A DNA stretch of 64,000 nt from Halomarinibacterium sedimenti (GCF_019312585.1 NZ_JAHWDP010000002.1:186001-250000), one strand, 5' to 3'. Shown: positions 1 to 64,000, counted from the stretch's first letter. Made by a program: numbers and translations. Notes: generated by a model from the letters alone, not told the origin.

Positions 1-598
1 GGGGCGCATAGGAGTCGTCAAAAGTTACGTCGTTCTTTGTGAATGTAATTTGCGCGTGTGATAAATCATTTGCTGTAGCAAAAAACAGGGTGGCTGGAGA
101 AGTGCAGCCAATTATTTTATGATTGTATTGAATTAGGTATAATCTATTGAGTAAATCAAAGTTGTACGATTCCTTATCTTGGTCTAAATAGAGTTCTAGT
201 GTTTCAGCAAGGTGCCTGTGAGCCACTGATCCACTTTTAAGTTTTGCCAATTCTGTTTCCCTATCCCAAACAATTATTTTGACTTTGTCCTTTATACTGT
301 CAATATTGAATAATAATTCTGCAAGGTCTAGTGCGTCAGAAACTAACTTCTCATCGTCTTTTCCTGCAACTACATTATTGTCCTTTGAGTAGGCTTTTAA
401 ATTGGGAGATTTAGTGATGTTTCTGAAAGCTGTTTTCACCAAGTCAATTCTTGCAAATGGGCTAGGTATTGCTGTAGGTAATGAAATTTCACTTCCGCCT
501 TCTGGGTCTTTAATAGATTCAATTTCTTTATCTGAATAAGCATCAGATGTAAACCAATGCTGTCCACCTTTTTTTGTATAGCCAAATATTTTGCTCAT
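1..598 (-). CDS. Unrecognised soluble protein, C-terminus beyond window edge
   Basis: The frame opens at ATG 598 (MSKIFGYTKKGGQHWF) and stays open for 199 codons to position 1, so the 3' end is missing. No signal peptide or membrane helix is visible; the visible part is soluble with mixed charge. I do not recognise the family. The start lies 6 nt after the stop of the tubulin-like gene, so it is the fourth gene of one leftward operon (4149 to <1). By context it would be a cytosolic partner of the tubulin-like GTPase. The open frame and tight spacing support it as a real gene; function is unknown. Confidence 0.8.
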   Translation of the reverse strand, partial: MSKIFGYTKKGGQHWFTSDAYSDKEIESIKDPEGGSEISLPTAIPSPFARIDLVKTAFRNITKSPNLKAYSKDNNVVAGKDDEKLVSDALDLAELLFNIDSIKDKVKIIVWDRETELAKLKSGSVAHRHLAETLELYLDQDKESYNFDLLNRLYLIQYNHKIIGCTSPATLFFATANDLSHAQITFTKNDVTFDDSYAP

Positions 599-604
599 AA
601 CCTT

Positions 605-2110
605 TTAGTTTTTTAATCCGAATTTAGAAGTAAGGATTTCTTCAGTTGTATTAAAAAAGAGTTGAATTAATTTCTGTGAAGCAGAACTATATGTTTTCCC
701 TTTTCCTTGTTTGCTCAGTTTATTGTTTATTGCTGGAAAATCAACCTTAGATGTAAACCAACTACTTTTTATAGTTCTTCCTTCAATAAGAGCTTCAATT
801 GATGATTCTAGATTGAAAGGGGAAAAACCTCTTTTATTTTCTGCCATTTCATTAATCCAATCAGAAAATGAGCTTAAAAACTCAGTGAGATTGGTACGGT
901 AAAAAGTATCATCCACAAACTTTTTATTTATTTCAGGTGAGTCATTGCTCCAAGCTTCTTTTTCTATGGCACTGCTTAGGTGTTCTACAAGATATTTTCT
1001 AAATAACACAAGTTGAGAAAGTCGCAATGCGATTTTTCGTTCAGTATAATCTTCGAGATCTGAAAATTTGATGTCAGATGCATCTTTGCGAATGCCAAAC
1101 TCCTTATAAATGGGTTTTTGTGCCTTGCCTCCTGAGGTTTCTAAATCTCTATCTGGGGTTTCAAGGAAATCAATTATAGCTAGAGCAGACGCCATTTCCA
1201 CAAAATGTGCATCATTTTTTTGTCCGCCATCGCCTGGGTCGTTTTTATAAGGTTTTCCGCTATAGTTATCGGCAATGTAGTACAGTGAATTTATCGAATT
1301 ATTGCCTGTAACATTATCCTTGTAGTAATATAATGCTGCCTTGGTCTTGGCAATAAAATCAGATTTCTGTATTGGACTATCATTATCTTTCTCAATATTG
1401 AAATAGGGTAATACTGTAATAGCTCCAATTTTTGCATCCTGTAAAAACCCTTTCCCATCTATGTTCAGATTATTCATCGCATCTCTGATATTCTTTAGTA
1501 TTGTGGGAAATCCAGCTGCACCTGTGCCACCAAAAATTGAACTGATAATAAATACTCTATCGTCCTCATTAAAATTGGATGCAAAATCCTTGAACTCTTG
1601 TGAGTCTTTAACTTGATTCAATACAATACTGCCAATATTGGGATTTCCAACGAAGCCAATATCCATTTCTACATCCAATAGATTAACTTCTTCATGTCGT
1701 TTATTAATTGACTTTCCTGAAAAGAGAATGTCAGCTAAAGCCTTGTTAGGCTCATCTAACTGATTGAACTCAATATATTCACTAAACTTTTTGCCTCCAA
1801 CATCTAGTAGGTTGAAAGTAAAACTTCCTGAAAGTCGATTTTGAGAAGTTGAAAGTCTATCAAGAGTTGTAATTTTAGTGCTGAAAAATCCACTATCTAA
1901 TCCTGCTTCATTTGAAATAGTTTGATAGTTTCCGAGCAATCTTTCAGTTCGTTTTAAATCTTCGTTTGATTTATGAGGGTCGATAATAATTGGAACAATT
2001 TCAAAATTATTGTCTGAATTTGGCTTTACTCCTGAAGCTAAAAGCATAGTAAGTGATTTCAAAACCCTTGAACCTGTGCCTCCTATTGCGAATATGTATA
2101 AACGTGACAT
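605..2110 (-). CDS. Tubulin/FtsZ-like GTPase-domain protein
   Basis: A 501-residue protein if started at ATG 2110 (MSRLYIFAIGGTG). The longer frame to 2155 would run into the upstream gene and adds a poorly conserved-looking leader. Two glycine motifs are seen: GGTGS at residues 10-14, as in the first Rossmann-type loop, and FGGTGAAG around 193-200, close to the tubulin/FtsZ signature GGTG(S/A)G that contacts the GTP phosphates. It has no membrane segment. This matches the 'tubulin-like' families distinct from division FtsZ. Known relatives sit in operons with vWA proteins, and here the neighbours are a vWA-like lipoprotein and a membrane protein. Inference: it polymerises or acts as a GTP switch at the inner membrane. 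Family assignment rests on motifs only. Confidence 0.72.
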   Translation of the reverse strand: MSRLYIFAIGGTGSRVLKSLTMLLASGVKPNSDNNFEIVPIIIDPHKSNEDLKRTERLLGNYQTISNEAGLDSGFFSTKITTLDRLSTSQNRLSGSFTFNLLDVGGKKFSEYIEFNQLDEPNKALADILFSGKSINKRHEEVNLLDVEMDIGFVGNPNIGSIVLNQVKDSQEFKDFASNFNEDDRVFIISSIFGGTGAAGFPTILKNIRDAMNNLNIDGKGFLQDAKIGAITVLPYFNIEKDNDSPIQKSDFIAKTKAALYYYKDNVTGNNSINSLYYIADNYSGKPYKNDPGDGGQKNDAHFVEMASALAIIDFLETPDRDLETSGGKAQKPIYKEFGIRKDASDIKFSDLEDYTERKIALRLSQLVLFRKYLVEHLSSAIEKEAWSNDSPEINKKFVDDTFYRTNLTEFLSSFSDWINEMAENKRGFSPFNLESSIEALIEGRTIKSSWFTSKVDFPAINNKLSKQGKGKTYSSASQKLIQLFFNTTEEILTSKFGLKN

Positions 2111-2124
2111 CGTATTTTTTAATT

Positions 2125-2586
2125 TTAAGGTTTCCAAAAAGTTGTGTGTCTGCAATTAATCCCAAGATATCTGGGGTATTTAAAAGAGGTAAGAAGGATG
2201 AATAGAATGAAACTCCATACAGCGTTTGATGCTCCGAATCCAATACTATCTGACACAGATAAATATAACAGATTACAAAAATCTCCTGATTGAATACTAT
2301 TAAATGGAATAAGAAAGGCAACTAAAAAATTTAGTAATACAATAACTAATGCCATTATCCACCAATGATGCTTTTTATTGAATTGTGGGCTATTTATGAT
2401 ATGATACTGCAAAGCATAGGAAATAATGGTTATACCAATCATAGACCACCCTATTATTACATACCAGGGTGTACCGATGTAATCGGTACAAGTAATGTCC
2501 CAACCTCTTAATTGATCTCCCATATCTGTTGAATAAAGAGGGTTCAATCCAAACCATTCGTATAAACTAGCAAAGAATTCTTCCAT
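2125..2586 (-). CDS. Small three-helix membrane protein
   Basis: A 153-residue protein starting MEEFFASLYEWFG. Three hydrophobic helices are visible at about residues 42-64, 76-95 and 118-136, separated by short loops, with a Cys/His-containing C-terminal tail. No domain is recognised. It starts 6 nt after the stop of the vWA-like lipoprotein gene and ends 14 nt before the start of the tubulin-like gene, so the three are almost certainly co-transcribed. A membrane anchor or adaptor for the tubulin-like protein is a plausible inference, not shown by the sequence. Confidence 0.75.
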   Translation of the reverse strand: MEEFFASLYEWFGLNPLYSTDMGDQLRGWDITCTDYIGTPWYVIIGWSMIGITIISYALQYHIINSPQFNKKHHWWIMALVIVLLNFLVAFLIPFNSIQSGDFCNLLYLSVSDSIGFGASNAVWSFILFILLTSFKYPRYLGINCRHTTFWKP

Positions 2587-2592
2587 AGCGCT

Positions 2593-4149
2593 CTACTTTT
2601 TAATTGTTATATTAAATGTGGTTATTGCATTCGAGCTTGATTTTGGATAAAAAGCATCGCTTACACCTTCTATCAAGTATTGCAATCCAAATGTCTTTTG
2701 TTGCTCTGAGATTTCATTCAAAATATTGGAGTCATCAATTGAAGATGAGGTGTAAACCCAATTCGGTGTTTGGCCAACAACTTGTATTTCTAAAGTTTCA
2801 TCTCTTAAATCGGTTGTTTTTAATTTGATTAAGTGCGTAAATCCTGCAAGTGATGGATCGTTTTTATTCGAAATGGGCTCGACTTCTAGCTGATAGCTTG
2901 GATTACTTAACGTATAATTTGTTGTGTCCAAAAAGTAACTTGGATCTTGAATACTGTTGCTGAAATCAACGGCAAGATTGAATCCAAAAAAGCCCTTATT
3001 CTGATTGTTCTTTGAAAGAGAAGCATCCGCAATTATCTTGTTGTTTAGTTCAGTTCGGCTAAAATCTCCAATATTTGGACTTGATAATATTTTGTAATTC
3101 GGTTGGCTTTGTTCCTTTTCAGATTGTAATACCAACCTATTTAAATATCCACCTTTTATGTTGTCCAATATTTTTTTGTCTAAAATCTCACTAATCTGCT
3201 GGTTACTTCCGAAAATCCAAATGTAGTAGGGTCTCTTACCTTTAAAAGGAATGGACTTATTTGTCTTGTCGTAATATGTTCCCTCAAAATTTGATTCTAG
3301 TTGAATGATTACCGCTGATAAATCAAATGATTTGATTTTTTCAGCAAAGTCAATTTTGATTCCAACGCCCTGATTGTTCAAATAATCTTGAGCATTTACA
3401 TTTTTACCTGGACTAAAAACGAAATCAGAAATGAGTACAGCAGCGTTTTGGTCATTCACTGTTTTAAGTACAGTATTTATGATGTTTTTAAGATCGGAAA
3501 CACTTCTATCCCCACCTTTTTGTCGAAAAGTTGATGGTTCTAGCTTTTCTATAAAATCTTGAATATCGGCTGGGAGTGCATTTTTCTTAGAGAAAGGGAT
3601 GCTGTTATTGATATAGTTTAAGTTCAAGCTGTCGCAGACTTTGCTTATCTTAAAGTCACCTAAGAGATTGTAAATAGCAGTTTCAAACTCTGTAACTCCC
3701 GTAACATATCCGTCCATACTTGCCGAATTTTCTAGATAGACGTTGATGTTAAATTCTTTTAGCGGTTCCTTTGATTCGGGTTGCCAAATATCACTTTCAG
3801 TTAGATTTAAATTTTTTGCTGAATAATATTTTAGTAAGTATGAAAGAACCTTTGCAATTTCAACAGTCCCATTTTCATTTTTGAATTGAGCAAAGCCTCT
3901 TTCGTCTGACGCGGAAATATCTTCTAATAATTTTTCAAACTCCTCTTTTACAATTCGGTTATCATTTTTAGCGAATTCGAGTGCAGTGTCGTTGAATGAT
4001 TGAAATTCCGATGTGCAACCTACATTAATTATAAAAAAAATAAGTATAAGAACATTACTTTTAAGAAGTTCTAAAAAGCTATTGCATTTAATGCAAAGAC
4101 TATTTTTACAAAATAAAAATTTTGACTTTTTACGTGATATGAAATTCAT
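2593..4149 (-). CDS. Lipoprotein with degenerate vWA-like domain
   Basis: 518 residues. A basic N-terminus (1-30) is followed by a hydrophobic stretch and lipobox VGC (Cys45), indicating a lipoprotein signal, although the basic leader is unusually long. A von Willebrand A-like fold is suggested by a strand followed by YLENSAS (138-144), in the place of the usual DxSxS MIDAS, and by a second hydrophobic strand AVLISDF (237-243). The first acidic position is Glu rather than Asp. The C-terminal third is not recognised. It is the first gene of the leftward operon with the small membrane protein and the tubulin-like protein, giving an envelope component for that set. The vWA call is moderate; the lipoprotein call is stronger. 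Confidence 0.65.
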   Translation of the reverse strand: MNFISRKKSKFLFCKNSLCIKCNSFLELLKSNVLILIFFIINVGCTSEFQSFNDTALEFAKNDNRIVKEEFEKLLEDISASDERGFAQFKNENGTVEIAKVLSYLLKYYSAKNLNLTESDIWQPESKEPLKEFNINVYLENSASMDGYVTGVTEFETAIYNLLGDFKISKVCDSLNLNYINNSIPFSKKNALPADIQDFIEKLEPSTFRQKGGDRSVSDLKNIINTVLKTVNDQNAAVLISDFVFSPGKNVNAQDYLNNQGVGIKIDFAEKIKSFDLSAVIIQLESNFEGTYYDKTNKSIPFKGKRPYYIWIFGSNQQISEILDKKILDNIKGGYLNRLVLQSEKEQSQPNYKILSSPNIGDFSRTELNNKIIADASLSKNNQNKGFFGFNLAVDFSNSIQDPSYFLDTTNYTLSNPSYQLEVEPISNKNDPSLAGFTHLIKLKTTDLRDETLEIQVVGQTPNWVYTSSSIDDSNILNEISEQQKTFGLQYLIEGVSDAFYPKSSSNAITTFNITIKK

Positions 4150-4190
4150 TAATTGGTTAGTTTATAGTCTAAACAAACCTAATTTTCTTT

Positions 4191-4220
4191 CTTAAAAAAC
4201 CCTTACGGAATTCCGTAAAG
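4191..4220 (-). terminator. Rho-independent terminator of the nuclease gene
   Basis: Read on the minus strand, the perfect palindrome TTACGGAATTCCGTAA (4203-4218) can form a 6-bp stem with an AATT loop, followed by GGGTTTTTT. It lies about 30 nt beyond the nuclease stop at 4252 and before the next leftward gene at 4149, so it separates the two transcription units. Confidence 0.65.
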
Positions 4221-4251
4221 CTCTTTAATTTAATATTAAATGGAAATGAAA

Positions 4252-4749
4252 TTAATTTTTTCGCCAATCCCAAGGCGCTATAGGGTTGTTTTCAGACCAC
4301 AAGCCTATTTTATTAATTTTAGCCCGGTCTTCTAGGGCTTGCAGTGTTTTGTCTTTGGAATACTTAATAAAGTGCCAGGCCAAACCATTCTTTAATAATT
4401 CTTCTGATAGGTCTCTTCCATTATCATATTTTACGAATCCTATAATTCTTCCATATCGGTCTTTTTTATCATACATGACTAAAACAGTATCACCAAAAAT
4501 AGCTTGAGAGGTAAATTGTTTGGCTCTTTTAGAAAAGGGTTGTTTTCTTTCTGGGCAATCTATATTCGCCACTCGGATACGATATAAAGTGGAGTCTTTT
4601 GTAATTAACTTAAACGTATCACCATCTGTTATGGCAACCACTTTTCCTTCTATGGAATTGCTTTGGGCCGCAATTCTTAAACAGAATAAAAAGCAAATGA
4701 AAACAAAAAATAGGTTTCTAAAATTCAAAATATATGTGTTTGCAAACAA
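4252..4749 (-). CDS. Secreted thermonuclease-like (SNase) nuclease
   Basis: A 165-residue protein with a hydrophobic signal peptide ending near AAQS (residue 30). The rest is one staphylococcal-nuclease domain. DGDT (42-45), then Arg59, Asp64 and Glu67 in RVANIDCPE and Arg101 in RYGR correspond in spacing to the SNase calcium and catalytic residues R35, D40, E43 and R87. It should degrade DNA/RNA in the periplasm or outside the cell. It is transcribed alone, with a terminator downstream. Nothing ties it functionally to the tubulin-like operon except proximity inside the putative island. Confidence 0.9.
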   Translation of the reverse strand: MFANTYILNFRNLFFVFICFLFCLRIAAQSNSIEGKVVAITDGDTFKLITKDSTLYRIRVANIDCPERKQPFSKRAKQFTSQAIFGDTVLVMYDKKDRYGRIIGFVKYDNGRDLSEELLKNGLAWHFIKYSKDKTLQALEDRAKINKIGLWSENNPIAPWDWRKN

Positions 4750-4799
4750 AACTATAAATATCCTTTAGCATTTGTTTACGGAAAACATTATTGCAAGAG

Positions 4800-5492
4800 T
4801 TATTTAGGTACTTTATTTATGTATTTGTCAATAATATAATCCGTTATTGGCTTTAATGTTTTACCTGTTTCTGGATGAAATCCTAACGCTGTAAAATATT
4901 CGTATTCTCCTTTAAAGTTCTTCCCATACCAAATTAAGGGGTCCCTATTTGGGGTAAAAAAAGTATTAATACTATCCTTATGAACTTTTTTAAAACGCAA
5001 CAATAAATTTGCATCATAAGGTATTACTTTCTGCTTTGCAACGGAATCTATATCACAATGTGATTTTTCAAAATGATCTTCTTTCCATATCATACATTTT
5101 GGCATGGTAAAATATTTATATGTACCAAACGAAATTGCTAACAGTAACATCATTGCGAAGAAAAGTGGCTTCCATCTTTCTTTTATCCAAAGAAAATAAG
5201 AATTGTCTTTACTGTTTACATATTCTAAGTAATCGTTATAACCCAAATATTTTGAAAGCCCTTCTAAAACTTTTTGTTGAGGAATATAAAATGTTCTTTT
5301 TTCACTTAAATCATTCAAATAATTTCTTAGTGTCTTATTAGTTATGGGAAAATTAGTTTCTTCCGAAATATATAATGCTAACTCTTCCGCACATTGGGTT
5401 TTGGAAACTCGCCCTACGCCCGATTTCTCCAAGGAATCGGATGCTTTTTTGAAGGCGTCTTCTAAAATTGTTAAGTGATAATTATTCGCCAT
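4800..5492 (-). CDS. Single-pass membrane protein with HTH-like N-terminus
   Basis: 230 residues. The N-terminal about 95 residues resemble a small helical domain often seen in Bacteroidota (TNKTLRNYLNDLS, then PQQKVLEGLSKYLGYNDY), which I read as HTH-like without being able to prove DNA binding. One transmembrane helix follows at about 107-127. A 100-residue extracytoplasmic domain with two Cys and no recognised fold completes it. No signal peptide. It is divergent from the poly-proline lipoprotein/two-component genes. It may be a membrane-bound regulator; function unknown. Confidence 0.6.
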   Translation of the reverse strand: MANNYHLTILEDAFKKASDSLEKSGVGRVSKTQCAEELALYISEETNFPITNKTLRNYLNDLSEKRTFYIPQQKVLEGLSKYLGYNDYLEYVNSKDNSYFLWIKERWKPLFFAMMLLLAISFGTYKYFTMPKCMIWKEDHFEKSHCDIDSVAKQKVIPYDANLLLRFKKVHKDSINTFFTPNRDPLIWYGKNFKGEYEYFTALGFHPETGKTLKPITDYIIDKYINKVPK

Positions 5493-5804
5493 ATCTAAAT
5501 ATATAAAATAAGCTTGGAAAATCTTTTCCCAATGATTTCCTACTATTTTCCAACCTTTTCAAACGACCCTTCATTTCTTTGTTCGAGAAAAGGAAATGAC
5601 CCCTATGGTGCACATAGGATTCGCGAACATTTCTTTTTTTAATCAAGGGCTGGGATACTGTGCCAATGTCTTAGAGAAGTAGACTAAGCCATATCCCTCC
5701 CAACTTCTCAAAATTTGGAGAATTCCCTCCATAAGCGGTTGGTTCCGCAAGAATCCAAATATAAATCTGGACAGCCATAGGTATGTCTAAAAATAAACAA
5801 TAAA
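5493..5804. other. Divergent intergenic region with nested inverted repeats
   Basis: This 312-bp gap separates the leftward membrane-protein gene from the rightward lipoprotein/two-component genes. It contains CCTATG (5602-5607) and CATAGG (5613-5618) around a 5-nt loop, nested within GTTCG (5581-5585) and CGAAC (5624-5628), followed by a T-rich run near 5630-5640. Farther right, TTCTC and GAGAA flank an AT-rich centre near 5714-5735. These could be operators or a structured leader. No coding frame is convincing here. Confidence 0.35.
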
Positions 5805-5963
5805 ATGAGAAAAATAATTTTAATTTCACTTACGGTTTTCCTCAATTTAGTGCTGTTTTCTTGTACACCACAAGAAAGAGCACTTAATGGTACCGAATAT
5901 CAAGATTGCTGTGGTGATGGTGGTAATATACCGCCACCACCCCCACCTCCCCCAGGAGGATAA
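5805..5963 (+). CDS. 52-residue poly-proline mini-lipoprotein
   Basis: ATG at 5805, stop TAA at 5961-5963. MRKIILISLTVFLNLVLFSC is a complete lipoprotein signal with lipobox Cys20, leaving a mature peptide of only 33 residues. This carries a Cys pair (CCGDGG, 35-40) and ends in eight consecutive prolines and GG. It lies 42 nt upstream of the sensor-kinase gene on the same strand, so co-transcription is likely. The signal peptide plus low-complexity tail argue that it is real. A role as envelope signal or ligand for the neighbouring kinase is inference; no family is known to me. Confidence 0.72.
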   Translation: MRKIILISLTVFLNLVLFSCTPQERALNGTEYQDCCGDGGNIPPPPPPPPGG

Positions 5964-6005
5964 AACTAAATAGATTTTAGTCAGAAGTTTTACTAATTTT
6001 AGGGA

Positions 6006-7667
6006 ATGAAAGAACCTATTCTATCATTCCCTTTTTTATTTAATATAATACTAGTAATTGGACTGGGGTTTTATTCCGTAGGCATTGCACAAGAAGTTGA
6101 CAATAGTGCATTGTATTACCAAAAAATTATTAAACCAAAAAACGGAAATGATCTGGTTGATGGGCTACAATATTTCACGGAATCTACAGAAATAAAGCTA
6201 GCTAAAAATGACACGTTGGGTGCCATTTATGCTCTTAGGATGATGAGTATTGCCAACTTTGAGCTTGGAAGTTATTACGATGCAGAGAATAATTGCGCTA
6301 GAGTCCTAACTCTCATTGACAATAATAGTAAACAAGACAATCTCTTTGAAAATAAAGTAGGCATTTACAACCAATTAGGTCGTATTTATTCCGAATTATT
6401 CAATTATGATAGAGCTATAGAAGCATATAATAGCTCGTTAGAATTTGCTTCTAATATAGGAGACAGTCTTACCATTATCAATAATAAAGGAAATATTTAT
6501 AAACGGCAAGGGGACTACTTAAATGCCAAAAAACAATACACTCTTGCCTTTGAAAAAATAAATCCAGCCCTTCCAGAGAATACCAAGGCCTTAATTTTAG
6601 ACAATTTAGGGTATGTAAAAACCAAACTAAAAGAATCTGATGGTATGACGTTAATGGAACGAGCTAAAGACCTGAGGATAAAAAATAGCAATTTAGACGG
6701 CTTGTATTCCAGTTATAAAAACTTTGCAATTTCCTATCTAGATAATAATAATTTGGAAATGGCAAAAGAATACGCAGTACTAGCCTTAGAAAGTGCGACT
6801 AAATTGAATAGTCCTTCCTATAAAAAAGATGCATTGTCCCTGCTTATCGATATAAATGGGGATTCCCTTTCGCAAAAGTTTCGATCGCTATCTGATAGTT
6901 TAGCTCAAGAAAAACAACGAGAAGAAAATAAAAATGCCGCTTTAAAATATGATTACCAAAAACAAAAACAACTAGCAGATGCCAGTGCCTTGCAAAAAGA
7001 AAAGGAAAAGCGTCTAAAAATCATTTATCAGTGGGCTGCTATCCTTTTAATACTTCTAGGTATCTTTTTCTATTATATGCTTAGAAATAGGCAAAGACAA
7101 AAAGAACAACAACAAGTTTATCTAACTGAAACTCGCATCTCCAAAAAGGTACACGATGAGGTGGCAAATGAGGTATATGGGGTTATGACACGGATAGAGC
7201 ATGATAAAGCTAAAGGAAAAGAACTCTTAGATAGTCTTGAGCATATTTATCATAAAACAAGAGATATTTCTAAAGAAAGTAACCTTATAGATTACGGACA
7301 CCAGTTTGAAGAAGTAATTCAAGATTTGGTTTTAACCTACCAAAATGAAATGGTTACTATCATTACTAAAAATGAACAAACTATTGATTGGGATAAAATG
7401 AACTCTTCAAAAAAAATAGTTTTGTACAGAGTGCTTCAGGAATTACTAACGAATATGAAAAAGCATAGCAAGGCATCTCTTGTTGCTATATCTTTTCAGC
7501 AAAAGGGAAATAAAATTATCGTTGACTATGCCGATAATGGTAAAGGAAGTGATCTTCATAAAAAGGGTGGGTTACACAATGCGGAAAACCGTATTCATAG
7601 CATAGGTGGAAAAATTAAATTTGAAACAGAAATAGATAAAGGGTTTAAAGCTCAAATCCAATTATAG
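6006..7667 (+). CDS. TPR-containing sensor histidine kinase
   Basis: 553 residues. N-terminal hydrophobic signal segment (about 8-28), then periplasmic tetratricopeptide-type helical repeats (about 60-285), a coiled-coil-like charged stretch, one transmembrane helix (339-359) and a cytoplasmic kinase. The dimerisation helix carries HDEVANEV with phospho-acceptor His383, of the HisKA_3 (NarX/DesK) type. The HATPase domain shows the N box ELLTNMKKHS (Asn483) and DNGKGSD (510-516). The response-regulator gene starts one base after the stop, making an operon with the upstream mini-lipoprotein. It should sense an envelope signal through its TPRs. Signal unknown. Confidence 0.88.
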   Translation: MKEPILSFPFLFNIILVIGLGFYSVGIAQEVDNSALYYQKIIKPKNGNDLVDGLQYFTESTEIKLAKNDTLGAIYALRMMSIANFELGSYYDAENNCARVLTLIDNNSKQDNLFENKVGIYNQLGRIYSELFNYDRAIEAYNSSLEFASNIGDSLTIINNKGNIYKRQGDYLNAKKQYTLAFEKINPALPENTKALILDNLGYVKTKLKESDGMTLMERAKDLRIKNSNLDGLYSSYKNFAISYLDNNNLEMAKEYAVLALESATKLNSPSYKKDALSLLIDINGDSLSQKFRSLSDSLAQEKQREENKNAALKYDYQKQKQLADASALQKEKEKRLKIIYQWAAILLILLGIFFYYMLRNRQRQKEQQQVYLTETRISKKVHDEVANEVYGVMTRIEHDKAKGKELLDSLEHIYHKTRDISKESNLIDYGHQFEEVIQDLVLTYQNEMVTIITKNEQTIDWDKMNSSKKIVLYRVLQELLTNMKKHSKASLVAISFQQKGNKIIVDYADNGKGSDLHKKGGLHNAENRIHSIGGKIKFETEIDKGFKAQIQL

Positions 7668-7668
7668 T

Positions 7669-8334
7669 ATGTTTTCAAAAGTGATTATTTCAGATGATTT
7701 CGATAGCGTAAACAAAAGTGTATTATCCATTGTTAATGAATTAAAAGTCAAAGAAGTTGAACAAGTTCAATATTGTGATGATGCCTATTTAAAAGTTAAA
7801 AAAGCACTATTAGATAATAATCCCTTCCAATTATTGGTTACGGATCTCTCCTATAAAGCGGACCACCGAGAACAAAAGTTTCAATCTGGAGAGGAATTAA
7901 TTAAAGCACTAAAACAAAGCGATTCCTCACTTAAAATCATTGTATATTCTGTAGAAGATCGTCCTCTTAAAATTAGAAAACTCGTGCAGGAATTAAACAT
8001 TGATGGCTATGTTAATAAAGGAAGGAGAGGCCTTGTGGAGCTTCAAGATGCCATTCGTAAGGTGGCTAAAAATGAGAAATATGTGTCCCCACATTTAGAA
8101 GGGATCTTAAAATCGAATAATAAAATTGAGTTCACCGAATATGATTCCCAATTAATGGGGTTACTTTCAAAAGGCTATTCTCAAGAGGAAATAAGTGCTT
8201 TTTTTGTTGAAAAAAATATAACACCTAGTAGTTTGAGTTCCATTGAAAAGAAATTAAACAAATTAAAAACTGAGTTTAAGGCAAACAATGCTGTTCATCT
8301 TGTGAGTATTGTTAAGGACTTGGGACTTATTTAA
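7669..8334 (+). CDS. Response regulator, NarL/FixJ-like
   Basis: 221 residues. The receiver domain shows the acidic pair Asp9-Asp10, phospho-acceptor Asp59 in LLVTDLSY and conserved Lys117 in YVNKG. The C-terminal about 70 residues form a helical domain with a LuxR-type layout (SKGYSQEEISAFF, then ITPSSLSSIEKKLNKLK). It is divergent from textbook LuxR HTH, so DNA binding is probable rather than certain. It is the partner of the kinase immediately upstream. A natural target would be the large VIT/plug gene that begins 155 nt downstream on the same strand. Confidence 0.85.
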   Translation: MFSKVIISDDFDSVNKSVLSIVNELKVKEVEQVQYCDDAYLKVKKALLDNNPFQLLVTDLSYKADHREQKFQSGEELIKALKQSDSSLKIIVYSVEDRPLKIRKLVQELNIDGYVNKGRRGLVELQDAIRKVAKNEKYVSPHLEGILKSNNKIEFTEYDSQLMGLLSKGYSQEEISAFFVEKNITPSSLSSIEKKLNKLKTEFKANNAVHLVSIVKDLGLI

Positions 8335-8489
8335 GTTACTCTTTACTAAAAATTATCTCCTTTTTCCAGATTTCCGAGTGGTGTAGAAAAAAAGTGTTTC
8401 CCTCACCCAAAACATCACTTCCCTCATTCCTCTTTTTATATATTATATTGAAATATGAATTTTAAGCTGTTAACTTAAAATCACTAACC

Positions 8490-11400
8490 ATGAAAAATAT
8501 TACTTTTCTTTTAATTCTATTAGGTGGCATTGCTGTAAAAGCACAAAGTACACCTAAGATAATGATGAATGATTCCTTGCAACTTCAACTTACAAGCCTT
8601 GAAGTAGAAACTAATATTACCGAAAATTACGCTGAAACAACCTATTATATGAAATTCTATAATTCATTAGATCGAATTATGGAAGGAGAACTTTCATTTC
8701 CGTTAGGAGAGGGACAATCTGTATCTAGATTTGCTATGGAAGTTAGTGGGCAGTTAAGAGAAGCTGTTATAGTAGAAAAAGAACTAGCCAGAGTAGCTTA
8801 TGAAAGTACGATACGCCAGAAGATTGATCCAGGCTTGTTAGAAAAAGTCGATGGCAATAATTATAAAGCAAGAATTTACCCTATTCCAGCAAAAGGATAT
8901 AAAGAGGTAATTGTTTCATATGAACAACCACTTCACACTCAAGATGGTCAAAAAATATATGAACTTCCATTAGGTATAGAAGAAACATTAAAACATTTTA
9001 AAGTTTCAGTTCAAATATTCTCTAGTAGCGAGCTGGCTCCTTCCACGTCTAACAACCCAAATGGGAAGTTAATATTCAATAAAAAAGGAGAGTCTTTTAT
9101 AGCAAATTTGGAAAAAAAGGATTTTGCACCAACTTTACCTATTATTATAAGAATTCCTTCTCAAATGGAGCATTTTAAAGCTCAAACTAGTGAAAATTAT
9201 TTTTATATAAATCAAACTATCCCTACAAAAACTCAACTAAAAAATAAGCCGAATAAAATTACAATCCTTTGGGATTCGTCCTATTCTCAACAGTATAGAA
9301 ACACTGCCATTGAAATGGAATTGTTAGAAAATTACTTTTCCTATCTTGGGAATGTAGCGGTACAATTGGTGGTTTTTAGCACTGCTATTCATCAAATAAA
9401 AGACTTTTCAATTTTAAATGGAGATTGGAGCACGCTAAAGAAGTATTTAAGCTCAGTTGTATATGATGGAGGTACAAACTACCTACAGCTAAAATCATTA
9501 AAGGCTACTGGAAAGGAAACTCTTTTGTTTTCAGATGGACTAGCTAACCTAGGTTCTTTTTATAAATTCAATAATAAACCTATTTATACTATAAATTCTA
9601 AAGTTTCCGCAAATCACGAACGCTTAGAAGAAATAGCAAATAAGACGGGAGGAAATTATATTAATCTTTTAAGGTTATCAATACCCTATGCAACTAAGGT
9701 CTTAAAAAGTGAACCTTATCAATTTTTAGGTATTAAAAACGCATCCTATACTTCAGAAGTCTTTCCTAAGGGACCTACAACAATTAAAGGCGATTTCTCA
9801 ATTGCTGGAGTTTTTGATAATAATAGTTCTATAACATTACAATTTGGTTATGGAGGAAAGGTAACAGAAGAAAAAACAATTCAGATATCTCATAATTCTT
9901 CACAGAATAAATTGATAAAAAGGCTTTGGGCTAAATTGAAACTTCAAGAATTAAATAAAAACAAAATAGAAAATAAAAACCAAATTATAGCTTTAGCAAA
10001 AGCAAATCATTTAGTAACAGATTTTACCTCCATGCTCATATTAGATAGGATTGAAGATTATGTCAAATATAAGATTGAACCCCCATCTGAATTATTGACT
10101 CAATACAAAGAAATGTTAGCAGCCAGTAAAGAAGCTGAAAAAGAACGATTAGAAATTATTGAAGAACGAAAATTAGATATAGAATCAGATTGTGAAGACC
10201 TTTTAGAATGGTATAATAAAAGTTTTCCTAAAAGATCTAGACCCAGTAAAACCAGAACTAGAGTCACAACCAATAATACTGAAAGCCAAAACACAAATTC
10301 AGAAAATAACACTATTAATCCTTCACAGGATATAGCTGATACGGATGACCAAAATACTACCACTAACGAGACGATGATTGAATCTGAACCTATAGACCCT
10401 AATACCCCATATATAACTGGAACTATTGTTGATGAACTCGGAGTTCCGCTCCCTGGGGCAAATATTCTAGTAAAAGGTACAACCCGTGGTACTCAATCAG
10501 ATTTTGATGGAAATTTTAGTATTCAGGCCAATGATGATGAGCTTTTAGAGTTTAGCTATGTTGGATTTCAATCAACGGTAAGAAGGGCAAATGACATAAA
10601 CAATGAAACATTAGAAATGCTTCCTGGCAGTCAATTAGAGGAAGTAGTAATTACGGGTTATTCAAGAAGACAAACCACTGCGGTAGGTTATGCCGTTTCA
10701 TCTGTTCAAAGTGAGTCTGTAGAAACTTCCATTGACCAACTATTGCAAGGCAAGGTTGCGGGTATTAATATTAATGAAGAAAACGGACAAAGTGGTAGTT
10801 CGGCTTCAGTAAAAATAAGAGGAGTGAGTACTGTTATTGGAAGTCCACTTTATATCATAGATGGAATATTTATTGAAGATGATTCGTCCCCAAATATAAC
10901 AACTGAAGATATTGAATCTATTACTATTCTTAAAAGTGAAGATGCTAGTAAACTTTATGGGGCAAAAGGAGTTAATGGTGTTATAGTTATAAGAACCAAA
11001 AAAGGAATGGAAGAAAAAAAAGACGAAATTGAAGCTTTAGATGCTAAAATTAATGAAGTTGCAACGCTTAAAAGCTGGGATGCCTCTTCACCATATTTAA
11101 ATATTCTAGAAAAGGAACCAACCGTTGAAAAAGCATACCAAAAATATTTAGAAATACGTGTTGATTATTCCAATACACCAACGTTCTACATTGATGTAGC
11201 CGACTTTTTTGCAGAGAAAAAAAGCATCGAAAATTCCTTAAAAGTACTTACCAATTTAATTGAAATTGACTTAGACAACCCTGAACTTTTAAAGGCATTG
11301 GCATATAAATTAGAATATTTTAATCAAAATAATTTAGCCGAAGAAGTCTATCAAAAAATACTCGAATTACGTCCAGAGTATTTTCAATCCTATAGAGACC

Positions 11401-11981
11401 TTGCTTTAATTTATGAAGCCAATGGGGCCTATCAAAAAAGTTATGATTTATTATATAAAATATACAGTGGAGAATTGGCAGAAAAAGATGAGGAAGAACG
11501 CTTTTATGGTATTGAACTTATTGCTTATGTAGAACTTTGCAGATTAGTCAATAAATATGGAAATAAGCTTTCGATTAGCAAAGCCGAAAAAGATGTTTTT
11601 AAAGAAATGCCAATGGATATCAGAATTGTTATTGATTGGAATCATGATGATACTGATATCGATTTATGGGTAACAGATCCTAAAAAAGAAAAAGCCTACT
11701 ACGGAAATAGTTTGACTGATTTGGGGGGGAGAATTTCTGAAGATATGACAGATGGTTTTGGTCCCGAAGAATACTTATTAAAAAAAGCTCGAAAAGGAGA
11801 GTACAATATAGAAGTAGATTATTTTGCTGATAATTATCAGAAGATATCTGGGCCAACAATACTTAAAGTGACTATGTATAAGAATTATGGCAAGAAAAAT
11901 GAAACTAAAAAATTAATAATTACCAGATTGGATAAAGAACAAGATGAAATTCTTATAGGAAATCTCCAATTCGATAATTAA
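8490..11981 (+). CDS. VIT/vWA - CarboxypepD_reg - TonB-plug - TPR - DUF2135 fusion
   Basis: 1163 residues with a signal peptide ending at about residue 19 (VKAQS). Domains in order: VIT (inter-alpha-trypsin-like, about 25-150); a vWA-like segment beginning ITILWDSSYS (about 255-400); a low-complexity Asn/Thr linker (590-635); a CarboxypepD_reg-like Ig domain (ITGTIVDELGVPLPGANILV, about 640-695); a SusC-type TonB plug (EEVVITGYS to VIVIRTKKG, about 716-840); TPR-like helices (about 880-1010); and DUF2135 (IDWNHDDTDIDLWVTDP, 1041-1160). There is no beta-barrel, so it is not a transporter. It is probably an exported surface scaffold. It follows the two-component genes and is closed by a strong terminator. 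Confidence 0.88.
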   Translation: MKNITFLLILLGGIAVKAQSTPKIMMNDSLQLQLTSLEVETNITENYAETTYYMKFYNSLDRIMEGELSFPLGEGQSVSRFAMEVSGQLREAVIVEKELARVAYESTIRQKIDPGLLEKVDGNNYKARIYPIPAKGYKEVIVSYEQPLHTQDGQKIYELPLGIEETLKHFKVSVQIFSSSELAPSTSNNPNGKLIFNKKGESFIANLEKKDFAPTLPIIIRIPSQMEHFKAQTSENYFYINQTIPTKTQLKNKPNKITILWDSSYSQQYRNTAIEMELLENYFSYLGNVAVQLVVFSTAIHQIKDFSILNGDWSTLKKYLSSVVYDGGTNYLQLKSLKATGKETLLFSDGLANLGSFYKFNNKPIYTINSKVSANHERLEEIANKTGGNYINLLRLSIPYATKVLKSEPYQFLGIKNASYTSEVFPKGPTTIKGDFSIAGVFDNNSSITLQFGYGGKVTEEKTIQISHNSSQNKLIKRLWAKLKLQELNKNKIENKNQIIALAKANHLVTDFTSMLILDRIEDYVKYKIEPPSELLTQYKEMLAASKEAEKERLEIIEERKLDIESDCEDLLEWYNKSFPKRSRPSKTRTRVTTNNTESQNTNSENNTINPSQDIADTDDQNTTTNETMIESEPIDPNTPYITGTIVDELGVPLPGANILVKGTTRGTQSDFDGNFSIQANDDELLEFSYVGFQSTVRRANDINNETLEMLPGSQLEEVVITGYSRRQTTAVGYAVSSVQSESVETSIDQLLQGKVAGININEENGQSGSSASVKIRGVSTVIGSPLYIIDGIFIEDDSSPNITTEDIESITILKSEDASKLYGAKGVNGVIVIRTKKGMEEKKDEIEALDAKINEVATLKSWDASSPYLNILEKEPTVEKAYQKYLEIRVDYSNTPTFYIDVADFFAEKKSIENSLKVLTNLIEIDLDNPELLKALAYKLEYFNQNNLAEEVYQKILELRPEYFQSYRDLALIYEANGAYQKSYDLLYKIYSGELAEKDEEERFYGIELIAYVELCRLVNKYGNKLSISKAEKDVFKEMPMDIRIVIDWNHDDTDIDLWVTDPKKEKAYYGNSLTDLGGRISEDMTDGFGPEEYLLKKARKGEYNIEVDYFADNYQKISGPTILKVTMYKNYGKKNETKKLIITRLDKEQDEILIGNLQFDN

Positions 11982-12001
11982 TACGATGTATTATAAAGCA
12001 A

Positions 12002-12035
12002 AAAATACCGCAACTATTTATGGTTGCGGTATTTT
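12002..12035 (+). terminator. Strong terminator of the VIT/plug gene
   Basis: A perfect 13-bp inverted repeat (AAAATACCGCAAC and GTTGCGGTATTTT) around an 8-nt loop, about 20 nt after the stop at 11981. The AAAA/TTTT ends make it usable in either direction. Confidence 0.85.
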
Positions 12036-12280
12036 AAATTTTGTCCCTTTCTAGGAATCCAAAGAAGTATAAAATACAGTAAAATGTATTTTTTTTTTGA
12101 GATTTAGGTTAGTGTCATATTATTTATAGTAAGTTGATTATCAAGGCGTAAGTCAATTTCAAGATATGATATAAGTATTAACACTTATATATTTTTCAAT
12201 GAAATCATCAATAATGTCTTAAAAAAATAAATTAAATTAAAGGGAATCCCTTTTAACCACTACTATAATAAAAATTCTAC

Positions 12281-12301
12281 CCGTACCTAAAACCGTACCT
12301 A
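12281..12301 (+). repeat. Two CCGTACCTA direct repeats beside left att copy
   Basis: CCGTACCTA at 12281-12289 and again at 12293-12301, 12 bp apart (one helical turn) and about 80 bp before the tRNA-derived repeat. The position and helical spacing resemble arm-type integrase binding sites; this role is inferred. Confidence 0.45.
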
Positions 12302-12381
12302 GATTTCAAAATTTTTTGTATATTTGAAAATATAACTACCTGATATTCAATAATTAAAAATATGAAAAAATCTCTATTCAA

Positions 12382-12428
12382 AATTCATAACCCGGAGGTC
12401 TCGAGTTCAAGTCTCGATCTCGCTACAA
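12382..12428 (+). repeat. Attachment-site copy: 3' half of tRNA-Met(CAT)
   Basis: 47 bp identical to 24181-24227. From CAT (12386-12388) it reads as tRNA positions 34-73: AA, anticodon 3' stem CCCGG, variable AGGTC, T stem TCGAG/CTCGA around TTCAAGT, acceptor 3' strand TCTCGCT and discriminator A. CCC at 39-41 is the hallmark of initiator tRNA-fMet. The sequence upstream (AAAAATATG...) cannot form the 5' half, so this is a displaced tRNA end (attachment site), not a working tRNA. Crossover in the anticodon loop is implied. Confidence 0.85.
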
Positions 12429-12431
12429 TGT

Positions 12432-12461
12432 AAAACCCAACACTGTGTGTTGGGTTTTTTT
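12432..12461 (+). terminator. tRNA terminator hairpin carried with the att repeat
   Basis: AAAACCCAACA, a 5-nt loop, then TGTTGGGTTTTTTT: an 11-bp stem with a T run, 7 nt after the tRNA-derived end. The right copy has the same stem with a different loop, so the homologous unit extends beyond the tRNA. Confidence 0.8.
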
Positions 12462-12676
12462 ATTTTGGTACGTTGGGAATTTATTTCCGTAAGTGGAAAA
12501 ATAAAAAACTGCAAAGCATTGCTTTGTGGGTTTTAATATTGTAAAAGCCTCCCTAAAGACTCAGCGACTGCAAGGAGCTAATTCTCAATCTTGCTACTTA
12601 ATGGAAACTATTAAAAAAAACAGCCGTTTGGGCTTTGTCTAAACCGTTTTTTATGTGTACCATTAATGACTACAGT

Positions 12677-13498
12677 TTATATATTCATTTCCACTTCATA
12701 TTGATTAACAGTATTCGATAATCCAATTGAATTGATGAAATCTATTTTCTCGCTTAATCTTGTATCAACATTTATTATTTTTATGGAGTTTGAAACTTCC
12801 TTAATCCCACTAAATAATCTATTCCAACACCCATCACTCTTTTTTAAAATCTCAAATTGTGCTAAATATTCATTCTTAGGGTTTACAATAAAATACGATT
12901 CGACCAAATTGTCTTTTATTAATTGATAGTATTTATAATCTCCATTTTTAAGCACTTCTGAATTAAAATCCCACGAATATAAATCTTGATTAGGCATTTT
13001 TTTCCAATCAAAAGTATTATAATCAACTTCATTCAACTCAATTTTTTCATTTGAGTTTAATTTAATTTCTCCGCTGAAACAATTAAATTCTTTACGTATA
13101 TCAAACCCAATGCTCTGATAAGATTTTATTGCTTTGCTATTTTCCATAATTACCTCTAGTAAACATTTCGTAATCCCACTAATTTTTAAATCTGGTATAG
13201 CAAAATCGTAGATTGATTTAACAATTCTTTTTCCTCTATATTCTGGAAGTACACCTGTAGCAGTATTAAATGCTATTTTTTCTCCATTTCGATTATCAAT
13301 TGCATGTATTATAAATCCAACCAAATTTTCTCCATCAAACATTCCATAGGAAAGGGCATAATCAACCTTCGCCATCTCCCACCTATTTTTATAATAGTTT
13401 TTGTCTGTGGGTACTTTAACAAAGTAGTTCTCAAAAGATCTTAAATAGCAAGTAGCTATTACATCAAATTCTATGTTATTTAATTTTTTTACTTTCAC
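12677..13498 (-). CDS. GNAT-family N-acetyltransferase
   Basis: 273 residues. The N-terminal half has GNAT layout: a central strand leading into TGVLPEYRGKRIVKSIYD (acetyl-CoA pyrophosphate loop, R-x-x-G-x-x type) around residues 82-99, then ENSKAIKSYQSIGF (about 123-136), the usual last helix and strand. The C-terminal half may be a second degenerate GNAT unit. It should acetylate an amine; the substrate is unknown. Last gene of the leftward operon that begins with the oxidoreductase at 15392, 44 nt after the hydrolase stop. Confidence 0.82.
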   Translation of the reverse strand: MKVKKLNNIEFDVIATCYLRSFENYFVKVPTDKNYYKNRWEMAKVDYALSYGMFDGENLVGFIIHAIDNRNGEKIAFNTATGVLPEYRGKRIVKSIYDFAIPDLKISGITKCLLEVIMENSKAIKSYQSIGFDIRKEFNCFSGEIKLNSNEKIELNEVDYNTFDWKKMPNQDLYSWDFNSEVLKNGDYKYYQLIKDNLVESYFIVNPKNEYLAQFEILKKSDGCWNRLFSGIKEVSNSIKIINVDTRLSEKIDFINSIGLSNTVNQYEVEMNI

Positions 13499-13542
13499 AA
13501 TTCTATAGATTATACTTTCTTAAATTGAACTAAGATATAGAG

Positions 13543-14400
13543 TTATTTGACACTTCTTATAATAGAGTTTTCAATAACTTCAAAATCCTTCCTGTTTGGA
13601 ACATGTTTAGATCCTTCCAATAAAAAAGCTTCTTCTAAAGAGGGAAAAATATCTTTAGCTCTTTTTATCATTTTTCTTCCTGGAAACATAATGTCCTTTT
13701 CTGCAGCAAAAAGGGTAATGGGAATTTTTACATTTTTTGCGGTCTGTTTTGAAATTATTGGTAAAGGTGAAAAATCCATATTACAGTATTGAAAAGTAGT
13801 TGACATAAAGGCTAATGCAAATTCGTCAAATTCAGAAAAAAGCGCATTCATTACTTTTAGAATGGATTCTTGATTATTTGTTTTTATAAACTTTTTCAAT
13901 GGTATGAACATTTTGAATAAACCTACAAGAGGATTACCATTAACGATAAAAACTGGCGCAATTAAGAATACTTGTCTTATAGGTGTTTCATTAAACTCTA
14001 GTGCTTTTAAGCTAATGAGTCCACCAAAAGAAAAACCAACTAAGGCTACATTTTTTAGTCTTAGTTTTATAATCACTTCGATAAGCCATTTACCATAATC
14101 TAAAGATTTCATGTCTAATCTATTCTCAGCGCTTTTATTGGGTTGTGCTAGTACATCTACTGCATAAACACAATATTTTGAGGCTAAATTGGGGAAGGAA
14201 TCTAAAATTTGAGGGGCACAACCTCCTGTACCATGAATGAGCACTAAAGGAGGTTTTCTAGTATCTCCAGTTATAATAACATTAGTGACTCCAAACTTTG
14301 TTTCTAACAATTTTTCTGAATATTCAATATTCAGCTCATCTAACTTTTGATTGTATAGGGTTATAATTTTTTCTTTCCCTTCTTTTGATTTGAAAAACAT
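13543..14400 (-). CDS. Alpha/beta hydrolase
   Basis: 285 residues of alpha/beta-hydrolase fold. HGTGG near residue 56 forms the oxyanion region, GFSFGG (nucleophile elbow, Ser near 124) follows, then AAEKDIMFPG with the acid Asp and GSKHVP with the catalytic His near the C-terminus. All three catalytic positions are present. No signal peptide, so cytosolic. It starts 29 nt after the oxidoreductase stop and shares its promoter. The family covers esterases, C-C hydrolases and lactonases; no substrate can be assigned. Confidence 0.88.
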   Translation of the reverse strand: MFFKSKEGKEKIITLYNQKLDELNIEYSEKLLETKFGVTNVIITGDTRKPPLVLIHGTGGCAPQILDSFPNLASKYCVYAVDVLAQPNKSAENRLDMKSLDYGKWLIEVIIKLRLKNVALVGFSFGGLISLKALEFNETPIRQVFLIAPVFIVNGNPLVGLFKMFIPLKKFIKTNNQESILKVMNALFSEFDEFALAFMSTTFQYCNMDFSPLPIISKQTAKNVKIPITLFAAEKDIMFPGRKMIKRAKDIFPSLEEAFLLEGSKHVPNRKDFEVIENSIIRSVK

Positions 14401-14429
14401 AGACTGTTCGATTTTTAATTGATTTTGAT

Positions 14430-15392
14430 TTATGGATTGACGATTACTATATTACCCACTTTACGACCAGTTTCAAGATAGTGATGAGCTTCTGCGATAT
14501 CTGGAAGCTTGTAGCTTTTATCGATATTTGTATAAAGTTTACCTTGTTTAAAAAAGTCTACCAATTCTAAAAATAATCGTTTTAACTCCTCAGTCTTTTT
14601 TATGCCTGTAGCTGCAAATTTTACTTTCTTTGGATTTAATAACGTTTGACAAAGTATTTGACCACTTAATACTGGTGTCATAAAAATACCGTTAGAACTT
14701 ATTAGGTTTTTAGTGTCTTTATATGATAAGGTTCCAACCGAATCATAAATTACATTATACTTCTCATTAATATTAGTTATTGATGTTTTTGTGTAATCTA
14801 TTACTTTATCGGCTCCTATAGATTTTACAAAATCAATATTTCTTGTGCTACAAACTGCTGTAACTTTTGCTCCCATTACTTTTGCTAATTGAACTGCTGC
14901 TGAACCCAAGCTTCCTGAAGCACCATTAATTAAGATATGTTGCCCTGGTTTTAAATCTGCAATATCTTTTAAGAAGTTATAAGAGGTTAAAAACCCATCG
15001 CAAATTGGTGCAGCCTCTGCATGAGAAATGGTATTGGGTTTTATCTCTAAAACTAAATCTTCTGCAATACATAAATAATCTGCATTGCAACCATTGCTAA
15101 ATAGTTTTTCACCAAAAACTTCATCACCTACTTTAAATTTTGTGATTTGCGAACCTACAGCCTCTACCACTCCAGAAAAACCAGTTCCTAAAGCTGTGTT
15201 CTTGGGTTTAAATAAACCTAAAAACAATCTGCCAAATTTAGGTATACCTTGGCGCATCATTGTATCTGCTCTTGTTACTGATGATGCCTTCATTTTTACT
15301 AAAATCTCATTTGGTTTTGGTGAAGGAATTTCAACATCAATTATCTGAATAACTTCTGGGGAACCGTATTTTGTATAAATTGCTGCTTTCAT
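14430..15392 (-). CDS. NAD(P)-dependent quinone-oxidoreductase-like MDR protein
   Basis: 320 residues of the medium-chain dehydrogenase/reductase superfamily. The GroES-like N-terminal domain opens with MKAAIYTKYGSPEV, and the nucleotide loop is GASGSLGSAAVQLAK (about 152-166). The zinc-ligand cysteines of alcohol dehydrogenases are not evident, so it is of the zinc-free quinone oxidoreductase type. It would reduce a quinone, enone or similar with NADPH. First gene of an operon with an alpha/beta hydrolase and a GNAT. Promoter site C lies directly upstream. Confidence 0.88.
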   Translation of the reverse strand: MKAAIYTKYGSPEVIQIIDVEIPSPKPNEILVKMKASSVTRADTMMRQGIPKFGRLFLGLFKPKNTALGTGFSGVVEAVGSQITKFKVGDEVFGEKLFSNGCNADYLCIAEDLVLEIKPNTISHAEAAPICDGFLTSYNFLKDIADLKPGQHILINGASGSLGSAAVQLAKVMGAKVTAVCSTRNIDFVKSIGADKVIDYTKTSITNINEKYNVIYDSVGTLSYKDTKNLISSNGIFMTPVLSGQILCQTLLNPKKVKFAATGIKKTEELKRLFLELVDFFKQGKLYTNIDKSYKLPDIAEAHHYLETGRKVGNIVIVNP

Positions 15393-15410
15393 AATTACTC
15401 TTATTTATTG

Positions 15411-15461
15411 CAAAGTTGAACTTAATTAAGATATTGAAGGTTCGTGTTTTACAATCGGAAC
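15411..15461 (-). promoter_or_regulatory. Promoter site C with GTTC-N14-GAAC operator
   Basis: GTTC...GAAC spans 15440-15461. Exactly 21 bp nearer the gene is CAACTTTG on the minus strand (15411-15418), one base from the Bacteroidota -7 box TAnnTTTG. The start codon of the oxidoreductase is 18 nt further. Spacing is identical to sites A and B. Confidence 0.6.
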
Positions 15462-15468
15462 ACTATTT

Positions 15469-16254
15469 CTACAAATAGGGTGAACCAACTACATGAAAAA
15501 CCAAATCCCAAACAACATGCACAATTATTGCTACTAGTAAACCACGTTTCCAATACACCCAACCAAAGAAAGACCCTGTAATAAGATTACCTGTCAAAGT
15601 AGAACCTACAGTTACCAAAGTGAGATTTGAAAAATTTTTTGATAGCGGTAAATGCATTAAACCAAAACATAGTGCAGTAATAATTATACCCACCCAAACC
15701 ACGCTTGTAGATGGTTTAATCTCTTTTTCAAAACGTTGAATTAATGCTATAATTAGAGACATTAATCCCAATCGAAACATAATTTCTTCCGTAATTCCTG
15801 CTGAAAATGAAACAATAGCATAAAACGGTTTAGAAGGTCTTTCAATAATACTTGTTACAGGAAAGTAATCAACAATTAGTTTATGAACCAAAAGCATTAC
15901 CAATGCTAAGACTACACTAAGAACTACAGGAAACAATAGCGCTTTAAAAAAATGATTCTGCGTTCTGTTTTTTTGATTTGAAAAGAAACGTTCTATTACC
16001 GGTGCTCCCAATTGTGCTTTCCTTGACAACCATAATCCAACAAAAACTAAAATTACACCTAAAACAAAACCATAAATTCCTGTTTGTATTACATCACTTG
16101 TAATGGAATCTGACAGCTTTACGTTTGTATCACCTGCCTCAATTTTTAATCGTTTTAATTCTCTACTAAATGGAATATTTAGAAGCGCACCTAATACGAA
16201 TAGAATAACTACAACCGTTGCAGTTTTAATGCGATTTTTATTACTCGCTATCAT
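15469..16254 (-). CDS. CPBP-family intramembrane metalloprotease
   Basis: 261 residues with about seven hydrophobic segments. The CAAX-protease/bacteriocin-processing (CPBP) signature is complete: EEIMFR (about 157-162), then HLPLSKN and a final helix with HVVWD. The Glu-Glu, His and Asp residues would bind the metal. Such proteins cleave or process membrane substrates; some give immunity to bacteriocins. The start overlaps the DUF6624 lipoprotein gene by 14 nt, showing translational coupling in the operon 17592 to 15469. Confidence 0.88.
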   Translation of the reverse strand: MIASNKNRIKTATVVVILFVLGALLNIPFSRELKRLKIEAGDTNVKLSDSITSDVIQTGIYGFVLGVILVFVGLWLSRKAQLGAPVIERFFSNQKNRTQNHFFKALLFPVVLSVVLALVMLLVHKLIVDYFPVTSIIERPSKPFYAIVSFSAGITEEIMFRLGLMSLIIALIQRFEKEIKPSTSVVWVGIIITALCFGLMHLPLSKNFSNLTLVTVGSTLTGNLITGSFFGWVYWKRGLLVAIIVHVVWDLVFHVVGSPYL

Positions 16255-16912
16255 TAAGTTTTGCTAATTCAAATTCTCTAGTTCTTCTTATTTGTTCTTC
16301 AAGATTCCATTCAAAATCAAATCTATTCTTAAGGAACACAGAGATTGAATCGAGCCCAATTTCAGTTCTTCTTTTATCTATGTTTTCAGGATCGTAAACG
16401 GGCCATAAATTAAAACTTTTGGTTTCTGGGTAATATTTCATCTGTCCACCATAGATTTGTAAATCCCCTCTTTCTGTTGCAATTCTATCTTCAGCTCTTA
16501 CCAAGAATCGAGGCTCTAGTTTTTTATCCTTAACAGCTTGTTTCATCAATGGAAGATACTGTATCCTAACATCATTATCTGAGTGTTGTATAACATTACA
16601 AATTGTCCAATTACCACGTTCTCCAATCATATCCTTAGTTGGCCAACCATGTTTTTCTAGAATATTTTTCACTCTATCTTCATTAACTATATGATTTTTA
16701 TCTATAATTAACTGCTGTTCTTTTACTAGCTCTGAGTCAACACCATGTATAGCCATTAATGAATCTCTTAGTCTGATTGGTTCTTGTTCTGTTTTCCAAA
16801 TATCATCAATTAGTGCTATTAAGTTATCTTCCTTTGCCTCTCTGATTTTGGTATTACATGAAGTAAATACTAATAGCACTAAAAGAGTCAATAAATAATA
16901 CGTTTTTTTCAT
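16241..16912 (-). CDS. DUF6624-like lipoprotein
   Basis: Start chosen at ATG 16912 because MKKTYYLLTLLVLLVFTSC then forms a clean lipoprotein signal (lipobox Cys19). An in-frame ATG at 16942 would add ten residues in front. The mature part contains HGWPTKDMIG, VIQHSDNDVRIQYLPL, a DRI...QIYGGQ strand and DPENIDKRR, the order seen in the DUF6624 family, whose function is unknown. It lies between the outer-membrane protein gene and the CPBP gene, overlapping the latter. Confidence 0.78.
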   Translation of the reverse strand: MKKTYYLLTLLVLLVFTSCNTKIREAKEDNLIALIDDIWKTEQEPIRLRDSLMAIHGVDSELVKEQQLIIDKNHIVNEDRVKNILEKHGWPTKDMIGERGNWTICNVIQHSDNDVRIQYLPLMKQAVKDKKLEPRFLVRAEDRIATERGDLQIYGGQMKYYPETKSFNLWPVYDPENIDKRRTEIGLDSISVFLKNRFDFEWNLEEQIRRTREFELAKLNDSE

Positions 16913-16974
16913 TTTCTTATACTTTTTAAATACTTGATTCATTTATTGACTCTTATATTATTTTGTTCAATCTT

Positions 16975-17592
16975 TTACAACCAGCTCAGCCCTAATCCTA
17001 CATTAAAGATTACTGCATCTCTATGCGCATCTCCATCTAAAGACGTGCGACCTAGAACTAATTTAGACTGCACATTAAGAGCGAAGTTATTCTTTTTATA
17101 AATTTCGTAACCTGTACTTGCCATAACAGCACATCCAAAGTTCCAGTCGTCATTTACATTGTCTTTAATATCATACAGTGCTGGCGAATCTATGGCTAGA
17201 CCAATACCTCCATGAATCCACCAACGATCTTTTACCCAATATTGTAGTGATGGAATAAAACCTCCAAAGTTCCTGTCATTATCTTGAAATTCGTATATGT
17301 TTCCTGGCATTGCAGCAGTAATGGCGAGTTTTTCGTTTAACATATAGCCAAACTTTACATCTGGAAAAACGAAGGTTCCTTGCGCTTTGTCAAACGTTTG
17401 AATCCCAGCACTATCTTCTATACTGATAATACCACCACCTACTACGAATTCGAAGATAAAACCATCTCTTTGTGTGGTGGTTTCAGAATTTGTGTTTTGC
17501 GCATATGTTGTACTTGATACTAATGCAAAGGCAACACAAGCCATTCTTAATAAAATTTGTTTTTTGATTGTTTTCATTTTAATTGTTTTCAT
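16975..17592 (-). CDS. Outer-membrane beta-barrel-like protein
   Basis: Start chosen at ATG 17592 (MKTIKMKTIKKQILL), which gives a normal signal peptide ending at TTYAQ. The frame could extend to 17646 but would cover the promoter region. 205 residues with alternating hydrophobic/aromatic strands, ending in GLGLSWL as outer-membrane barrels often do. It resembles small 8-strand OmpW/OmpA-type barrels, but no family is certain. First gene of the operon with a DUF6624 lipoprotein and a CPBP protease. Confidence 0.7.
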   Translation of the reverse strand: MKTIKMKTIKKQILLRMACVAFALVSSTTYAQNTNSETTTQRDGFIFEFVVGGGIISIEDSAGIQTFDKAQGTFVFPDVKFGYMLNEKLAITAAMPGNIYEFQDNDRNFGGFIPSLQYWVKDRWWIHGGIGLAIDSPALYDIKDNVNDDWNFGCAVMASTGYEIYKKNNFALNVQSKLVLGRTSLDGDAHRDAVIFNVGLGLSWL

Positions 17593-17900
17593 AATTGTTC
17601 GTTTTTTGATTAATAATTGATTGATGATGTTTTTAATTGAGTGCAAATTTCCTATAAAAAACAGGTGATTATGAAGCTAAATAACCGAACTGTTGATTTA
17701 GAATGATGAATTGTTGATGATCAATAACGTCTTATACTATTTCTGTTTAAAACCAATTAACGCAGTTACGCAATTGGTGAAATCTACTATTTTTGCTTAC
17801 TTCTGAATTTCTTTTGTGGTAGTATTTATCCTTTTAAAAAAACAGAAAACTATTATTGGATTGGAATAAGAATTTCAGCTACTATTAATATTAACTATTT
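17593..17900. other. Leader and promoter region of the outer-membrane protein operon
   Basis: About 308 bp between the 52-residue membrane-protein gene and the barrel gene. It holds promoter D (17644-17718) and a leader of about 45 nt. The rest, up to 17900, is AT-rich and I see no gene, terminator hairpin or repeat in it. Confidence 0.5.
17644..17718 (-). promoter_or_regulatory. Promoter D sharing a 32-bp block with promoter E
   Basis: On the minus strand a -7-like GAAATTTG (17644-17651) lies 35 bp from a 32-bp block at 17687-17718 that begins (plus strand) GAACTGTTGATTTA. The serine-hydrolase promoter at 21781-21855 has the same block with 30/32 matches and the same 35-bp gap, so both should be driven by one regulator. 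Confidence 0.6.
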
Positions 17901-18059
17901 CTATTTTGTTTTTTTTTGAGTACCATATTCAAGCGCTGCTCCTATAGCAATACCCAGTACAAACCATAATGCCATATTTGATGTTAAATACCCTACTACG
18001 GTTCCTAAAATGATTCCTATTCCAAGTTTGACTCCTTTTTTAGTTTTTTTTGTCTTCAT
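17901..18059 (-). CDS. 52-residue small membrane protein
   Basis: ATG 18059, stop TAG at 17901-17903. The basic N-terminus MKTKKTKKGVK is followed by two short Gly-rich hydrophobic helices (about 11-24 and 31-44) of glycine-zipper style and a basic tail TQKKTK. Small Gly-rich membrane proteins like this are common in Flavobacteriaceae and unassigned. Promoter site A lies 36-86 nt upstream, the expected place for its own promoter. Confidence 0.65.
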   Translation of the reverse strand: MKTKKTKKGVKLGIGIILGTVVGYLTSNMALWFVLGIAIGAALEYGTQKKTK

Positions 18060-18094
18060 TTTTTCTATTGTTTGTATTCTTAATTGATTTATGA

Positions 18095-18145
18095 TAAAAT
18101 TACAATCGCTTCATGAATGAATAGTTCTGCTTTAAAAATTAGAAC
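18095..18145 (-). promoter_or_regulatory. Promoter site A with GTTC-N14-GAAC operator
   Basis: GTTC...GAAC at 18124-18145, then exactly 21 bp, then TAATTTTA on the minus strand (18095-18102), one base from TAnnTTTG. It lies between the amidohydrolase stop and the 52-residue gene, so it most likely drives the latter. Same arrangement as sites B and C. Confidence 0.6.
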
Positions 18146-18153
18146 CAATTGTA

Positions 18154-19713
18154 TTAATCGGCAAACTGCACTCGTATTAATGGACTATTTAATAAGCTTA
18201 TAAAAGTCTTCACATTCATATGAAAACTACTAGCGGCTGTTTCTGTAAACTCTTTTAATTCTGTGAGTTTCTCTACATCGTAATACACACCACTTAACAA
18301 CACTCCATAAATGTTTTGTGAATTTTTAATATTTTCTAAAGGATTTTTATTTAGTAAAACAAGATCAGCTTTCTTGCCTATTTCAACAGAGCCATAATCT
18401 TCTTCTATGTTTGAGAATTTTGCAGGTATTATAGTAGCCGACTGCAGTGCCTCAAGGTTAGATAGTCCGCTTCTTGTTAATTCATACAATTCGTCATGTA
18501 AACTAAATCCAGCAAACACATAAGAATCTGTAACATCGGTTCCTATCATGATGGGTACGCCCAATTTATTAGCCATAGCTACTTGCTTTTTTGAAGCTTC
18601 AAAAAATTGCTCACTTACAATATTCCCTAGACTTTCGAGGTTTTTCTCCTTGTTATAATCTGTATCGTACTTCCACCAAAGTTGCTTTCTAACGTTGGTT
18701 ACATATTTAAGATTTTCATTATTAGTAAAGCTATCTTTATGGGCGTTAGCTTCAAATTTTAGGGTTTGAAGTGTTGGTGTCCAATAGGCGTCTTTTTGAT
18801 TCATAAGGCGCATTAATTCTTTTGCTTGTACCGTATCAAATTGTTGTACAATTTTTAGCTTTGATTTAGAAAAATATTGTTTCCAATTTGTTGGATTCTT
18901 TAAACTATCAGCTTCTGGAAAACACTCATACAGAAATATGCGTCCATGTTCAAAACTTCTCTGTCCCCAATTGATAGCTTCTTCTAAGCTTAAAAACATA
19001 GGTTTATGACCTGCTAGATGAATACCATATCCAGCTGCTTTCTCAGCCAAAACTTTGTAGGTTTCTTTTGGTAATTGCTGATACACCTTTATAAAATCTA
19101 CATTTTCCTTTTTATAAAATTGTAATAACGAATCTACTTGTAAAGGATTTTGTAGTTTAAAAAAGTCTGGTGCATCTTCAGGAATAGCTTTTTCACCATC
19201 CATTTGGTAACTACTTTGCAGTACGTATCTCGGTGTAACTCTCTTATTGCTTTCTAGTTCTTTATTCCATTGCATTCTTTCTTTACTACCAACCCAATAA
19301 CTATCCTTTTCGTTTAATTGGCCAGACATGTCTCTAACACTTGTAACACCATTTGCAATATATAGTGGATGATGTAACCATTCTGAATGTTGATTAGAAT
19401 GTGTGTGCATATCCCACAAACCAGGAATGAGAAATTTACCTGTCCCATCAATTATTAAAACTTTCTCAGAAACGTTGATTTTAGTAGAATCAATTTTTGT
19501 AATTCTAGATTTTTCAATTAAAACATATTGATTGTAAGCAATGTTACCTGTTTCAACATCAATAATATTTACATTATTAATGATTGTTTTTTCGAAAGAT
19601 ACTGGTGGTTGCAATGTGGAAGTTGGCCACAAATAGGCACCAGTGATTGTGATAATTACTAATACAATTATTGCAATCACAACTTTTAAAAAATATTTAA
19701 ACTTTTTTTTCAA
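18154..19713 (-). CDS. Membrane-anchored amidohydrolase
   Basis: 519 residues. One N-terminal hydrophobic helix (about 9-28) places the enzyme outside the cytoplasmic membrane. The body is an amidohydrolase-superfamily barrel: GLWDMHTHSNQ supplies the HxH metal ligands, AGHKP and EHGR follow, then MIGTDV with the last metal/catalytic Asp, and GKKADLVLL closes the small beta domain. It is of the imidazolonepropionase/prolidase-like group that hydrolyses cyclic amides or peptides. The gene begins 53 nt after the serine-hydrolase stop, so the two hydrolases probably share promoter E/B. Confidence 0.87.
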   Translation of the reverse strand: MKKKFKYFLKVVIAIIVLVIITITGAYLWPTSTLQPPVSFEKTIINNVNIIDVETGNIAYNQYVLIEKSRITKIDSTKINVSEKVLIIDGTGKFLIPGLWDMHTHSNQHSEWLHHPLYIANGVTSVRDMSGQLNEKDSYWVGSKERMQWNKELESNKRVTPRYVLQSSYQMDGEKAIPEDAPDFFKLQNPLQVDSLLQFYKKENVDFIKVYQQLPKETYKVLAEKAAGYGIHLAGHKPMFLSLEEAINWGQRSFEHGRIFLYECFPEADSLKNPTNWKQYFSKSKLKIVQQFDTVQAKELMRLMNQKDAYWTPTLQTLKFEANAHKDSFTNNENLKYVTNVRKQLWWKYDTDYNKEKNLESLGNIVSEQFFEASKKQVAMANKLGVPIMIGTDVTDSYVFAGFSLHDELYELTRSGLSNLEALQSATIIPAKFSNIEEDYGSVEIGKKADLVLLNKNPLENIKNSQNIYGVLLSGVYYDVEKLTELKEFTETAASSFHMNVKTFISLLNSPLIRVQFAD

Positions 19714-19766
19714 AATTGAATTTTATGAGTGTTATTCAGTACTATCTGTTAGATAATTAATAAGGT

Positions 19767-21740
19767 TTATCGAAGCTTAACCGCCTTTTGTCCGTAAAGG
19801 ATAAATGAATTAAAGTCACTCGACTTTAAAAATTTAATATCTACTCCAGTGTTTGGGTTGATAAAGCTTATTTCATCGCCTTTTACAGGAACGAGCTTAT
19901 AAGTATCCCCATTTGGAAAGTGAAGTGAGATTTGGTTTGTTTCATCATTAAAACTTATAGAAAGTTCCACTTGACTATTCCATTTGTATGTGCCTGTAAG
20001 TTGTTTTAATAATTCTGAATCTAACTGATTTCGTATAGCAGATGTACGTTTAAAGTGATTCCAATTGTATAATTGTGAAGCAGATAACAGCAACTCATTA
20101 CCAAGAGCACCACCATTATCTGAATTGATTAAATAGACCAATCCTTTACCAGTATTAAGATCTATGGTCATACCAGTGCGATATCCAGCATTACCACCAT
20201 AATGGGTAATTGCAAAACCTGAATCTGACTTATCTACTATTAATCCATAAATATGTCCATCACGTTCTTGATTTAGTATCGATTGAATTTCTGACTTTGA
20301 AAAGATTGAACTTTGACCTTGATAGCCTTTGTAAATTTCAATTAAAAACTTAGCCATATCAGTAGCATTACTCCAAAGTCCAGCTGCCGCCTGTTCTGGA
20401 TGGTTTCTCCAACCACCTTCTAAAACAACTCCATTTGACGTATACCCTTTTGCGACTTCGCTTGAGTCTGATAGTTGCAATGGTTGTGTGAATTCTGAAT
20501 TCTCCATACCAATAGGTTGAAGTATCCATTGGTTCATAATATTTGAAAAATCATCATTAAAAACATCCTGAAGTGCCACCTCAGCTAAGGTATATCCACC
20601 ACCCGAATACGCTAACATTTCATTAGGGGTTGAAATAACTTCTATTGCTGGTGAATTAACGCCTTCACTACCTTTTAATACAGCAATATCACTTGGAATA
20701 GCAAGGTCTTTAGCATAGCCTTGATATCCTCCTGAAGTAATACCAGAAGTATGCGCAAAGATATTTCGTAAGGTTACTGGATTTTCAGCAGTTTGTTTAC
20801 CTTGTGGTAATTTGTAACGCTTCAAGTATTTTTCAATATTCTCATCTAAGTCAATTTTTCCTGCTGTATGCATACGTAAGGTGGCAAAAAAAGTTACGGG
20901 TTTCGATAAGGATGCAGCTTGAAAAATACTAGAGTAGTTTAAGTTTTGCTCTGAAAAACTTGGGTTTTGATACATATCTGCCCATTCTATTTTACCATCA
21001 TTGATGACCGCAAGCGATAGGGCAGGTATTTTATAGTCGACCATTTTATTTACTATAGTGCTAAAGTTCTCTGGCTCTTCCAGAAACTTCACTTTTCCAA
21101 TAATCTGATTCTCTAATTGGACTTTACTTTTTGAAGGCTTATCAGAATATTCAATTAGCTCTTCGTTATAAACAAAATCATCTTGTTTTTGAGTTAGCTT
21201 AATAAAGTTTTTAACTCCAGGGGCGTATAGCCAAACCTCATCTACAACTGCATTATATCCTCTAGAATTTGTGATATTACCATTATAATGAATGGTGTAC
21301 GCCATAAAAGTTCCTGCATCTACTGTTTCTTCTTTATAGGATAACACTTCAGCGTTCATTTGCTGTTTTCCTGTTGTACCATCTTGACTTGTCCAATTTT
21401 CTTCATAAACCCACTTTTTTCCTACCTTAAGTGGCCAATCGTATTTTGGCGTATCGCTTTCTTCAGGCTTTGCCATTTCTGCAACAGGAATCGTATCCTT
21501 ACCAATGGTTATATTTAACTCACCGTTAACTTCTATTATTTCTCGAGTATCTGTCCCTTCAGACCTTACTTCTCCTTGGGTAGTTACGCCTTTATACTTC
21601 CATACCCATTTCTCTCCAATAGCATAATCGGTTAGGGTTGGTTGTTGAGTTATACCTAATTTAGCTTTCTTATTACAGGCACTAAGGATTACCAAAGCAA
21701 ATAGTAAAATAAATCGATTTTTCATTTTAATTGATTTCAT
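19767..21740 (-). CDS. Serine hydrolase, beta-lactamase/PBP class-C type, lipoprotein
   Basis: 657 residues. A lipoprotein signal (FALVILSAC, lipobox Cys near 22; in-frame ATGs at 21740 and 21725 are both usable). Residues about 35-200 form an unassigned beta-rich domain. The class-C beta-lactamase-like domain follows: ASLSKPV with the SxxK serine (about 291-297), YSGGGY in place of the YxN motif, and HYGGNAG in place of KTG. Such proteins are usually esterases or D-amino peptidases rather than true beta-lactamases. A C-terminal small domain closes the protein. It forms an operon with the amidohydrolase. Confidence 0.88.
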   Translation of the reverse strand: MKSIKMKNRFILLFALVILSACNKKAKLGITQQPTLTDYAIGEKWVWKYKGVTTQGEVRSEGTDTREIIEVNGELNITIGKDTIPVAEMAKPEESDTPKYDWPLKVGKKWVYEENWTSQDGTTGKQQMNAEVLSYKEETVDAGTFMAYTIHYNGNITNSRGYNAVVDEVWLYAPGVKNFIKLTQKQDDFVYNEELIEYSDKPSKSKVQLENQIIGKVKFLEEPENFSTIVNKMVDYKIPALSLAVINDGKIEWADMYQNPSFSEQNLNYSSIFQAASLSKPVTFFATLRMHTAGKIDLDENIEKYLKRYKLPQGKQTAENPVTLRNIFAHTSGITSGGYQGYAKDLAIPSDIAVLKGSEGVNSPAIEVISTPNEMLAYSGGGYTLAEVALQDVFNDDFSNIMNQWILQPIGMENSEFTQPLQLSDSSEVAKGYTSNGVVLEGGWRNHPEQAAAGLWSNATDMAKFLIEIYKGYQGQSSIFSKSEIQSILNQERDGHIYGLIVDKSDSGFAITHYGGNAGYRTGMTIDLNTGKGLVYLINSDNGGALGNELLLSASQLYNWNHFKRTSAIRNQLDSELLKQLTGTYKWNSQVELSISFNDETNQISLHFPNGDTYKLVPVKGDEISFINPNTGVDIKFLKSSDFNSFILYGQKAVKLR

Positions 21741-21780
21741 AATTATAAGTTTATGATTGATGCTTTTTTAAATTAAGATG

Positions 21781-21855
21781 CAAATTTCCCTTTAGAAAAT
21801 AGGCTTTAGGAATTTTAATATCTGAACTGTTGATTTAAAATGATGAATTGTAGAT
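21781..21855 (-). promoter_or_regulatory. Promoter E, near copy of promoter D
   Basis: -7-like GAAATTTG (minus strand, 21781-21788), a 35-bp gap, and the 32-bp block at 21824-21855. Similarity to promoter D continues into the leader and the first codons (both genes start ATGAAAnCAATTAAAATG), so the cassette looks duplicated. Confidence 0.6.
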
Positions 21856-21914
21856 TTACAATAAGTTCTTGATACTTTTTAGTTTTCAATTCTACATTTT
21901 CATTTAATTCTTGA

Positions 21915-21965
21915 CAAAATTAAGTGGACTACAGAATTAAAACGTTCTACTTTAAAAATCGGAAC
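21915..21965 (-). promoter_or_regulatory. Promoter site B with GTTC-N14-GAAC operator
   Basis: GTTC...GAAC at 21944-21965, 21 bp, then a perfect TAATTTTG on the minus strand (21915-21922) matching TAnnTTTG. It touches the regulator's stop codon (21965) and would give a long-leader transcript of the serine-hydrolase operon, in addition to promoter E. Confidence 0.6.
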
Positions 21966-23767
21966 TAATTCTCTAGATGAGATTTAAGGTAAGTATTTGG
22001 TGTTATCCCTTCTAATTTTTTAAAGAATGTATTAAAAACTGTTTTAGAGTTAAAACCACTATCATAGGCCACAGCCATTATAGTTAACTCTTTGCTTTCT
22101 TCTTGAAGAATACGTTCTTTAAATTCATTTACTCTAAAGGTATTGACATATTCAGAGAAGTTTTTTTGAAATCCTAGGTTTAATAATTGAGAGACGTAAT
22201 TGGCAGGAAGTTCTAGGTAAGAGGCTAAATCTTTTAAGGAAAGATCTGGGTTTAAGTAGAGTTTATAATCCAACATAATCTGCTCTAATTCTTTTGTGTA
22301 CCTCTCAATTTCATCACTATCCAGCAATGCCTGCTTGTACTTTTTTTTCTGCTTATAGTTTACATTATCAGGAATGGCTTTTAGCATAATATCTTTAAAC
22401 CTTTTGTGATGTTTTACATGCTTAAGAATTGGTGATGGATTCAATAGCAAAACTAATGGTAAACGGTTATTATATGCTTGCTCTACTAAATCAATTACCT
22501 TTTCACAATTATCTAACAAGGCATTAACCAATATCAAAAATGTAAATGCCTTATCTACTAGTGCCGTTGTTAAATACGTCTCTAGTTCTTTAATCCCATC
22601 ATTGCATTTTTCCGCTTCATTAAGGTAGGCATAACACATGGTTTCACCTCCTAATTTGGTGAGGTCTTTCACAGAAACTCCTTCAAGTGAACCAAAATAT
22701 GTCAAAGCTTCATTTGGCTTGCCTGACATTAATAAACTTATTCCTATGTAGATTGGTGGAAAAGGTAACTTAGGGTCTAAATCCAATGCCTTTTTTAGAT
22801 ACGGTATTGCAGTTGTATAATCTTCTTGCAAGTAATATAAAAACCCTCTATAATGATGGTTGATAGCGGCATAAGGGTCTAGCTGCAACGCTTTGTCAAG
22901 ATAATTATGTGCTGCATCTAATTTTCCTTCTACTGTCAAAAAATTAGAAATGGTTAGGTAAATATCGTCTGCTTGTTGAATTTCCAAAGCCCTATTGGCA
23001 TGTTCGTAAGCTTTCTTGAGATTCCAGTTTTGCCAACATTCTATCCAGGCCAAATTCAATTGCGACCTTGACGAGTTTGGGTCTAGCTCTAATGCCTTTA
23101 ACAAATAAGGCTGGGCCTTTTCGTATGCTTCAAATGCAGGTAAAAGGCCCATGGTTCCCATATTAACATAGGCTAGATTTATATCTAGATAGGGATTTGA
23201 AAAATTGGGTGATTTATGTATTACGTCTTTTAAGATTTTGATACCCTTTATAGAGTTTTTATAATCTAGTTTCATGATGTAGTACCTTCCTTTCAAATAT
23301 TCTCTATAAATAGCTACAGGTACATCAATTGGTTCTACTAGTTTATTTTCTATTTCGAGATGACCAATATGCTCCCGTAATTTTTCTGCTATAAACAAAC
23401 CTATTTCATCCTGTATCTGAAAAATATCATCTGGTTTTCTATCAAAAGTTTCTGACCAGAAATGAAAGTCATCTATAGTATCAATCATTTGCACGGTAAT
23501 GCGCATTTTATTTCTAGATCTTCTCACACTGCCCTCAATAAAGGTAGCTACCTTTAATTTTTCTCTAATTTCTTTAGCAGTTACGGCTTTGTTTTTAAAA
23601 TAAAATGATGAGGTACGAGAGGTTACAGCTAAGTCTTTTATCTTGGCAAGGGCATTTATAATCTCTTCTGTTAAACCATCACAAAAAAACTCATTCTCTA
23701 GGCTATTACTCATGTTTTGAAATGGTAATACAGCGATAGATTTATTATTTAAGTTTTCAGATCCCAT
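21965..23767 (-). CDS. AraC-type regulator with FlgO/TolB-like and TPR domains
   Basis: 600 residues, soluble. The N-terminal about 140 residues (SIAVLPFQNMSN, FCDGLTEEIINAL, then FIEGSVRRSRNKMRITVQMID) match the FlgO/TolB-N-like domain found in front of TPRs in many regulators. TPR units follow (about 155-400; EKAQPYLLKALELDPNSS, NYLDKALQLDPYAA). The last about 100 residues are an AraC HTH pair (LSLKDLASYLELPANYVSQL, then AVAYDSGFNSKTVFNTFFKK). It is the first gene of island B and the only regulator there. I infer it acts on the repeated promoter motifs downstream. Confidence 0.85.
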   Translation of the reverse strand: MGSENLNNKSIAVLPFQNMSNSLENEFFCDGLTEEIINALAKIKDLAVTSRTSSFYFKNKAVTAKEIREKLKVATFIEGSVRRSRNKMRITVQMIDTIDDFHFWSETFDRKPDDIFQIQDEIGLFIAEKLREHIGHLEIENKLVEPIDVPVAIYREYLKGRYYIMKLDYKNSIKGIKILKDVIHKSPNFSNPYLDINLAYVNMGTMGLLPAFEAYEKAQPYLLKALELDPNSSRSQLNLAWIECWQNWNLKKAYEHANRALEIQQADDIYLTISNFLTVEGKLDAAHNYLDKALQLDPYAAINHHYRGFLYYLQEDYTTAIPYLKKALDLDPKLPFPPIYIGISLLMSGKPNEALTYFGSLEGVSVKDLTKLGGETMCYAYLNEAEKCNDGIKELETYLTTALVDKAFTFLILVNALLDNCEKVIDLVEQAYNNRLPLVLLLNPSPILKHVKHHKRFKDIMLKAIPDNVNYKQKKKYKQALLDSDEIERYTKELEQIMLDYKLYLNPDLSLKDLASYLELPANYVSQLLNLGFQKNFSEYVNTFRVNEFKERILQEESKELTIMAVAYDSGFNSKTVFNTFFKKLEGITPNTYLKSHLEN

Positions 23768-24180
23768 TACTTGTAATTTCTATCGAAATAGCTAAAGAAA
23801 TGATTGATATTAAATAAATAACAATGATAATTTTTAGATGATAATTTTTAAGAATAATGTATGACAATCTTACTTGTAACCTAAAAAAGGCACTCTAAAT
23901 AAATTAATATAATAGACAGTAAAATTTACAACTAATATTTACACAACAATGATGCAACGAATATAAATAAAATGGGATAGTTAGACAATAAACAAGAAGA
24001 GGTGGTATGAAAAGAAGGATTACAGATACTTATTACCAAATGTCCAAAAAGATTTATATTTGAATATTATATAAATCGAAAGCCTAAAACTGCATACGTT
24101 TTGCATACGATTTTGAATACGTTTTTATATTTAAGCAATTATAAAACCTTAATTATCAGTGGTTTTTAAAATACTCTAGG
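23768..24180. other. Non-coding right end of island B
   Basis: 413 bp with no credible gene. It is very AT-rich and contains the promoter region of the regulator and the GCATACG-type repeats at 24092-24121. No integrase fragment was recognised. Confidence 0.55.
24092..24121 (+). repeat. Three GCATACG-type direct repeats beside right att copy
   Basis: GCATACG at 24092-24098 and 24103-24109 and GAATACG at 24115-24121, at 11-12 bp spacing, about 60 bp before the tRNA-derived repeat. The layout matches the CCGTACCTA pair at the left copy, but with a different sequence. Arm-type recombinase sites are a plausible reading. Confidence 0.45.
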
Positions 24181-24227
24181 AATTCATAACCCGGAGGTCT
24201 CGAGTTCAAGTCTCGATCTCGCTACAA
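24181..24227 (+). repeat. Attachment-site copy: 3' half of tRNA-Met(CAT)
   Basis: Identical over 47 bp to 12382-12428; the match breaks at 24228 (A here, T at left) and resumes into the terminator stem. Same tRNA reading as the left copy, again without a 5' half. It marks the junction between island B and what looks like ancestral chromosome. Confidence 0.85.
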
Positions 24228-24230
24228 AGT

Positions 24231-24258
24231 AAAACCCAACATAATGTGTTGGGTTTTT
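24231..24258 (+). terminator. tRNA terminator hairpin at right att copy
   Basis: AAAACCCAACA and TGTTGGGTTTT form the same stem as at 12432-12461, with a different loop, followed by T6. Confidence 0.8.
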
Positions 24259-24279
24259 TATTCAGTACAATTCTGATTA

Positions 24280-24570
24280 CTATTCTGAATAACTAATCCG
24301 TTCCCGAATACCCCCACTTTCTCTGTGAATAATCACATCGGCCTTATACCGTTTGGCTAGGGTTTTGGCTTTATTTATGGCAGTGCTTTGTTTTCTATGT
24401 TTGGAAGTAATACGTTTATTCCCCTCTCTTCGTACCGCCCAATCTCCTTCAAAGGGTACTACATGCTGATGCCAAGTTCGGTTGCGGCTACCGCTCTTTC
24501 CCAAGGCTTTTAAAATGGCTTCTATAAGTTGTTGGATGGCTGTCGCCAGACCTTTGTTTTTTGAGGACAT
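24280..24570 (-). CDS. DUF2188-family small basic protein
   Basis: 96 residues, strongly basic. The C-terminal half (WAVRREGNKRITSKHRKQS, KAKTLAKRYKADVIIH, GGIRERISY) has the DUF2188 pattern: a strand with WAV, a Lys/Arg-rich helix, and an ADVIIH strand. Its function is not known. The N-terminal helix (LATAIQQLIEAILKALG) is amphipathic. It is the first gene outside island B and reads leftward toward the att repeat. Confidence 0.8.
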   Translation of the reverse strand: MSSKNKGLATAIQQLIEAILKALGKSGSRNRTWHQHVVPFEGDWAVRREGNKRITSKHRKQSTAINKAKTLAKRYKADVIIHRESGGIRERISYSE

Positions 24571-24770
24571 CGTAGTGGTTTAAAGTGTAAAGATAAGAAA
24601 GCTGAATATTTTCTATTCTTATGTATATTTCTTCGTTCCTTACTTTTTTGTATTGCCCAAAAAAGAAAAAAAATCGCTAGGCTTACAAAACCATTCGATA
24701 GGCCGTTTTAAAGGTCTTGAAGTCGAATTGCAGGGCCAAGATTCAATCCAACACACTCCACACTGCTTCC

Positions 24771-24935
24771 TTACAACATCAACAAATTATTTCGAAAGGT
24801 AGGTGGGTCGTTTTGGATGGAATCTGTAAAGTAGTAGGCTAGCTTTTGGGTTAGGCGGGTGATCGTGGAAAGGTTCCGTAAAATACCTTTGTCTTGCAGT
24901 TCATGTACAAGTTTCTCCCATTCTTGTAATGTCAT
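24771..24935 (-). CDS. 54-residue hypothetical protein, ATGA-coupled
   Basis: ATG 24935 overlaps the TGA of the upstream 194-residue gene as ATGA, and the frame runs to TAA at 24771-24773. The product (MTLQEWEKLVHELQDKGILR...) is a soluble helical peptide with no recognised domain. The four-base overlap typical of translational coupling and the sensible amphipathic sequence are the evidence that it is real. From 24571 to 24770 I see no gene or structure. Confidence 0.6.
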   Translation of the reverse strand: MTLQEWEKLVHELQDKGILRNLSTITRLTQKLAYYFTDSIQNDPPTFRNNLLML

Positions 24936-25516
24936 AAATCTTTATTTATCTGGTTGAGTTCTTCTATATAGCTGGTAAAATATCCTTCTTTCTTTTCCAT
25001 AGGAACGAACTTATCTTCGGCCTTTACAATAAAGGTTATAAGTCGGTCCAAAGCAGCTTTTAGTTTGTCCTCGGCATAATTGGCCAACTTTAATAAATGA
25101 TGACATACTACCGAAGTTCCTATGCCAATAAACGATAGCATGACATAATATTCAAAATTGGAAAAATCCTTTATGGAAATTAAACAATAGGCAATGTAAA
25201 AGCCTCCTATTGAAATTGAAACAAAGGCAATGGATTGTATAGCATTTCTAAAATCGAAAGGTAATTTCTTGCTCAAAGACAGTAAGCCTAGCCCCATAAA
25301 AAACGGAAATAAGGCCCATCCAAGTGCGTCTAAAAAGGAAATCATCCAACGCCAATGAAATGGGCCTTTTGCCTCTGGATTTCCAAATAAATGCAGGAAA
25401 GGGCCAGAAAAGGCAATCAAAAAATAGACAATCGCACTATTCCTGATTGTCTGGTATGCCGTTACAATTGGTATCGTTAGGCGGGCAATTTTTGTCTTTC
25501 TCAGTTTGATATTCAT
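24932..25516 (-). CDS. Four-helix membrane protein, unassigned
   Basis: 194 residues with four hydrophobic segments (about 28-46, 58-80, 92-112 and 122-140) and a charged C-terminal amphipathic tail (KLKAALDRLITFIVKAEDKF). No family recognised. The start at ATG 25516 overlaps the upstream mini-lipoprotein by about 80 nt in another frame. The first helix begins right after that overlap, so a non-ATG start near 25420 is possible. It is coupled by ATGA to the 54-residue gene downstream. Confidence 0.6.
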   Translation of the reverse strand: MNIKLRKTKIARLTIPIVTAYQTIRNSAIVYFLIAFSGPFLHLFGNPEAKGPFHWRWMISFLDALGWALFPFFMGLGLLSLSKKLPFDFRNAIQSIAFVSISIGGFYIAYCLISIKDFSNFEYYVMLSFIGIGTSVVCHHLLKLANYAEDKLKAALDRLITFIVKAEDKFVPMEKKEGYFTSYIEELNQINKDL

Positions 25517-25598
25517 CTACACTCTGATTTTCAGGGGTGCAACTTGCTAAAAATAATACAACAGAGGCTGCGGCTAAAATTGTTTTTAAATGTCTCAT
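25437..25598 (-). CDS. 53-residue mini-lipoprotein
   Basis: ATG 25598, stop TAG at 25437-25439. MRHLKTILAAASVVLFLASC is a full lipoprotein signal (lipobox Cys20). The mature 33 residues contain two Cys and end CNGIPDNQE, a piece of the D-x-N-G-I-P-D calcium-loop-like motif common in Bacteroidota exported proteins. It overlaps the 5' end of the 194-residue membrane-protein frame. The signal sequence makes it convincing despite its size. Confidence 0.68.
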   Translation of the reverse strand: MRHLKTILAAASVVLFLASCTPENQSVDEYQTEKDKNCPPNDTNCNGIPDNQE

Positions 25599-25799
25599 CG
25601 GTTTTATAGGTTTATATTAATAAAACCGAAAGATACCCTTTAAGGGGCTGAAAATTAATTTATTATTTTTAAAGTATCAACAAATTTTTCAACATTTTTT
25701 TCCTTTGTCCTATAAAAGGTTGGTTTAATCGAGGATCACCCAATATTTCCCAAGATTTTTCCTATATACTGTAGCGGGAATTTCCTACAAAGACCTCGC

Positions 25800-27491
25800 C
25801 TACCAACTTCCGCCACCGCCGCCACCAAAACCGCCGCCACTAAATCCGCCGCCGCCACCACTGCTTCCTGATGAACTTGGTGAGCTAACCATGGTGGATC
25901 TTGTTGAACTCATAGCACTATCAAAAGAGTTTGAAAAACTATGCATCGAAAAAGGTCTATTTGATGTCGTGTGATACCAATCTGGTGGTTTTACATCCAA
26001 TCCTTTAAACTTACCCGCCCATTTATCAAAATAACCAAAGGCCAAGGCATATGCCATGGTATTTTCAAAATAATGAGGATCTTCATTTAAAAGCACTCCC
26101 AGTCGTTTTGCTTCGGCAAGTTTTACAAATTGCCTAAATCCTTTTAAATGTGCCAATGCCTCATTTCCCTTGGTGTTTTTCTTAATCATAAAGAAATTAA
26201 GAAGTAATAAAATAACACAAGTGAAGACTACCAAACCTGCCGCGAGTAATCCCCATACATATAAAACAATAGCACTTAATAGAAATAGAAGAACCACTAC
26301 CACCCCAGAAACTATTTTTTTTACTGCCTTTGATTTGGGCAAGTAGTAGGGTTGTGCCTCTTTCTTCAACAATTCTTTAGCCTCGCCCATAGTAGTATAA
26401 AAGCTATCTTTTAAACTACTAATTAAAACCACAGCTTTTGAGCCTCGAAACAGATTTGTAAACATTTTTCGTTCGTACGCCGCAGCGGTATTTGGAAGAT
26501 CTTTAAGTTTATTTAATTGGGTGTCATTTTTTTGAAACAGTCCCTTTTTCTCGATTTCTTTGATGGTTATATATCCCTTAGATCCCCAGTAGGGAAGTAA
26601 TGAAATTAAATCGGAAGTGTCACTTTTATCATCAATAAGGTATCCTGCCATGGCTGGGTCAATGTTCTCTGGTGGATAATAACTCGTGGCTGAAATTACT
26701 TTATCGTCTTTCCCATGTATACGCCATACCACATAAAACCCTACCCAAAATGATGCAATAATCAAAGTCCAGCCATATCTAGCTCCAAAAGGCCAAAAGG
26801 GTTTTGTCTCAGAAATAACATTAGGTGGTAAGCTAACCAAGAGCGTAACACTTTCCCCGTATCGGGATACAAAATCCTCCTTGCTGCTAATCTGAATGAT
26901 ACCCTCTTGATAATCAATATTGAAATCATCACTTTCATTGGTGTTTCCCGTATATCCCGCATACAATTTAATAGCATCTTGAGGTACCGAAACTCCATCG
27001 GGCACATGAATGTTAAACTTCATCGATTCAAAATTTGCATACCATCCGGGTGGCTTTAGGTTCCAATAAAATTGGGTGGCCTTTTCTTCAAAAAGAAAGG
27101 CATTTTCAACTTGATAGTTAATGGTGTATCCCTGAGGCCCCGTAATAGTAATATCTTTATCCCCTATCTTAATTTCAAGTTCGCCAGTAAGATCATTTAT
27201 TATTTTACCAGACGTAACAAAGGTACGACCAGGCACTTTTACATTTTTTACTTTGATTTTTCGTTTTTCTTGCGTCCCTTTTTCGGTCAAAAGATCGTAG
27301 GTAAGTTGGATATTTCTATAAATTCCATGTTTATAGGTTCGGAAGGTGAGGTCGTACTGCTCACTCACTGTGAAATACCCCTCTTTCTTTATAAAAATTT
27401 CTGCCGAATAATTGTTAACTATAAAGTCTTGTGCATGAACAGAAGTTGCAAATACAAGAATAACAACGAAAAAACGAAGCACAACCTTCAT
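25800..27491 (-). CDS. DUF2207 membrane protein
   Basis: 563 residues. Signal peptide ending at VHAQ, then a beta-rich DUF2207 extracytoplasmic domain (FIVNNYSAEIFI, YRNIQLTYD), a helix near 240, a cytoplasmic domain, two helices (about 385-430) and a C-terminus of almost pure Gly/Ser (GFSGGGFGGGGGGSW). This Gly-rich tail is typical of the family. The gene starts 3 nt after the lemA stop, and DUF2207-LemA pairs are common. The pair is thought to act in envelope maintenance; the mechanism is unknown. Confidence 0.88.
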   Translation of the reverse strand: MKVVLRFFVVILVFATSVHAQDFIVNNYSAEIFIKKEGYFTVSEQYDLTFRTYKHGIYRNIQLTYDLLTEKGTQEKRKIKVKNVKVPGRTFVTSGKIINDLTGELEIKIGDKDITITGPQGYTINYQVENAFLFEEKATQFYWNLKPPGWYANFESMKFNIHVPDGVSVPQDAIKLYAGYTGNTNESDDFNIDYQEGIIQISSKEDFVSRYGESVTLLVSLPPNVISETKPFWPFGARYGWTLIIASFWVGFYVVWRIHGKDDKVISATSYYPPENIDPAMAGYLIDDKSDTSDLISLLPYWGSKGYITIKEIEKKGLFQKNDTQLNKLKDLPNTAAAYERKMFTNLFRGSKAVVLISSLKDSFYTTMGEAKELLKKEAQPYYLPKSKAVKKIVSGVVVVLLFLLSAIVLYVWGLLAAGLVVFTCVILLLLNFFMIKKNTKGNEALAHLKGFRQFVKLAEAKRLGVLLNEDPHYFENTMAYALAFGYFDKWAGKFKGLDVKPPDWYHTTSNRPFSMHSFSNSFDSAMSSTRSTMVSSPSSSGSSGGGGGFSGGGFGGGGGGSW

Positions 27492-27494
27492 AAC

Positions 27495-28055
27495 CTACGA
27501 AAAATCTACCTTTACATTTTCGCGTTCGGCTGCATCAACTTCAAAATAGTTAAAGGATTTGTAAGGCATCATCCCAGCAAATATAACCCCTGGAAAGCTC
27601 TCTCCATAGGTGTTATTTTCTCTAACAGTGCTATTATAAAACCTCCGACTACGCTCTAGTGCTTCTTCTATTTCACTCAATTTTTTCTGAAGGTCAATAA
27701 AATTAAGATTTGCTTTTAAATCTGGATATGCTTCTCCAAGAGCAAATATACTGCGCAACGTTTGTTGTAACTGATTTTCGGCTTTAATCTGTGCATTAAT
27801 ATCATCACTTGGCACAGACATCGCAGCATTACGAGCTTGGATGACACGTTCCAAAGTATCCTTTTCATGAGACGCGTACCCTTTTACCGTTTCGACCAAA
27901 TTTGGAATAAGGTCGTAACGCCTTTTTAAAGCAACATCAATATTACTCCAAGCATCTTTTACTTGGTTTTTGTTCTTTATAAATTTGTTGAATACTGAAA
28001 CGCCAAATAGCGCCAATAAAAGAAATATTCCTAGTAAAATTAAATAAAAAGACAT
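27495..28055 (-). CDS. lemA: LemA-family protein
   Basis: 186 residues. One N-terminal membrane helix (about 3-21) and a long helical-bundle domain with the LemA signature KNQVKDAWSNIDVALKRRYDLIPNLVETVKGY (quoted by its core DAWSNIDVALKRRYDLIPN). The second half has RRFYNSTVRENN and FPGVIFAG, also typical. First gene of the operon with the DUF2207 protein. Confidence 0.93.
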   Translation of the reverse strand: MSFYLILLGIFLLLALFGVSVFNKFIKNKNQVKDAWSNIDVALKRRYDLIPNLVETVKGYASHEKDTLERVIQARNAAMSVPSDDINAQIKAENQLQQTLRSIFALGEAYPDLKANLNFIDLQKKLSEIEEALERSRRFYNSTVRENNTYGESFPGVIFAGMMPYKSFNYFEVDAAERENVKVDFS

Positions 28056-28136
28056 AGCTATAATTGTTATTTAGGGTTTGATTAGTCTGTCCCTAAATTA
28101 CACTTTTTTTACAAGGAAATAAGTACCAAGATAGTA

Positions 28137-28673
28137 TTACTTTAATTTATCGGCATACAATTGTCTCAACTTAGCCAATTTGGGAGTAATAACATAACTA
28201 CAGTAGCCTTGATCACTATTTTGATTGTAATAGTTTTGGTGATAGTCTTCGGCTTCATAAAATATTCCTATTGGACTTAGCTCTGTAACTATAGCGAAGT
28301 CATAATATGGCGCTACTTGATTAAGTACTTCTTCGGCTACCTCTTTTTGCAATTTGTTATGATAATAGATTACTGAACGATACTGCGTCCCCACATCGGC
28401 ACCTTGTTTGTTTAATGTAGTGGGGTCGTGCGTGGTCATAAAAATAACGAGTAATTCTTCATAGGTAATTACCGAAGCATCAAAAGTCACTTGCACTACT
28501 TCCGCATGACCTGTTAGACCTGAACAGATTTCTCGATACGTAGGTTTACCGGGAGCAGTGCCGCCGGTATATCCAGACACCACTTTTTCAACTCCTTTTA
28601 CTTGTTGAAAAACGGCTTCGGTGCACCAAAAACATCCTCCACCCACGGTCATCACTTCAAAATTACTCGCCAT
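28137..28673 (-). CDS. msrA: Peptide-methionine (S)-S-oxide reductase MsrA
   Basis: 178 residues from ATG 28673 (MASNFEVMTVGGGCFWC); a longer frame to 28760 runs inside msrB and is rejected. Catalytic Cys14 lies in GGGCFWCTEA; YRSVIYYH and EDYHQNYY are further family motifs. It reduces methionine-S-sulfoxide in proteins, in the cytosol. The start overlaps the msrB end by 11 nt, so the pair is translationally coupled and repairs both sulfoxide epimers. Confidence 0.95.
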   Translation of the reverse strand: MASNFEVMTVGGGCFWCTEAVFQQVKGVEKVVSGYTGGTAPGKPTYREICSGLTGHAEVVQVTFDASVITYEELLVIFMTTHDPTTLNKQGADVGTQYRSVIYYHNKLQKEVAEEVLNQVAPYYDFAIVTELSPIGIFYEAEDYHQNYYNQNSDQGYCSYVITPKLAKLRQLYADKLK

Positions 28674-29127
28674 GTGAAATCTCCTCTTTTTGAAGCACCA
28701 TCGATTCTGAATTGATACAATACCGCAGTCCACTGGGTTCAGGGCCATCGGGAAACACATGTCCTAAATGCCCATCACAGGTATTACACATCACTTCCAC
28801 ACGAACCATCCCAAACGAAGTGTCCTTATGGTATTTTATGGCATTTTCTTTTATGGGTTGGGTAAAACTTGGCCAACCTGTGCCCGATTCAAATTTGATG
28901 GTAGAATCGAACAACGGAGTATTACAGCATACACAATTGTATTGCCCAGCTTCGTGAATACTACACAAGGCTCCAGAATGAGGTCTTTCGGTTCCTTTTA
29001 GTCTTGTTATTCGAAATTGCTCTGGGGCAAGTAGTTGTTGCCATTCGGCATCCGATTTTTCAACGCGTTTATAGGGAACTGGATTCCCGTTAACACTAAA
29101 ATTAATGACATCTTTCCAAGTAAGCAT
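28663..29127 (-). CDS. msrB: Peptide-methionine (R)-S-oxide reductase MsrB
   Basis: 154 residues. Zinc-binding pairs C65xxC68 and C114xxC117, substrate loop GTGWPSF and catalytic Cys137 in LRYCINS are all present. No signal peptide, so cytosolic. It repairs methionine-R-sulfoxide. The stop overlaps the start of msrA downstream. Confidence 0.95.
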   Translation of the reverse strand: MLTWKDVINFSVNGNPVPYKRVEKSDAEWQQLLAPEQFRITRLKGTERPHSGALCSIHEAGQYNCVCCNTPLFDSTIKFESGTGWPSFTQPIKENAIKYHKDTSFGMVRVEVMCNTCDGHLGHVFPDGPEPSGLRYCINSESMVLQKEEISHGE

Positions 29128-29179
29128 ACACTTTATCCTTTCTGATTTTAAATGAAATAATACGAAAATTAAGTCGCTT

Positions 29180-30550
29180 TTATTGTAGTTTTCTTACAAG
29201 CCCTTCATAGTCTAATGAAATCTGCTCGCCGCTTTTCATATTTTTTAAAGTGTATTGGGAAGCATCCATTTCACTGGCACCTGCCAACACCGTAAACGGA
29301 ATGTTTCGCTTATCGGCATAGCTCATTTGTTTGCCCATTTTTGCGGCATCAGGGTATAACTCGGCAGAAATGCCTTGCTGACGTAACTTCGTAATAGCTT
29401 TCATAGCATATAAAGCTTCCGCTTCGCCAAAATTGATAAACAAAACTTTGGTGTTTGCTGAAGCCGTATCTGGAAACAAGCCTAATTCTTCCAACACGAG
29501 ATAAATTCGATCCAAACCAAAAGAAATCCCCACACCGCTCATATTTTTTAACCCAAAAATCCCTGTTAAGTCGTCGTAACGACCGCCACCACCAATACTT
29601 CCCATAGCAACGCCTTCGGGAGCGGAAACTTCAAAAATAGCGCCTGTGTAATAATTCAATCCGCGGGCAAGGGTGACATCAATTTCCAAACTAGCCGATT
29701 GCAGCCCAAGTGTCTCCACCGAATTCACAATAAAGGTAAGCTCCTCTACTCCTTTCATTCCCACTTGTGAAGTGGAAAGTAAATTGCTTAGTAAATTCAA
29801 CTTATCTGTGGCATTTCCACTAGCGGTAAATAAAGGTTGTACCTTATCGATAGCTGTTTCAGAAATTCCCTTTTCACGCATTTCTTTCTTTACGCCCTCC
29901 TCGCCTATTTTATCTAACTTGTCCAACGCCACCGTAAAATCGATCAATTTATCGGCTTCGCCAATCACTTCCGCAATGCCGCTCAACACTTTGCGGTTGT
30001 TCATTTTAATGGTAGTGCCTTTCAGTTGTAATGCCGAAAAAACCGCATCGTATAATTGCACCAATTCTACTTCCTGCCATAAAGAATCACTCCCAACCAC
30101 ATCGGCATCACACTGATAAAATTCTCTAAAACGCCCTTTTTGAGGACGGTCTGCCCGCCAAACGGGCTGCATCTGGTAACGTTTAAAAGGAAAAGTAATC
30201 TCGTTTTGGTGTTGCACCACATAGCGTGCAAAAGGAACCGTAAGGTCGTAGCGAAGGGCTTTTTCAGAGATTGAGGAAGTCATTTTTAGACTGTCCTTTT
30301 CTGAATAAACATCCGCTGAAACTTTATTTAAATAATCCCCACTATTTAAAATCTTAAAAATCAATCGGTCGCCTTCTTCCCCATATTTTCCCATGAGAGT
30401 TTCACTGTTCTCAAAACTTGGAGTTTCGATGGGTTGAAATCCGTAGGTCGTAAAACAACGCTTAATGGTATCCATAATATAATTGCGTTTCACCACTTCT
30501 TCGGGTGAAAAATCACGAGTTCCTCTGGGTATGGAAGGTTTTTGTGCCAA
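29180..30550 (-). CDS. hisS: Histidine-tRNA ligase
   Basis: 456 residues. Class II synthetase core: motif 1 region near [12 protein letters not shown], motif 2 ([13 protein letters not shown]), histidine loops [12 protein letters not shown] and GGGRYDDL, and motif 3 [13 protein letters not shown]-terminal anticodon-binding domain ([33 protein letters not shown]) follows. It charges tRNA-His in the cytosol. Transcribed on its own; divergent from the ABC permease gene. Confidence 0.96.
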
Positions 30551-30679
30551 GATGCTTTTTTTAAATAGTTTTATTGAAGTACAAATATCTTAATTTATGA
30601 GTGAAATTATAAGGATTTTCAAATTAATGGTAACTTTATGCTTTGTTTGTAGTCTAATGCTACAATAACGCACCACAGC

Positions 30680-31921
30680 ATGTTTAAACTCTTTCGGGAA
30701 AATGTACGTATTGCGCTGGATTCTATTAAATCGCAGTTGCTTCGTACTATTTTAACCATCGTTATTATTGGAATTGGAATATGGGCGCTGGTTGGTATTT
30801 TAAGCGCTGTAAAAGCGTTGGAAAATACTATTTCAGGCAGTTTTGCTTCTATGGGTTCTAACACTTTTAATATTCAGCGATATGAATTTGAAACCCAGCA
30901 ACAAGGCGGGAGAGAACGTCAAAAGATAAATCCCATTATAAGCTACGATAATATTAGAGAGTTTATCGATACATACGATTATCCTCTTACCCAAACATCG
31001 GTTTCCTTTATGGGAACGAATGCTGCCGAAATAAAGTACGAAAATGAAAAAACCGACCCCGAAGCGCAAGTTTTTGGAGTCAATGAGCATTATCTTGAAA
31101 ATACAGGAACAAAGGTTCAAATGGGGCGGGAATTCAACTTTTTTGATATTCAGAATAACAACAAAGTATGCCTTATTGGTTCCGATTACCTAAAAAGTCT
31201 ATTTGAAACGGAAAACCCCATTGGAAAAACCATTAGTGTTCGTGGTGTAAAGTTTAAAGTAGTGGGTGTTCTGGAAGAAAAGGGATCCACCTTCGGAAAT
31301 AACCAAGATTTAAAAGTGCTTATCCCTATTCAAGCAGCCCGCGGAATTTTTACTCAACCCAATATTAATTACACCATAAGCATAAAAGTAGATAATAAAG
31401 ATTTTATGCAAGAGGCTGAAGATGCCGCTATTGTTACTTTTAGAAACATTCGCCGTTTGAATCCAGTGGAAAAGAATAACTTTGGGATTGAGCGCAGTGA
31501 CGACCTAATTAACCGAATTGCAGAAATTACAGGTGTTTTGGAAACCGCTGGTTGGATTATTAGCATCATTACCATTTTGGGATCCTCCATTGCCTTAATG
31601 AATATTATGTTAGTTTCCGTTACTGATCGTACGCGTGAGATAGGAGTGCGAAAAGCCATGGGAGCCAAGCGTTCTACTATTTCTACCCAATTTTTTATCG
31701 AAACGATTGTCATTGGGCAATTTGGTTGCATTCTTGGAATAATTCTAGGGATCCTCACTGGGTTCATCTTTGCCAAAGTAGTAGATTTTGAATATACGCT
31801 TCCTTGGATGGCGATGTTTGCATCGGTCCTCATTTCCTTTGTGGTAGCAGTTATTGCAGGCTCCTACCCTGCTAGCAAAGCGGCAAAACTAGACCCTATA
31901 GAAAGTTTACGCTACGAATAA
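30680..31921 (+). CDS. MacB/FtsX-type ABC transporter permease
   Basis: 413 residues. An N-terminal helix (about 20-43) is followed by a large periplasmic MacB_PCD-like domain (about 45-280). Then come three helices with the FtsX motif (SIALMNIMLVSVTDRTREIGVRKAMGAK) and a C-terminal KLDPIESLRYE, typical of the MacB/LolCE-like family. The ATPase partner is not adjacent. It would use mechanotransmission to export or extract a substrate across the envelope. The stop lies 2 bp from the stop of the convergent DUF6495 gene. Confidence 0.9.
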   Translation: MFKLFRENVRIALDSIKSQLLRTILTIVIIGIGIWALVGILSAVKALENTISGSFASMGSNTFNIQRYEFETQQQGGRERQKINPIISYDNIREFIDTYDYPLTQTSVSFMGTNAAEIKYENEKTDPEAQVFGVNEHYLENTGTKVQMGREFNFFDIQNNNKVCLIGSDYLKSLFETENPIGKTISVRGVKFKVVGVLEEKGSTFGNNQDLKVLIPIQAARGIFTQPNINYTISIKVDNKDFMQEAEDAAIVTFRNIRRLNPVEKNNFGIERSDDLINRIAEITGVLETAGWIISIITILGSSIALMNIMLVSVTDRTREIGVRKAMGAKRSTISTQFFIETIVIGQFGCILGIILGILTGFIFAKVVDFEYTLPWMAMFASVLISFVVAVIAGSYPASKAAKLDPIESLRYE

Positions 31922-31923
31922 TA

Positions 31924-32394
31924 TTACGGTAAGATTTTCTGAAAGACCTCAAATAAAATGCCTTCAGTGATAATGGCACCCTGTTGGATCAGTTTAAATA
32001 TATCGAGGTTCTTATCTTCGGAATAGCTTTTTGAAGCCGTGAACAATGCTACTTCGTCTAAATGAATATTCTCCTGAAGCCACGCTAATCCTTCTTTTGT
32101 AGTGAGGTCAATTTTATCAATAGAAACTTTTACTACGATGAGTCGCATTTCCGAAGCCTCCATCTTAAAAAGAAACAACTGGTCTGGCGAATGATTTTCG
32201 AGATAAGCAGCTTTTTGTAAAACACCTTCCCACACCAAATCGCTAAAGATTTCCATTTCCTGCTTTGCCACCTCAGGTTGCTTTTCTTTAATAGTATCCC
32301 ATTCTTGTTTGGTGATGGTTTGGGTTGCCAAAAAGTTGATGAATTCTTGGTGGAGTTCTTCAAATTGTTCTTTTGTGAGTAGACTGTATTTCAT
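31924..32394 (-). CDS. DUF6495-like conserved flavobacterial protein
   Basis: 156 residues, soluble, acidic and helical. The sequence opening (MKYSLLTKEQFEELHQEFINFLATQ) and the WDTIKE and DLVWEGVL motifs match a protein family restricted to Bacteroidota that I recall as DUF6495; function unknown. It starts 13 nt after the TlpA-like stop and is probably co-transcribed with it. Confidence 0.75.
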   Translation of the reverse strand: MKYSLLTKEQFEELHQEFINFLATQTITKQEWDTIKEKQPEVAKQEMEIFSDLVWEGVLQKAAYLENHSPDQLFLFKMEASEMRLIVVKVSIDKIDLTTKEGLAWLQENIHLDEVALFTASKSYSEDKNLDIFKLIQQGAIITEGILFEVFQKILP

Positions 32395-32407
32395 TTGGCA
32401 AAAATAG

Positions 32408-32995
32408 TTACTCTGCTAAAAGTTTTTCAATAATAGCTTTAGTTTTTTCACTGTCCCAATCGGCAGCTCCCTCTTTATCAATGACAATTTCTCCATTTTT
32501 TGAAATTAGATAGGTGGTTGGGAAAGAGTTTGTCTCCAAGCCATTAGGTAATTGTTCCTGTGGAATATAAATGGGTAATCGATACCCTTTTTTCTGAATG
32601 AATTTTTCAAGTGTTTCAGGACTTTCTAAAGAAACAAAGTAAAAATCTACTGCGTCTCCATATTCGTCGTATAGATTTTGAAGGGAGGGCATTTCGGCAA
32701 CGCAAGGGGGACACCAAGTGGCCCAAAAATTAACAAGGGTTACCTTTCCTATAGACTGATTAAAATTAATATTAGAACCCTCTAAATCTTCCAATTGCCA
32801 ATCAAAATCATGTATAGTTTCTCTTTTTTCAACCTTTATTTCAGAAGGACTAAAAGAAATTAGTCTGTTAAAAAAAACCTTAATAGGCATTCCTGTTTGT
32901 GGTATAAATAGCAGCGCTACCAATACAAGTAGTAAAATTGTGCTTCCGTGTTTTTTAAAGGGTACCATCAATTTTATATTATTTTTTTTTTGCAA
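32408..32995 (-). CDS. TlpA-like membrane-anchored thioredoxin
   Basis: 195 residues. One N-terminal helix (about 18-36) anchors a periplasmic thioredoxin domain. Active site WCPPC (Cys95, Cys98) and the cis-proline region TNSFPTTYLI are intact. TlpA/ResA-type proteins reduce disulfides in the periplasm, for example in cytochrome maturation or detoxification. It is upstream of the DUF6495 gene on the same strand. Confidence 0.9.
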   Translation of the reverse strand: MQKKNNIKLMVPFKKHGSTILLLVLVALLFIPQTGMPIKVFFNRLISFSPSEIKVEKRETIHDFDWQLEDLEGSNINFNQSIGKVTLVNFWATWCPPCVAEMPSLQNLYDEYGDAVDFYFVSLESPETLEKFIQKKGYRLPIYIPQEQLPNGLETNSFPTTYLISKNGEIVIDKEGAADWDSEKTKAIIEKLLAE

Positions 32996-33088
32996 AACTT
33001 TTGTTAATAAAAACTATTTCATTACATTTAATCGTATAAAGCTTACACTTTATCGATATTTTTAATGTTTAATCTAATATTATAGGTC

Positions 33089-33760
33089 ATGGGAGACAAT
33101 CTATTATTAGGCATGTTATTTATAACAATAACCGCTTTTTCACAAGTGGGTGTAAATACCACAAATCCTCTAACAACACTAGACATTAATGGAAATTTAG
33201 CCATTCGAACAGTACCCGTTGAAACCAACAAAGATATCGCTAAGGATTCAATATTGGTAATTTCAACTGATGGAATTGTAAAAACAATCTCTGCAAATGA
33301 TGTTGTAAATAAAGGAATTCCATCCATAGCTAAGGGGAATTTTTCAGCATCAGGGGCTATTGCCGTTTCACTTTTAACGGGGTCAAGTACTATACCCTTT
33401 GATAACGAAAGTTTCGACCTAAGCAACGAATACGATACCAGTTCCTATACATTTACGGCACTAGAAGATGGGATTTATCAAGTATACGTTCAAATAGAAA
33501 CTCATACAACTATAGGAACCGCCACCAACTTTGGGGTTTCCATAAGGCATAATGGTTCTGTTATTGCTACTTCTTCTTTTGCCAATGTAGGGGTGCTAGG
33601 CGTTAATGTCACACCTCCCTTTAGGAACACTTCTACCTTTATTCAAGTAACAGCTGGAGATACCATAAATTTTTCTTTGGAAGGAGACATCGCACTGGGG
33701 ACGGTTAATTTAAGCGGGGATGGTTCAAACAGTTTTTTCACTATTAATCAAATTCGATAA
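33089..33760 (+). CDS. Secreted protein with C1q/TNF-like jelly-roll domain
   Basis: 223 residues. A short signal ending AFSQ, then a segment (VGVNTTNPLTTLDINGNLAIR) typical of Bacteroidota tail-fibre/adhesin-like surface proteins. The C-terminal about 130 residues show a C1q-like jelly-roll pattern: FDLSNEYDTSSYTFTALEDGIYQVYVQI, a strand ending GVSIRHNGSVIA, and QVTAGDTINFSL. This fold usually mediates trimerisation and ligand binding. It is transcribed alone with a terminator downstream. Ligand unknown. Confidence 0.75.
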   Translation: MGDNLLLGMLFITITAFSQVGVNTTNPLTTLDINGNLAIRTVPVETNKDIAKDSILVISTDGIVKTISANDVVNKGIPSIAKGNFSASGAIAVSLLTGSSTIPFDNESFDLSNEYDTSSYTFTALEDGIYQVYVQIETHTTIGTATNFGVSIRHNGSVIATSSFANVGVLGVNVTPPFRNTSTFIQVTAGDTINFSLEGDIALGTVNLSGDGSNSFFTINQIR

Positions 33761-33786
33761 TTACTAACCAACCTTTATTTCAAAAG

Positions 33787-33809
33787 AAGGCCATTTAGGC
33801 CTTTTTTTT
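33787..33809 (+). terminator. Terminator of the C1q-like gene
   Basis: AAGGCC, loop ATTTA, GGCCTT followed by a run of T, 26 nt after the stop at 33760. Confidence 0.8.
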
Positions 33810-33859
33810 ATGCCTTTAGGATTTCAAAAAAATAGTACTTTTATACAAAACCAAAAACT

Positions 33860-35221
33860 ATGAGCTCCAGAAGAGATTTCGTCAAAAAATCGGCTATCCT
33901 CGGTGCAGGAATTACCCTTGCTCCCCAATTTACCTTTGCTGAAAATTTTTCCCCTTCCAAAGAAAAATTAAATATTGCCCTTATTGGGGTTGGCCTGCGT
34001 GGTACCAATCACTTACAAAATATCTTATACCGAAATGACTGTATTATTACGGCCATTTGTGATATCGATGAAAGACGAAATACCATTGCGCTCGATTTAA
34101 TTTCAAAAGCAGGAATGGCAAAACCTAAAGTATTTGGCAAAGATGAATATGATTACCGAAATCTTTTAAAGCTAGAAAATGTGGATGCTGTCATTATTTC
34201 TACCCCTTGGCTTTGGCATACTCGTATGGCGGTAGACTCTATGAAAGCTGGAAAATATACAGGTTTGGAAGTTTCTGCCGCAAATACCATGGAAGAATGC
34301 TGGGACTTGGTCAATACTCACGAAGCGACTGGAAGTCATCTTATGATTTTGGAGAATGTATGCTACCGGAGAGATATTATGGCGGTATTAAATATGGTAA
34401 AACAAAACCTTTTTGGAGAACTCTTGCATTTTCGCTGTGGTTATCAGCATGATCTGCGATTTGTTAAATTTAACGACGGAAAAACAGCCTACGGAAAAGG
34501 AGTAGAATTTGGTGACAAAGGGATTTCTGAATCGGCTTGGAGAACACAACATTCCTTACTTCGCAATGCCGATGTGTATCCAACCCACGGCGTTGGCCCA
34601 ATTGCAGTGATGAGCGATATCAATCGCGGCAACCGATTTGTTAGTATTTCTTCTATGGCTTCTAAAGGCGTTGGGCTTCATAATTATATTGTAAAACATG
34701 GCGGAATAGATCACCCCAATGCAAAGCTAAAGTTTAAACAAGGCGACATTATTACCTCTATGATAGAAACGGCCAATGGAGAAACCATCATTGTGACTCA
34801 CGATTGTAATTCACCGCGCCCCTATTCACTCGGATTTAGAGTGCAAGGGAGTGAAGGCATTTGGGAAGTAGATGGTAACCGAATTTACATCGAGGACAAA
34901 ACTTCAAAACCCCATCAATGGGACGAAGCAACGGCTTGGCTGGAGCAATACGATCACCCGCTGTGGAAAAAATATGCCGAAACTGCTGAAGGCTCTGGTC
35001 ACGGCGGTATGGACTTTTTTGTGCTGCAAGCTTTTGTAGAAAGTGCTAAAAAGAATATCGCTCCTCCCCTCGATGCTTACGATGCAGCAGCTTGGAGTGC
35101 TATTACTCCGCTTTCGGAAGTATCTATTGCCAATGGTGGCGAAGTGCAAGATTTTCCCGATTTCACCCGTGGGAATTGGGTAAAAAGAAAACCGTATAAT
35201 TGGATGAAAGATGCGTATTAA
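33860..35221 (+). CDS. Gfo/Idh/MocA oxidoreductase, GH109-like, Tat-type signal
   Basis: 453 residues. The N-terminus MSSRRDFVKKSAILGAG is a twin-arginine-like export signal. The NAD-binding domain (LNIALIGVGLRGTNHL) and the EVSAANTMEECWDLV and GGYQHD-like regions follow the Gfo/Idh/MocA fold. The sequence resembles the GH109 group, which removes alpha-N-acetylgalactosamine by an NAD-dependent redox mechanism; YQHDLRFV and GHGGMDFF are typical. The substrate is not proven. It overlaps or abuts the kinase gene downstream, suggesting release of a sugar that is then phosphorylated. Confidence 0.85.
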   Translation: MSSRRDFVKKSAILGAGITLAPQFTFAENFSPSKEKLNIALIGVGLRGTNHLQNILYRNDCIITAICDIDERRNTIALDLISKAGMAKPKVFGKDEYDYRNLLKLENVDAVIISTPWLWHTRMAVDSMKAGKYTGLEVSAANTMEECWDLVNTHEATGSHLMILENVCYRRDIMAVLNMVKQNLFGELLHFRCGYQHDLRFVKFNDGKTAYGKGVEFGDKGISESAWRTQHSLLRNADVYPTHGVGPIAVMSDINRGNRFVSISSMASKGVGLHNYIVKHGGIDHPNAKLKFKQGDIITSMIETANGETIIVTHDCNSPRPYSLGFRVQGSEGIWEVDGNRIYIEDKTSKPHQWDEATAWLEQYDHPLWKKYAETAEGSGHGGMDFFVLQAFVESAKKNIAPPLDAYDAAAWSAITPLSEVSIANGGEVQDFPDFTRGNWVKRKPYNWMKDAY

Positions 35222-35223
35222 TC

Positions 35224-36324
35224 TTGCATAAAATTCCTAATCATATCAAGGTAAAAACACCTGCGCGCATCTGCCTTTTTGGCGATCATCAAGACTATTT
35301 AGGACTACCCATTATTGCTTGTGCCATTAATAGGTTTATGACTTTTGACGCAAAAAAAAATGGCAAAACCTTTTTTGAAATCGCTATGCCCGATATTCAG
35401 GAAGTTAGGGTTATTCAACTGAATGATGACTTTGAAGGAATTGGAGGGACTCACGATTTTTTATTGGCTGGACTTAGGGTGGTAAAGCGTTACGGATGTA
35501 TTCCTTCGGAAGGATTTACGGTGACCATTACTAGCGATATTCCTATTAATGCAGGAGTTTCCAGTTCTTCGGCCTTGAATGTGGGTTGGATTCACTTTCT
35601 ATTAAAAACTTTTGGTTGCAATAAAAAAATTACGCCTCAGTTCATTGCGCAATTAGCCTACGAAGCCGAAGTGGTAGAACACAATTCCCCTGGCGGGAAA
35701 ATGGATCAATACACCATTGCCTTGGGAAATACGATTTATTTGGAAACAGGTCAAAAAACTAAATTTCAGCCATTGGGCTCCAAACTGAAGGGACTCATTT
35801 TAGCCGAATCGGGTATTGCCAAGGAAACTATAGGTACTTTAAAAAACACTCGTGAACTGGCTGAAAAAGCCATTCAAAAAGTAAAGAAGTATGATACTAA
35901 ATTTGAAATACAAACGGCAAAAGTTTCGGATATTTCAAAGTATGTGAATGTTTTAGATATTGAAATCCGTCCCTATTTTGAAGCGGCTATCAAAAATCAT
36001 GAAATTACACAAGCAGCGCTTTCAGAATTTCAAAAAGCAAATTCCAATCATACATATTTAGCAGAATTAATGACAAAACATCACCGCATTTTAAAAGAAA
36101 AATTACAGGTATCCCACCCGAAGATCGACACCATGCTTGAAGCTGCCATGGAAGCAGGTGCATACGGAGGAAAAATTGTAGGTTCCGGCGGTGGCGGTTG
36201 TGCGGTGGTATTAGCATCCAAGGAAAAGGAAGAAGCTATCACACAAGCCTTTTTGAAAGCGGGAGCCAAAGCGGCCTATCCTGTCATTATTTCTAACGGA
36301 AGTTCGGTCAATTATGAAGCATAA
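35224..36324 (+). CDS. GHMP/galactokinase-family sugar kinase
   Basis: About 366 residues. No ATG is available at the 5' end. In-frame TTG codons lie at 35200 (inside the previous gene) and 35224, 2 nt after its stop; I chose 35224, which gives a start just before VKTPARICLFGDHQDY. The GHMP ATP loop is PINAGVSSSSALN (about 115-127) and the C-terminal motif GSGGGGCAVVLA is intact; GGKMDQYTIA matches galactokinase-type enzymes. It phosphorylates a sugar at C1 or similar. It sits between the GH109-like enzyme and a nucleotidyltransferase. Confidence 0.82.
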   Translation: MHKIPNHIKVKTPARICLFGDHQDYLGLPIIACAINRFMTFDAKKNGKTFFEIAMPDIQEVRVIQLNDDFEGIGGTHDFLLAGLRVVKRYGCIPSEGFTVTITSDIPINAGVSSSSALNVGWIHFLLKTFGCNKKITPQFIAQLAYEAEVVEHNSPGGKMDQYTIALGNTIYLETGQKTKFQPLGSKLKGLILAESGIAKETIGTLKNTRELAEKAIQKVKKYDTKFEIQTAKVSDISKYVNVLDIEIRPYFEAAIKNHEITQAALSEFQKANSNHTYLAELMTKHHRILKEKLQVSHPKIDTMLEAAMEAGAYGGKIVGSGGGGCAVVLASKEKEEAITQAFLKAGAKAAYPVIISNGSSVNYEA

Positions 36325-37138
36325 TACCCTTATCATATTAGCCGCAGGTGCCTCCTCCCGAATGAAAAAGTCTTTAAACGACCCTAAAGATTTTAAAGGA
36401 AAAGCCTTGATCCCTTTAGGAAAGGGAAAACCGCCTGTGCTTACCTATTTGCTTAACAACTCAAAGGAAGCGGGTTATCAAAAAATCATTTTGGTGGTGG
36501 GCAAAGATGCTGAAGCGTTTAAGAGTTTTATTAAAAATCTCAAAGGATTCGATGAAATCGAAATTGTATTTGCTACGCAGGAGATTCCTAAAGACCGAGA
36601 AAAACCCTTGGGTACGGCCGATGCTGTTTTCCAAACCATGGAGCAATACCCCGAATTGAAAGAGGAAGTTTTTACGGTGTGTAATAGCGATAATTTGTAT
36701 TCGGTGAAGGCATTGCAATGGTTACGCGATGAGCCAACACCTAATGCGTTTATTAGCTATGATAGAGACGGCTTGCAATTCCCTCAAGAGAAGATTTTGT
36801 CCTTTGCTTTGGTGGTTTTAAATAAGGATGGGTATTTGACAGCTATTATTGAAAAACCCACGGCGGAAGCTTCTGAAAATTACAAAGACACACAGGGCGT
36901 TTTTCGTGTGAGTATGAATCTCTGGAAATTACACGGAGCGGATACTTATACTTATTTGAGAGATTGCCCACTCCATCATACCCGAAACGAAAAAGAACTA
37001 CCCAATGCTATTTTACACATGATTAAAAAAGGGATTTTGGTAAAAAGCATCCCCTTAAAGGAGCATGTACCCGATTTGACAAATAGTAAGGATATTAAGA
37101 TTGTTGAAAATATCCTGAAACAATTTAAAAATCTTTGA
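36314..37138 (+). CDS. NDP-sugar nucleotidyltransferase
   Basis: 274 residues. The N-terminus LIILAAGASSRM is the nucleotide-binding signature of nucleotidyltransferases, with an insertion before KGKALIPLGKG. CNSDNLYSV supplies the metal-binding Asp and IIEKPT is the expected sugar-phosphate region. It would join a nucleoside triphosphate to a sugar-1-phosphate. It overlaps the kinase by 11 nt, so the kinase product is its likely substrate. Sugar identity cannot be read from the sequence. Confidence 0.85.
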   Translation: MKHNTLIILAAGASSRMKKSLNDPKDFKGKALIPLGKGKPPVLTYLLNNSKEAGYQKIILVVGKDAEAFKSFIKNLKGFDEIEIVFATQEIPKDREKPLGTADAVFQTMEQYPELKEEVFTVCNSDNLYSVKALQWLRDEPTPNAFISYDRDGLQFPQEKILSFALVVLNKDGYLTAIIEKPTAEASENYKDTQGVFRVSMNLWKLHGADTYTYLRDCPLHHTRNEKELPNAILHMIKKGILVKSIPLKEHVPDLTNSKDIKIVENILKQFKNL

Positions 37139-37153
37139 TATATTAGAACAAAA

Positions 37154-38539
37154 ATGAAGACGAAAATATTTAGCTTCTTTATACTTTTCAGTAGTATACA
37201 AATTAATGTGTATTCTCAATTTCAAGAACACACTATTAATACGAATCAAATAGTGAATGCTATAGTTTTGGCAGATATTGATGATGATACAGATAATGAT
37301 ATATTAATTACTGGAAACGAGGATAATGTGGTAAAATGGATTGAAAATTTAGATGGAGCAGGTGATTTTAGTATTATTCATGTGATTTATGAAACTCCAT
37401 TTAATGTAGGGAATGAGATAGTTGTAAGTGATGTTGATTTAGACAATGATTTGGATATCTTGGCAAATATAAGTTCATATGATTGTGGATCTGTTTATTT
37501 ATTTAATAATATAGATGGTAATGGAAGTTATGGCTTTGAAACTAATTATTTGAGTACTTGTGGTATTCAAAATGCAATAGTATTTGCGGATATAGATGGT
37601 GATAATGATGGAGACTGGGTTTCAAGTGTTTCATTATCAGAGCTAAACGAATCAAAGCTAAGTTGGTTCAAAAATAATAGCCTAGGAGATTTTGAAGAGC
37701 AAATAATTGATGCTTCTTACCTTAGATCTTTTGAGCTTGTAGATTTTGACAATGATAGTGATATAGATATAATTGGATTTAATCTTGATTCCACTACTAA
37801 TCCAGAAATTATTTGGTATGAAAATATAGATGGATTAGGTGATTTTTCTAAACATATAATTACTATTAATCAAGGCTTAGATTATTATTCAAAATTATTA
37901 TTTAGAGATATTGATAGTGATGATGATTTTGATATAATTTTAGCGCACGATAACATTCTATCATGGTATAAAAATGATGGATTAGGCAATTTTGGTTTTG
38001 AGTTAATTATCAACAATAGTAGCTTTACTAAAGTAAATATTTTGACAGTAGATTTAGATTCTGACGGAAATTTAGATATTATCTCTTCTGGTAGTAATAA
38101 TTCAATAAATTTTTATAAAAATGACGGTCAGGGAAATTTCACAAGATTAAGTATTATTGAAGATTTATACCGATCCCGAAGTCCTATTTTTGTTGATGAT
38201 ATTAACAACGATGGTTTACAAGATATTATAGCTTATTCCACAGTAAATAATCAAATTTCTTGGTATGAAAATTCTGGTATTTTTTCTATTAATAATCCTA
38301 TTAAAAATGAATTTATAATTCATCCAAATCCAATTAAAGATATAATTTTAATTGAAAGTAATTTCCAAATCCTAGAAGTTGAAATTTACAATTTACATGG
38401 GGTATTATTATATAATAGAAGCTTAGATATATCTGAAGAAATTAATATTAATATTTCATCTCTCACAGAAGGAATATACTTCATTAAAGCAATAGATAAT
38501 GAAAATAATTCAACCATAAAAAAAATTATAAAAATCTAA
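37154..38539 (+). CDS. FG-GAP/VCBS repeat protein with T9SS sorting domain
   Basis: 461 residues. Signal peptide ending at VYSQ. Repeated blocks of DIDDDTDNDILI, DVDLDNDLDILA, DIDGDNDGDWV and similar mark FG-GAP/VCBS beta-propeller calcium-binding repeats (about 35-375). The C-terminal about 80 residues (HPNPIKDIILIES, then EGIYFIKAIDNEN) are a type A T9SS sorting domain, so it is secreted or surface-attached by the type IX system. The codon use is strikingly AT-rich compared with neighbours. Ligand unknown. Confidence 0.88.
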   Translation: MKTKIFSFFILFSSIQINVYSQFQEHTINTNQIVNAIVLADIDDDTDNDILITGNEDNVVKWIENLDGAGDFSIIHVIYETPFNVGNEIVVSDVDLDNDLDILANISSYDCGSVYLFNNIDGNGSYGFETNYLSTCGIQNAIVFADIDGDNDGDWVSSVSLSELNESKLSWFKNNSLGDFEEQIIDASYLRSFELVDFDNDSDIDIIGFNLDSTTNPEIIWYENIDGLGDFSKHIITINQGLDYYSKLLFRDIDSDDDFDIILAHDNILSWYKNDGLGNFGFELIINNSSFTKVNILTVDLDSDGNLDIISSGSNNSINFYKNDGQGNFTRLSIIEDLYRSRSPIFVDDINNDGLQDIIAYSTVNNQISWYENSGIFSINNPIKNEFIIHPNPIKDIILIESNFQILEVEIYNLHGVLLYNRSLDISEEININISSLTEGIYFIKAIDNENNSTIKKIIKI

Positions 38540-38545
38540 ATTAAT

Positions 38546-38578
38546 AAAAAAACCCACTAATAACTTAGCGGGTTTTTG
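38546..38578 (+). terminator. Bidirectional terminator between FG-GAP gene and aconitase
   Basis: AAAAAACCCACTAA, loop TAACT, TAGCGGGTTTTTG forms a stem with one mismatch. It lies between two convergent genes and has A and T runs on both sides. Confidence 0.75.
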
Positions 38579-38598
38579 TTTATATAATGCTTTATTAT

Positions 38599-40866
38599 TT
38601 ATGCATTTTGCTTTTTTATCAAGTTTAAAGCAGAACCTTCTCGATACCAATCAATCTGTGCTTTGTTATAAGTATGATTGGCTTTAATCATATCCTTGCT
38701 TCCATCTTTGTGCACCACTTCAATGGTTAAGGGTGTATCGGGTGCAAAGTTGGCGATATCCACAAAGTTAAAGGTATCGTCTTCTTTTATTAAGTCGTAG
38801 TCATTTTCATTGGCAAAAGTTAATGCCAACATTCCTTGCTTTTTTAAGTTGGTTTCGTGAATACGCGCAAAGGATTTTACCAATACCGCAGCTACTCCTA
38901 AGAAACGTGGCTGCATGGCCGCGTGCTCTCTAGATGAACCTTCACCGTAGTTATGGTCTCCAACCACTATGGTTTTAATGCCTTGTGCTTTGTAGGCTCT
39001 TTGTGTATCTGGCACGCCTCCATATTCTCCATCCAATTGACTTTTCACAAAGTTGGTTTTCTTATTAAAGGCATTCACCGCTCCAATAAGCGTGTTGTTG
39101 GAAATATTATCTAAATGACCTCTAAAACGCAACCAAGGTCCCGCCATTGAGATATGGTCTGTAGTACATTTTCCAAAGGCTTTTATCAATAGTTTTACGC
39201 CTTGTAATTCTGCATCTTGAATCGGCACAAATGGTTCTAGCAATTGTAATCTTTCCGAAGAGGGATCCACTTTTACTACCACTCCGCTTCCGTCTTCTAC
39301 TGGTTCTAAATATCCATTGTCTTTTACTTCAAAGCCTTTTGGAGGTAATTCCCATCCTGTTGGCTCGTCCAACATCACTTCTACCCCATCTTCGTTAATT
39401 AACTTGTCGGTCATTGGGTTAAAATCCAAACGTCCCGCTATGGCAATCGCTGCGGTAATTTCGGGCGATGCCACAAACGCATGTGTATTTGGGTTTCCAT
39501 CGGCACGCTTCGCAAAGTTTCGGTTAAACGAATGAACAATAGAGTTTTTAGGAGCGTTTTTAGGATCTTCATAACGTGCCCATTGACCAATACACGGTCC
39601 ACAGGCATTCGTAAATATCTTCGCGTCCAATTTCTCAAACACCTGAAGGATTCCGTCGCGTTCTGCGGTATATCGAACTTGCTCCGATCCTGGGTTAATC
39701 CCAAATTCGGCTTTAGTTTTTAATTTTTTATCTAAGGCTTGTTGTGCGATAGATGCCGCTCTAGAAAGATCTTCATACGACGAGTTGGTACAAGAACCTA
39801 TTAATCCCCATTCTACCTTTAATGGCCAATCATTCTTAGTTGCCTTATCACGCATCGTTCCCACGGGTGTGGCTAAATCAGGAGTAAAAGGACCGTTTAG
39901 TAATGGCATTAATTCATCTAAATTAATATCGATTACTTGATCAAAGTATTGCTCTGGATTGGCATACACCTCTGGATCTGCCGTTAAGTATTCTTTAATT
40001 TTATTAGCTTCATCAGCAACATCGGGTCTATCGGTCGCACGTAAGTAACGATCCATAGATTCGTCGTATCCAAAGGTAGAAGTCGTTGCACCAATTTCGG
40101 CACCCATATTACAAATGGTTCCTTTTCCTGTACATGACATTGACTTGGCTCCAGGCCCAAAATATTCTACAATGGCTCCTGTTCCTCCTTTTACGGTAAG
40201 AATTTCAGCTACTTTTAAAATCACATCTTTAGGAGCTGTCCACCCCGAAAGTTTTCCGGTTAAACGCACTCCAATAAGTTTAGGAAATTTTAATTCCCAA
40301 GCCATTCCTGCCATCACATCTACCGCATCAGCTCCTCCTACTCCAATGGCGACCATTCCCAATCCGCCAGCGTTTACGGTATGCGAATCGGTACCAATCA
40401 TCATTCCGCCAGGGAAGGCATAATTTTCTAACACTACTTGGTGAATAATCCCAGCACCTGGTTTCCAGAATCCAATTCCGTATTTATCAGAAACAGATTC
40501 AAGAAAGTGAAACACTTCGTTACTGGAAGACAATGCCGACTTTAAATCTTGTGCTGCTCCAGATTTTGCCTGAATTAAGTGATCACAATGTACCGTGGTA
40601 GGCACGGCAACTTTTGGCTTCCCTGCTTGCATAAACTGAAGCAGCGCCATTTGTGCTGTAGCATCTTGACACGCAATTCTATCGGGCGCAAAGTCAACGT
40701 AATCTTTACCACGTCGATAGACTTTGGAAGGATTTCCATCCCAAAGATGACTGTATAATATTTTTTCTGAAAGGGTTAAAGGTTTTCCAACAATTTCGCG
40801 CGCTTTATTTACACGTTGAGGGAATTTGGAATACACCTCTTTAATCATATCGATGTCAAATGCCAT
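38599..40866 (-). CDS. Aconitate hydratase
   Basis: 755 residues from ATG 40866 ([15 protein letters not shown]); the frame reaches 40896 but the family start fits better here. Mitochondrial-type aconitase by length and sequence. 4Fe-4S cysteines are in SCTNSS and ACGPCIGQW, with the substrate region SFNRNFAKR and a C-terminal swivel domain ([14 protein letters not shown]). It isomerises citrate and isocitrate in the TCA cycle, in the cytosol. Single gene with a terminator downstream. Confidence 0.95.
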
Positions 40867-41030
40867 AGGTTTTGTCGTTTTTTTGAAGTCCCGCAAATTT
40901 ACAAAAATTACTAATACTTTAAAAATAATACAACAAAATCGAATATTTGATGATTATAATTCAATAAATAGCAATATTTAGTGATTATTTTTAGATAATA
41001 GATAAATATTATATATGAATTTTATCAAAT

Positions 41031-42179
41031 TCACAATTTTGACTTAGCCATTAAATTCCTAAAAAAGGGTTTATCTCGTATATCCATAACCGGTTTTTCA
41101 TAAAAACGATATAGTCCATACGAAAGCACGATGGTAATAATTAGATATCCTATTGAAAAAACGAGTTTATACCACATGGTATTCTCATCCATTTCAAGAA
41201 TAAAATGCATTAATTGAAGAATGATCGAGTAATGCAATAAATACATAGAATAGGAAATGATACTGATAAACGTAATAGGTTTTAAAATAAGGGCTGAAGC
41301 TGATTTTATATTCGACAAAACGGGTAACGAAAACGCGATAAAAATAGAGCAAAGCGGCAAATAAAAAACATTCAAAAAAAGAGGGGTAGTTTCTGAATTC
41401 ATTCCCAACTGTCCTATGATAATATGCATTCCAGCAAAAAAGAAGAGGGACAAAAAGAGGAAAAAGCTCTTAAATGAATTCCAGCTTTTAGGAAATGACA
41501 AAGAAATAAACGCCGCTAATACCCCATAATAAATAGCATCAATTCTATAAAGCATAACCGCTTTTAAATTGATATTCCAGAATTCTAAGGAAGTGGCTCC
41601 GTGGGTATTATTATAGATAAATTTGGTTGCAAGAAAGAACAAAATTATAAAGAGCGTTACGAAGAGAAAGATGGTTTTTCTAGAAATTTTAAATTTAGGA
41701 AGCACTAGTAAATACAATAGTATCGGACCTAATATATAGGCAAATTCTTCAATGGGAAGACTCCACGATTCTGTAAAAAAAATGTCCATACCAAAGGTAG
41801 TATTTTGAAGAAAGCCAAAATACATCCAAAGTGTTTCTGGGAGTTCTCTTCCCAAATAAAACACCACAAATATATTGAGTACCAAAATGAGGTAGTAATT
41901 AGGAAGTGTTCTAAACCAGCGCCTAATAAGGAAGTAAAATAAGTGTGCAGGTTTAAAATGTTCGTTGGTAAATATTCTGAAAAGTATTCTTCCTATAAGA
42001 AATCCACTTAACACAAAAAATATTTCTACTCCCATCACTCCTGCTAGCCTCAATAATGAATAGAATGAGCCTTCCGTATCTGGGAAAACCCATAATGCAT
42101 GAGAACACACCACAAATAATATGGCGGTGGTTCGCATGATATCGAGTCCAAATATTCGTTTGGAATAGTCTATTTTCAA
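41031..42179 (-). CDS. Acyltransferase-3 (OafA-like) membrane protein
   Basis: 382 residues with about ten hydrophobic helices. The N-terminus FGLDIMRTTAILFVVCSHALW carries the His of the acyltransferase-3 family, and the GVEIFFVLSGFLIGRIL motif follows. Such proteins O-acylate sugars of the envelope such as O-antigen or exopolysaccharide. It has no sugar genes beside it. It lies downstream of moxR in the same direction with a 50-bp gap. Confidence 0.9.
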   Translation of the reverse strand: MKIDYSKRIFGLDIMRTTAILFVVCSHALWVFPDTEGSFYSLLRLAGVMGVEIFFVLSGFLIGRILFRIFTNEHFKPAHLFYFLIRRWFRTLPNYYLILVLNIFVVFYLGRELPETLWMYFGFLQNTTFGMDIFFTESWSLPIEEFAYILGPILLYLLVLPKFKISRKTIFLFVTLFIILFFLATKFIYNNTHGATSLEFWNINLKAVMLYRIDAIYYGVLAAFISLSFPKSWNSFKSFFLFLSLFFFAGMHIIIGQLGMNSETTPLFLNVFYLPLCSIFIAFSLPVLSNIKSASALILKPITFISIISYSMYLLHYSIILQLMHFILEMDENTMWYKLVFSIGYLIITIVLSYGLYRFYEKPVMDIRDKPFFRNLMAKSKL

Positions 42180-42229
42180 AAAGAGGTTGTTTCAGTTTTA
42201 ACGAATATACTGAAAATGCCTAAAGGAAA

Positions 42230-43183
42230 TTAATACAACCCTTGAATAATCCCTTCAATAGTTAGGCCTTCGGCTTCGGCTTTATAGTTTTTGATAAGAC
42301 GATGACGAAGCACACCAATGGCTGCTTTTTGCACATCTTCAATATCTGGAGAGAATTTTCCATGTAATGCCGCATTTGCTTTTGCAGCCAAAATAAGGTT
42401 TTGCGAGGCACGTGGCCCTGCTCCCCAATCGATATAATCTTTTACCATTTGTGGGGCAGCATCACTCTTGGGGCGTGTTTTTCCCACAAGAGTAACCGCA
42501 TATTCAATTACATTATCTGCTACAGGAATTCTTCGTATTAAATGCTGATATTTAATAATTTCTTCGGCAGAAAATAATGGATTTACTTGGTAATCATTAT
42601 CAGCAGTGGTGGCTTTAACCACTTCTACTTCTTCAGAAAAAGAAGGATAGTCTAGGTTAATGGCAAACATAAAACGGTCTAACTGTGCTTCTGGTAATGG
42701 ATAAGTTCCTTCTTGCTCGATGGGGTTTTGGGTTGCCAAGACAAAATAAGGTAAATCCAGTTTGTAATGGTGTCCTGCAACGGTAACGGCACGTTCCTGC
42801 ATCGCTTCTAGTAATGCGGCCTGTGTTTTAGGAGGGGTACGGTTAATCTCATCTGCCAAAATAATGTTGGCGAAAATTGGCCCTTTAATGAATTTAAATT
42901 CGCGGTTATTATCCAAAATTTCAGAACCCAAAATATCACTCGGCATTAAATCTGGAGTAAACTGAATTCTCTTAAACTTAAGTCCTAATGCTTCTGCTAC
43001 CGTATTTACCAAAAGTGTTTTGGCAAGTCCTGGCACACCAATTAATAATGCATGTCCGCCAGAAAAAATGGAAAGCAATACCTGCTCCACCACTTCGTCT
43101 TGACCAACGATTACTTTTTTGATTTCGGTTTTTAATGCATTGTATTTGGAAACTAACTGTTCCACAGCAGCAACATCTGACAT
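42230..43183 (-). CDS. MoxR-family AAA+ ATPase
   Basis: 317 residues. Walker A GVPGLAKT (about 58-65), Walker B ILADEINR (about 108-115) and sensor motif LATQNPIEQEG are those of the MoxR/RavA group. These are chaperone-like ATPases that usually act with vWA-domain proteins. No such partner is adjacent here; the next gene upstream is a SurA-like PPIase. It starts 19 nt after the PPIase stop and may be in that operon. Confidence 0.93.
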   Translation of the reverse strand: MSDVAAVEQLVSKYNALKTEIKKVIVGQDEVVEQVLLSIFSGGHALLIGVPGLAKTLLVNTVAEALGLKFKRIQFTPDLMPSDILGSEILDNNREFKFIKGPIFANIILADEINRTPPKTQAALLEAMQERAVTVAGHHYKLDLPYFVLATQNPIEQEGTYPLPEAQLDRFMFAINLDYPSFSEEVEVVKATTADNDYQVNPLFSAEEIIKYQHLIRRIPVADNVIEYAVTLVGKTRPKSDAAPQMVKDYIDWGAGPRASQNLILAAKANAALHGKFSPDIEDVQKAAIGVLRHRLIKNYKAEAEGLTIEGIIQGLY

Positions 43184-43202
43184 AGGTTTTATTTTCTATG
43201 GG

Positions 43203-44666
43203 TTAGTTATTAAGCCAATTACTAGAAAATTGGCAGTCGTAATAATCTCTATTAACGTTAATGTAGGTTTCTTTTATTTTTTTATCCTGCCACTTTTCAA
43301 TGGCTCGAATTTGTTTTTCTTTTAACGCCAATTCCTTAATTTTTTCGTAGTCTTTGCTATAATCGGCTGGGTGTTCGGCGTATTTTTTAGTCACCGTTAA
43401 AATCTTAAACTTACTCTTTCCTGTATAGTCTCTATCTGTAAATACTTTAGAAACTTCCCCTTCTTCAAGATTGTAAACTTGAGCACTTAGCGTGGGATCC
43501 ATTTTGGTTAAATCGAAACGCGTATCAAAAGACACAGGATTTACAAGCTGACCGCCATTATTTTTCGTTTCTTTTTCATTTGAAAACTTTCTAGCGGCTT
43601 CCGCAAATTCTAGATTGCCAGCTACAATTTCTGCCCGGATAGAATCTATTTTTGCTCTAGCCTTATCAATAACGTCTTGCGACACATCTGGGAAAAGAAT
43701 AATATGACGCACATCTATTTCCTGTCCACGCACTTTATCTACAGTCACAATGTGGAAACCAAATTCGGTTTCAAAAGGCTCACTTACTTCGCCCTCTAAT
43801 AATGAAAAAGCAACATCTTTAAATTCCTTGGCAAAAGGAGAATTCTTTTTAATTCCTTCTATTAATCCACCTCGCGAGGCAGAACCATCTTTGGAATAGA
43901 GCACCGCTTTGGTTGCAAAACTGGAACCGTTTTCCACAATATCTCTCCTAAACTCATTAAGCTTATCGATCACTTTCTTTTTTGCAGCTTCGGTTATTTC
44001 GGGTTCTATTACAATTTGTGCCACCTCCACTTCGGCACTAAAAATAGGTCTGTCATCTTCAGGAATGGAAAAGAAAAACTGGCGAACTTCTTCTGGTGTC
44101 ACCTCAACATCCTCCACTACCTTTTGTTGCATTCTATTACCTAACATAATGGTTTTGTTGGTGCTAAAAAGTTCGTCTCGTAGTTCCTGAATGCTCTCCT
44201 TTTTATAAAATTGCGCTACTTTATCTTCGTCACCACCAAATTGATTAATGATATACGCCAATTGTTGATCAAGTGTTTGATTCACTTCATCATCAGACAC
44301 AATCAAACTATCTACTTTCGCATGGTGTGCATACAGTTTATCTTCCATTAGTTTTCCTAATAGTTGACAACGCGTAACATCTTCTATAGAAATCCCTTGT
44401 TGCTGTAATTCCAAATATCCTTTATCGATATCGCTATCCAGCACAACGTATTCTCCAATTACAGCAGAAACACCTTCTGCTTTAAAACGCGTAAATGGTT
44501 TAACCGTATCGTTCACTTTAGGTTTAACACCGATTTCTTCTTTTATAACATTCGTGCTATCTATGACTACTTCTTGCGCTTGAAGCGAAAGAAATGAAAG
44601 GAATACAAGTAGTAAACCGAATTTACTGTTGGGGATATATTTCAAACGTTTTATTTTTAATTGCAT
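43203..44666 (-). CDS. SurA-like periplasmic peptidyl-prolyl isomerase
   Basis: 487 residues from ATG 44666 (MQLKIKRLKYIP); an ATG at 44687 is also possible. Either way the start overlaps the previous gene. Signal peptide ending at LSLQAQ. The N-terminal helical SurA-type chaperone domain is followed by parvulin PPIase domains (FSAEVEVAQIVI..., DVRHIILFP, KDGSASRGGLIEG, FSNEKETKNNGGQ). It assists outer-membrane protein folding. Third of three consecutive chaperone-isomerase genes. Confidence 0.88.
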   Translation of the reverse strand: MQLKIKRLKYIPNSKFGLLLVFLSFLSLQAQEVVIDSTNVIKEEIGVKPKVNDTVKPFTRFKAEGVSAVIGEYVVLDSDIDKGYLELQQQGISIEDVTRCQLLGKLMEDKLYAHHAKVDSLIVSDDEVNQTLDQQLAYIINQFGGDEDKVAQFYKKESIQELRDELFSTNKTIMLGNRMQQKVVEDVEVTPEEVRQFFFSIPEDDRPIFSAEVEVAQIVIEPEITEAAKKKVIDKLNEFRRDIVENGSSFATKAVLYSKDGSASRGGLIEGIKKNSPFAKEFKDVAFSLLEGEVSEPFETEFGFHIVTVDKVRGQEIDVRHIILFPDVSQDVIDKARAKIDSIRAEIVAGNLEFAEAARKFSNEKETKNNGGQLVNPVSFDTRFDLTKMDPTLSAQVYNLEEGEVSKVFTDRDYTGKSKFKILTVTKKYAEHPADYSKDYEKIKELALKEKQIRAIEKWQDKKIKETYINVNRDYYDCQFSSNWLNN

Positions 44667-45474
44667 CTTTGGTAATGTCCTTTTCAAGTTTTTTAATCAG
44701 CTCTTGCTTTCTTTGATTTAAAATTATCTGAATGATAGTGTTTTCGACATGTTGAAGCGGCGCAGTATCATTTCTATCCAGAAAATCTTCAATTTGCAGT
44801 AAATATACTCCTAATGAGTCTTGTAATTGAGCAAAATTGGATTTTTTTAACACTTGGGATTGAGTTGCTAGAATAGGAAGACTCTCAAGTAACTTATCTC
44901 TTTTTATCCATGTAGAATCGTTTAGGTTATACGATTTAAACTGAATATTCATTTCCATTAGCTCTTTCTTGTCTTCTTTATTGAATCGCTTTAGTTTTTC
45001 AGACAGAGAATTTAATTTCGAAAAATTATTTCCCACATGAACATAGCGCAGCTTCAATAAAGGGTCGTTAAGTTTAAAATTCTCTTTATTAAGCTCGTAA
45101 AAAGTAAGCAATTCCGGCTTACTAACTAAACTATCCAGTTCTCGAGAAACAATATTGTTTTTATAGGCCTGTGTGTACAAATCTATTTTATATTGATTTA
45201 CCAAGTGTTCAAACTCATCAAGTTGTTCTTGGGTGAGATTTACTTTCGCTCTATCTATTAACAATTGCTGTGTTGCCCACCTGTTAATATAATTATTTAC
45301 CAATTGCGCACTATCTTCCAATTGTGAAGTTTCAGAAAATAGTTCATTTAAATCTGCTTTATATAAATAAGATTGGTTTACCCTGGCTACAGGATTTCCG
45401 GACACTTCTTGCTTAAAATAATCGCAAGAGGTCACTGTAACCACCAATATGGACAACCAAAGAAGATTCTTCAT
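44623..45474 (-). CDS. Lipoprotein resembling the SurA N-terminal domain, no PPIase core
   Basis: 283 residues. Lipoprotein signal with VVTVTSC (lipobox Cys17). The sequence (GNPVARVNQSYLYKADLNEL, then QLVNNYINRWATQQLLIDRA) resembles the chaperone arm of SurA/PpiD. A parvulin core is not evident, so catalytic activity is doubtful. It sits between two PPIase genes, one base after the stop of the upstream one and overlapping the next. It probably works as a chaperone subunit in outer-membrane biogenesis. Confidence 0.8.
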   Translation of the reverse strand: MKNLLWLSILVVTVTSCDYFKQEVSGNPVARVNQSYLYKADLNELFSETSQLEDSAQLVNNYINRWATQQLLIDRAKVNLTQEQLDEFEHLVNQYKIDLYTQAYKNNIVSRELDSLVSKPELLTFYELNKENFKLNDPLLKLRYVHVGNNFSKLNSLSEKLKRFNKEDKKELMEMNIQFKSYNLNDSTWIKRDKLLESLPILATQSQVLKKSNFAQLQDSLGVYLLQIEDFLDRNDTAPLQHVENTIIQIILNQRKQELIKKLEKDITKDAIKNKTFEIYPQQ

Positions 45475-47430
45475 TTACGAACCGAGTTCTTTTTTTAATT
45501 TTTTGAGGGCTTTTTCATTAACCTTAACTGTATATTTTTCTTTTAAGGATTTTATCCATTCTTTCTCCAATTCATTTTGAAAATCACTCATTACCCTACC
45601 CTTTACTTCATTAAAACCTTTTACTCTAGGGGGAGCTATAAAGTTTGTTTTCACTATGGTAAACGTAGTATCACCTCTATATATTTCTGAAACACCTTCC
45701 TTTAACTCGAAGTTTTTTGGTAATTCGGTACTATTAATATCAAAATACCCTAACGTCACTAGTACATTGGTTTTGCCCCCTGTGTTAATTTGCTCCTTAA
45801 TTTCTATAGGAGAAACCCCTTGGTTTAATAAGTCGGCAACTTGATTAATAACCTCTTCTTGACTCGAAGTAAAAATAGCCCCGTTCAATTGACTTTGAGA
45901 TTTATATTTGTCTAGGTTTTTTTCGTAGAAAGCCTTTTGTCCTAAAGTATCATTTTTCGCTTTGTTCCAAACATTCTTAGCCATTACTTCAAAAATGAGT
46001 AAGCCGTCTCTATATTCTTGAATAATTCCTGCATACTCCTCATTTTCCATTTCAAGATTTTGTTTAAAATAATCTTTTAGCTCATTGGTTTCAAACTCAT
46101 CGTAAACAGCTTCAATAAGCGCCCCTTTATATTTAAAAGTTTTAAGCTTTGGTTGTCTTTCTGAAAGATAGGCTGCAAAGTCATTAAATCTATAGACTTT
46201 TTCTCCTATTTTGAAAATAGGTCTATCATCTTTTTTAGGGAGTGGTGTATATTTCCATTTCTTTTTTAGGATACTATCAGTAACAAAGGTCTCAAAGAAG
46301 GGAAGGTAATCGTAGGATTCAAAACCATACTTCTTTTTTATTTTATTATTAACCGCACTTGTAATAGATTTTAATCTGTCACTTCCCTTAATTGTTTTTT
46401 CCAATTCATTTACTTGGTCCTCATAAGAAGGTATTACTAATTTTTCTTCAAGTCTTATAATGTGCCATCCAAAGCGTGTTTGTACGGGCTTAGAAATATC
46501 CCCAGGATTTTTTAAAGAATAAGCGGCTTCCTCAAAAGGTGGTGCTTTAAGTTGTCCTTTACTAAATGGGCGCATTTTACCACCATTTAATCCAGTAGCT
46601 TTATCGTCTGAATATTGTTTTGCAAGGTCTTCAAAGGATTCACCTTGTTGAAGCAATCCATAAATTTCATTAATTCTATCTTTTGCGTTTGCCGCAGAAG
46701 TGTCCTTCATTGTAGAAACCATGATATGAGAAGTAACAATAGGAGCTGCCTTTTTTCTTCTATCGGTTACTTTTATAATGTGGTACCCAAACTGAGTCCT
46801 AATAATATTAGACACCCCACCTACCGGGGTATTATATGCTTCACTTTCAAAAGGATATACCATATCGAAAGCAGAAAAATATCCTAATCTTCCTTCTCTT
46901 TCATCAGATCCTGGCTCTTCGGAAGTCTTTTTGGCAAGTTCATTAAAATCTTCCCCAGCCAATGCTCGTTTTCTAATTTGCTCTATCTTATTATAGGCTA
47001 CCAAGGTGTCTTGCGGAAATGAGTCCCAGCTAGTTTTAATAAGAATATGCGAAGCTTCAACTTCTTCTAAACTTCTGTTATAGGCTTCTTTAATAATCTC
47101 TTCTGTAATGTTTGTATCGAAGATATAGTTTCGTGAAAGTTGCTCTTCATACTTTCCAAAATCCTTGACGTATTCCTTATTCTTATGCAAATTTTGTGCA
47201 TAAGCTTCGGCCACTTTCATTTTATAATCTATAAATAAATCTAAATATCCATCTACAGATTTTTGTGATTCTTCTTGAACTAATTCTAAATTCTTTTTAT
47301 AAACTCTTTTAAACTCCTTAGCATAAATGGGCTCATTATTAATAGTCATTAATGCCTCTTTGTCCTTTTGAGCATAAGAACTAAGTGAAAAAAGAATAAT
47401 AATAACAGATAAAATGAGATTTCTTTTCAT
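45475..47430 (-). CDS. Periplasmic peptidyl-prolyl isomerase with two parvulin domains
   Basis: 651 residues. Signal peptide ending at SSYAQ. Two rotamase domains are visible: VEASHILIKT to RLGYFSAFDMVYPFE (about 135-225) and VTSHIMVST to GKMRPFSKGQL (about 230-330), each with the GYF/FG...F pattern of parvulins. The C-terminal half is helical and unassigned. First gene of the leftward operon of three folding factors followed by moxR. Confidence 0.92.
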   Translation of the reverse strand: MKRNLILSVIIILFSLSSYAQKDKEALMTINNEPIYAKEFKRVYKKNLELVQEESQKSVDGYLDLFIDYKMKVAEAYAQNLHKNKEYVKDFGKYEEQLSRNYIFDTNITEEIIKEAYNRSLEEVEASHILIKTSWDSFPQDTLVAYNKIEQIRKRALAGEDFNELAKKTSEEPGSDEREGRLGYFSAFDMVYPFESEAYNTPVGGVSNIIRTQFGYHIIKVTDRRKKAAPIVTSHIMVSTMKDTSAANAKDRINEIYGLLQQGESFEDLAKQYSDDKATGLNGGKMRPFSKGQLKAPPFEEAAYSLKNPGDISKPVQTRFGWHIIRLEEKLVIPSYEDQVNELEKTIKGSDRLKSITSAVNNKIKKKYGFESYDYLPFFETFVTDSILKKKWKYTPLPKKDDRPIFKIGEKVYRFNDFAAYLSERQPKLKTFKYKGALIEAVYDEFETNELKDYFKQNLEMENEEYAGIIQEYRDGLLIFEVMAKNVWNKAKNDTLGQKAFYEKNLDKYKSQSQLNGAIFTSSQEEVINQVADLLNQGVSPIEIKEQINTGGKTNVLVTLGYFDINSTELPKNFELKEGVSEIYRGDTTFTIVKTNFIAPPRVKGFNEVKGRVMSDFQNELEKEWIKSLKEKYTVKVNEKALKKLKKELGS

Positions 47431-47567
47431 TGGTTTATTTTTTTAAAGCCTCGCAAAAATATAAAAAACATAGGGTAATACAAGTAACTTAACAGAACGT
47501 TATAAAATAAATTGGTTAACAAAAAATATATGAATTTTGTACATTGTATCCCATAAAGTATGCCACT

Positions 47568-48020
47568 ATGAAATACACCTCAAAAATCATCATTAACTTA
47601 CCTAGAGAGGAAGTTATAAAGAAATTGGACAACGCAGAAAACATGAAGCACTGGCAACGAGGACTTATAGCGTATGAACAACAAGACGGTACCCCAGGAC
47701 AACCCGGTGCAAAAATGAAACTAGATTACCAAATTGGAAAAAGAAAGCTCTCCATGATTGAAACGGTCATTGAAAATAATTTCCCAAATAAATTTCATAC
47801 CACTTACGATGCCAAAGGAGTGCATAACATACAGCGTAACTTTTTTAATATTGTAGACGAAAATACTACTGAATGGGTAAGCGAAAGTGAATTTCAGTTT
47901 CAAGGATTTGGAATGAAACTTATGGGTTGGTTAATGCCAGGTGCTTTCAAAAAGCAATCTATGAAGTATTTAAATGATTTTAAAAACTTTGCTGAAAAAG
48001 GAGAATCTGTCGCTCAATAA
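47568..48020 (+). CDS. SRPBCC-fold protein
   Basis: 150 residues from ATG 47568 (MKYTSKIIINLPREEV); a longer frame from 47544 is not needed. The pattern (INLPREEVIKKLDNAENMKHWQRG, then WVSESEFQF and a long C-terminal helix with QSMKYLNDFKNFAEKG) is that of the START-like polyketide cyclase/SRPBCC fold, which binds hydrophobic ligands. The ligand is unknown. It is followed by a 79-residue gene 3 nt downstream. Confidence 0.85.
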   Translation: MKYTSKIIINLPREEVIKKLDNAENMKHWQRGLIAYEQQDGTPGQPGAKMKLDYQIGKRKLSMIETVIENNFPNKFHTTYDAKGVHNIQRNFFNIVDENTTEWVSESEFQFQGFGMKLMGWLMPGAFKKQSMKYLNDFKNFAEKGESVAQ

Positions 48021-48023
48021 TAT

Positions 48024-48263
48024 ATGGAACGAGTAAAAATGATTTGGGATTTTAGAGGTCCCAATGCACAAAAAATAGCAGAACATCATAAAATTCATTT
48101 GGACGAATTTATCCTAAAAGAAAAGCTGAAAGATATTATCACGGGAATCGAAATTTTATCAGAAATGCACCACACTGCCATAATGATTGTTTATCCTAAC
48201 GATGTTGACGCATTACGTGCTATCTTAAAACCTCACAGAGGACAACGGTATACAGAAAGCTAA
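48024..48263 (+). CDS. 79-residue conserved hypothetical protein
   Basis: Soluble, His-rich (HHKIHLDEF, MHHTAI), two-layer alpha/beta-looking sequence with no signal. It resembles small conserved flavobacterial proteins without a known function. The start lies 3 nt after the SRPBCC stop, so the pair is co-transcribed. Confidence 0.7.
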   Translation: MERVKMIWDFRGPNAQKIAEHHKIHLDEFILKEKLKDIITGIEILSEMHHTAIMIVYPNDVDALRAILKPHRGQRYTES

Positions 48264-48339
48264 TACTCTTGTTAACAAGACGATAAATTATTTCAATTAT
48301 TCTAAAATTGTAGTAATATTGCCTACCATAAAAACAAAA

Positions 48340-48852
48340 ATGATGAAGTATTTAAAATTATTAGCTCTATTTATATGTGTAACAGGGTTTTCCCAAAACT
48401 CGAAAGTCGGTACAATCGATATTGATTTTATACTAAGTAAAATGCCGGAATTGGCCAACGTGCAAACTCAAGTACAAACCTACACCAAAGGATTGGAGGC
48501 CGATTTACAAAAAAAGATGAAAGCATTAAAGGATGGCGTTGCCGTTTACAAACAAAACGAAACAACGTATACACTTAATCAGAGAAAAACGAAGCAGGAT
48601 TCTTTGTTGGCTATGGAGAATGACATTGCAAAATTTCAACAAAATGGAAATCAGCTTATTCTTATTAAACAGGAAGAATATATGCGCCCATTGTATGATA
48701 AAGTAGGAAATGCCTTGGAAAAAGTAGCTGCAGCTGGGGAATACACCCAAGTTTTACTTCGAGATGACAGTGTAGTTTACGTTGATAATCGATTTGATTT
48801 AACCTTGGCAGTCTTAAAAGAAATGGGGATTGAAATAAAAGAGGAAGAATAA
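48340..48852 (+). CDS. OmpH/Skp-like periplasmic chaperone
   Basis: 170 residues from ATG 48340 (second ATG at 48343). Signal peptide ending at GFSQN. The mature part has the Skp layout: KVGTIDIDFILSKMPEL strand and start, a long coiled-coil (about 45-125) and a C-terminal TQVLLRDDSVVYVD...DLT strand. Skp holds unfolded outer-membrane proteins in the periplasm. Terminator downstream. Confidence 0.9.
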   Translation: MMKYLKLLALFICVTGFSQNSKVGTIDIDFILSKMPELANVQTQVQTYTKGLEADLQKKMKALKDGVAVYKQNETTYTLNQRKTKQDSLLAMENDIAKFQQNGNQLILIKQEEYMRPLYDKVGNALEKVAAAGEYTQVLLRDDSVVYVDNRFDLTLAVLKEMGIEIKEEE

Positions 48853-48875
48853 AAAATCAATTTTAAATAAATTAT

Positions 48876-48905
48876 AAAGAGGTTCCTTACGAACCTCTTT
48901 TTTTA
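48876..48905 (+). terminator. Bidirectional terminator between OmpH-like gene and guaB
   Basis: AAAGAGGTTC, loop CTTAC, GAACCTCTTT then further T residues. It lies between convergent genes. Confidence 0.85.
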
Positions 48906-50375
48906 TCTAGAATAATTAGGTGCTTCCTTTGTAATTGTTACGTCGTGTGGGTGGCTTTCATGAATTCCGGAAGCTGTAATTTTTACAAATCTCCCTGTTT
49001 CCTTTAATGTTTTGATATCCTTAGAGCCACAATAGCCCATTCCAGCTCGTAATCCGCCAATAAACTGGGTCATACTTTCAACTAAATCTCCTTTATAAGG
49101 TACTCGCCCAACGATTCCTTCTGGCACTAATTTTTTAATATCGTCCTCTACATCTTGGAAATAACGATCTTTCGATCCTTGTTTCATGGCTTCAACACTT
49201 CCCATACCACGATACGATTTAAATTTTCTTCCTTCAAAAATAATTGTTTCTCCAGGTGACTCTTTTGTGCCGGCTAGAAGAGAACCAAGCATGACACTGT
49301 CGGCTCCTGCTGCAATCGCTTTTGGGATATCTCCCGTATATCGAATTCCACCATCTGCAATCACAGGAACACCACTTCCTTTTATGGCTGCGGCCACTTC
49401 CAATACAGCAGAAAACTGAGGAAAACCAACTCCAGCCACAACCCTAGTGGTACAAATAGAACCTGGTCCAATTCCCACTTTTACTGCATCGGCTCCCGCT
49501 TCCACAAGATACTTCGCAGCTTCGGCCGTAGCAATATTACCAACAACTACATCCAATTTCGGAAACTTTTCTTTTAATTCTTTTAAAACTGAAACCACCC
49601 CTTTGGTATGCCCATGTGCTGTATCAACAATTACGGCATCCACTTGTGCATGTACCAGAGCTTCTGCTCTCATAACAACATCTGGAGTAACTCCTAAAGC
49701 CGCTGCTACACGAAGTCTCCCATATTCATCTTTGTTGGCAATTGGTTTTTGAGTGAGTTTGGTAATATCACGAAATGTAATTAAACCTAACAAGGTTCCA
49801 TTTTCTTCAACCACTGGTAGTTTTTCAATCTTATTTTGTTGTAATATTATTTCGGCTTCTTTTAAAGAGGTCCCCTTTTTTACGGTGACCAAATTTTTAG
49901 AAGTCATGATATCCTCTAATTTTCTCTTAAAATCCTTTTCAAAGCGCAAATCTCTGTTGGTGACAATTCCAATTAATTTATGGTTATCATCAATAATCGG
50001 AATTCCACCTATACTGTATTCACGCATAGTGTTTTGAGCATCTCCAACAGTATTATCCTTCTTTAGTGTGACAGGATCTTGAATCATACCACTTTCTGCA
50101 CGTTTCACTTTTCGAACCTCGGCAGCTTGCTGCTCGATGGTCATGTTTTTATGCAGAACTCCTATACCTCCTTCGCGAGCCATAGCTATTGCCATGGCAC
50201 TTTCGGTCACAGTATCCATCGCAGCGGATACAATAGGGACATTTAGCGTTATGTTTCGAGAAAATTGGGTTTTAATAGAAACCTCTCGAGGTAAAACTTC
50301 GGAATAAGCAGGCACTAAAAGTACATCGTCGTAAGTTAAGCCTTCTCCTAAGATTTTGTGATTGTGTGCAGTCAT
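48903..50375 (-). CDS. guaB: IMP dehydrogenase
   Basis: 490 residues. The TIM barrel opens with [16 protein letters not shown]. Two CBS domains lie inserted at about 95-210 ([22 protein letters not shown]). The catalytic loop GPGSICTTR holds the active Cys (about 305). It oxidises IMP to XMP in guanine nucleotide synthesis. Standalone transcription unit. Confidence 0.97.
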
Positions 50376-50453
50376 AGCAATTAAATTTAATTCCGAAGTA
50401 CCGGAAAGGGGTTACTATTTAATTGCGTGCAAATATACTATAAAATGTTGGAT

Positions 50454-50942
50454 TTATTTCCTTTTATACAACTGAATTAATACAGCCATAACACTTACAA
50501 TAAAAACGGCAGTCATCAAAATTCCAGAAAGCATGACAATCCATTTCATCCAAAGCATTCCATTCCAAAGCAAATATATACCTCCAAAGGTGATAATGAT
50601 AGAAAAGAAAGGCTCAATCATTAAAAAAGCTTTTAGTTTTTTTGGTAACGATGTAATGGCTACCAAACCTCCCAAAAGAAAAAATATAAAGGAAATGGAC
50701 AGGATATGCGTATGCAAAATGGTGAGCATTTCGCGCTCTCCTTTTTTAAATTTCATCACTTCGGCATCCTCTTGGTCTTCGTTCCCCAAATAATTTTCCT
50801 CCATCCCTTGTGGCTGGTGAGAATTAGTTTGCCCTACAAACAATAAACCCGACCCATATCCAATACTAAGGACAAGCACAAATGCAGCAATAAAGTTTTT
50901 TATATACTTGGGAAAGGTGTGGATGAGTCCGTGGAATTGCAT
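50454..50942 (-). CDS. Four-helix membrane protein, unassigned
   Basis: 162 residues with four hydrophobic helices (about 13-35, 75-97, 108-126 and 132-156). An acidic loop (EENYLGNEDQEDAEVMKFKKGEREM) connects the first two. His pairs in HTHILSI could bind haem or metal. It starts at the last base of the FMN-binding gene's stop (TAATG overlap), so it is likely the membrane partner of that protein. Confidence 0.65.
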   Translation of the reverse strand: MQFHGLIHTFPKYIKNFIAAFVLVLSIGYGSGLLFVGQTNSHQPQGMEENYLGNEDQEDAEVMKFKKGEREMLTILHTHILSISFIFFLLGGLVAITSLPKKLKAFLMIEPFFSIIITFGGIYLLWNGMLWMKWIVMLSGILMTAVFIVSVMAVLIQLYKRK

Positions 50943-51472
50943 TAAATATGGTTTTCTTGTTTCAGTATTTTTATACTTTCCAGTAATTGATTGATGGCCT
51001 TGGTCATGGACTGTGCAGAAATGGTTGCACCGGAGATTGGAATTATGTCTTTCACCAGTTCTAACTCTGGAGTTTTTGAAGAGCTTCCTTCAAATTGTTC
51101 TAACCATCGTTTGCTTCCTATTTCCCCACCGTATTCTTCTCTATAAATAAGTACTTTTGATTTTGTAATTATAAAGTCTTGATCAAATAAGACTAAATAA
51201 TCAAAAGTTGCCGTTTTACTTGGGGCATTCCCAATATAGCCATACCCTAATAATGTGGTGCCCTTTTTTATTCTGAAAAAATTATTTTCTGAAAATGAAG
51301 CTGGAATTTTTTCTGAAACCTGGTCCGAAATAGAAATATACTCCTTTGAAAATTCTTCAACTTCAAAGAATTTCTCAATCTCTTTGTTTGCTTTTTTTTC
51401 AACCTTTTCGGGCACTAGAAAAGAGGTCAACAATAGACTAAAAAAGCTTAAAATAATTAATTGTTTGAGCAT
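50942..51472 (-). CDS. Exported FMN-binding domain protein
   Basis: 176 residues. Signal peptide (LIILSFFSLLLTSF) then an FMN_bind-type domain. The C-terminal motif IPISGATISAQSMTKAI resembles the flavinylation motif SGATxT/S of RnfG/NqrC-like proteins, where the last Thr/Ser takes a phosphoester-linked FMN. It would transfer electrons on the periplasmic face. Coupled to a four-helix membrane gene, consistent with a small electron-transfer module. Confidence 0.78.
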   Translation of the reverse strand: MLKQLIILSFFSLLLTSFLVPEKVEKKANKEIEKFFEVEEFSKEYISISDQVSEKIPASFSENNFFRIKKGTTLLGYGYIGNAPSKTATFDYLVLFDQDFIITKSKVLIYREEYGGEIGSKRWLEQFEGSSSKTPELELVKDIIPISGATISAQSMTKAINQLLESIKILKQENHI

Positions 51473-51500
51473 GGTACAAAGGTATTACATAAAATCAAAA

Positions 51501-51528
51501 AAAGCCTTCTGTATATACAAAAGGCTTT
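51501..51528 (-). terminator. Terminator of the porin gene
   Basis: On the minus strand AAAGCCTT, a 12-nt loop and AAGGCTTTTTTT, 13 nt after the stop at 51541. It separates the porin from the FMN-binding gene. Confidence 0.8.
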
Positions 51529-51540
51529 CAACAAACTAAC

Positions 51541-52716
51541 TTAAAACCAAACTCCTATTCCGAAGTTTAACCTGTTATCTACATCTGCATTTTCTGCATC
51601 GTTATCTCTAAATTGATAGTCGCCTTTTATGACTACCCCTGGAGCTATGTGATAGCTTAATCCCGTCGTTATATCGGTACGATTATAAGCATCATTCCTT
51701 TCCAAACTACCCGCTGTATCTGCGTGGGTGTTATAATTTTCATAGCGAGCAAAAGCAAATAGTTTTTGCTTAGCCGTTAGAGGTAAAAGATTGTAACCTG
51801 CTTCTGCATAGTATCCCATTAAAGCGCTTCCTAAATTATTTCCAGTTAAGGCGTTGTAGTCTTCAGTATCGCTTAGGGCTGTATAGATAAATTGTCCTCT
51901 TGCCGTAAATTTTTGAAAAGCATACCGTGCATCGATTCCAACCATAGAAATACCAACATTGGCTCCATCAAGTTCTTCTAAATCATCTGGTGCTTGTGTT
52001 TTTCCAAAGTAACCCGAAAGTCCTAAACGTAGTCCTGGTAAGCCATAATAATCTAATTTTGCTGAAAATGTAGGGCTATCCACTGTCGATTTAATTCCTT
52101 TTTGGCGACCCCCTCTTAGACCGCTACTTCCGTTAAGATATCCAACCACATCATCTCCACTTGTAGTCACCGATTTAAAACCGTTAAAAATATAGGCTTG
52201 ATAACTCAAAGAAGCATCTGGAAATCTTCCTGTGACCCCTACCCCCAGTTCACGCCAAGTGGTTGGTACAATAACATTATCTACTTCTGGACGCTCTACA
52301 CCGTTAAAGGTAGTAGGTTCGTGAAATTCGTTTACAATACCCATAGGTACTAACATAAGTCCTCCACGAAGACTTAAGTTATCTCCCACAGCATAATTAA
52401 CAAAAGCTTGTTCTATAAATACTTCTTCTACATGTTCAAATTCTACTTCCGTTACAAATTGGGTTTTGTCATTGAATTTGTATCCAAAAAGTAACACCAA
52501 TCGTTGTACATCTAATTCCCCATTGTCACCTTCAGGCTGATTATAGGTCATCTCACCATAAGCACCTACGGTTACGGCTTTCCCATAATTACCAGAAAGT
52601 ATTCTTTGGGCTGCGTTGAGTTGTTGTTGAGGATTAAAAGTAATTGAATCTTGAGCTGTTTGTGAAAACATAATTCCTGTAATAAGGAAACAAATAAATA
52701 GGGCTAATTTTTTCAT
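51541..52716 (-). CDS. Porin-like outer-membrane protein
   Basis: 391 residues. Signal peptide ending at MFSQ. Then alternating beta strands through to a terminal LNFGIGVWF, with aromatic last residue, as in 16-strand porins. Features such as FGYKFNDKTQFVTEVEFEHVEEVFIEQAFVNY (quoted by parts FVTEVEFEHVEEVFIEQAF) resemble the OprP/O-type phosphate-selective porins. Solute not known. It has its own promoter region and terminator. Confidence 0.85.
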   Translation of the reverse strand: MKKLALFICFLITGIMFSQTAQDSITFNPQQQLNAAQRILSGNYGKAVTVGAYGEMTYNQPEGDNGELDVQRLVLLFGYKFNDKTQFVTEVEFEHVEEVFIEQAFVNYAVGDNLSLRGGLMLVPMGIVNEFHEPTTFNGVERPEVDNVIVPTTWRELGVGVTGRFPDASLSYQAYIFNGFKSVTTSGDDVVGYLNGSSGLRGGRQKGIKSTVDSPTFSAKLDYYGLPGLRLGLSGYFGKTQAPDDLEELDGANVGISMVGIDARYAFQKFTARGQFIYTALSDTEDYNALTGNNLGSALMGYYAEAGYNLLPLTAKQKLFAFARYENYNTHADTAGSLERNDAYNRTDITTGLSYHIAPGVVIKGDYQFRDNDAENADVDNRLNFGIGVWF

Positions 52717-52839
52717 TATATTAATTTAGACTGATTATAAATAGATGTTTATTCAGTCGCAAAAATAGTATCCTAAAAATTATTTGGCAAGCTTATTTAG
52801 AATAAATTTAAATAAAAATAATAATGAATTGAAATGCAA

Positions 52840-53316
52840 TTATTTACCAGAAACCTCTATTTGATTTGAATACTGCATTCGTGCTAATTGTGCCCATTGC
52901 AGTAGTAATTTTTGATCTTCTTTTGAAAGATTTCCATGTATCCAAGTGTAAGAATCTAGTGGCATCTCCCCTTTTTCAACTTCTTCGAAAACTTCCTCCA
53001 ATTTGTGATCTTTCTTTTTTGCAGAAAAATTCTCCCATTCTGAAAAGTTTAATTCCCCTTTACCATGTCTAACGTGATCATCTAAATAAAAGGAAAACGG
53101 AGCGATTTCAGCATACCAAGGGTAGTTTGTGTGGTTGCTATGGCAATCATAACAATTGTTCTTTAAGATTCCTCGTACCTCTTGTGAAGGTTTTGTTTCA
53201 GATTCAAAAAAGGCGACACTTTCATAGCCACCTAAATTTTTTTCGGGACGTATAAATTGAATGACCACAAGTGCTAGTAGAGCGAGGATTAAAAAATATT
53301 TTAAAATCTTTTTCAT
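52840..53316 (-). CDS. Haem-binding (CxxCH) domain protein
   Basis: 158 residues. An N-terminal helix (about 6-22) anchors a periplasmic domain with the c-type haem motif CYDCH (about 54-58), the pattern of the Haem_bd (DUF) family. A distal Met ligand may lie in GEMPLDSYTWIHG. The ATG overlaps the stop of the nucleotidase gene by 4 nt (ATGA), so it is translated with it. Confidence 0.85.
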   Translation of the reverse strand: MKKILKYFLILALLALVVIQFIRPEKNLGGYESVAFFESETKPSQEVRGILKNNCYDCHSNHTNYPWYAEIAPFSFYLDDHVRHGKGELNFSEWENFSAKKKDHKLEEVFEEVEKGEMPLDSYTWIHGNLSKEDQKLLLQWAQLARMQYSNQIEVSGK

Positions 53317-54854
53317 TTTTTAAGTGATTTAAGATACACAATTATGGCTTTTCTGATATCGTGAGCATTCTCTTCTTTTGTGGGCTCATACACTTTTAAA
53401 ACACCTTCATTTTCGGGTGTTAAAAATGGAATATCATACCCTTTTAGTAAAAAGTCACTAAAAGCTACTTTATAAACGGTTTCATCATCAATATAATTGC
53501 CTTCCAAAAGCCAAGCACCACGAGACCCTTCCCTTATATTATACCGCTGTAAGTAAGCACCTGTTCCGGCGTATTCCTTTCCATAGTCCAAAACTTCTTT
53601 AAGAAGACTCCCTTTAATATCAACTTTAAGCACACTTCCTCCAAAGGGTAACACCCTAAAAATGTCCAAACTAGTAATATCGCCTTCGAGCATATCGTCT
53701 ATACGAATTGAACCCCCATTAACCAAGGCAGCATCCACAGATTCCTTAAAGGACAATGCCATAGCCTGTGTAATGATATCCCCTAAATTAGTTTGAATCC
53801 CCCTATTGGCGCTATCGGTTCCATCGAGTGGTGGTTTTGCGTAATAAATTACTTCATTAGGGCTTTCAACTACTTGCTTTATTTCGGTTGTTAAAATTGT
53901 ATTCCATTTATCGACTATGGCTTTAACAGAGGGTTTTTCAGCAATTTTATCGTCAATGGGGAATAGTTTGGAATCTATCTTTAAATAGTTATCATTTTTA
54001 TTAAAGGTGAATGTATGAATGTAGATGGTTTTTGCATTCGCATCCGCTTTTGCAATTTTAGTATTTCCTACTTCTTTAAGCATATTATTGTGTTCATGAC
54101 CACCCATGATAAATGAGATGTCTGCGAACTTTTTGGCTATCTCAATATCTTCAGAAATTTCTACATGTGTTAGTCCCATTATGATATCCACCTGTTGAGA
54201 CTGAAGCGCACTATAAGCACTCCCTGCTTCTAACATCACATCACTATAATACACATAGTCCCGTGGATTTGATGGCAAAGTCACACTAAAAAATCCTACT
54301 TCAACTTTAGTGCTATCTGCATCCATCATATTGATTGTATAGGTTTCTGGAATGTAAATGGTATCTCCTCCTCTTTCAAAATGAAAGGAACGTGGTCCAT
54401 CTTCCAATTGCTGAAACACATTTGCCGAGGTCCAATAAAAGTTAGATTCATTCAACCGCTGTTGTAGCGCTTCTTCACTAATATCAAATTCATGATTTCC
54501 AAAAGTCACTAATTCAAAATCCATGGCATTCATTACTTCAATCATTTGTTTTCCATAAATACGTTCACCGTTGTATTTAATGGTCCCCAACAGCGATGGG
54601 TTTAAAAAATCCCCCGCCATAAACAGGTAGGTATTAGGCTCTACTTTTTTAATAGAATCCACCACATGGGCCACACGTGCCATTCCGCCATACTTTCCAT
54701 CACCCATAGGAGCAATTTCATAGACATCGTTTAGTTGCACAAATTTGAAAGTTATAATCCCATCATCTTTTTTAACTTTTTTAACGCGATCGGTAGTTTT
54801 ACAAGAGACAATTAATAAAAGTGTACATAGAATTGCAAAATATTTTTTCATCAT
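53313..54854 (-). CDS. Bifunctional metallophosphatase/5'-nucleotidase lipoprotein
   Basis: 513 residues. Lipoprotein signal (LLLIVSC, lipobox Cys near 18). The metallophosphatase domain contains LNDVYEIAP, AGDFLNPS, GNHEFD and GGHEHNN, all metal-binding positions. The C-terminal 5'-nucleotidase domain has ALVNGGSIRID. It hydrolyses extracellular nucleotides to nucleosides and phosphate. It overlaps the HMG-CoA lyase stop by one base and the haem-protein start by four. Confidence 0.9.
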   Translation of the reverse strand: MMKKYFAILCTLLLIVSCKTTDRVKKVKKDDGIITFKFVQLNDVYEIAPMGDGKYGGMARVAHVVDSIKKVEPNTYLFMAGDFLNPSLLGTIKYNGERIYGKQMIEVMNAMDFELVTFGNHEFDISEEALQQRLNESNFYWTSANVFQQLEDGPRSFHFERGGDTIYIPETYTINMMDADSTKVEVGFFSVTLPSNPRDYVYYSDVMLEAGSAYSALQSQQVDIIMGLTHVEISEDIEIAKKFADISFIMGGHEHNNMLKEVGNTKIAKADANAKTIYIHTFTFNKNDNYLKIDSKLFPIDDKIAEKPSVKAIVDKWNTILTTEIKQVVESPNEVIYYAKPPLDGTDSANRGIQTNLGDIITQAMALSFKESVDAALVNGGSIRIDDMLEGDITSLDIFRVLPFGGSVLKVDIKGSLLKEVLDYGKEYAGTGAYLQRYNIREGSRGAWLLEGNYIDDETVYKVAFSDFLLKGYDIPFLTPENEGVLKVYEPTKEENAHDIRKAIIVYLKSLKK

Positions 54855-55717
54855 TAATGGTAGTTTAGAAATATTTTCGAGGCTTCGTTATAGGCGCTTT
54901 CAAAAGCCATCGGGTTTAAATTTGAATTTACTTTCTCTACAGTAAAATAACTTAATAATTTTTCGGTAGGCATATTACCTGTTAATTCGTCTTTTGCCAT
55001 AGGACATCCTCCAAATCCCTGAATCGCTCCGTCAAATCTACGACAACCAGCTTTAAATGCTGCATCAACTTTTTCATGCCATTTGGTAGGAGTTGTATGC
55101 AAATGCGCTCCAAACTCAATTTCAGGATATTTAGGAATTAAATTAGAAAAAAGATAATCGATTACCTCTGGTGTAGAAGTTCCTACGGTATCACTTAGTG
55201 ATAGAATTTTCACACCCATTCCAGCTAATTTTTCGGCCCAATCACCAACAATTTCCACATTCCAAGGATCCCCATAGGGATTCCCAAAGCCCATGGATAA
55301 ATAGGTTACCACTTCTTTGTTATTTTTTTCAGCCAATTCTAAAATATCCTGAAGTACTTCAATAGATTGATCTATAGTCTTATGCGTATTACGCATTTGA
55401 AAATTTTCTGAAATAGAGAAAGGATAACCCAAATACTGAATTTCAGGAAACTGAACAGCCGCTTCGGCCCCGCGAAGATTGGCGACGATTGCTAATAATT
55501 TACTTTGTGTATTTGAAAGATTTAAACCTCGAAGTACATCGGCAGTGTCCTGCATTTGTGGAATTGCCTTAGGGGAAACAAAACTGCCAAAGTCAATGGT
55601 ATCAAAACCACAGTTTAATAATGATTGGATGTACTGGATTTTCTTTTCGGTAGGAATCCAATTTTTTATACCCTGCATAGCATCTCTGGGGCATTCTATA
55701 ATCTTAACTTTTTGCAT
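54854..55717 (-). CDS. Hydroxymethylglutaryl-CoA lyase
   Basis: 287 residues of the HMGL-like TIM barrel. ECPRDAMQG at the start has the catalytic Arg-Asp, SDTVGTSTP and HLHTTP are metal and substrate positions, and GCPMAKDELTGN contains the mobile catalytic Cys loop. It cleaves HMG-CoA to acetyl-CoA and acetoacetate in leucine breakdown. It shares an operon with the nucleotidase by a one-base overlap, which is not an obvious functional link. Confidence 0.92.
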   Translation of the reverse strand: MQKVKIIECPRDAMQGIKNWIPTEKKIQYIQSLLNCGFDTIDFGSFVSPKAIPQMQDTADVLRGLNLSNTQSKLLAIVANLRGAEAAVQFPEIQYLGYPFSISENFQMRNTHKTIDQSIEVLQDILELAEKNNKEVVTYLSMGFGNPYGDPWNVEIVGDWAEKLAGMGVKILSLSDTVGTSTPEVIDYLFSNLIPKYPEIEFGAHLHTTPTKWHEKVDAAFKAGCRRFDGAIQGFGGCPMAKDELTGNMPTEKLLSYFTVEKVNSNLNPMAFESAYNEASKIFLNYH

Positions 55718-55782
55718 TACTGTAAAGATATAAATTCCGAAGGATGCACTAGCTTTTTACGCTTTAAAATATTCTGAAAAAT

Positions 55783-56397
55783 TTATGCAAAAAGAATAAA
55801 AACTGCAATTCCTAAAAACACAAAAATTTGAAGCCATTTTAGATAAAACCCAGCCTTTTTATGTTTCAGAATAAATGAAGAAATACCCCCAGCCAAGAGA
55901 GCAATACTACTAAAAATGATAAAGGAAACCATCATAAAGACTATTCCCAAAACATAAAATTGCAACACAGTATCATCATCTGGATTCCATAAAAAAGATG
56001 GAAAAAAAGCCAAAAAGAACAGTAGCACTTTAGGGTTTACCAAATTCATAATCACCCCAATTTTAAAGAGTTCCCAATTGCTTTTTGAAGAAACATTTTG
56101 AGATAAATCAATATGGTCATCACTTCGGAAAACCTTAATTGCCAAATACAAAAGATAGACTGCTCCAATGATTTTAATAACTAAAATAGCCGTTGGAGAA
56201 GCTGCAATGATTACCGAAACTCCAAATGCTAAAAAGGTCGTGTGAACGATACAACCAGAAATAAGCCCTGCTGTTGTAGCGATCCCTTTTTTTGAACCGT
56301 TAACCAAAGACTGGGTAAGGACAAAAATATTATCGGGTCCTGGGGAGAGTGCCAAAAGCATCGTAAAAAAAGAAAAAGAAAGGAGTTGCTCCCACAT
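55783..56397 (-). CDS. LysE-family amino-acid/metabolite exporter
   Basis: 204 residues with six hydrophobic helices. The family signature LSPGPDNIFVLTQSLVNGSKKG appears near the N-terminus (residues about 17-38). Members export amino acids or derivatives across the inner membrane. Begins 2 bp after the pyrD stop, so probably in its operon. Confidence 0.9.
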   Translation of the reverse strand: MWEQLLSFSFFTMLLALSPGPDNIFVLTQSLVNGSKKGIATTAGLISGCIVHTTFLAFGVSVIIAASPTAILVIKIIGAVYLLYLAIKVFRSDDHIDLSQNVSSKSNWELFKIGVIMNLVNPKVLLFFLAFFPSFLWNPDDDTVLQFYVLGIVFMMVSFIIFSSIALLAGGISSFILKHKKAGFYLKWLQIFVFLGIAVFILFA

Positions 56398-56398
56398 A

Positions 56399-57412
56399 CT
56401 ATCTTTTTAAGATTGCTTTGTTTATTTTTTTTACAAGTACTGGGCCTTCATAAATAAATCCAGTGTACAACTGAATTAAACTTGCTCCCGCATCCAATTT
56501 TTCCATGGCATCTTCTACAGTGTGAATTCCTCCTACACCAATAATTGGAAAAGCATTATTGCTTTTTTCAGAAAGAAAACGAATCACTTCTGTTGCTTTT
56601 TTTCCTAATGGTTTTCCACTTAAACCTCCCACCTCTTTTTTATTTTCTGAAGTCAATCCCTCGCGAGAAATGGTTGTATTGGTGGCTATAACACCATCAA
56701 TTTTAGTTTCAGCAACGATGTCGATAATATCCATCAATTGCGAATTGGTTAAATCTGGGGCAATTTTTAAAAGAATAGGCTTTGGATTATCTTTTTTTGA
56801 GTTTTCAGTTTTTAATGTGTTTAATAAGTTAGTGAGGGGTTCTTTATCCTGAAGCGCTCTTAAATTAGGAGTATTGGGTGAACTTACATTTACTACAAAA
56901 TAATCCACATAATGGAATAGACTTTCAAAACAAATCAAATAATCATTTACAGCCTCTTCATTGGGTGTCACTTTATTTTTTCCAATATTTCCTCCTATTA
57001 AAACACCTTTGTTTTTTTTCAATTTTTCTACGGCTGCAGCTACACCACCATTATTAAAACCCATACGATTGATGATAGCGCTATCGCTCTTTAATCTGAA
57101 AAGTCTTTTTTTTGGGTTTCCGTCTTGGGGTTTGGGGGTTACAGTTCCTATTTCTATAAAACCAAAACCGAAATTGGAGAGTTCCTTATATAATTTGGCG
57201 TCTTTATCGAAGCCTGCTGCAAGTCCCACTGGATTTGGAAAAGTTAACCCAAATAACTCCCTTTCCAATTTTTTATTTTTTACGTTATAACAGTTTCTAA
57301 AAACACCCCCAAGTCCAATACTGTGAGAAAGGCGAATTAATTTAAACGTAAAGTGATGCACTGCCTCAGGGTCAAACAAGAAGAGAAAAGGACGAAGTAG
57401 GAATTTATACAT
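56399..57412 (-). CDS. pyrD: Dihydroorotate dehydrogenase (quinone), class 2
   Basis: 337 residues. The N-terminal amphipathic helix ([19 protein letters not shown]) is the membrane-association domain of class 2 enzymes. FMN barrel motifs include [30 protein letters not shown] with the catalytic Ser, and [10 protein letters not shown]. It oxidises dihydroorotate to orotate with quinone as acceptor in pyrimidine synthesis. Divergent from pepT. Confidence 0.96.
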
Positions 57413-57498
57413 AGGCTTTTAATCTATTACAAAAATACTATTAAAACACTTATTTTTTAGAGGGTTATTCCGTTAATTTGTGAAGAAATTACAATCTC

Positions 57499-58734
57499 AT
57501 GATTACAAAATACGATCTCATCAAAAGATTTACAAGCTACGTTACCATCGACACCGAAAGTGACCCCACTTCGGATACTACTCCCAGTACAGCTAAGCAA
57601 TGGGTTTTGGCCAATGCGCTGGTAAAAGAATTGATTGAAATTGGAATGTCCGAAGTAACCATCGATACAAATGGGTACGTGATGGCAACGCTTCCAGGTA
57701 ATGTAGATGCTTTAGTTCCAACCATTGGATTTATCTCGCATTACGACACTTCACCGGATTTTACGGGAGCTAATGTAAAGCCTCAAGTTGTTGAAGATTA
57801 TGATGGAGGAGATATCGTTTTAAATAAGGATGAAAATATTATTCTTTCTCCAAAAGATTTCGATGATTTATTGATGTACAAAGGGCAAACGTTAATTACA
57901 ACAGACGGCACTACGCTTTTGGGGGCCGATGATAAAGCTGGAATTGCAGAAATTATTTCGGCAATGGAATATTTACTAAAGCATCCCGAAATAAAACACG
58001 GGCAGATACGTGTTGGTTTTACCCCAGATGAAGAAATTGGACGAGGAGCTCATAAATTTGATGTCAAGAAGTTTGACGCCGATTGGGCCTACACCATGGA
58101 CGGAAGTCAAGTTGGTGAATTAGAGTATGAGAACTTTAATGCCGCTGGTGCGGTGGTGACTATACAAGGAAAGATTGTTCATCCTGGGTATGCCAAAGGT
58201 AAAATGGTCAATAGTATGTACATCGCAATGGATTATATCAATTCCCTTCCTAGACTAGAAACGCCAGAACATACCGAAGGTCGTGAAGGTTTTTTTCACC
58301 TACATAATATGAAAGGGGAAGTAGACTGTACTAGGCTTCAATATATTATACGCGATCACAACAAAGTGCATTTTGAAGCTCGCAAAGAAATGATGCAAAA
58401 GTTAGCTGACGAGCTAAATGTTCAATATGGATCAGATAGGGTTTCGGTTGAAATTAAAGATCAATATTTCAACATGCGCGAAAAAATAGAACCTGTTATG
58501 CATATTGTAGATATTGCTGAACAAGCCATGAAAAAAGCGGGTATTAAGCCTCTTATTAAACCTATTCGTGGTGGAACCGATGGTTCTCAATTGAGTTATA
58601 TGGGACTTCCCTGCCCTAATATCTTTGCAGGGGGACACAACTTTCATGGCAGGTTTGAATATGTTCCCGTTGAAAGCATGCAAAAAGCCATTGAGGTCAT
58701 CGTAAATATTGCACAATTAGTAGCAGAAAAATAG
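57499..58734 (+). CDS. pepT: Peptidase T (tripeptidase)
   Basis: 411 residues of the M20 family. Metal and catalytic residues appear in [18 protein letters not shown] and [11 protein letters not shown], and the C-terminal [11 protein letters not shown] and [10 protein letters not shown] are those of PepT. It removes the N-terminal residue from tripeptides in the cytosol. Single gene with a terminator downstream. Confidence 0.96.
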
Positions 58735-58751
58735 TAAAAACCACTTATAAC

Positions 58752-58786
58752 AAAAAAAGCCTACAGAAAAACTGAAGGCTTTTTTT
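58752..58786 (+). terminator. Bidirectional terminator between pepT and yajC
   Basis: AAAAAAAGCCT and AGGCTTTTTTT flank a loop that contains a further CAG/CTG pairing. Lies between convergent genes. Confidence 0.8.
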
Positions 58787-58802
58787 ATTAATCTAAAATT
58801 TA

Positions 58803-59084
58803 TTATTTGGCAGGAGCGTTTTGTTTTTTGCTCAATTCCATAGAAATGGCAGAGCGTTCAAATTTCATTTTCCCGGCACCAGATTCAATGATACAAGTTC
58901 CGTCATCATTTAATTCCAAAACTTTTCCGTGTAATCCACTTTTAGTGACCACTTTATCTCCTTTTTTAAGATCTGCAGCAAACTGTTTTTCTTGTTTACT
59001 ACGCTTCATTTGGGGACGTATCATAAAAAGATACACTACCAAAAACATTAAAATTAAAGGAGCAAAGCTCTGTAATTGTTCCAT
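58803..59084 (-). CDS. yajC: Preprotein translocase subunit YajC
   Basis: 93 residues. One N-terminal helix (about 5-22), then PQMKRSKQEKQFAADLKKGDKVVTKSGLHGKV (core KKGDKVVTKSGLHGKV), the YajC signature. It is an accessory of SecDF in protein export. It starts 18 nt after the DUF1573 stop and is followed by the bidirectional terminator. Confidence 0.95.
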   Translation of the reverse strand: MEQLQSFAPLILMFLVVYLFMIRPQMKRSKQEKQFAADLKKGDKVVTKSGLHGKVLELNDDGTCIIESGAGKMKFERSAISMELSKKQNAPAK

Positions 59085-59102
59085 AAATAGGTTTCCTAAG
59101 AA

Positions 59103-59582
59103 TTATTGTACATTAATTGGAGATCCAGCAGCGGCTCCTTCTTTAGGATTTACAAAAGCTTTAATAGTAAGCACTTCTTTTCCTTTTTCGGTATTTGTAG
59201 TGATTGTCACTGTTTTACTTACTTGGTTTTTTCCGCTTCCATTAAACTTTACTAATAACTCTCCCTGAGCTCCTGGAGCTACTGGAGTTTTAGAATATTC
59301 TGGAACAGTACATCCACAACTTCCTTTTGCATCAACAATTACAAGGTCAGATTCTCCTGTGTTTGTAAACGTGAAAAGGTGTTCCACATTGGTTCCTTGG
59401 TCAATTGTTCCAAAATCGAATGAACTTTCAGCGAAAGTCATTACTGGATATTTTCCAGATTCAGCGTCTCTTTCTGCAGCTGCAGCGACGTTTTCTTCAC
59501 TTACTTTGTCCGCAGCATTTTCCTTACAAGAAGTAAAAGCAAAAACGGTGGTTAAGGCTAATAGAAAAATGGTTTTTTTCAT
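59103..59582 (-). CDS. DUF1573 lipoprotein
   Basis: 159 residues. Lipoprotein signal (VFAFTSC, lipobox Cys19). The mature part is a single Ig-like DUF1573 domain (FDFGTIDQGTNVEHLFTFTNTG, core DFGTIDQGTNVEHLF) with the KGSCGCTVPEYS motif. Such proteins are common in Bacteroidota and of unknown function. Precedes yajC in a likely operon with nusB. Confidence 0.9.
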   Translation of the reverse strand: MKKTIFLLALTTVFAFTSCKENAADKVSEENVAAAAERDAESGKYPVMTFAESSFDFGTIDQGTNVEHLFTFTNTGESDLVIVDAKGSCGCTVPEYSKTPVAPGAQGELLVKFNGSGKNQVSKTVTITTNTEKGKEVLTIKAFVNPKEGAAAGSPINVQ

Positions 59583-59650
59583 AGTACTTATTTTTAAATT
59601 AAAATTTTATTCATTTTTAAAGTGTGGCTAAAATAGGTATTTTTTTACTT

Positions 59651-60595
59651 CTATGTAAGTCCACGACCAATTTTATTCAATTTTCCTGCATCAGAAAATT
59701 CCTTTACCAATTTATCTAAAATTCCATTAATAAAGAAACTGCTTTTTGGCGTGGAATATTCCTTAGAAATTTCTAAATATTCATTAATGGTTACCCGTAT
59801 AGGCATGGAAGGGAAATAGAGAAACTCTGCAATCCCCATTTTTAAAATAATTAAATCAATATCGGCGATTCGCTCGGTATCCCAATTGGGCGTTTTCCCG
59901 TCTACTTCTTTAGAAAGTTTATCATCATTAAGAATCACTTTTCTCAAAAGTTGAACACTGTATTCCTTGTCCTCCTCATCCTTATAAACTTGTGGATTAA
60001 AAATAGAAGCCTCCCTTTTTTCGGTCAGTTTATTTAACATTTTAACAATAGAAGTATTCACTAACGGAAAGTCATCCAACCATGTTAATCGTTTGTCTTC
60101 AAGGTATTCGTATAATTTTTCGTTGGGCGCAATAACCTCCTTGTAGAGTCTAATGACCATTTCCTTATCATCTGCAAAATTTGGATTTTCCTTTTGAAGA
60201 TAACTATCGTACCAATCTTGCTGCTTTAATTCATTAAAAAGAATAGTAACATACTCGTCGTCTAGATTCCAGTAATTAAGCTTCTTATTTTTTAGGTATT
60301 CTGAAAGATTACTGTTTTCGGAAATCATTCCGATTACTTTATTATCAATAAAAGCACGGCTTGGGTTTTTTTCAACTTGCGTAGCTAAATGTTTCTTTTG
60401 TGATTTCTGAAGAAATTTGTCTGCGTGATCTCTAAGAGCAACCATTAACTGAAGCATTAAAGCCTGCAAATCTTGCATTTGTGCAATGCTAAAGTGAAGG
60501 AATTTTTCTTGCTTATCAAGATCTTGTTCATCAGATTGGTAAAACGCATATAACGACTGCAAAACTTTTACTCTTATATGTCTTCTTGTAAGCAT
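59651..60595 (-). CDS. nusB: Transcription antitermination factor NusB
   Basis: 314 residues, twice the length of the E. coli protein, as usual in Bacteroidota. The C-terminal about 130 residues contain the NusB fold (WDTERIADIDLIILKMGIAEFL, NEYLEISKEYSTPKSSFFINGILDKL, cores quoted). The N-terminal extension opens MLTRRHIRVKVLQSLYA. It takes part in rRNA antitermination. First gene of the nusB-DUF1573-yajC group. Confidence 0.93.
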   Translation of the reverse strand: MLTRRHIRVKVLQSLYAFYQSDEQDLDKQEKFLHFSIAQMQDLQALMLQLMVALRDHADKFLQKSQKKHLATQVEKNPSRAFIDNKVIGMISENSNLSEYLKNKKLNYWNLDDEYVTILFNELKQQDWYDSYLQKENPNFADDKEMVIRLYKEVIAPNEKLYEYLEDKRLTWLDDFPLVNTSIVKMLNKLTEKREASIFNPQVYKDEEDKEYSVQLLRKVILNDDKLSKEVDGKTPNWDTERIADIDLIILKMGIAEFLYFPSMPIRVTINEYLEISKEYSTPKSSFFINGILDKLVKEFSDAGKLNKIGRGLT

Positions 60596-60623
60596 ATTTT
60601 AAAGAACTTTAGTGTAAAACAAA

Positions 60624-60651
60624 CAACGCACAAGGAAAATCTTGTGCGTTG
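60624..60651 (-). terminator. Terminator of the Leu/Val dehydrogenase gene
   Basis: CAACGCACAAG, a 6-nt loop and CTTGTGCGTTG form a perfect 11-bp stem followed on the minus strand by TTTGTTTT. It lies between the dehydrogenase stop (60677) and the nusB start. Confidence 0.8.
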
Positions 60652-60676
60652 CAAATATAGGTATTAATCTTTATAA

Positions 60677-61774
60677 TTACTTTTCATTTTTACGAGCATC
60701 GATTCTTGCTTGCGCAATTTCGAAAGCTGCATTAAACGTAGTTATATTTTTAGCTTGTGCTTTAGTTAATATCTCAAGCGTTGTATTGTATATATTTTCA
60801 GTTTTACGAATAATCTCTTGCTTTCCGTAATTTTCCAATTCTGCATAAACATTTATAATACCGCCTGCATTAATTAAGAAGTCCGGTGCATATACAATTC
60901 CTTTATCACGAAGCATTTTTCCGTGTTTTTGTTCTTCGGCTAACTGATTGTTAGCAGCACCCGCAATAATTTTAGCCTTTAATTGATCAATGGTATCGTC
61001 GTTAATGGTAGCTCCCAAAGCACATGGAGCATAAATATCCATTTCTTCGCCGTACAAATTATCACCTTCATAAATGGTAGCGTGATATTTATCTCGAACA
61101 TTTTCTAAACGTTCTCGACTTATATCTGTAATAAATACATTGGCACCTTCGTTGGATAAATGCTCAACCAATGCTTCCCCAACATTTCCAATCCCTTGAA
61201 CAAATACTTTTTTATCTTCTAAGATATCACTTCCGTAGGCAAATTTTGCAGCGGCTTTCATTCCCATAAAAACTCCGTAAGCGGTTATTGGCGACGGGTT
61301 TCCAGCGCCTCCCTTATCTTCAGAAATACCTGTTACGTAAGGCGTTACCGTTCTAACCAAATCCATATCGCTTGTTGCCATCCCCACATCTTCTGCAGTG
61401 ATATAACGTCCGCCCAAAGAATGAACAAACTCACCAAAACGAAGCATTAATTCGGGTGTTTTCTGCGTTTTAGCATCTCCTAAAATAACTGCTTTTCCAC
61501 CACCTAAATTAAGACCTGTGATTGCCGATTTATAGGTCATCCCACGAGAGAGTCTCAACACATCATTTAACGCATCCCACTCAGTGTCATATTTCCACAT
61601 TCTAGTCCCTCCCAAAGCAGGTCCCAAAACAGTATTATGAATACCAATTATTGCTTTTAAACCTGTATCTTTGTCGTTACAAAAAACAATTTGTTCGTGA
61701 TTATCGAATGAGAGTTGCCCAAAAACTGGGGCAATTTTTTTTAATTCTTTTGGACTTACTATGTCTGTTATCAT
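60677..61774 (-). CDS. Glu/Leu/Phe/Val dehydrogenase, branched-chain type
   Basis: 365 residues. The active-site region GGTRMWKYDTE and LGGGKAVILGD with catalytic Lys, and the Rossmann loop GIGNVGEALVEHL are those of leucine/valine dehydrogenases. It deaminates branched-chain amino acids with NAD. Transcribed leftward on its own and divergent from the ABC exporter gene. Confidence 0.92.
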   Translation of the reverse strand: MITDIVSPKELKKIAPVFGQLSFDNHEQIVFCNDKDTGLKAIIGIHNTVLGPALGGTRMWKYDTEWDALNDVLRLSRGMTYKSAITGLNLGGGKAVILGDAKTQKTPELMLRFGEFVHSLGGRYITAEDVGMATSDMDLVRTVTPYVTGISEDKGGAGNPSPITAYGVFMGMKAAAKFAYGSDILEDKKVFVQGIGNVGEALVEHLSNEGANVFITDISRERLENVRDKYHATIYEGDNLYGEEMDIYAPCALGATINDDTIDQLKAKIIAGAANNQLAEEQKHGKMLRDKGIVYAPDFLINAGGIINVYAELENYGKQEIIRKTENIYNTTLEILTKAQAKNITTFNAAFEIAQARIDARKNEK

Positions 61775-61878
61775 TTACGAATTTGTTAAAAAGAACGGGC
61801 AAAATTACCCTTTTGGTACATATCCCACAAAAAAAATATCTTAAAATTGACAATCTGTTAATAAGTTTCACTTTCTGA

Positions 61879-63630
61879 ATGAAGGAATTACGTTTTCTTA
61901 ATAAATACTTTTATAAATATCGAGGTAGGTTACTTATTGGGCTTGTCATTACTGCCATTGCTACCATCTTTAGAATTGTGGTACCTTCGAAGATTGGTGA
62001 TTCTGTAAATTCTATTCAATCTTATTTTAAGAATGAAATCACTTATGAAGTGTTAAAATCTCAATTATTAGAGGATATTCTCATCATTATTGGGGCGGCT
62101 TTGCTCTCGGGATTATTTACTTTTATGATGCGACAAACCATAATTGTTGTTTCAAGATATGTAGAGTTTGACTTAAAAAATGAAGTTTTTAAACAGTACG
62201 AAAGACTTTCACTTAACTTTTACAAGCAGAATAGGACTGGTGATTTAATGAATCGCATAAGTGAAGATGTTTCTAAAGTTCGTATGTATGCTGGTCCTGC
62301 ATTAATGTATAGCACGACAACCGTCACGCTTTTTATCGTTGCGCTTTCCTATATGATTTATACGGCGCCTCTTCTAACACTTTATGCTGTAGCACCTTTA
62401 CCTATTCTATCGATTGGTATTTATAAGTTAAGTATTGCTATTCATAAAAGAAGTTCCATCGTACAACAGTATTTATCTAAGCTCACAACATTTACACAGG
62501 AAAGTTTTAGTGGAATTTCTGTGATAAAAGCGTACGGAATTGAACCTCGCACTAATGCTCAATTTGTAGAATTATCCAATATTAGCAAGGACAAAAACAT
62601 AGACCTCACCAAGGTCCAAGCGCTCTTTTTCCCTGTAATGGCATTGCTCATTGGAATAAGCAACATTTTGGTAATCTATGTTGGTGGAAATCAATTTATA
62701 AATGGTGAAATAGAGTTTGGAACCATTGTCGAATTCCTAATTTATGTAAATATGCTTACTTGGCCAGTGGCTATAGTGGGCTGGGTATCTTCTATGGTGC
62801 AACAAGCCGAAGCTTCACAAAAACGCATCAATGAATTCTTAAAAGAAGAGCCACAAATTAAAAATTACAACGATACTCCTTCAGAAATTATAGGGAAAAT
62901 TGCTTTTGAAAACGTCACTTTTTCGTATCCCGATACTCAAATTACAGCATTAAAAAATGTATCTTTTACCATTCAACCAGGAGAAACAATTGGTATTATT
63001 GGCAATACAGGTTCAGGGAAATCTACTATTCTTGAGCTCATTGGTCGATTGTTTGATGTCCAGCAAGGATCCATAAAAGTGGATGATATTATTTTGAAAG
63101 ATTTAAATCTAAAAGATTTGCGCAGCGCTATTGGGTATGTGCCTCAAGATGCTTTTTTGTTTAGCGATTCAATAAAAAATAACATCAAATTTGGGAAGGC
63201 AGATGCAACCGATGAAGAAGTGATTGCAGCAGCAAAATATGCCGCTGTGCATAGAAATATAGATGAATTCCAAAATAAATACGAAACGGTTTTAGGGGAA
63301 CGAGGTATTACCTTGAGCGGAGGACAAAAACAACGTGTTTCTATTGCACGAGCCATTATAAAAGAGCCTAAAATTTTGCTTTTTGATGATTGTCTAAGTG
63401 CGGTAGATACAGAAACTGAAGAAGAGATTCTGCAAAACTTTCAAAAGGTTTCGGAAGATAAAACCACACTTATTGTTAGCCATCGATTGTCTTCAGTAAA
63501 AAATGCAGATACGATTCTGGTACTTGAAAATGGGAATATCATTCAGCAAGGCACTCATACAGAGCTTTTAAACACAGAAGGTTATTATAAAGAGTTGTAC
63601 CATAAGCAACTTTTGGAAAAAGAAATGTAA
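61879..63630 (+). CDS. ABC exporter half-transporter (fused permease-ATPase)
   Basis: 583 residues. Six transmembrane helices (about 15-300), then an ATPase domain: Walker A GNTGSGKST, signature LSGGQKQRV, Walker B ILLFDDCLSAVD and H-loop VSHRL. It is a type IV (MsbA-like) exporter that would form a homodimer; substrates of such proteins are lipids, peptides or drugs and cannot be told from sequence. Confidence 0.94.
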   Translation: MKELRFLNKYFYKYRGRLLIGLVITAIATIFRIVVPSKIGDSVNSIQSYFKNEITYEVLKSQLLEDILIIIGAALLSGLFTFMMRQTIIVVSRYVEFDLKNEVFKQYERLSLNFYKQNRTGDLMNRISEDVSKVRMYAGPALMYSTTTVTLFIVALSYMIYTAPLLTLYAVAPLPILSIGIYKLSIAIHKRSSIVQQYLSKLTTFTQESFSGISVIKAYGIEPRTNAQFVELSNISKDKNIDLTKVQALFFPVMALLIGISNILVIYVGGNQFINGEIEFGTIVEFLIYVNMLTWPVAIVGWVSSMVQQAEASQKRINEFLKEEPQIKNYNDTPSEIIGKIAFENVTFSYPDTQITALKNVSFTIQPGETIGIIGNTGSGKSTILELIGRLFDVQQGSIKVDDIILKDLNLKDLRSAIGYVPQDAFLFSDSIKNNIKFGKADATDEEVIAAAKYAAVHRNIDEFQNKYETVLGERGITLSGGQKQRVSIARAIIKEPKILLFDDCLSAVDTETEEEILQNFQKVSEDKTTLIVSHRLSSVKNADTILVLENGNIIQQGTHTELLNTEGYYKELYHKQLLEKEM

Positions 63631-63697
63631 TCTTTCCTTTGCTTATTTGGTTTTTTTTTAGATTTTTGGCAAAAGCTAAAGGAAAATTAACCAATTT

Positions 63698-64000
63698 ATG
63701 AGTCAGCAATTTATGATGGAGCAAGAAGAAATTTATTCAAAAGTGATGCGTGCTGGAAGACGCACTTATTTTTTTGATGTACGTGAAACCAAAGCAGGTG
63801 ATTATTATTTAACCATTACAGAAAGTAAAAAGTTTACTAATGATGATGGATCTTTTCACTACAAAAAACACAAGATTTATTTGTACAAAGAAGACTTTAC
63901 CGATTTTAAAGCCAATTTAGAGGAGATGATTCAGTACATCCTTGATGAAAAAGGTGATGAAGTGATTAGCGAAAGACATCAAAAAGATTACAAAAGAGAA
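63698..64000 (+). CDS. PUR-family DNA/RNA-binding protein (DUF3276), cut by window edge
   Basis: ATG 63698, open through 101 codons to the end, so only the N-terminal part is seen. EIYSKVMRAGRRTYFFDVRE and GDYYLTITESKK, then HYKKHKIYLYKEDF match the DUF3276/PUR-alpha-like proteins typical of Bacteroidota. They bind purine-rich single-stranded nucleic acid. Start codon and frame are clear. Confidence 0.9.
   Translation, partial: MSQQFMMEQEEIYSKVMRAGRRTYFFDVRETKAGDYYLTITESKKFTNDDGSFHYKKHKIYLYKEDFTDFKANLEEMIQYILDEKGDEVISERHQKDYKRE

Follow-up and report, generated by a model that had tools for sequence, protein, structure and literature searches.

Three integrative elements probably stacked in one elongator tRNA-Met gene of Halomarinibacterium sedimenti

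The 64,000-nucleotide stretch analysed here (the window; bases 186001-250000 of the 580,342-base contig C8, in a genome of 2.96 Mb and 15 contigs) very probably holds part of an array formed by three integrative elements in one elongator tRNA-Met gene, a reading in which expression of the first integrase, int1, by read-through is included as an inferred part. Rightward from the tRNA on C8, the array consists of island I1, a tRNA fragment, island I2, a second fragment (window 12382), island I3 and a last fragment (24181), after which the chromosome resumes. The whole is a classical tandem accretion with a CIME-like remnant.

Attachment cores, target tRNA and empty site

The 47-nt block AATTCATAACCCGGAGGTCTCGAGTTCAAGTCTCGATCTCGCTACAA occurs as a direct repeat at window positions 12382-12428 and 24181-24227; the identity of the two copies, noted in an earlier sequence-only reading, was exact on re-checking. 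Taken with the terminators behind them, the copies form a 79-nt match at 95% identity. The 41-nt core has four exact copies in the whole genome, all on the plus strand of C8 (141224, 165177, 198386 and 210185), and a reversed-pattern control over the same genome gave 0 matches; therefore, the repeat is not due to chance. Neither copy in the window has a 5′ tRNA half, as had been claimed, since ARAGORN finds no tRNA in these 64 kb. The intact tRNA-Met(CAT) predicted to lie to the left was located by the same program at C8:141190-141264, 44.7 kb from the window, with the expected 3′ end; the program reports one such gene there. It was not the initiator-like tRNA that had been proposed: the GGCGAGG acceptor and the GGA/CCC anticodon stem are those of an elongator tRNA-Met, and the initiator is a separate gene on contig C1, with a CGCGGGA acceptor, a GGG/CCC stem and a 1-72 mismatch. 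The attachment core starts in the anticodon loop and runs as far as the 3′ terminus of the tRNA (CTAC), in agreement with the earlier remark that homology begins in this loop, and we infer that the loop is also the crossover point.

The sequence-only reading had counted two successive integrations at the tRNA 3′ end. The succession stands, but the number does not: because of a further tRNA fragment at C8:165177, the islands are three, namely I1 (C8:141265-165176, 24.0 kb), I2 (C8:165218-198385, 33.2 kb) and I3 (C8:198427-210184, 11.8 kb). The part of the array that falls in the window, together with the chromosome beyond it, has the following features:

1-12381, no strand: right-hand part of I2, delimited by the cores at C8:165177 and 198386, by int2 left of the window and by matching arms
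12283-12301, plus strand: right-arm sites of I2, two GTACCTA copies at 12-bp spacing, the motif also present in the first codons of int2
12382-12428, plus strand: attachment core at the I2/I3 junction, anticodon loop to CTAC, an exact core match
12432-12461, plus strand: intrinsic terminator resembling the native empty-site terminator of relatives
12575-12597, plus strand: decayed tRNA-Met 3′ end (score 25, equalled or exceeded in 3 of 2000 shuffles)
12600-12669, plus strand: I1-type left-end relic with leader, terminator hairpin plus T-run (12620-12652) and, at 12653, the integrase start codon; it scores 76, whereas shuffles reach 42 at most
12677-23767, minus strand: cargo genes of I3, with stretches 80-88% identical in other genera
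24091-24124, plus strand: right-arm sites of I3, TGCATACG, TGCATACG and TGAATACG, as in I1
24181-24227, plus strand: outermost attachment core of the array, an exact core match
24231-24259, plus strand: native terminator of the tRNA, from which the islands now separate it, matching the empty-site terminators of loci L036, L037 and L043
25800-28760, minus strand: genus-level chromosomal block outside the islands (DUF2207, LemA, MsrA), also beside hisS in the same-genus genome G001
29180-30550, minus strand: hisS, neighbour of tRNA-Met in empty-site relatives

Relatives with an empty site, a search suggested by the earlier reading, were located via the neighbouring algH gene. In them algH and an aminotransferase gene are followed by tRNA-Met, and hisS starts 88 bp past the tRNA in L036 and after ~0.7 kb in L037; in the array genome hisS lies ~74 kb from tRNA-Met. 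The empty site was taken from other genera because the contigs of G001 end before the site and hold no junction. Between the last core and hisS lie ~4.9 kb with the DUF2207, LemA and MsrA genes. As this block stands beside hisS in G001 too, it is older than the islands; its interpretation as a fourth island was rejected for now on the same ground and for want of a core beyond it. Neither int1 nor int2 has a strong match in G001, which is 79% complete. At six further loci (L040, L044, L047, L049, L051 and L052) the tRNA-Met gene has these neighbours too but lies on the opposite strand, having been inverted locally.

Contents and boundaries of the islands

The earlier reading saw no integrase in the visible parts and proposed searching the flanks for a tyrosine recombinase. 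This search was productive: I1 and I2 each have an integrase left of the window, while it is true of I3 that it lacks its own and retains only a relic. The I1 integrase, int1 (444 aa, C8:141319-142653, PF00589), lies directly behind the tRNA, and the I2 integrase, int2 (427 aa, C8:165274-166557, PF00589), directly behind the second core. TGCATACG occurs three times at 12-bp spacing within the first codons of int1, and near-identical triplets of this type are found left of the cores at C8:165177 and 210185. GTACCTAAAA repeats are likewise placed for I2, in the first codons of int2 and left of the core at C8:198386. Because matching arm sites are present at both ends, I1 and I2 are each bounded as units. 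With a PF00589 integrase behind the core, repeats of the tRNA 3′ end, an intact tRNA and an empty site in relatives, both have the characters of tyrosine-integrase tRNA elements. Pfam searches revealed no relaxase or conjugation genes among the scanned I1-I3 proteins, and no phage structural or replication genes in I1-I3, so that the islands were classed neither as ICEs nor as prophages or phage satellites.

The cargo of I1 is devoted to metal resistance (two P-type ATPases, RND/CusB/OEP efflux genes, a MerT-like gene and a Fur-family regulator). I2 carries defence-type genes, including type III restriction and modification genes, a GmrSD-type protein, a PD-(D/E)XK nuclease and a UvrD helicase, followed by a block with weak tubulin-like and FtsA-like matches and by a TPR histidine-kinase-like pair. 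The large proteins of this block (window 605-5492 and C8:177427-191492) have these weak matches only, and the same interval encodes two SNase-fold proteins, a gag-type aspartyl protease and an OmpA-like protein; the block as a whole could possibly form a multi-gene system of unknown kind. The G+C content is 0.341 in I1, 0.325 in I2 and 0.318 in I3, compared with 0.363 in the left flank, 0.378 in the DUF2207 block and 0.360 in the right flank.

This anatomy suggests a route of accretion. Each element would bring a copy of the 3′ part of the tRNA (anticodon loop to CTAC), followed by a terminator of its own. The tyrosine integrase would recombine this copy with the tRNA, which would gain a new 3′ end and terminator, and the displaced 3′ end would be left as a fragment beyond the element. 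Position suggests the order of arrival: I1, nearest the tRNA, would presumably be the youngest, then I2, then I3.

Tandem arrays of this kind are already known. Tycheposons of marine Prochlorococcus combine a tyrosine recombinase, borders made of tRNA 3′ ends and stacked cargo elements; the present array resembles them in these traits, a likeness of description. In Dehalococcoides, several islands stand in tandem behind one RNA gene, ssrA, the target being tmRNA and the enzyme the serine recombinase DsiB (PMC3146451). Shared with them are the tandem arrangement, exact 3′-end borders, some islands without integration genes, the lack of conjugation genes and variable cargo. In contrast to the tmRNA, DsiB and a core starting from the T-loop there, we find here an elongator tRNA-Met, tyrosine integrases and a core starting from the anticodon loop.

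Island I3 as a remnant

I3 encodes a GNAT acetyltransferase, an alpha/beta hydrolase, a zinc-type dehydrogenase, a CAAX protease-like protein, a DUF6624 protein, a 223-aa protein of unknown kind, an amidohydrolase, a beta-lactamase-fold protein and a TPR-AraC regulator; integrase and transfer genes are absent from it, a loss that characterizes a CIME. At its left end, the core is followed by a native-like terminator, the decayed tRNA-Met 3′ end, an int1 leader and about five integrase codons. Its right end is of I1 type, with ~135 bp that align with I1 and include a block of ~42 identical bases. The int1 relic on the left, the loss of the rest of the integrase and the I1-type right arm together identify I3 as a remnant of an I1-type element. 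It keeps cores at both ends and right-arm sites, and no left-arm repeats were found near its left core. As the integrase is lost while a core at each end and the I1-type right-arm sites are retained, I3 is CIME-like, and an I1-type integrase might still move it in trans. Similar accretion is described for streptococcal CIMEs and IMEs, where an element loses its integration genes but keeps its att sites, and more elements enter the same att site (PMC5704250). I3 and the array follow this course in the loss of integration genes, the retention of att cores and further integrations at the same att; they differ in that I1-I3 yielded no relaxase or transfer gene, the left-arm sequence of I3 is only a relic, and mobilisation is here a prediction.

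That I3 is ordinary chromosomal DNA, trapped between two cores by rearrangement, is very improbable and largely refuted. Its ordinary-looking enzymes, the missing integrase gene and the native-like terminators behind both cores would fit such an origin, but it has the I1-type right arm and left-end relic, its G+C content is below that of the flanks, it is absent from the empty site of relatives, and DNA similar to it occurs in tRNA-Met islands elsewhere. Stretches of its cargo are 80-88% identical at the DNA level in other genera, and in three genomes (G201, G126 and G240) I3-type cargo lies between two Met-tRNA cores, which indicates that such islands are a vehicle for cargo of this kind.

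The layering of I3 is odd in that the inner tRNA relic is decayed and the outermost core is perfect. Simple layering leaves this combination unexplained: either I3 moved as a unit, or the cores were refreshed by recombination. I3 may not be the oldest layer, and could have entered, or re-entered, as a finished integrase-less unit through an I1-type integrase acting in trans; by then it would have held both the decayed relic and a terminator captured from another host. Two perfect outer cores around a decayed internal relic, right-arm sites of I1 type and I3-type cargo in tRNA-Met islands of other genera favour this course; yet no I3-sized integrase-less unit between two cores was seen elsewhere, and recombination could also keep cores identical, so we regard it as possible but lean the other way.

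Three side observations concern the sequence of I3. The TPR-AraC regulator, 223-aa protein, alpha/beta hydrolase, DUF6624 and dehydrogenase genes recur as a cluster, in variable order across genera and partly in tRNA-Met islands (loci L208-L227, in genomes G201, G126, G062, G255, G234, G099, G293, G308, G315, G248, G069 and G178). A 92-nt element, 75% identical between its two copies (window 17642-17733 and 21779-21870), precedes the 223-aa-protein and beta-lactamase-fold genes and may serve both as an operator for the nearby TPR-AraC regulator. The stretch at window 12462-12574 (~110 bp), which separates the native-like terminator from the decayed tRNA relic, may be all that is left of one more element.

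The int1 family and the terminator before its start codon

Members of the int1 family were found in 46 of 300 Flavobacteriaceae genomes (E ≤ 1e-60). A Met-tRNA 3′ end directly precedes the integrase in 68 of the 71 int1 loci read, the remaining three being without a core; 31 of the 68 were scored as intact initiator, 22 as intact elongator and 15 as fragments (L195 is maybe a misread elongator). A tree of 34 members, made by a quick method and with several weak forks, contains at least eight switches between initiator and elongator targets, and two near-identical integrases (L117 and L118) lie at different Met tRNAs. The genome of the array itself has a second element of the family (L013, C1:335304-336572), behind the initiator tRNA-fMet. 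Several int2 relatives are found at tRNA-Leu. By a hand count, which is a rough proxy for islands at Met tRNAs, roughly 85-90 of the 300 genomes have three or more cores. An origin of int1 from a phage or plasmid is unsupported, the best relatives in phage records being 33% identical, with none in IMG/VR; a sequence search of PDB returned no relatives at E 0.001. No description of tRNA-Met islands in Flavobacteriaceae was found in the open literature, which does not prove absence, and the int1 elements are apparently an undescribed, common family of tRNA-Met elements.

In 67 of the 71 loci a hairpin and T-run stand just before the int1 ATG. In 65 of these 67 an unbroken T-run adjoins the ATG (exceptions, L176 and L131). 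The distance from core to ATG is 51-56 nt in 65 of the 67. Covariation supports the hairpin: in 9 of the 11 pairs both partners vary, and pairing holds in 96.3% of cells, versus 79.1% in shuffles and at most 54% in slid versions (relatedness only partly controlled). The promoter element TAnnTTTG was found between core and ATG in none of the 67 int1 leaders; within 60 nt upstream of the tRNA it is present at 40 of 52 intact-tRNA loci (2.8 in shuffles). A promoter of other type may exist in the leader. Since there is no consensus promoter between tRNA and integrase, int1 is probably made only by rare read-through from upstream, and with a terminator in between, such rare transcription would keep the integrated element quiet.

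It is nearly an even prospect that the terminator is a mere replacement for that of the tRNA, with no role in integrase expression, its contact with the ATG reflecting a compact left end. A terminator also comes with I2 and most int2 relatives, which leave a gap before the ATG, the join being clear only in L149 among int2 relatives; having a terminator is thus explained by tRNA termination alone. The near-constant spacing and ATG contact across 67 diverse leaders, however, and the missing promoter element speak against this account. Read-through may instead be the design: in the int1 family the integrase would be a product of Met-tRNA transcription, the element's terminator replacing that of the tRNA and its U-run ending at the AUG, so that leakiness and the start-codon hairpin set the dose, with close relatives using initiator and elongator. 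We propose this only tentatively. The join of hairpin, T-run and ATG was also seen behind tRNA-Leu (L199) and, in L149, before an int2-type integrase at an initiator tRNA, and therefore extends beyond int1 at Met tRNAs. A loose pattern for this join, applied across the order, gave many chance matches, and no count was taken from it.

In the self-regulated tRNA-integrase pair of KplE1, intS likewise lies directly behind a tRNA of the same orientation, with arm-type sites at the integrase start and a mapped promoter in attL (PMC2951348). The likeness to int1, in its place behind the tRNA and its arm sites at the integrase start, suggests control through attL; unlike intS, int1 has no consensus promoter there and has a terminator directly before its ATG. 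We found no earlier description of a terminator set against an integrase start codon.

Gene transfers at this one site have left a stack that can still be read, with an old layer recognisable in it. Elements of the int1 type are common in Flavobacteriaceae and stand behind Met tRNAs almost without exception, here in company with metal-resistance and defence-type genes; being both common and tied to Met tRNAs, they could allow many unannotated islands to be delimited by one sequence pattern. A terminator placed against the integrase start codon would be a simple way to quiet the integrase while the tRNA stays properly terminated.
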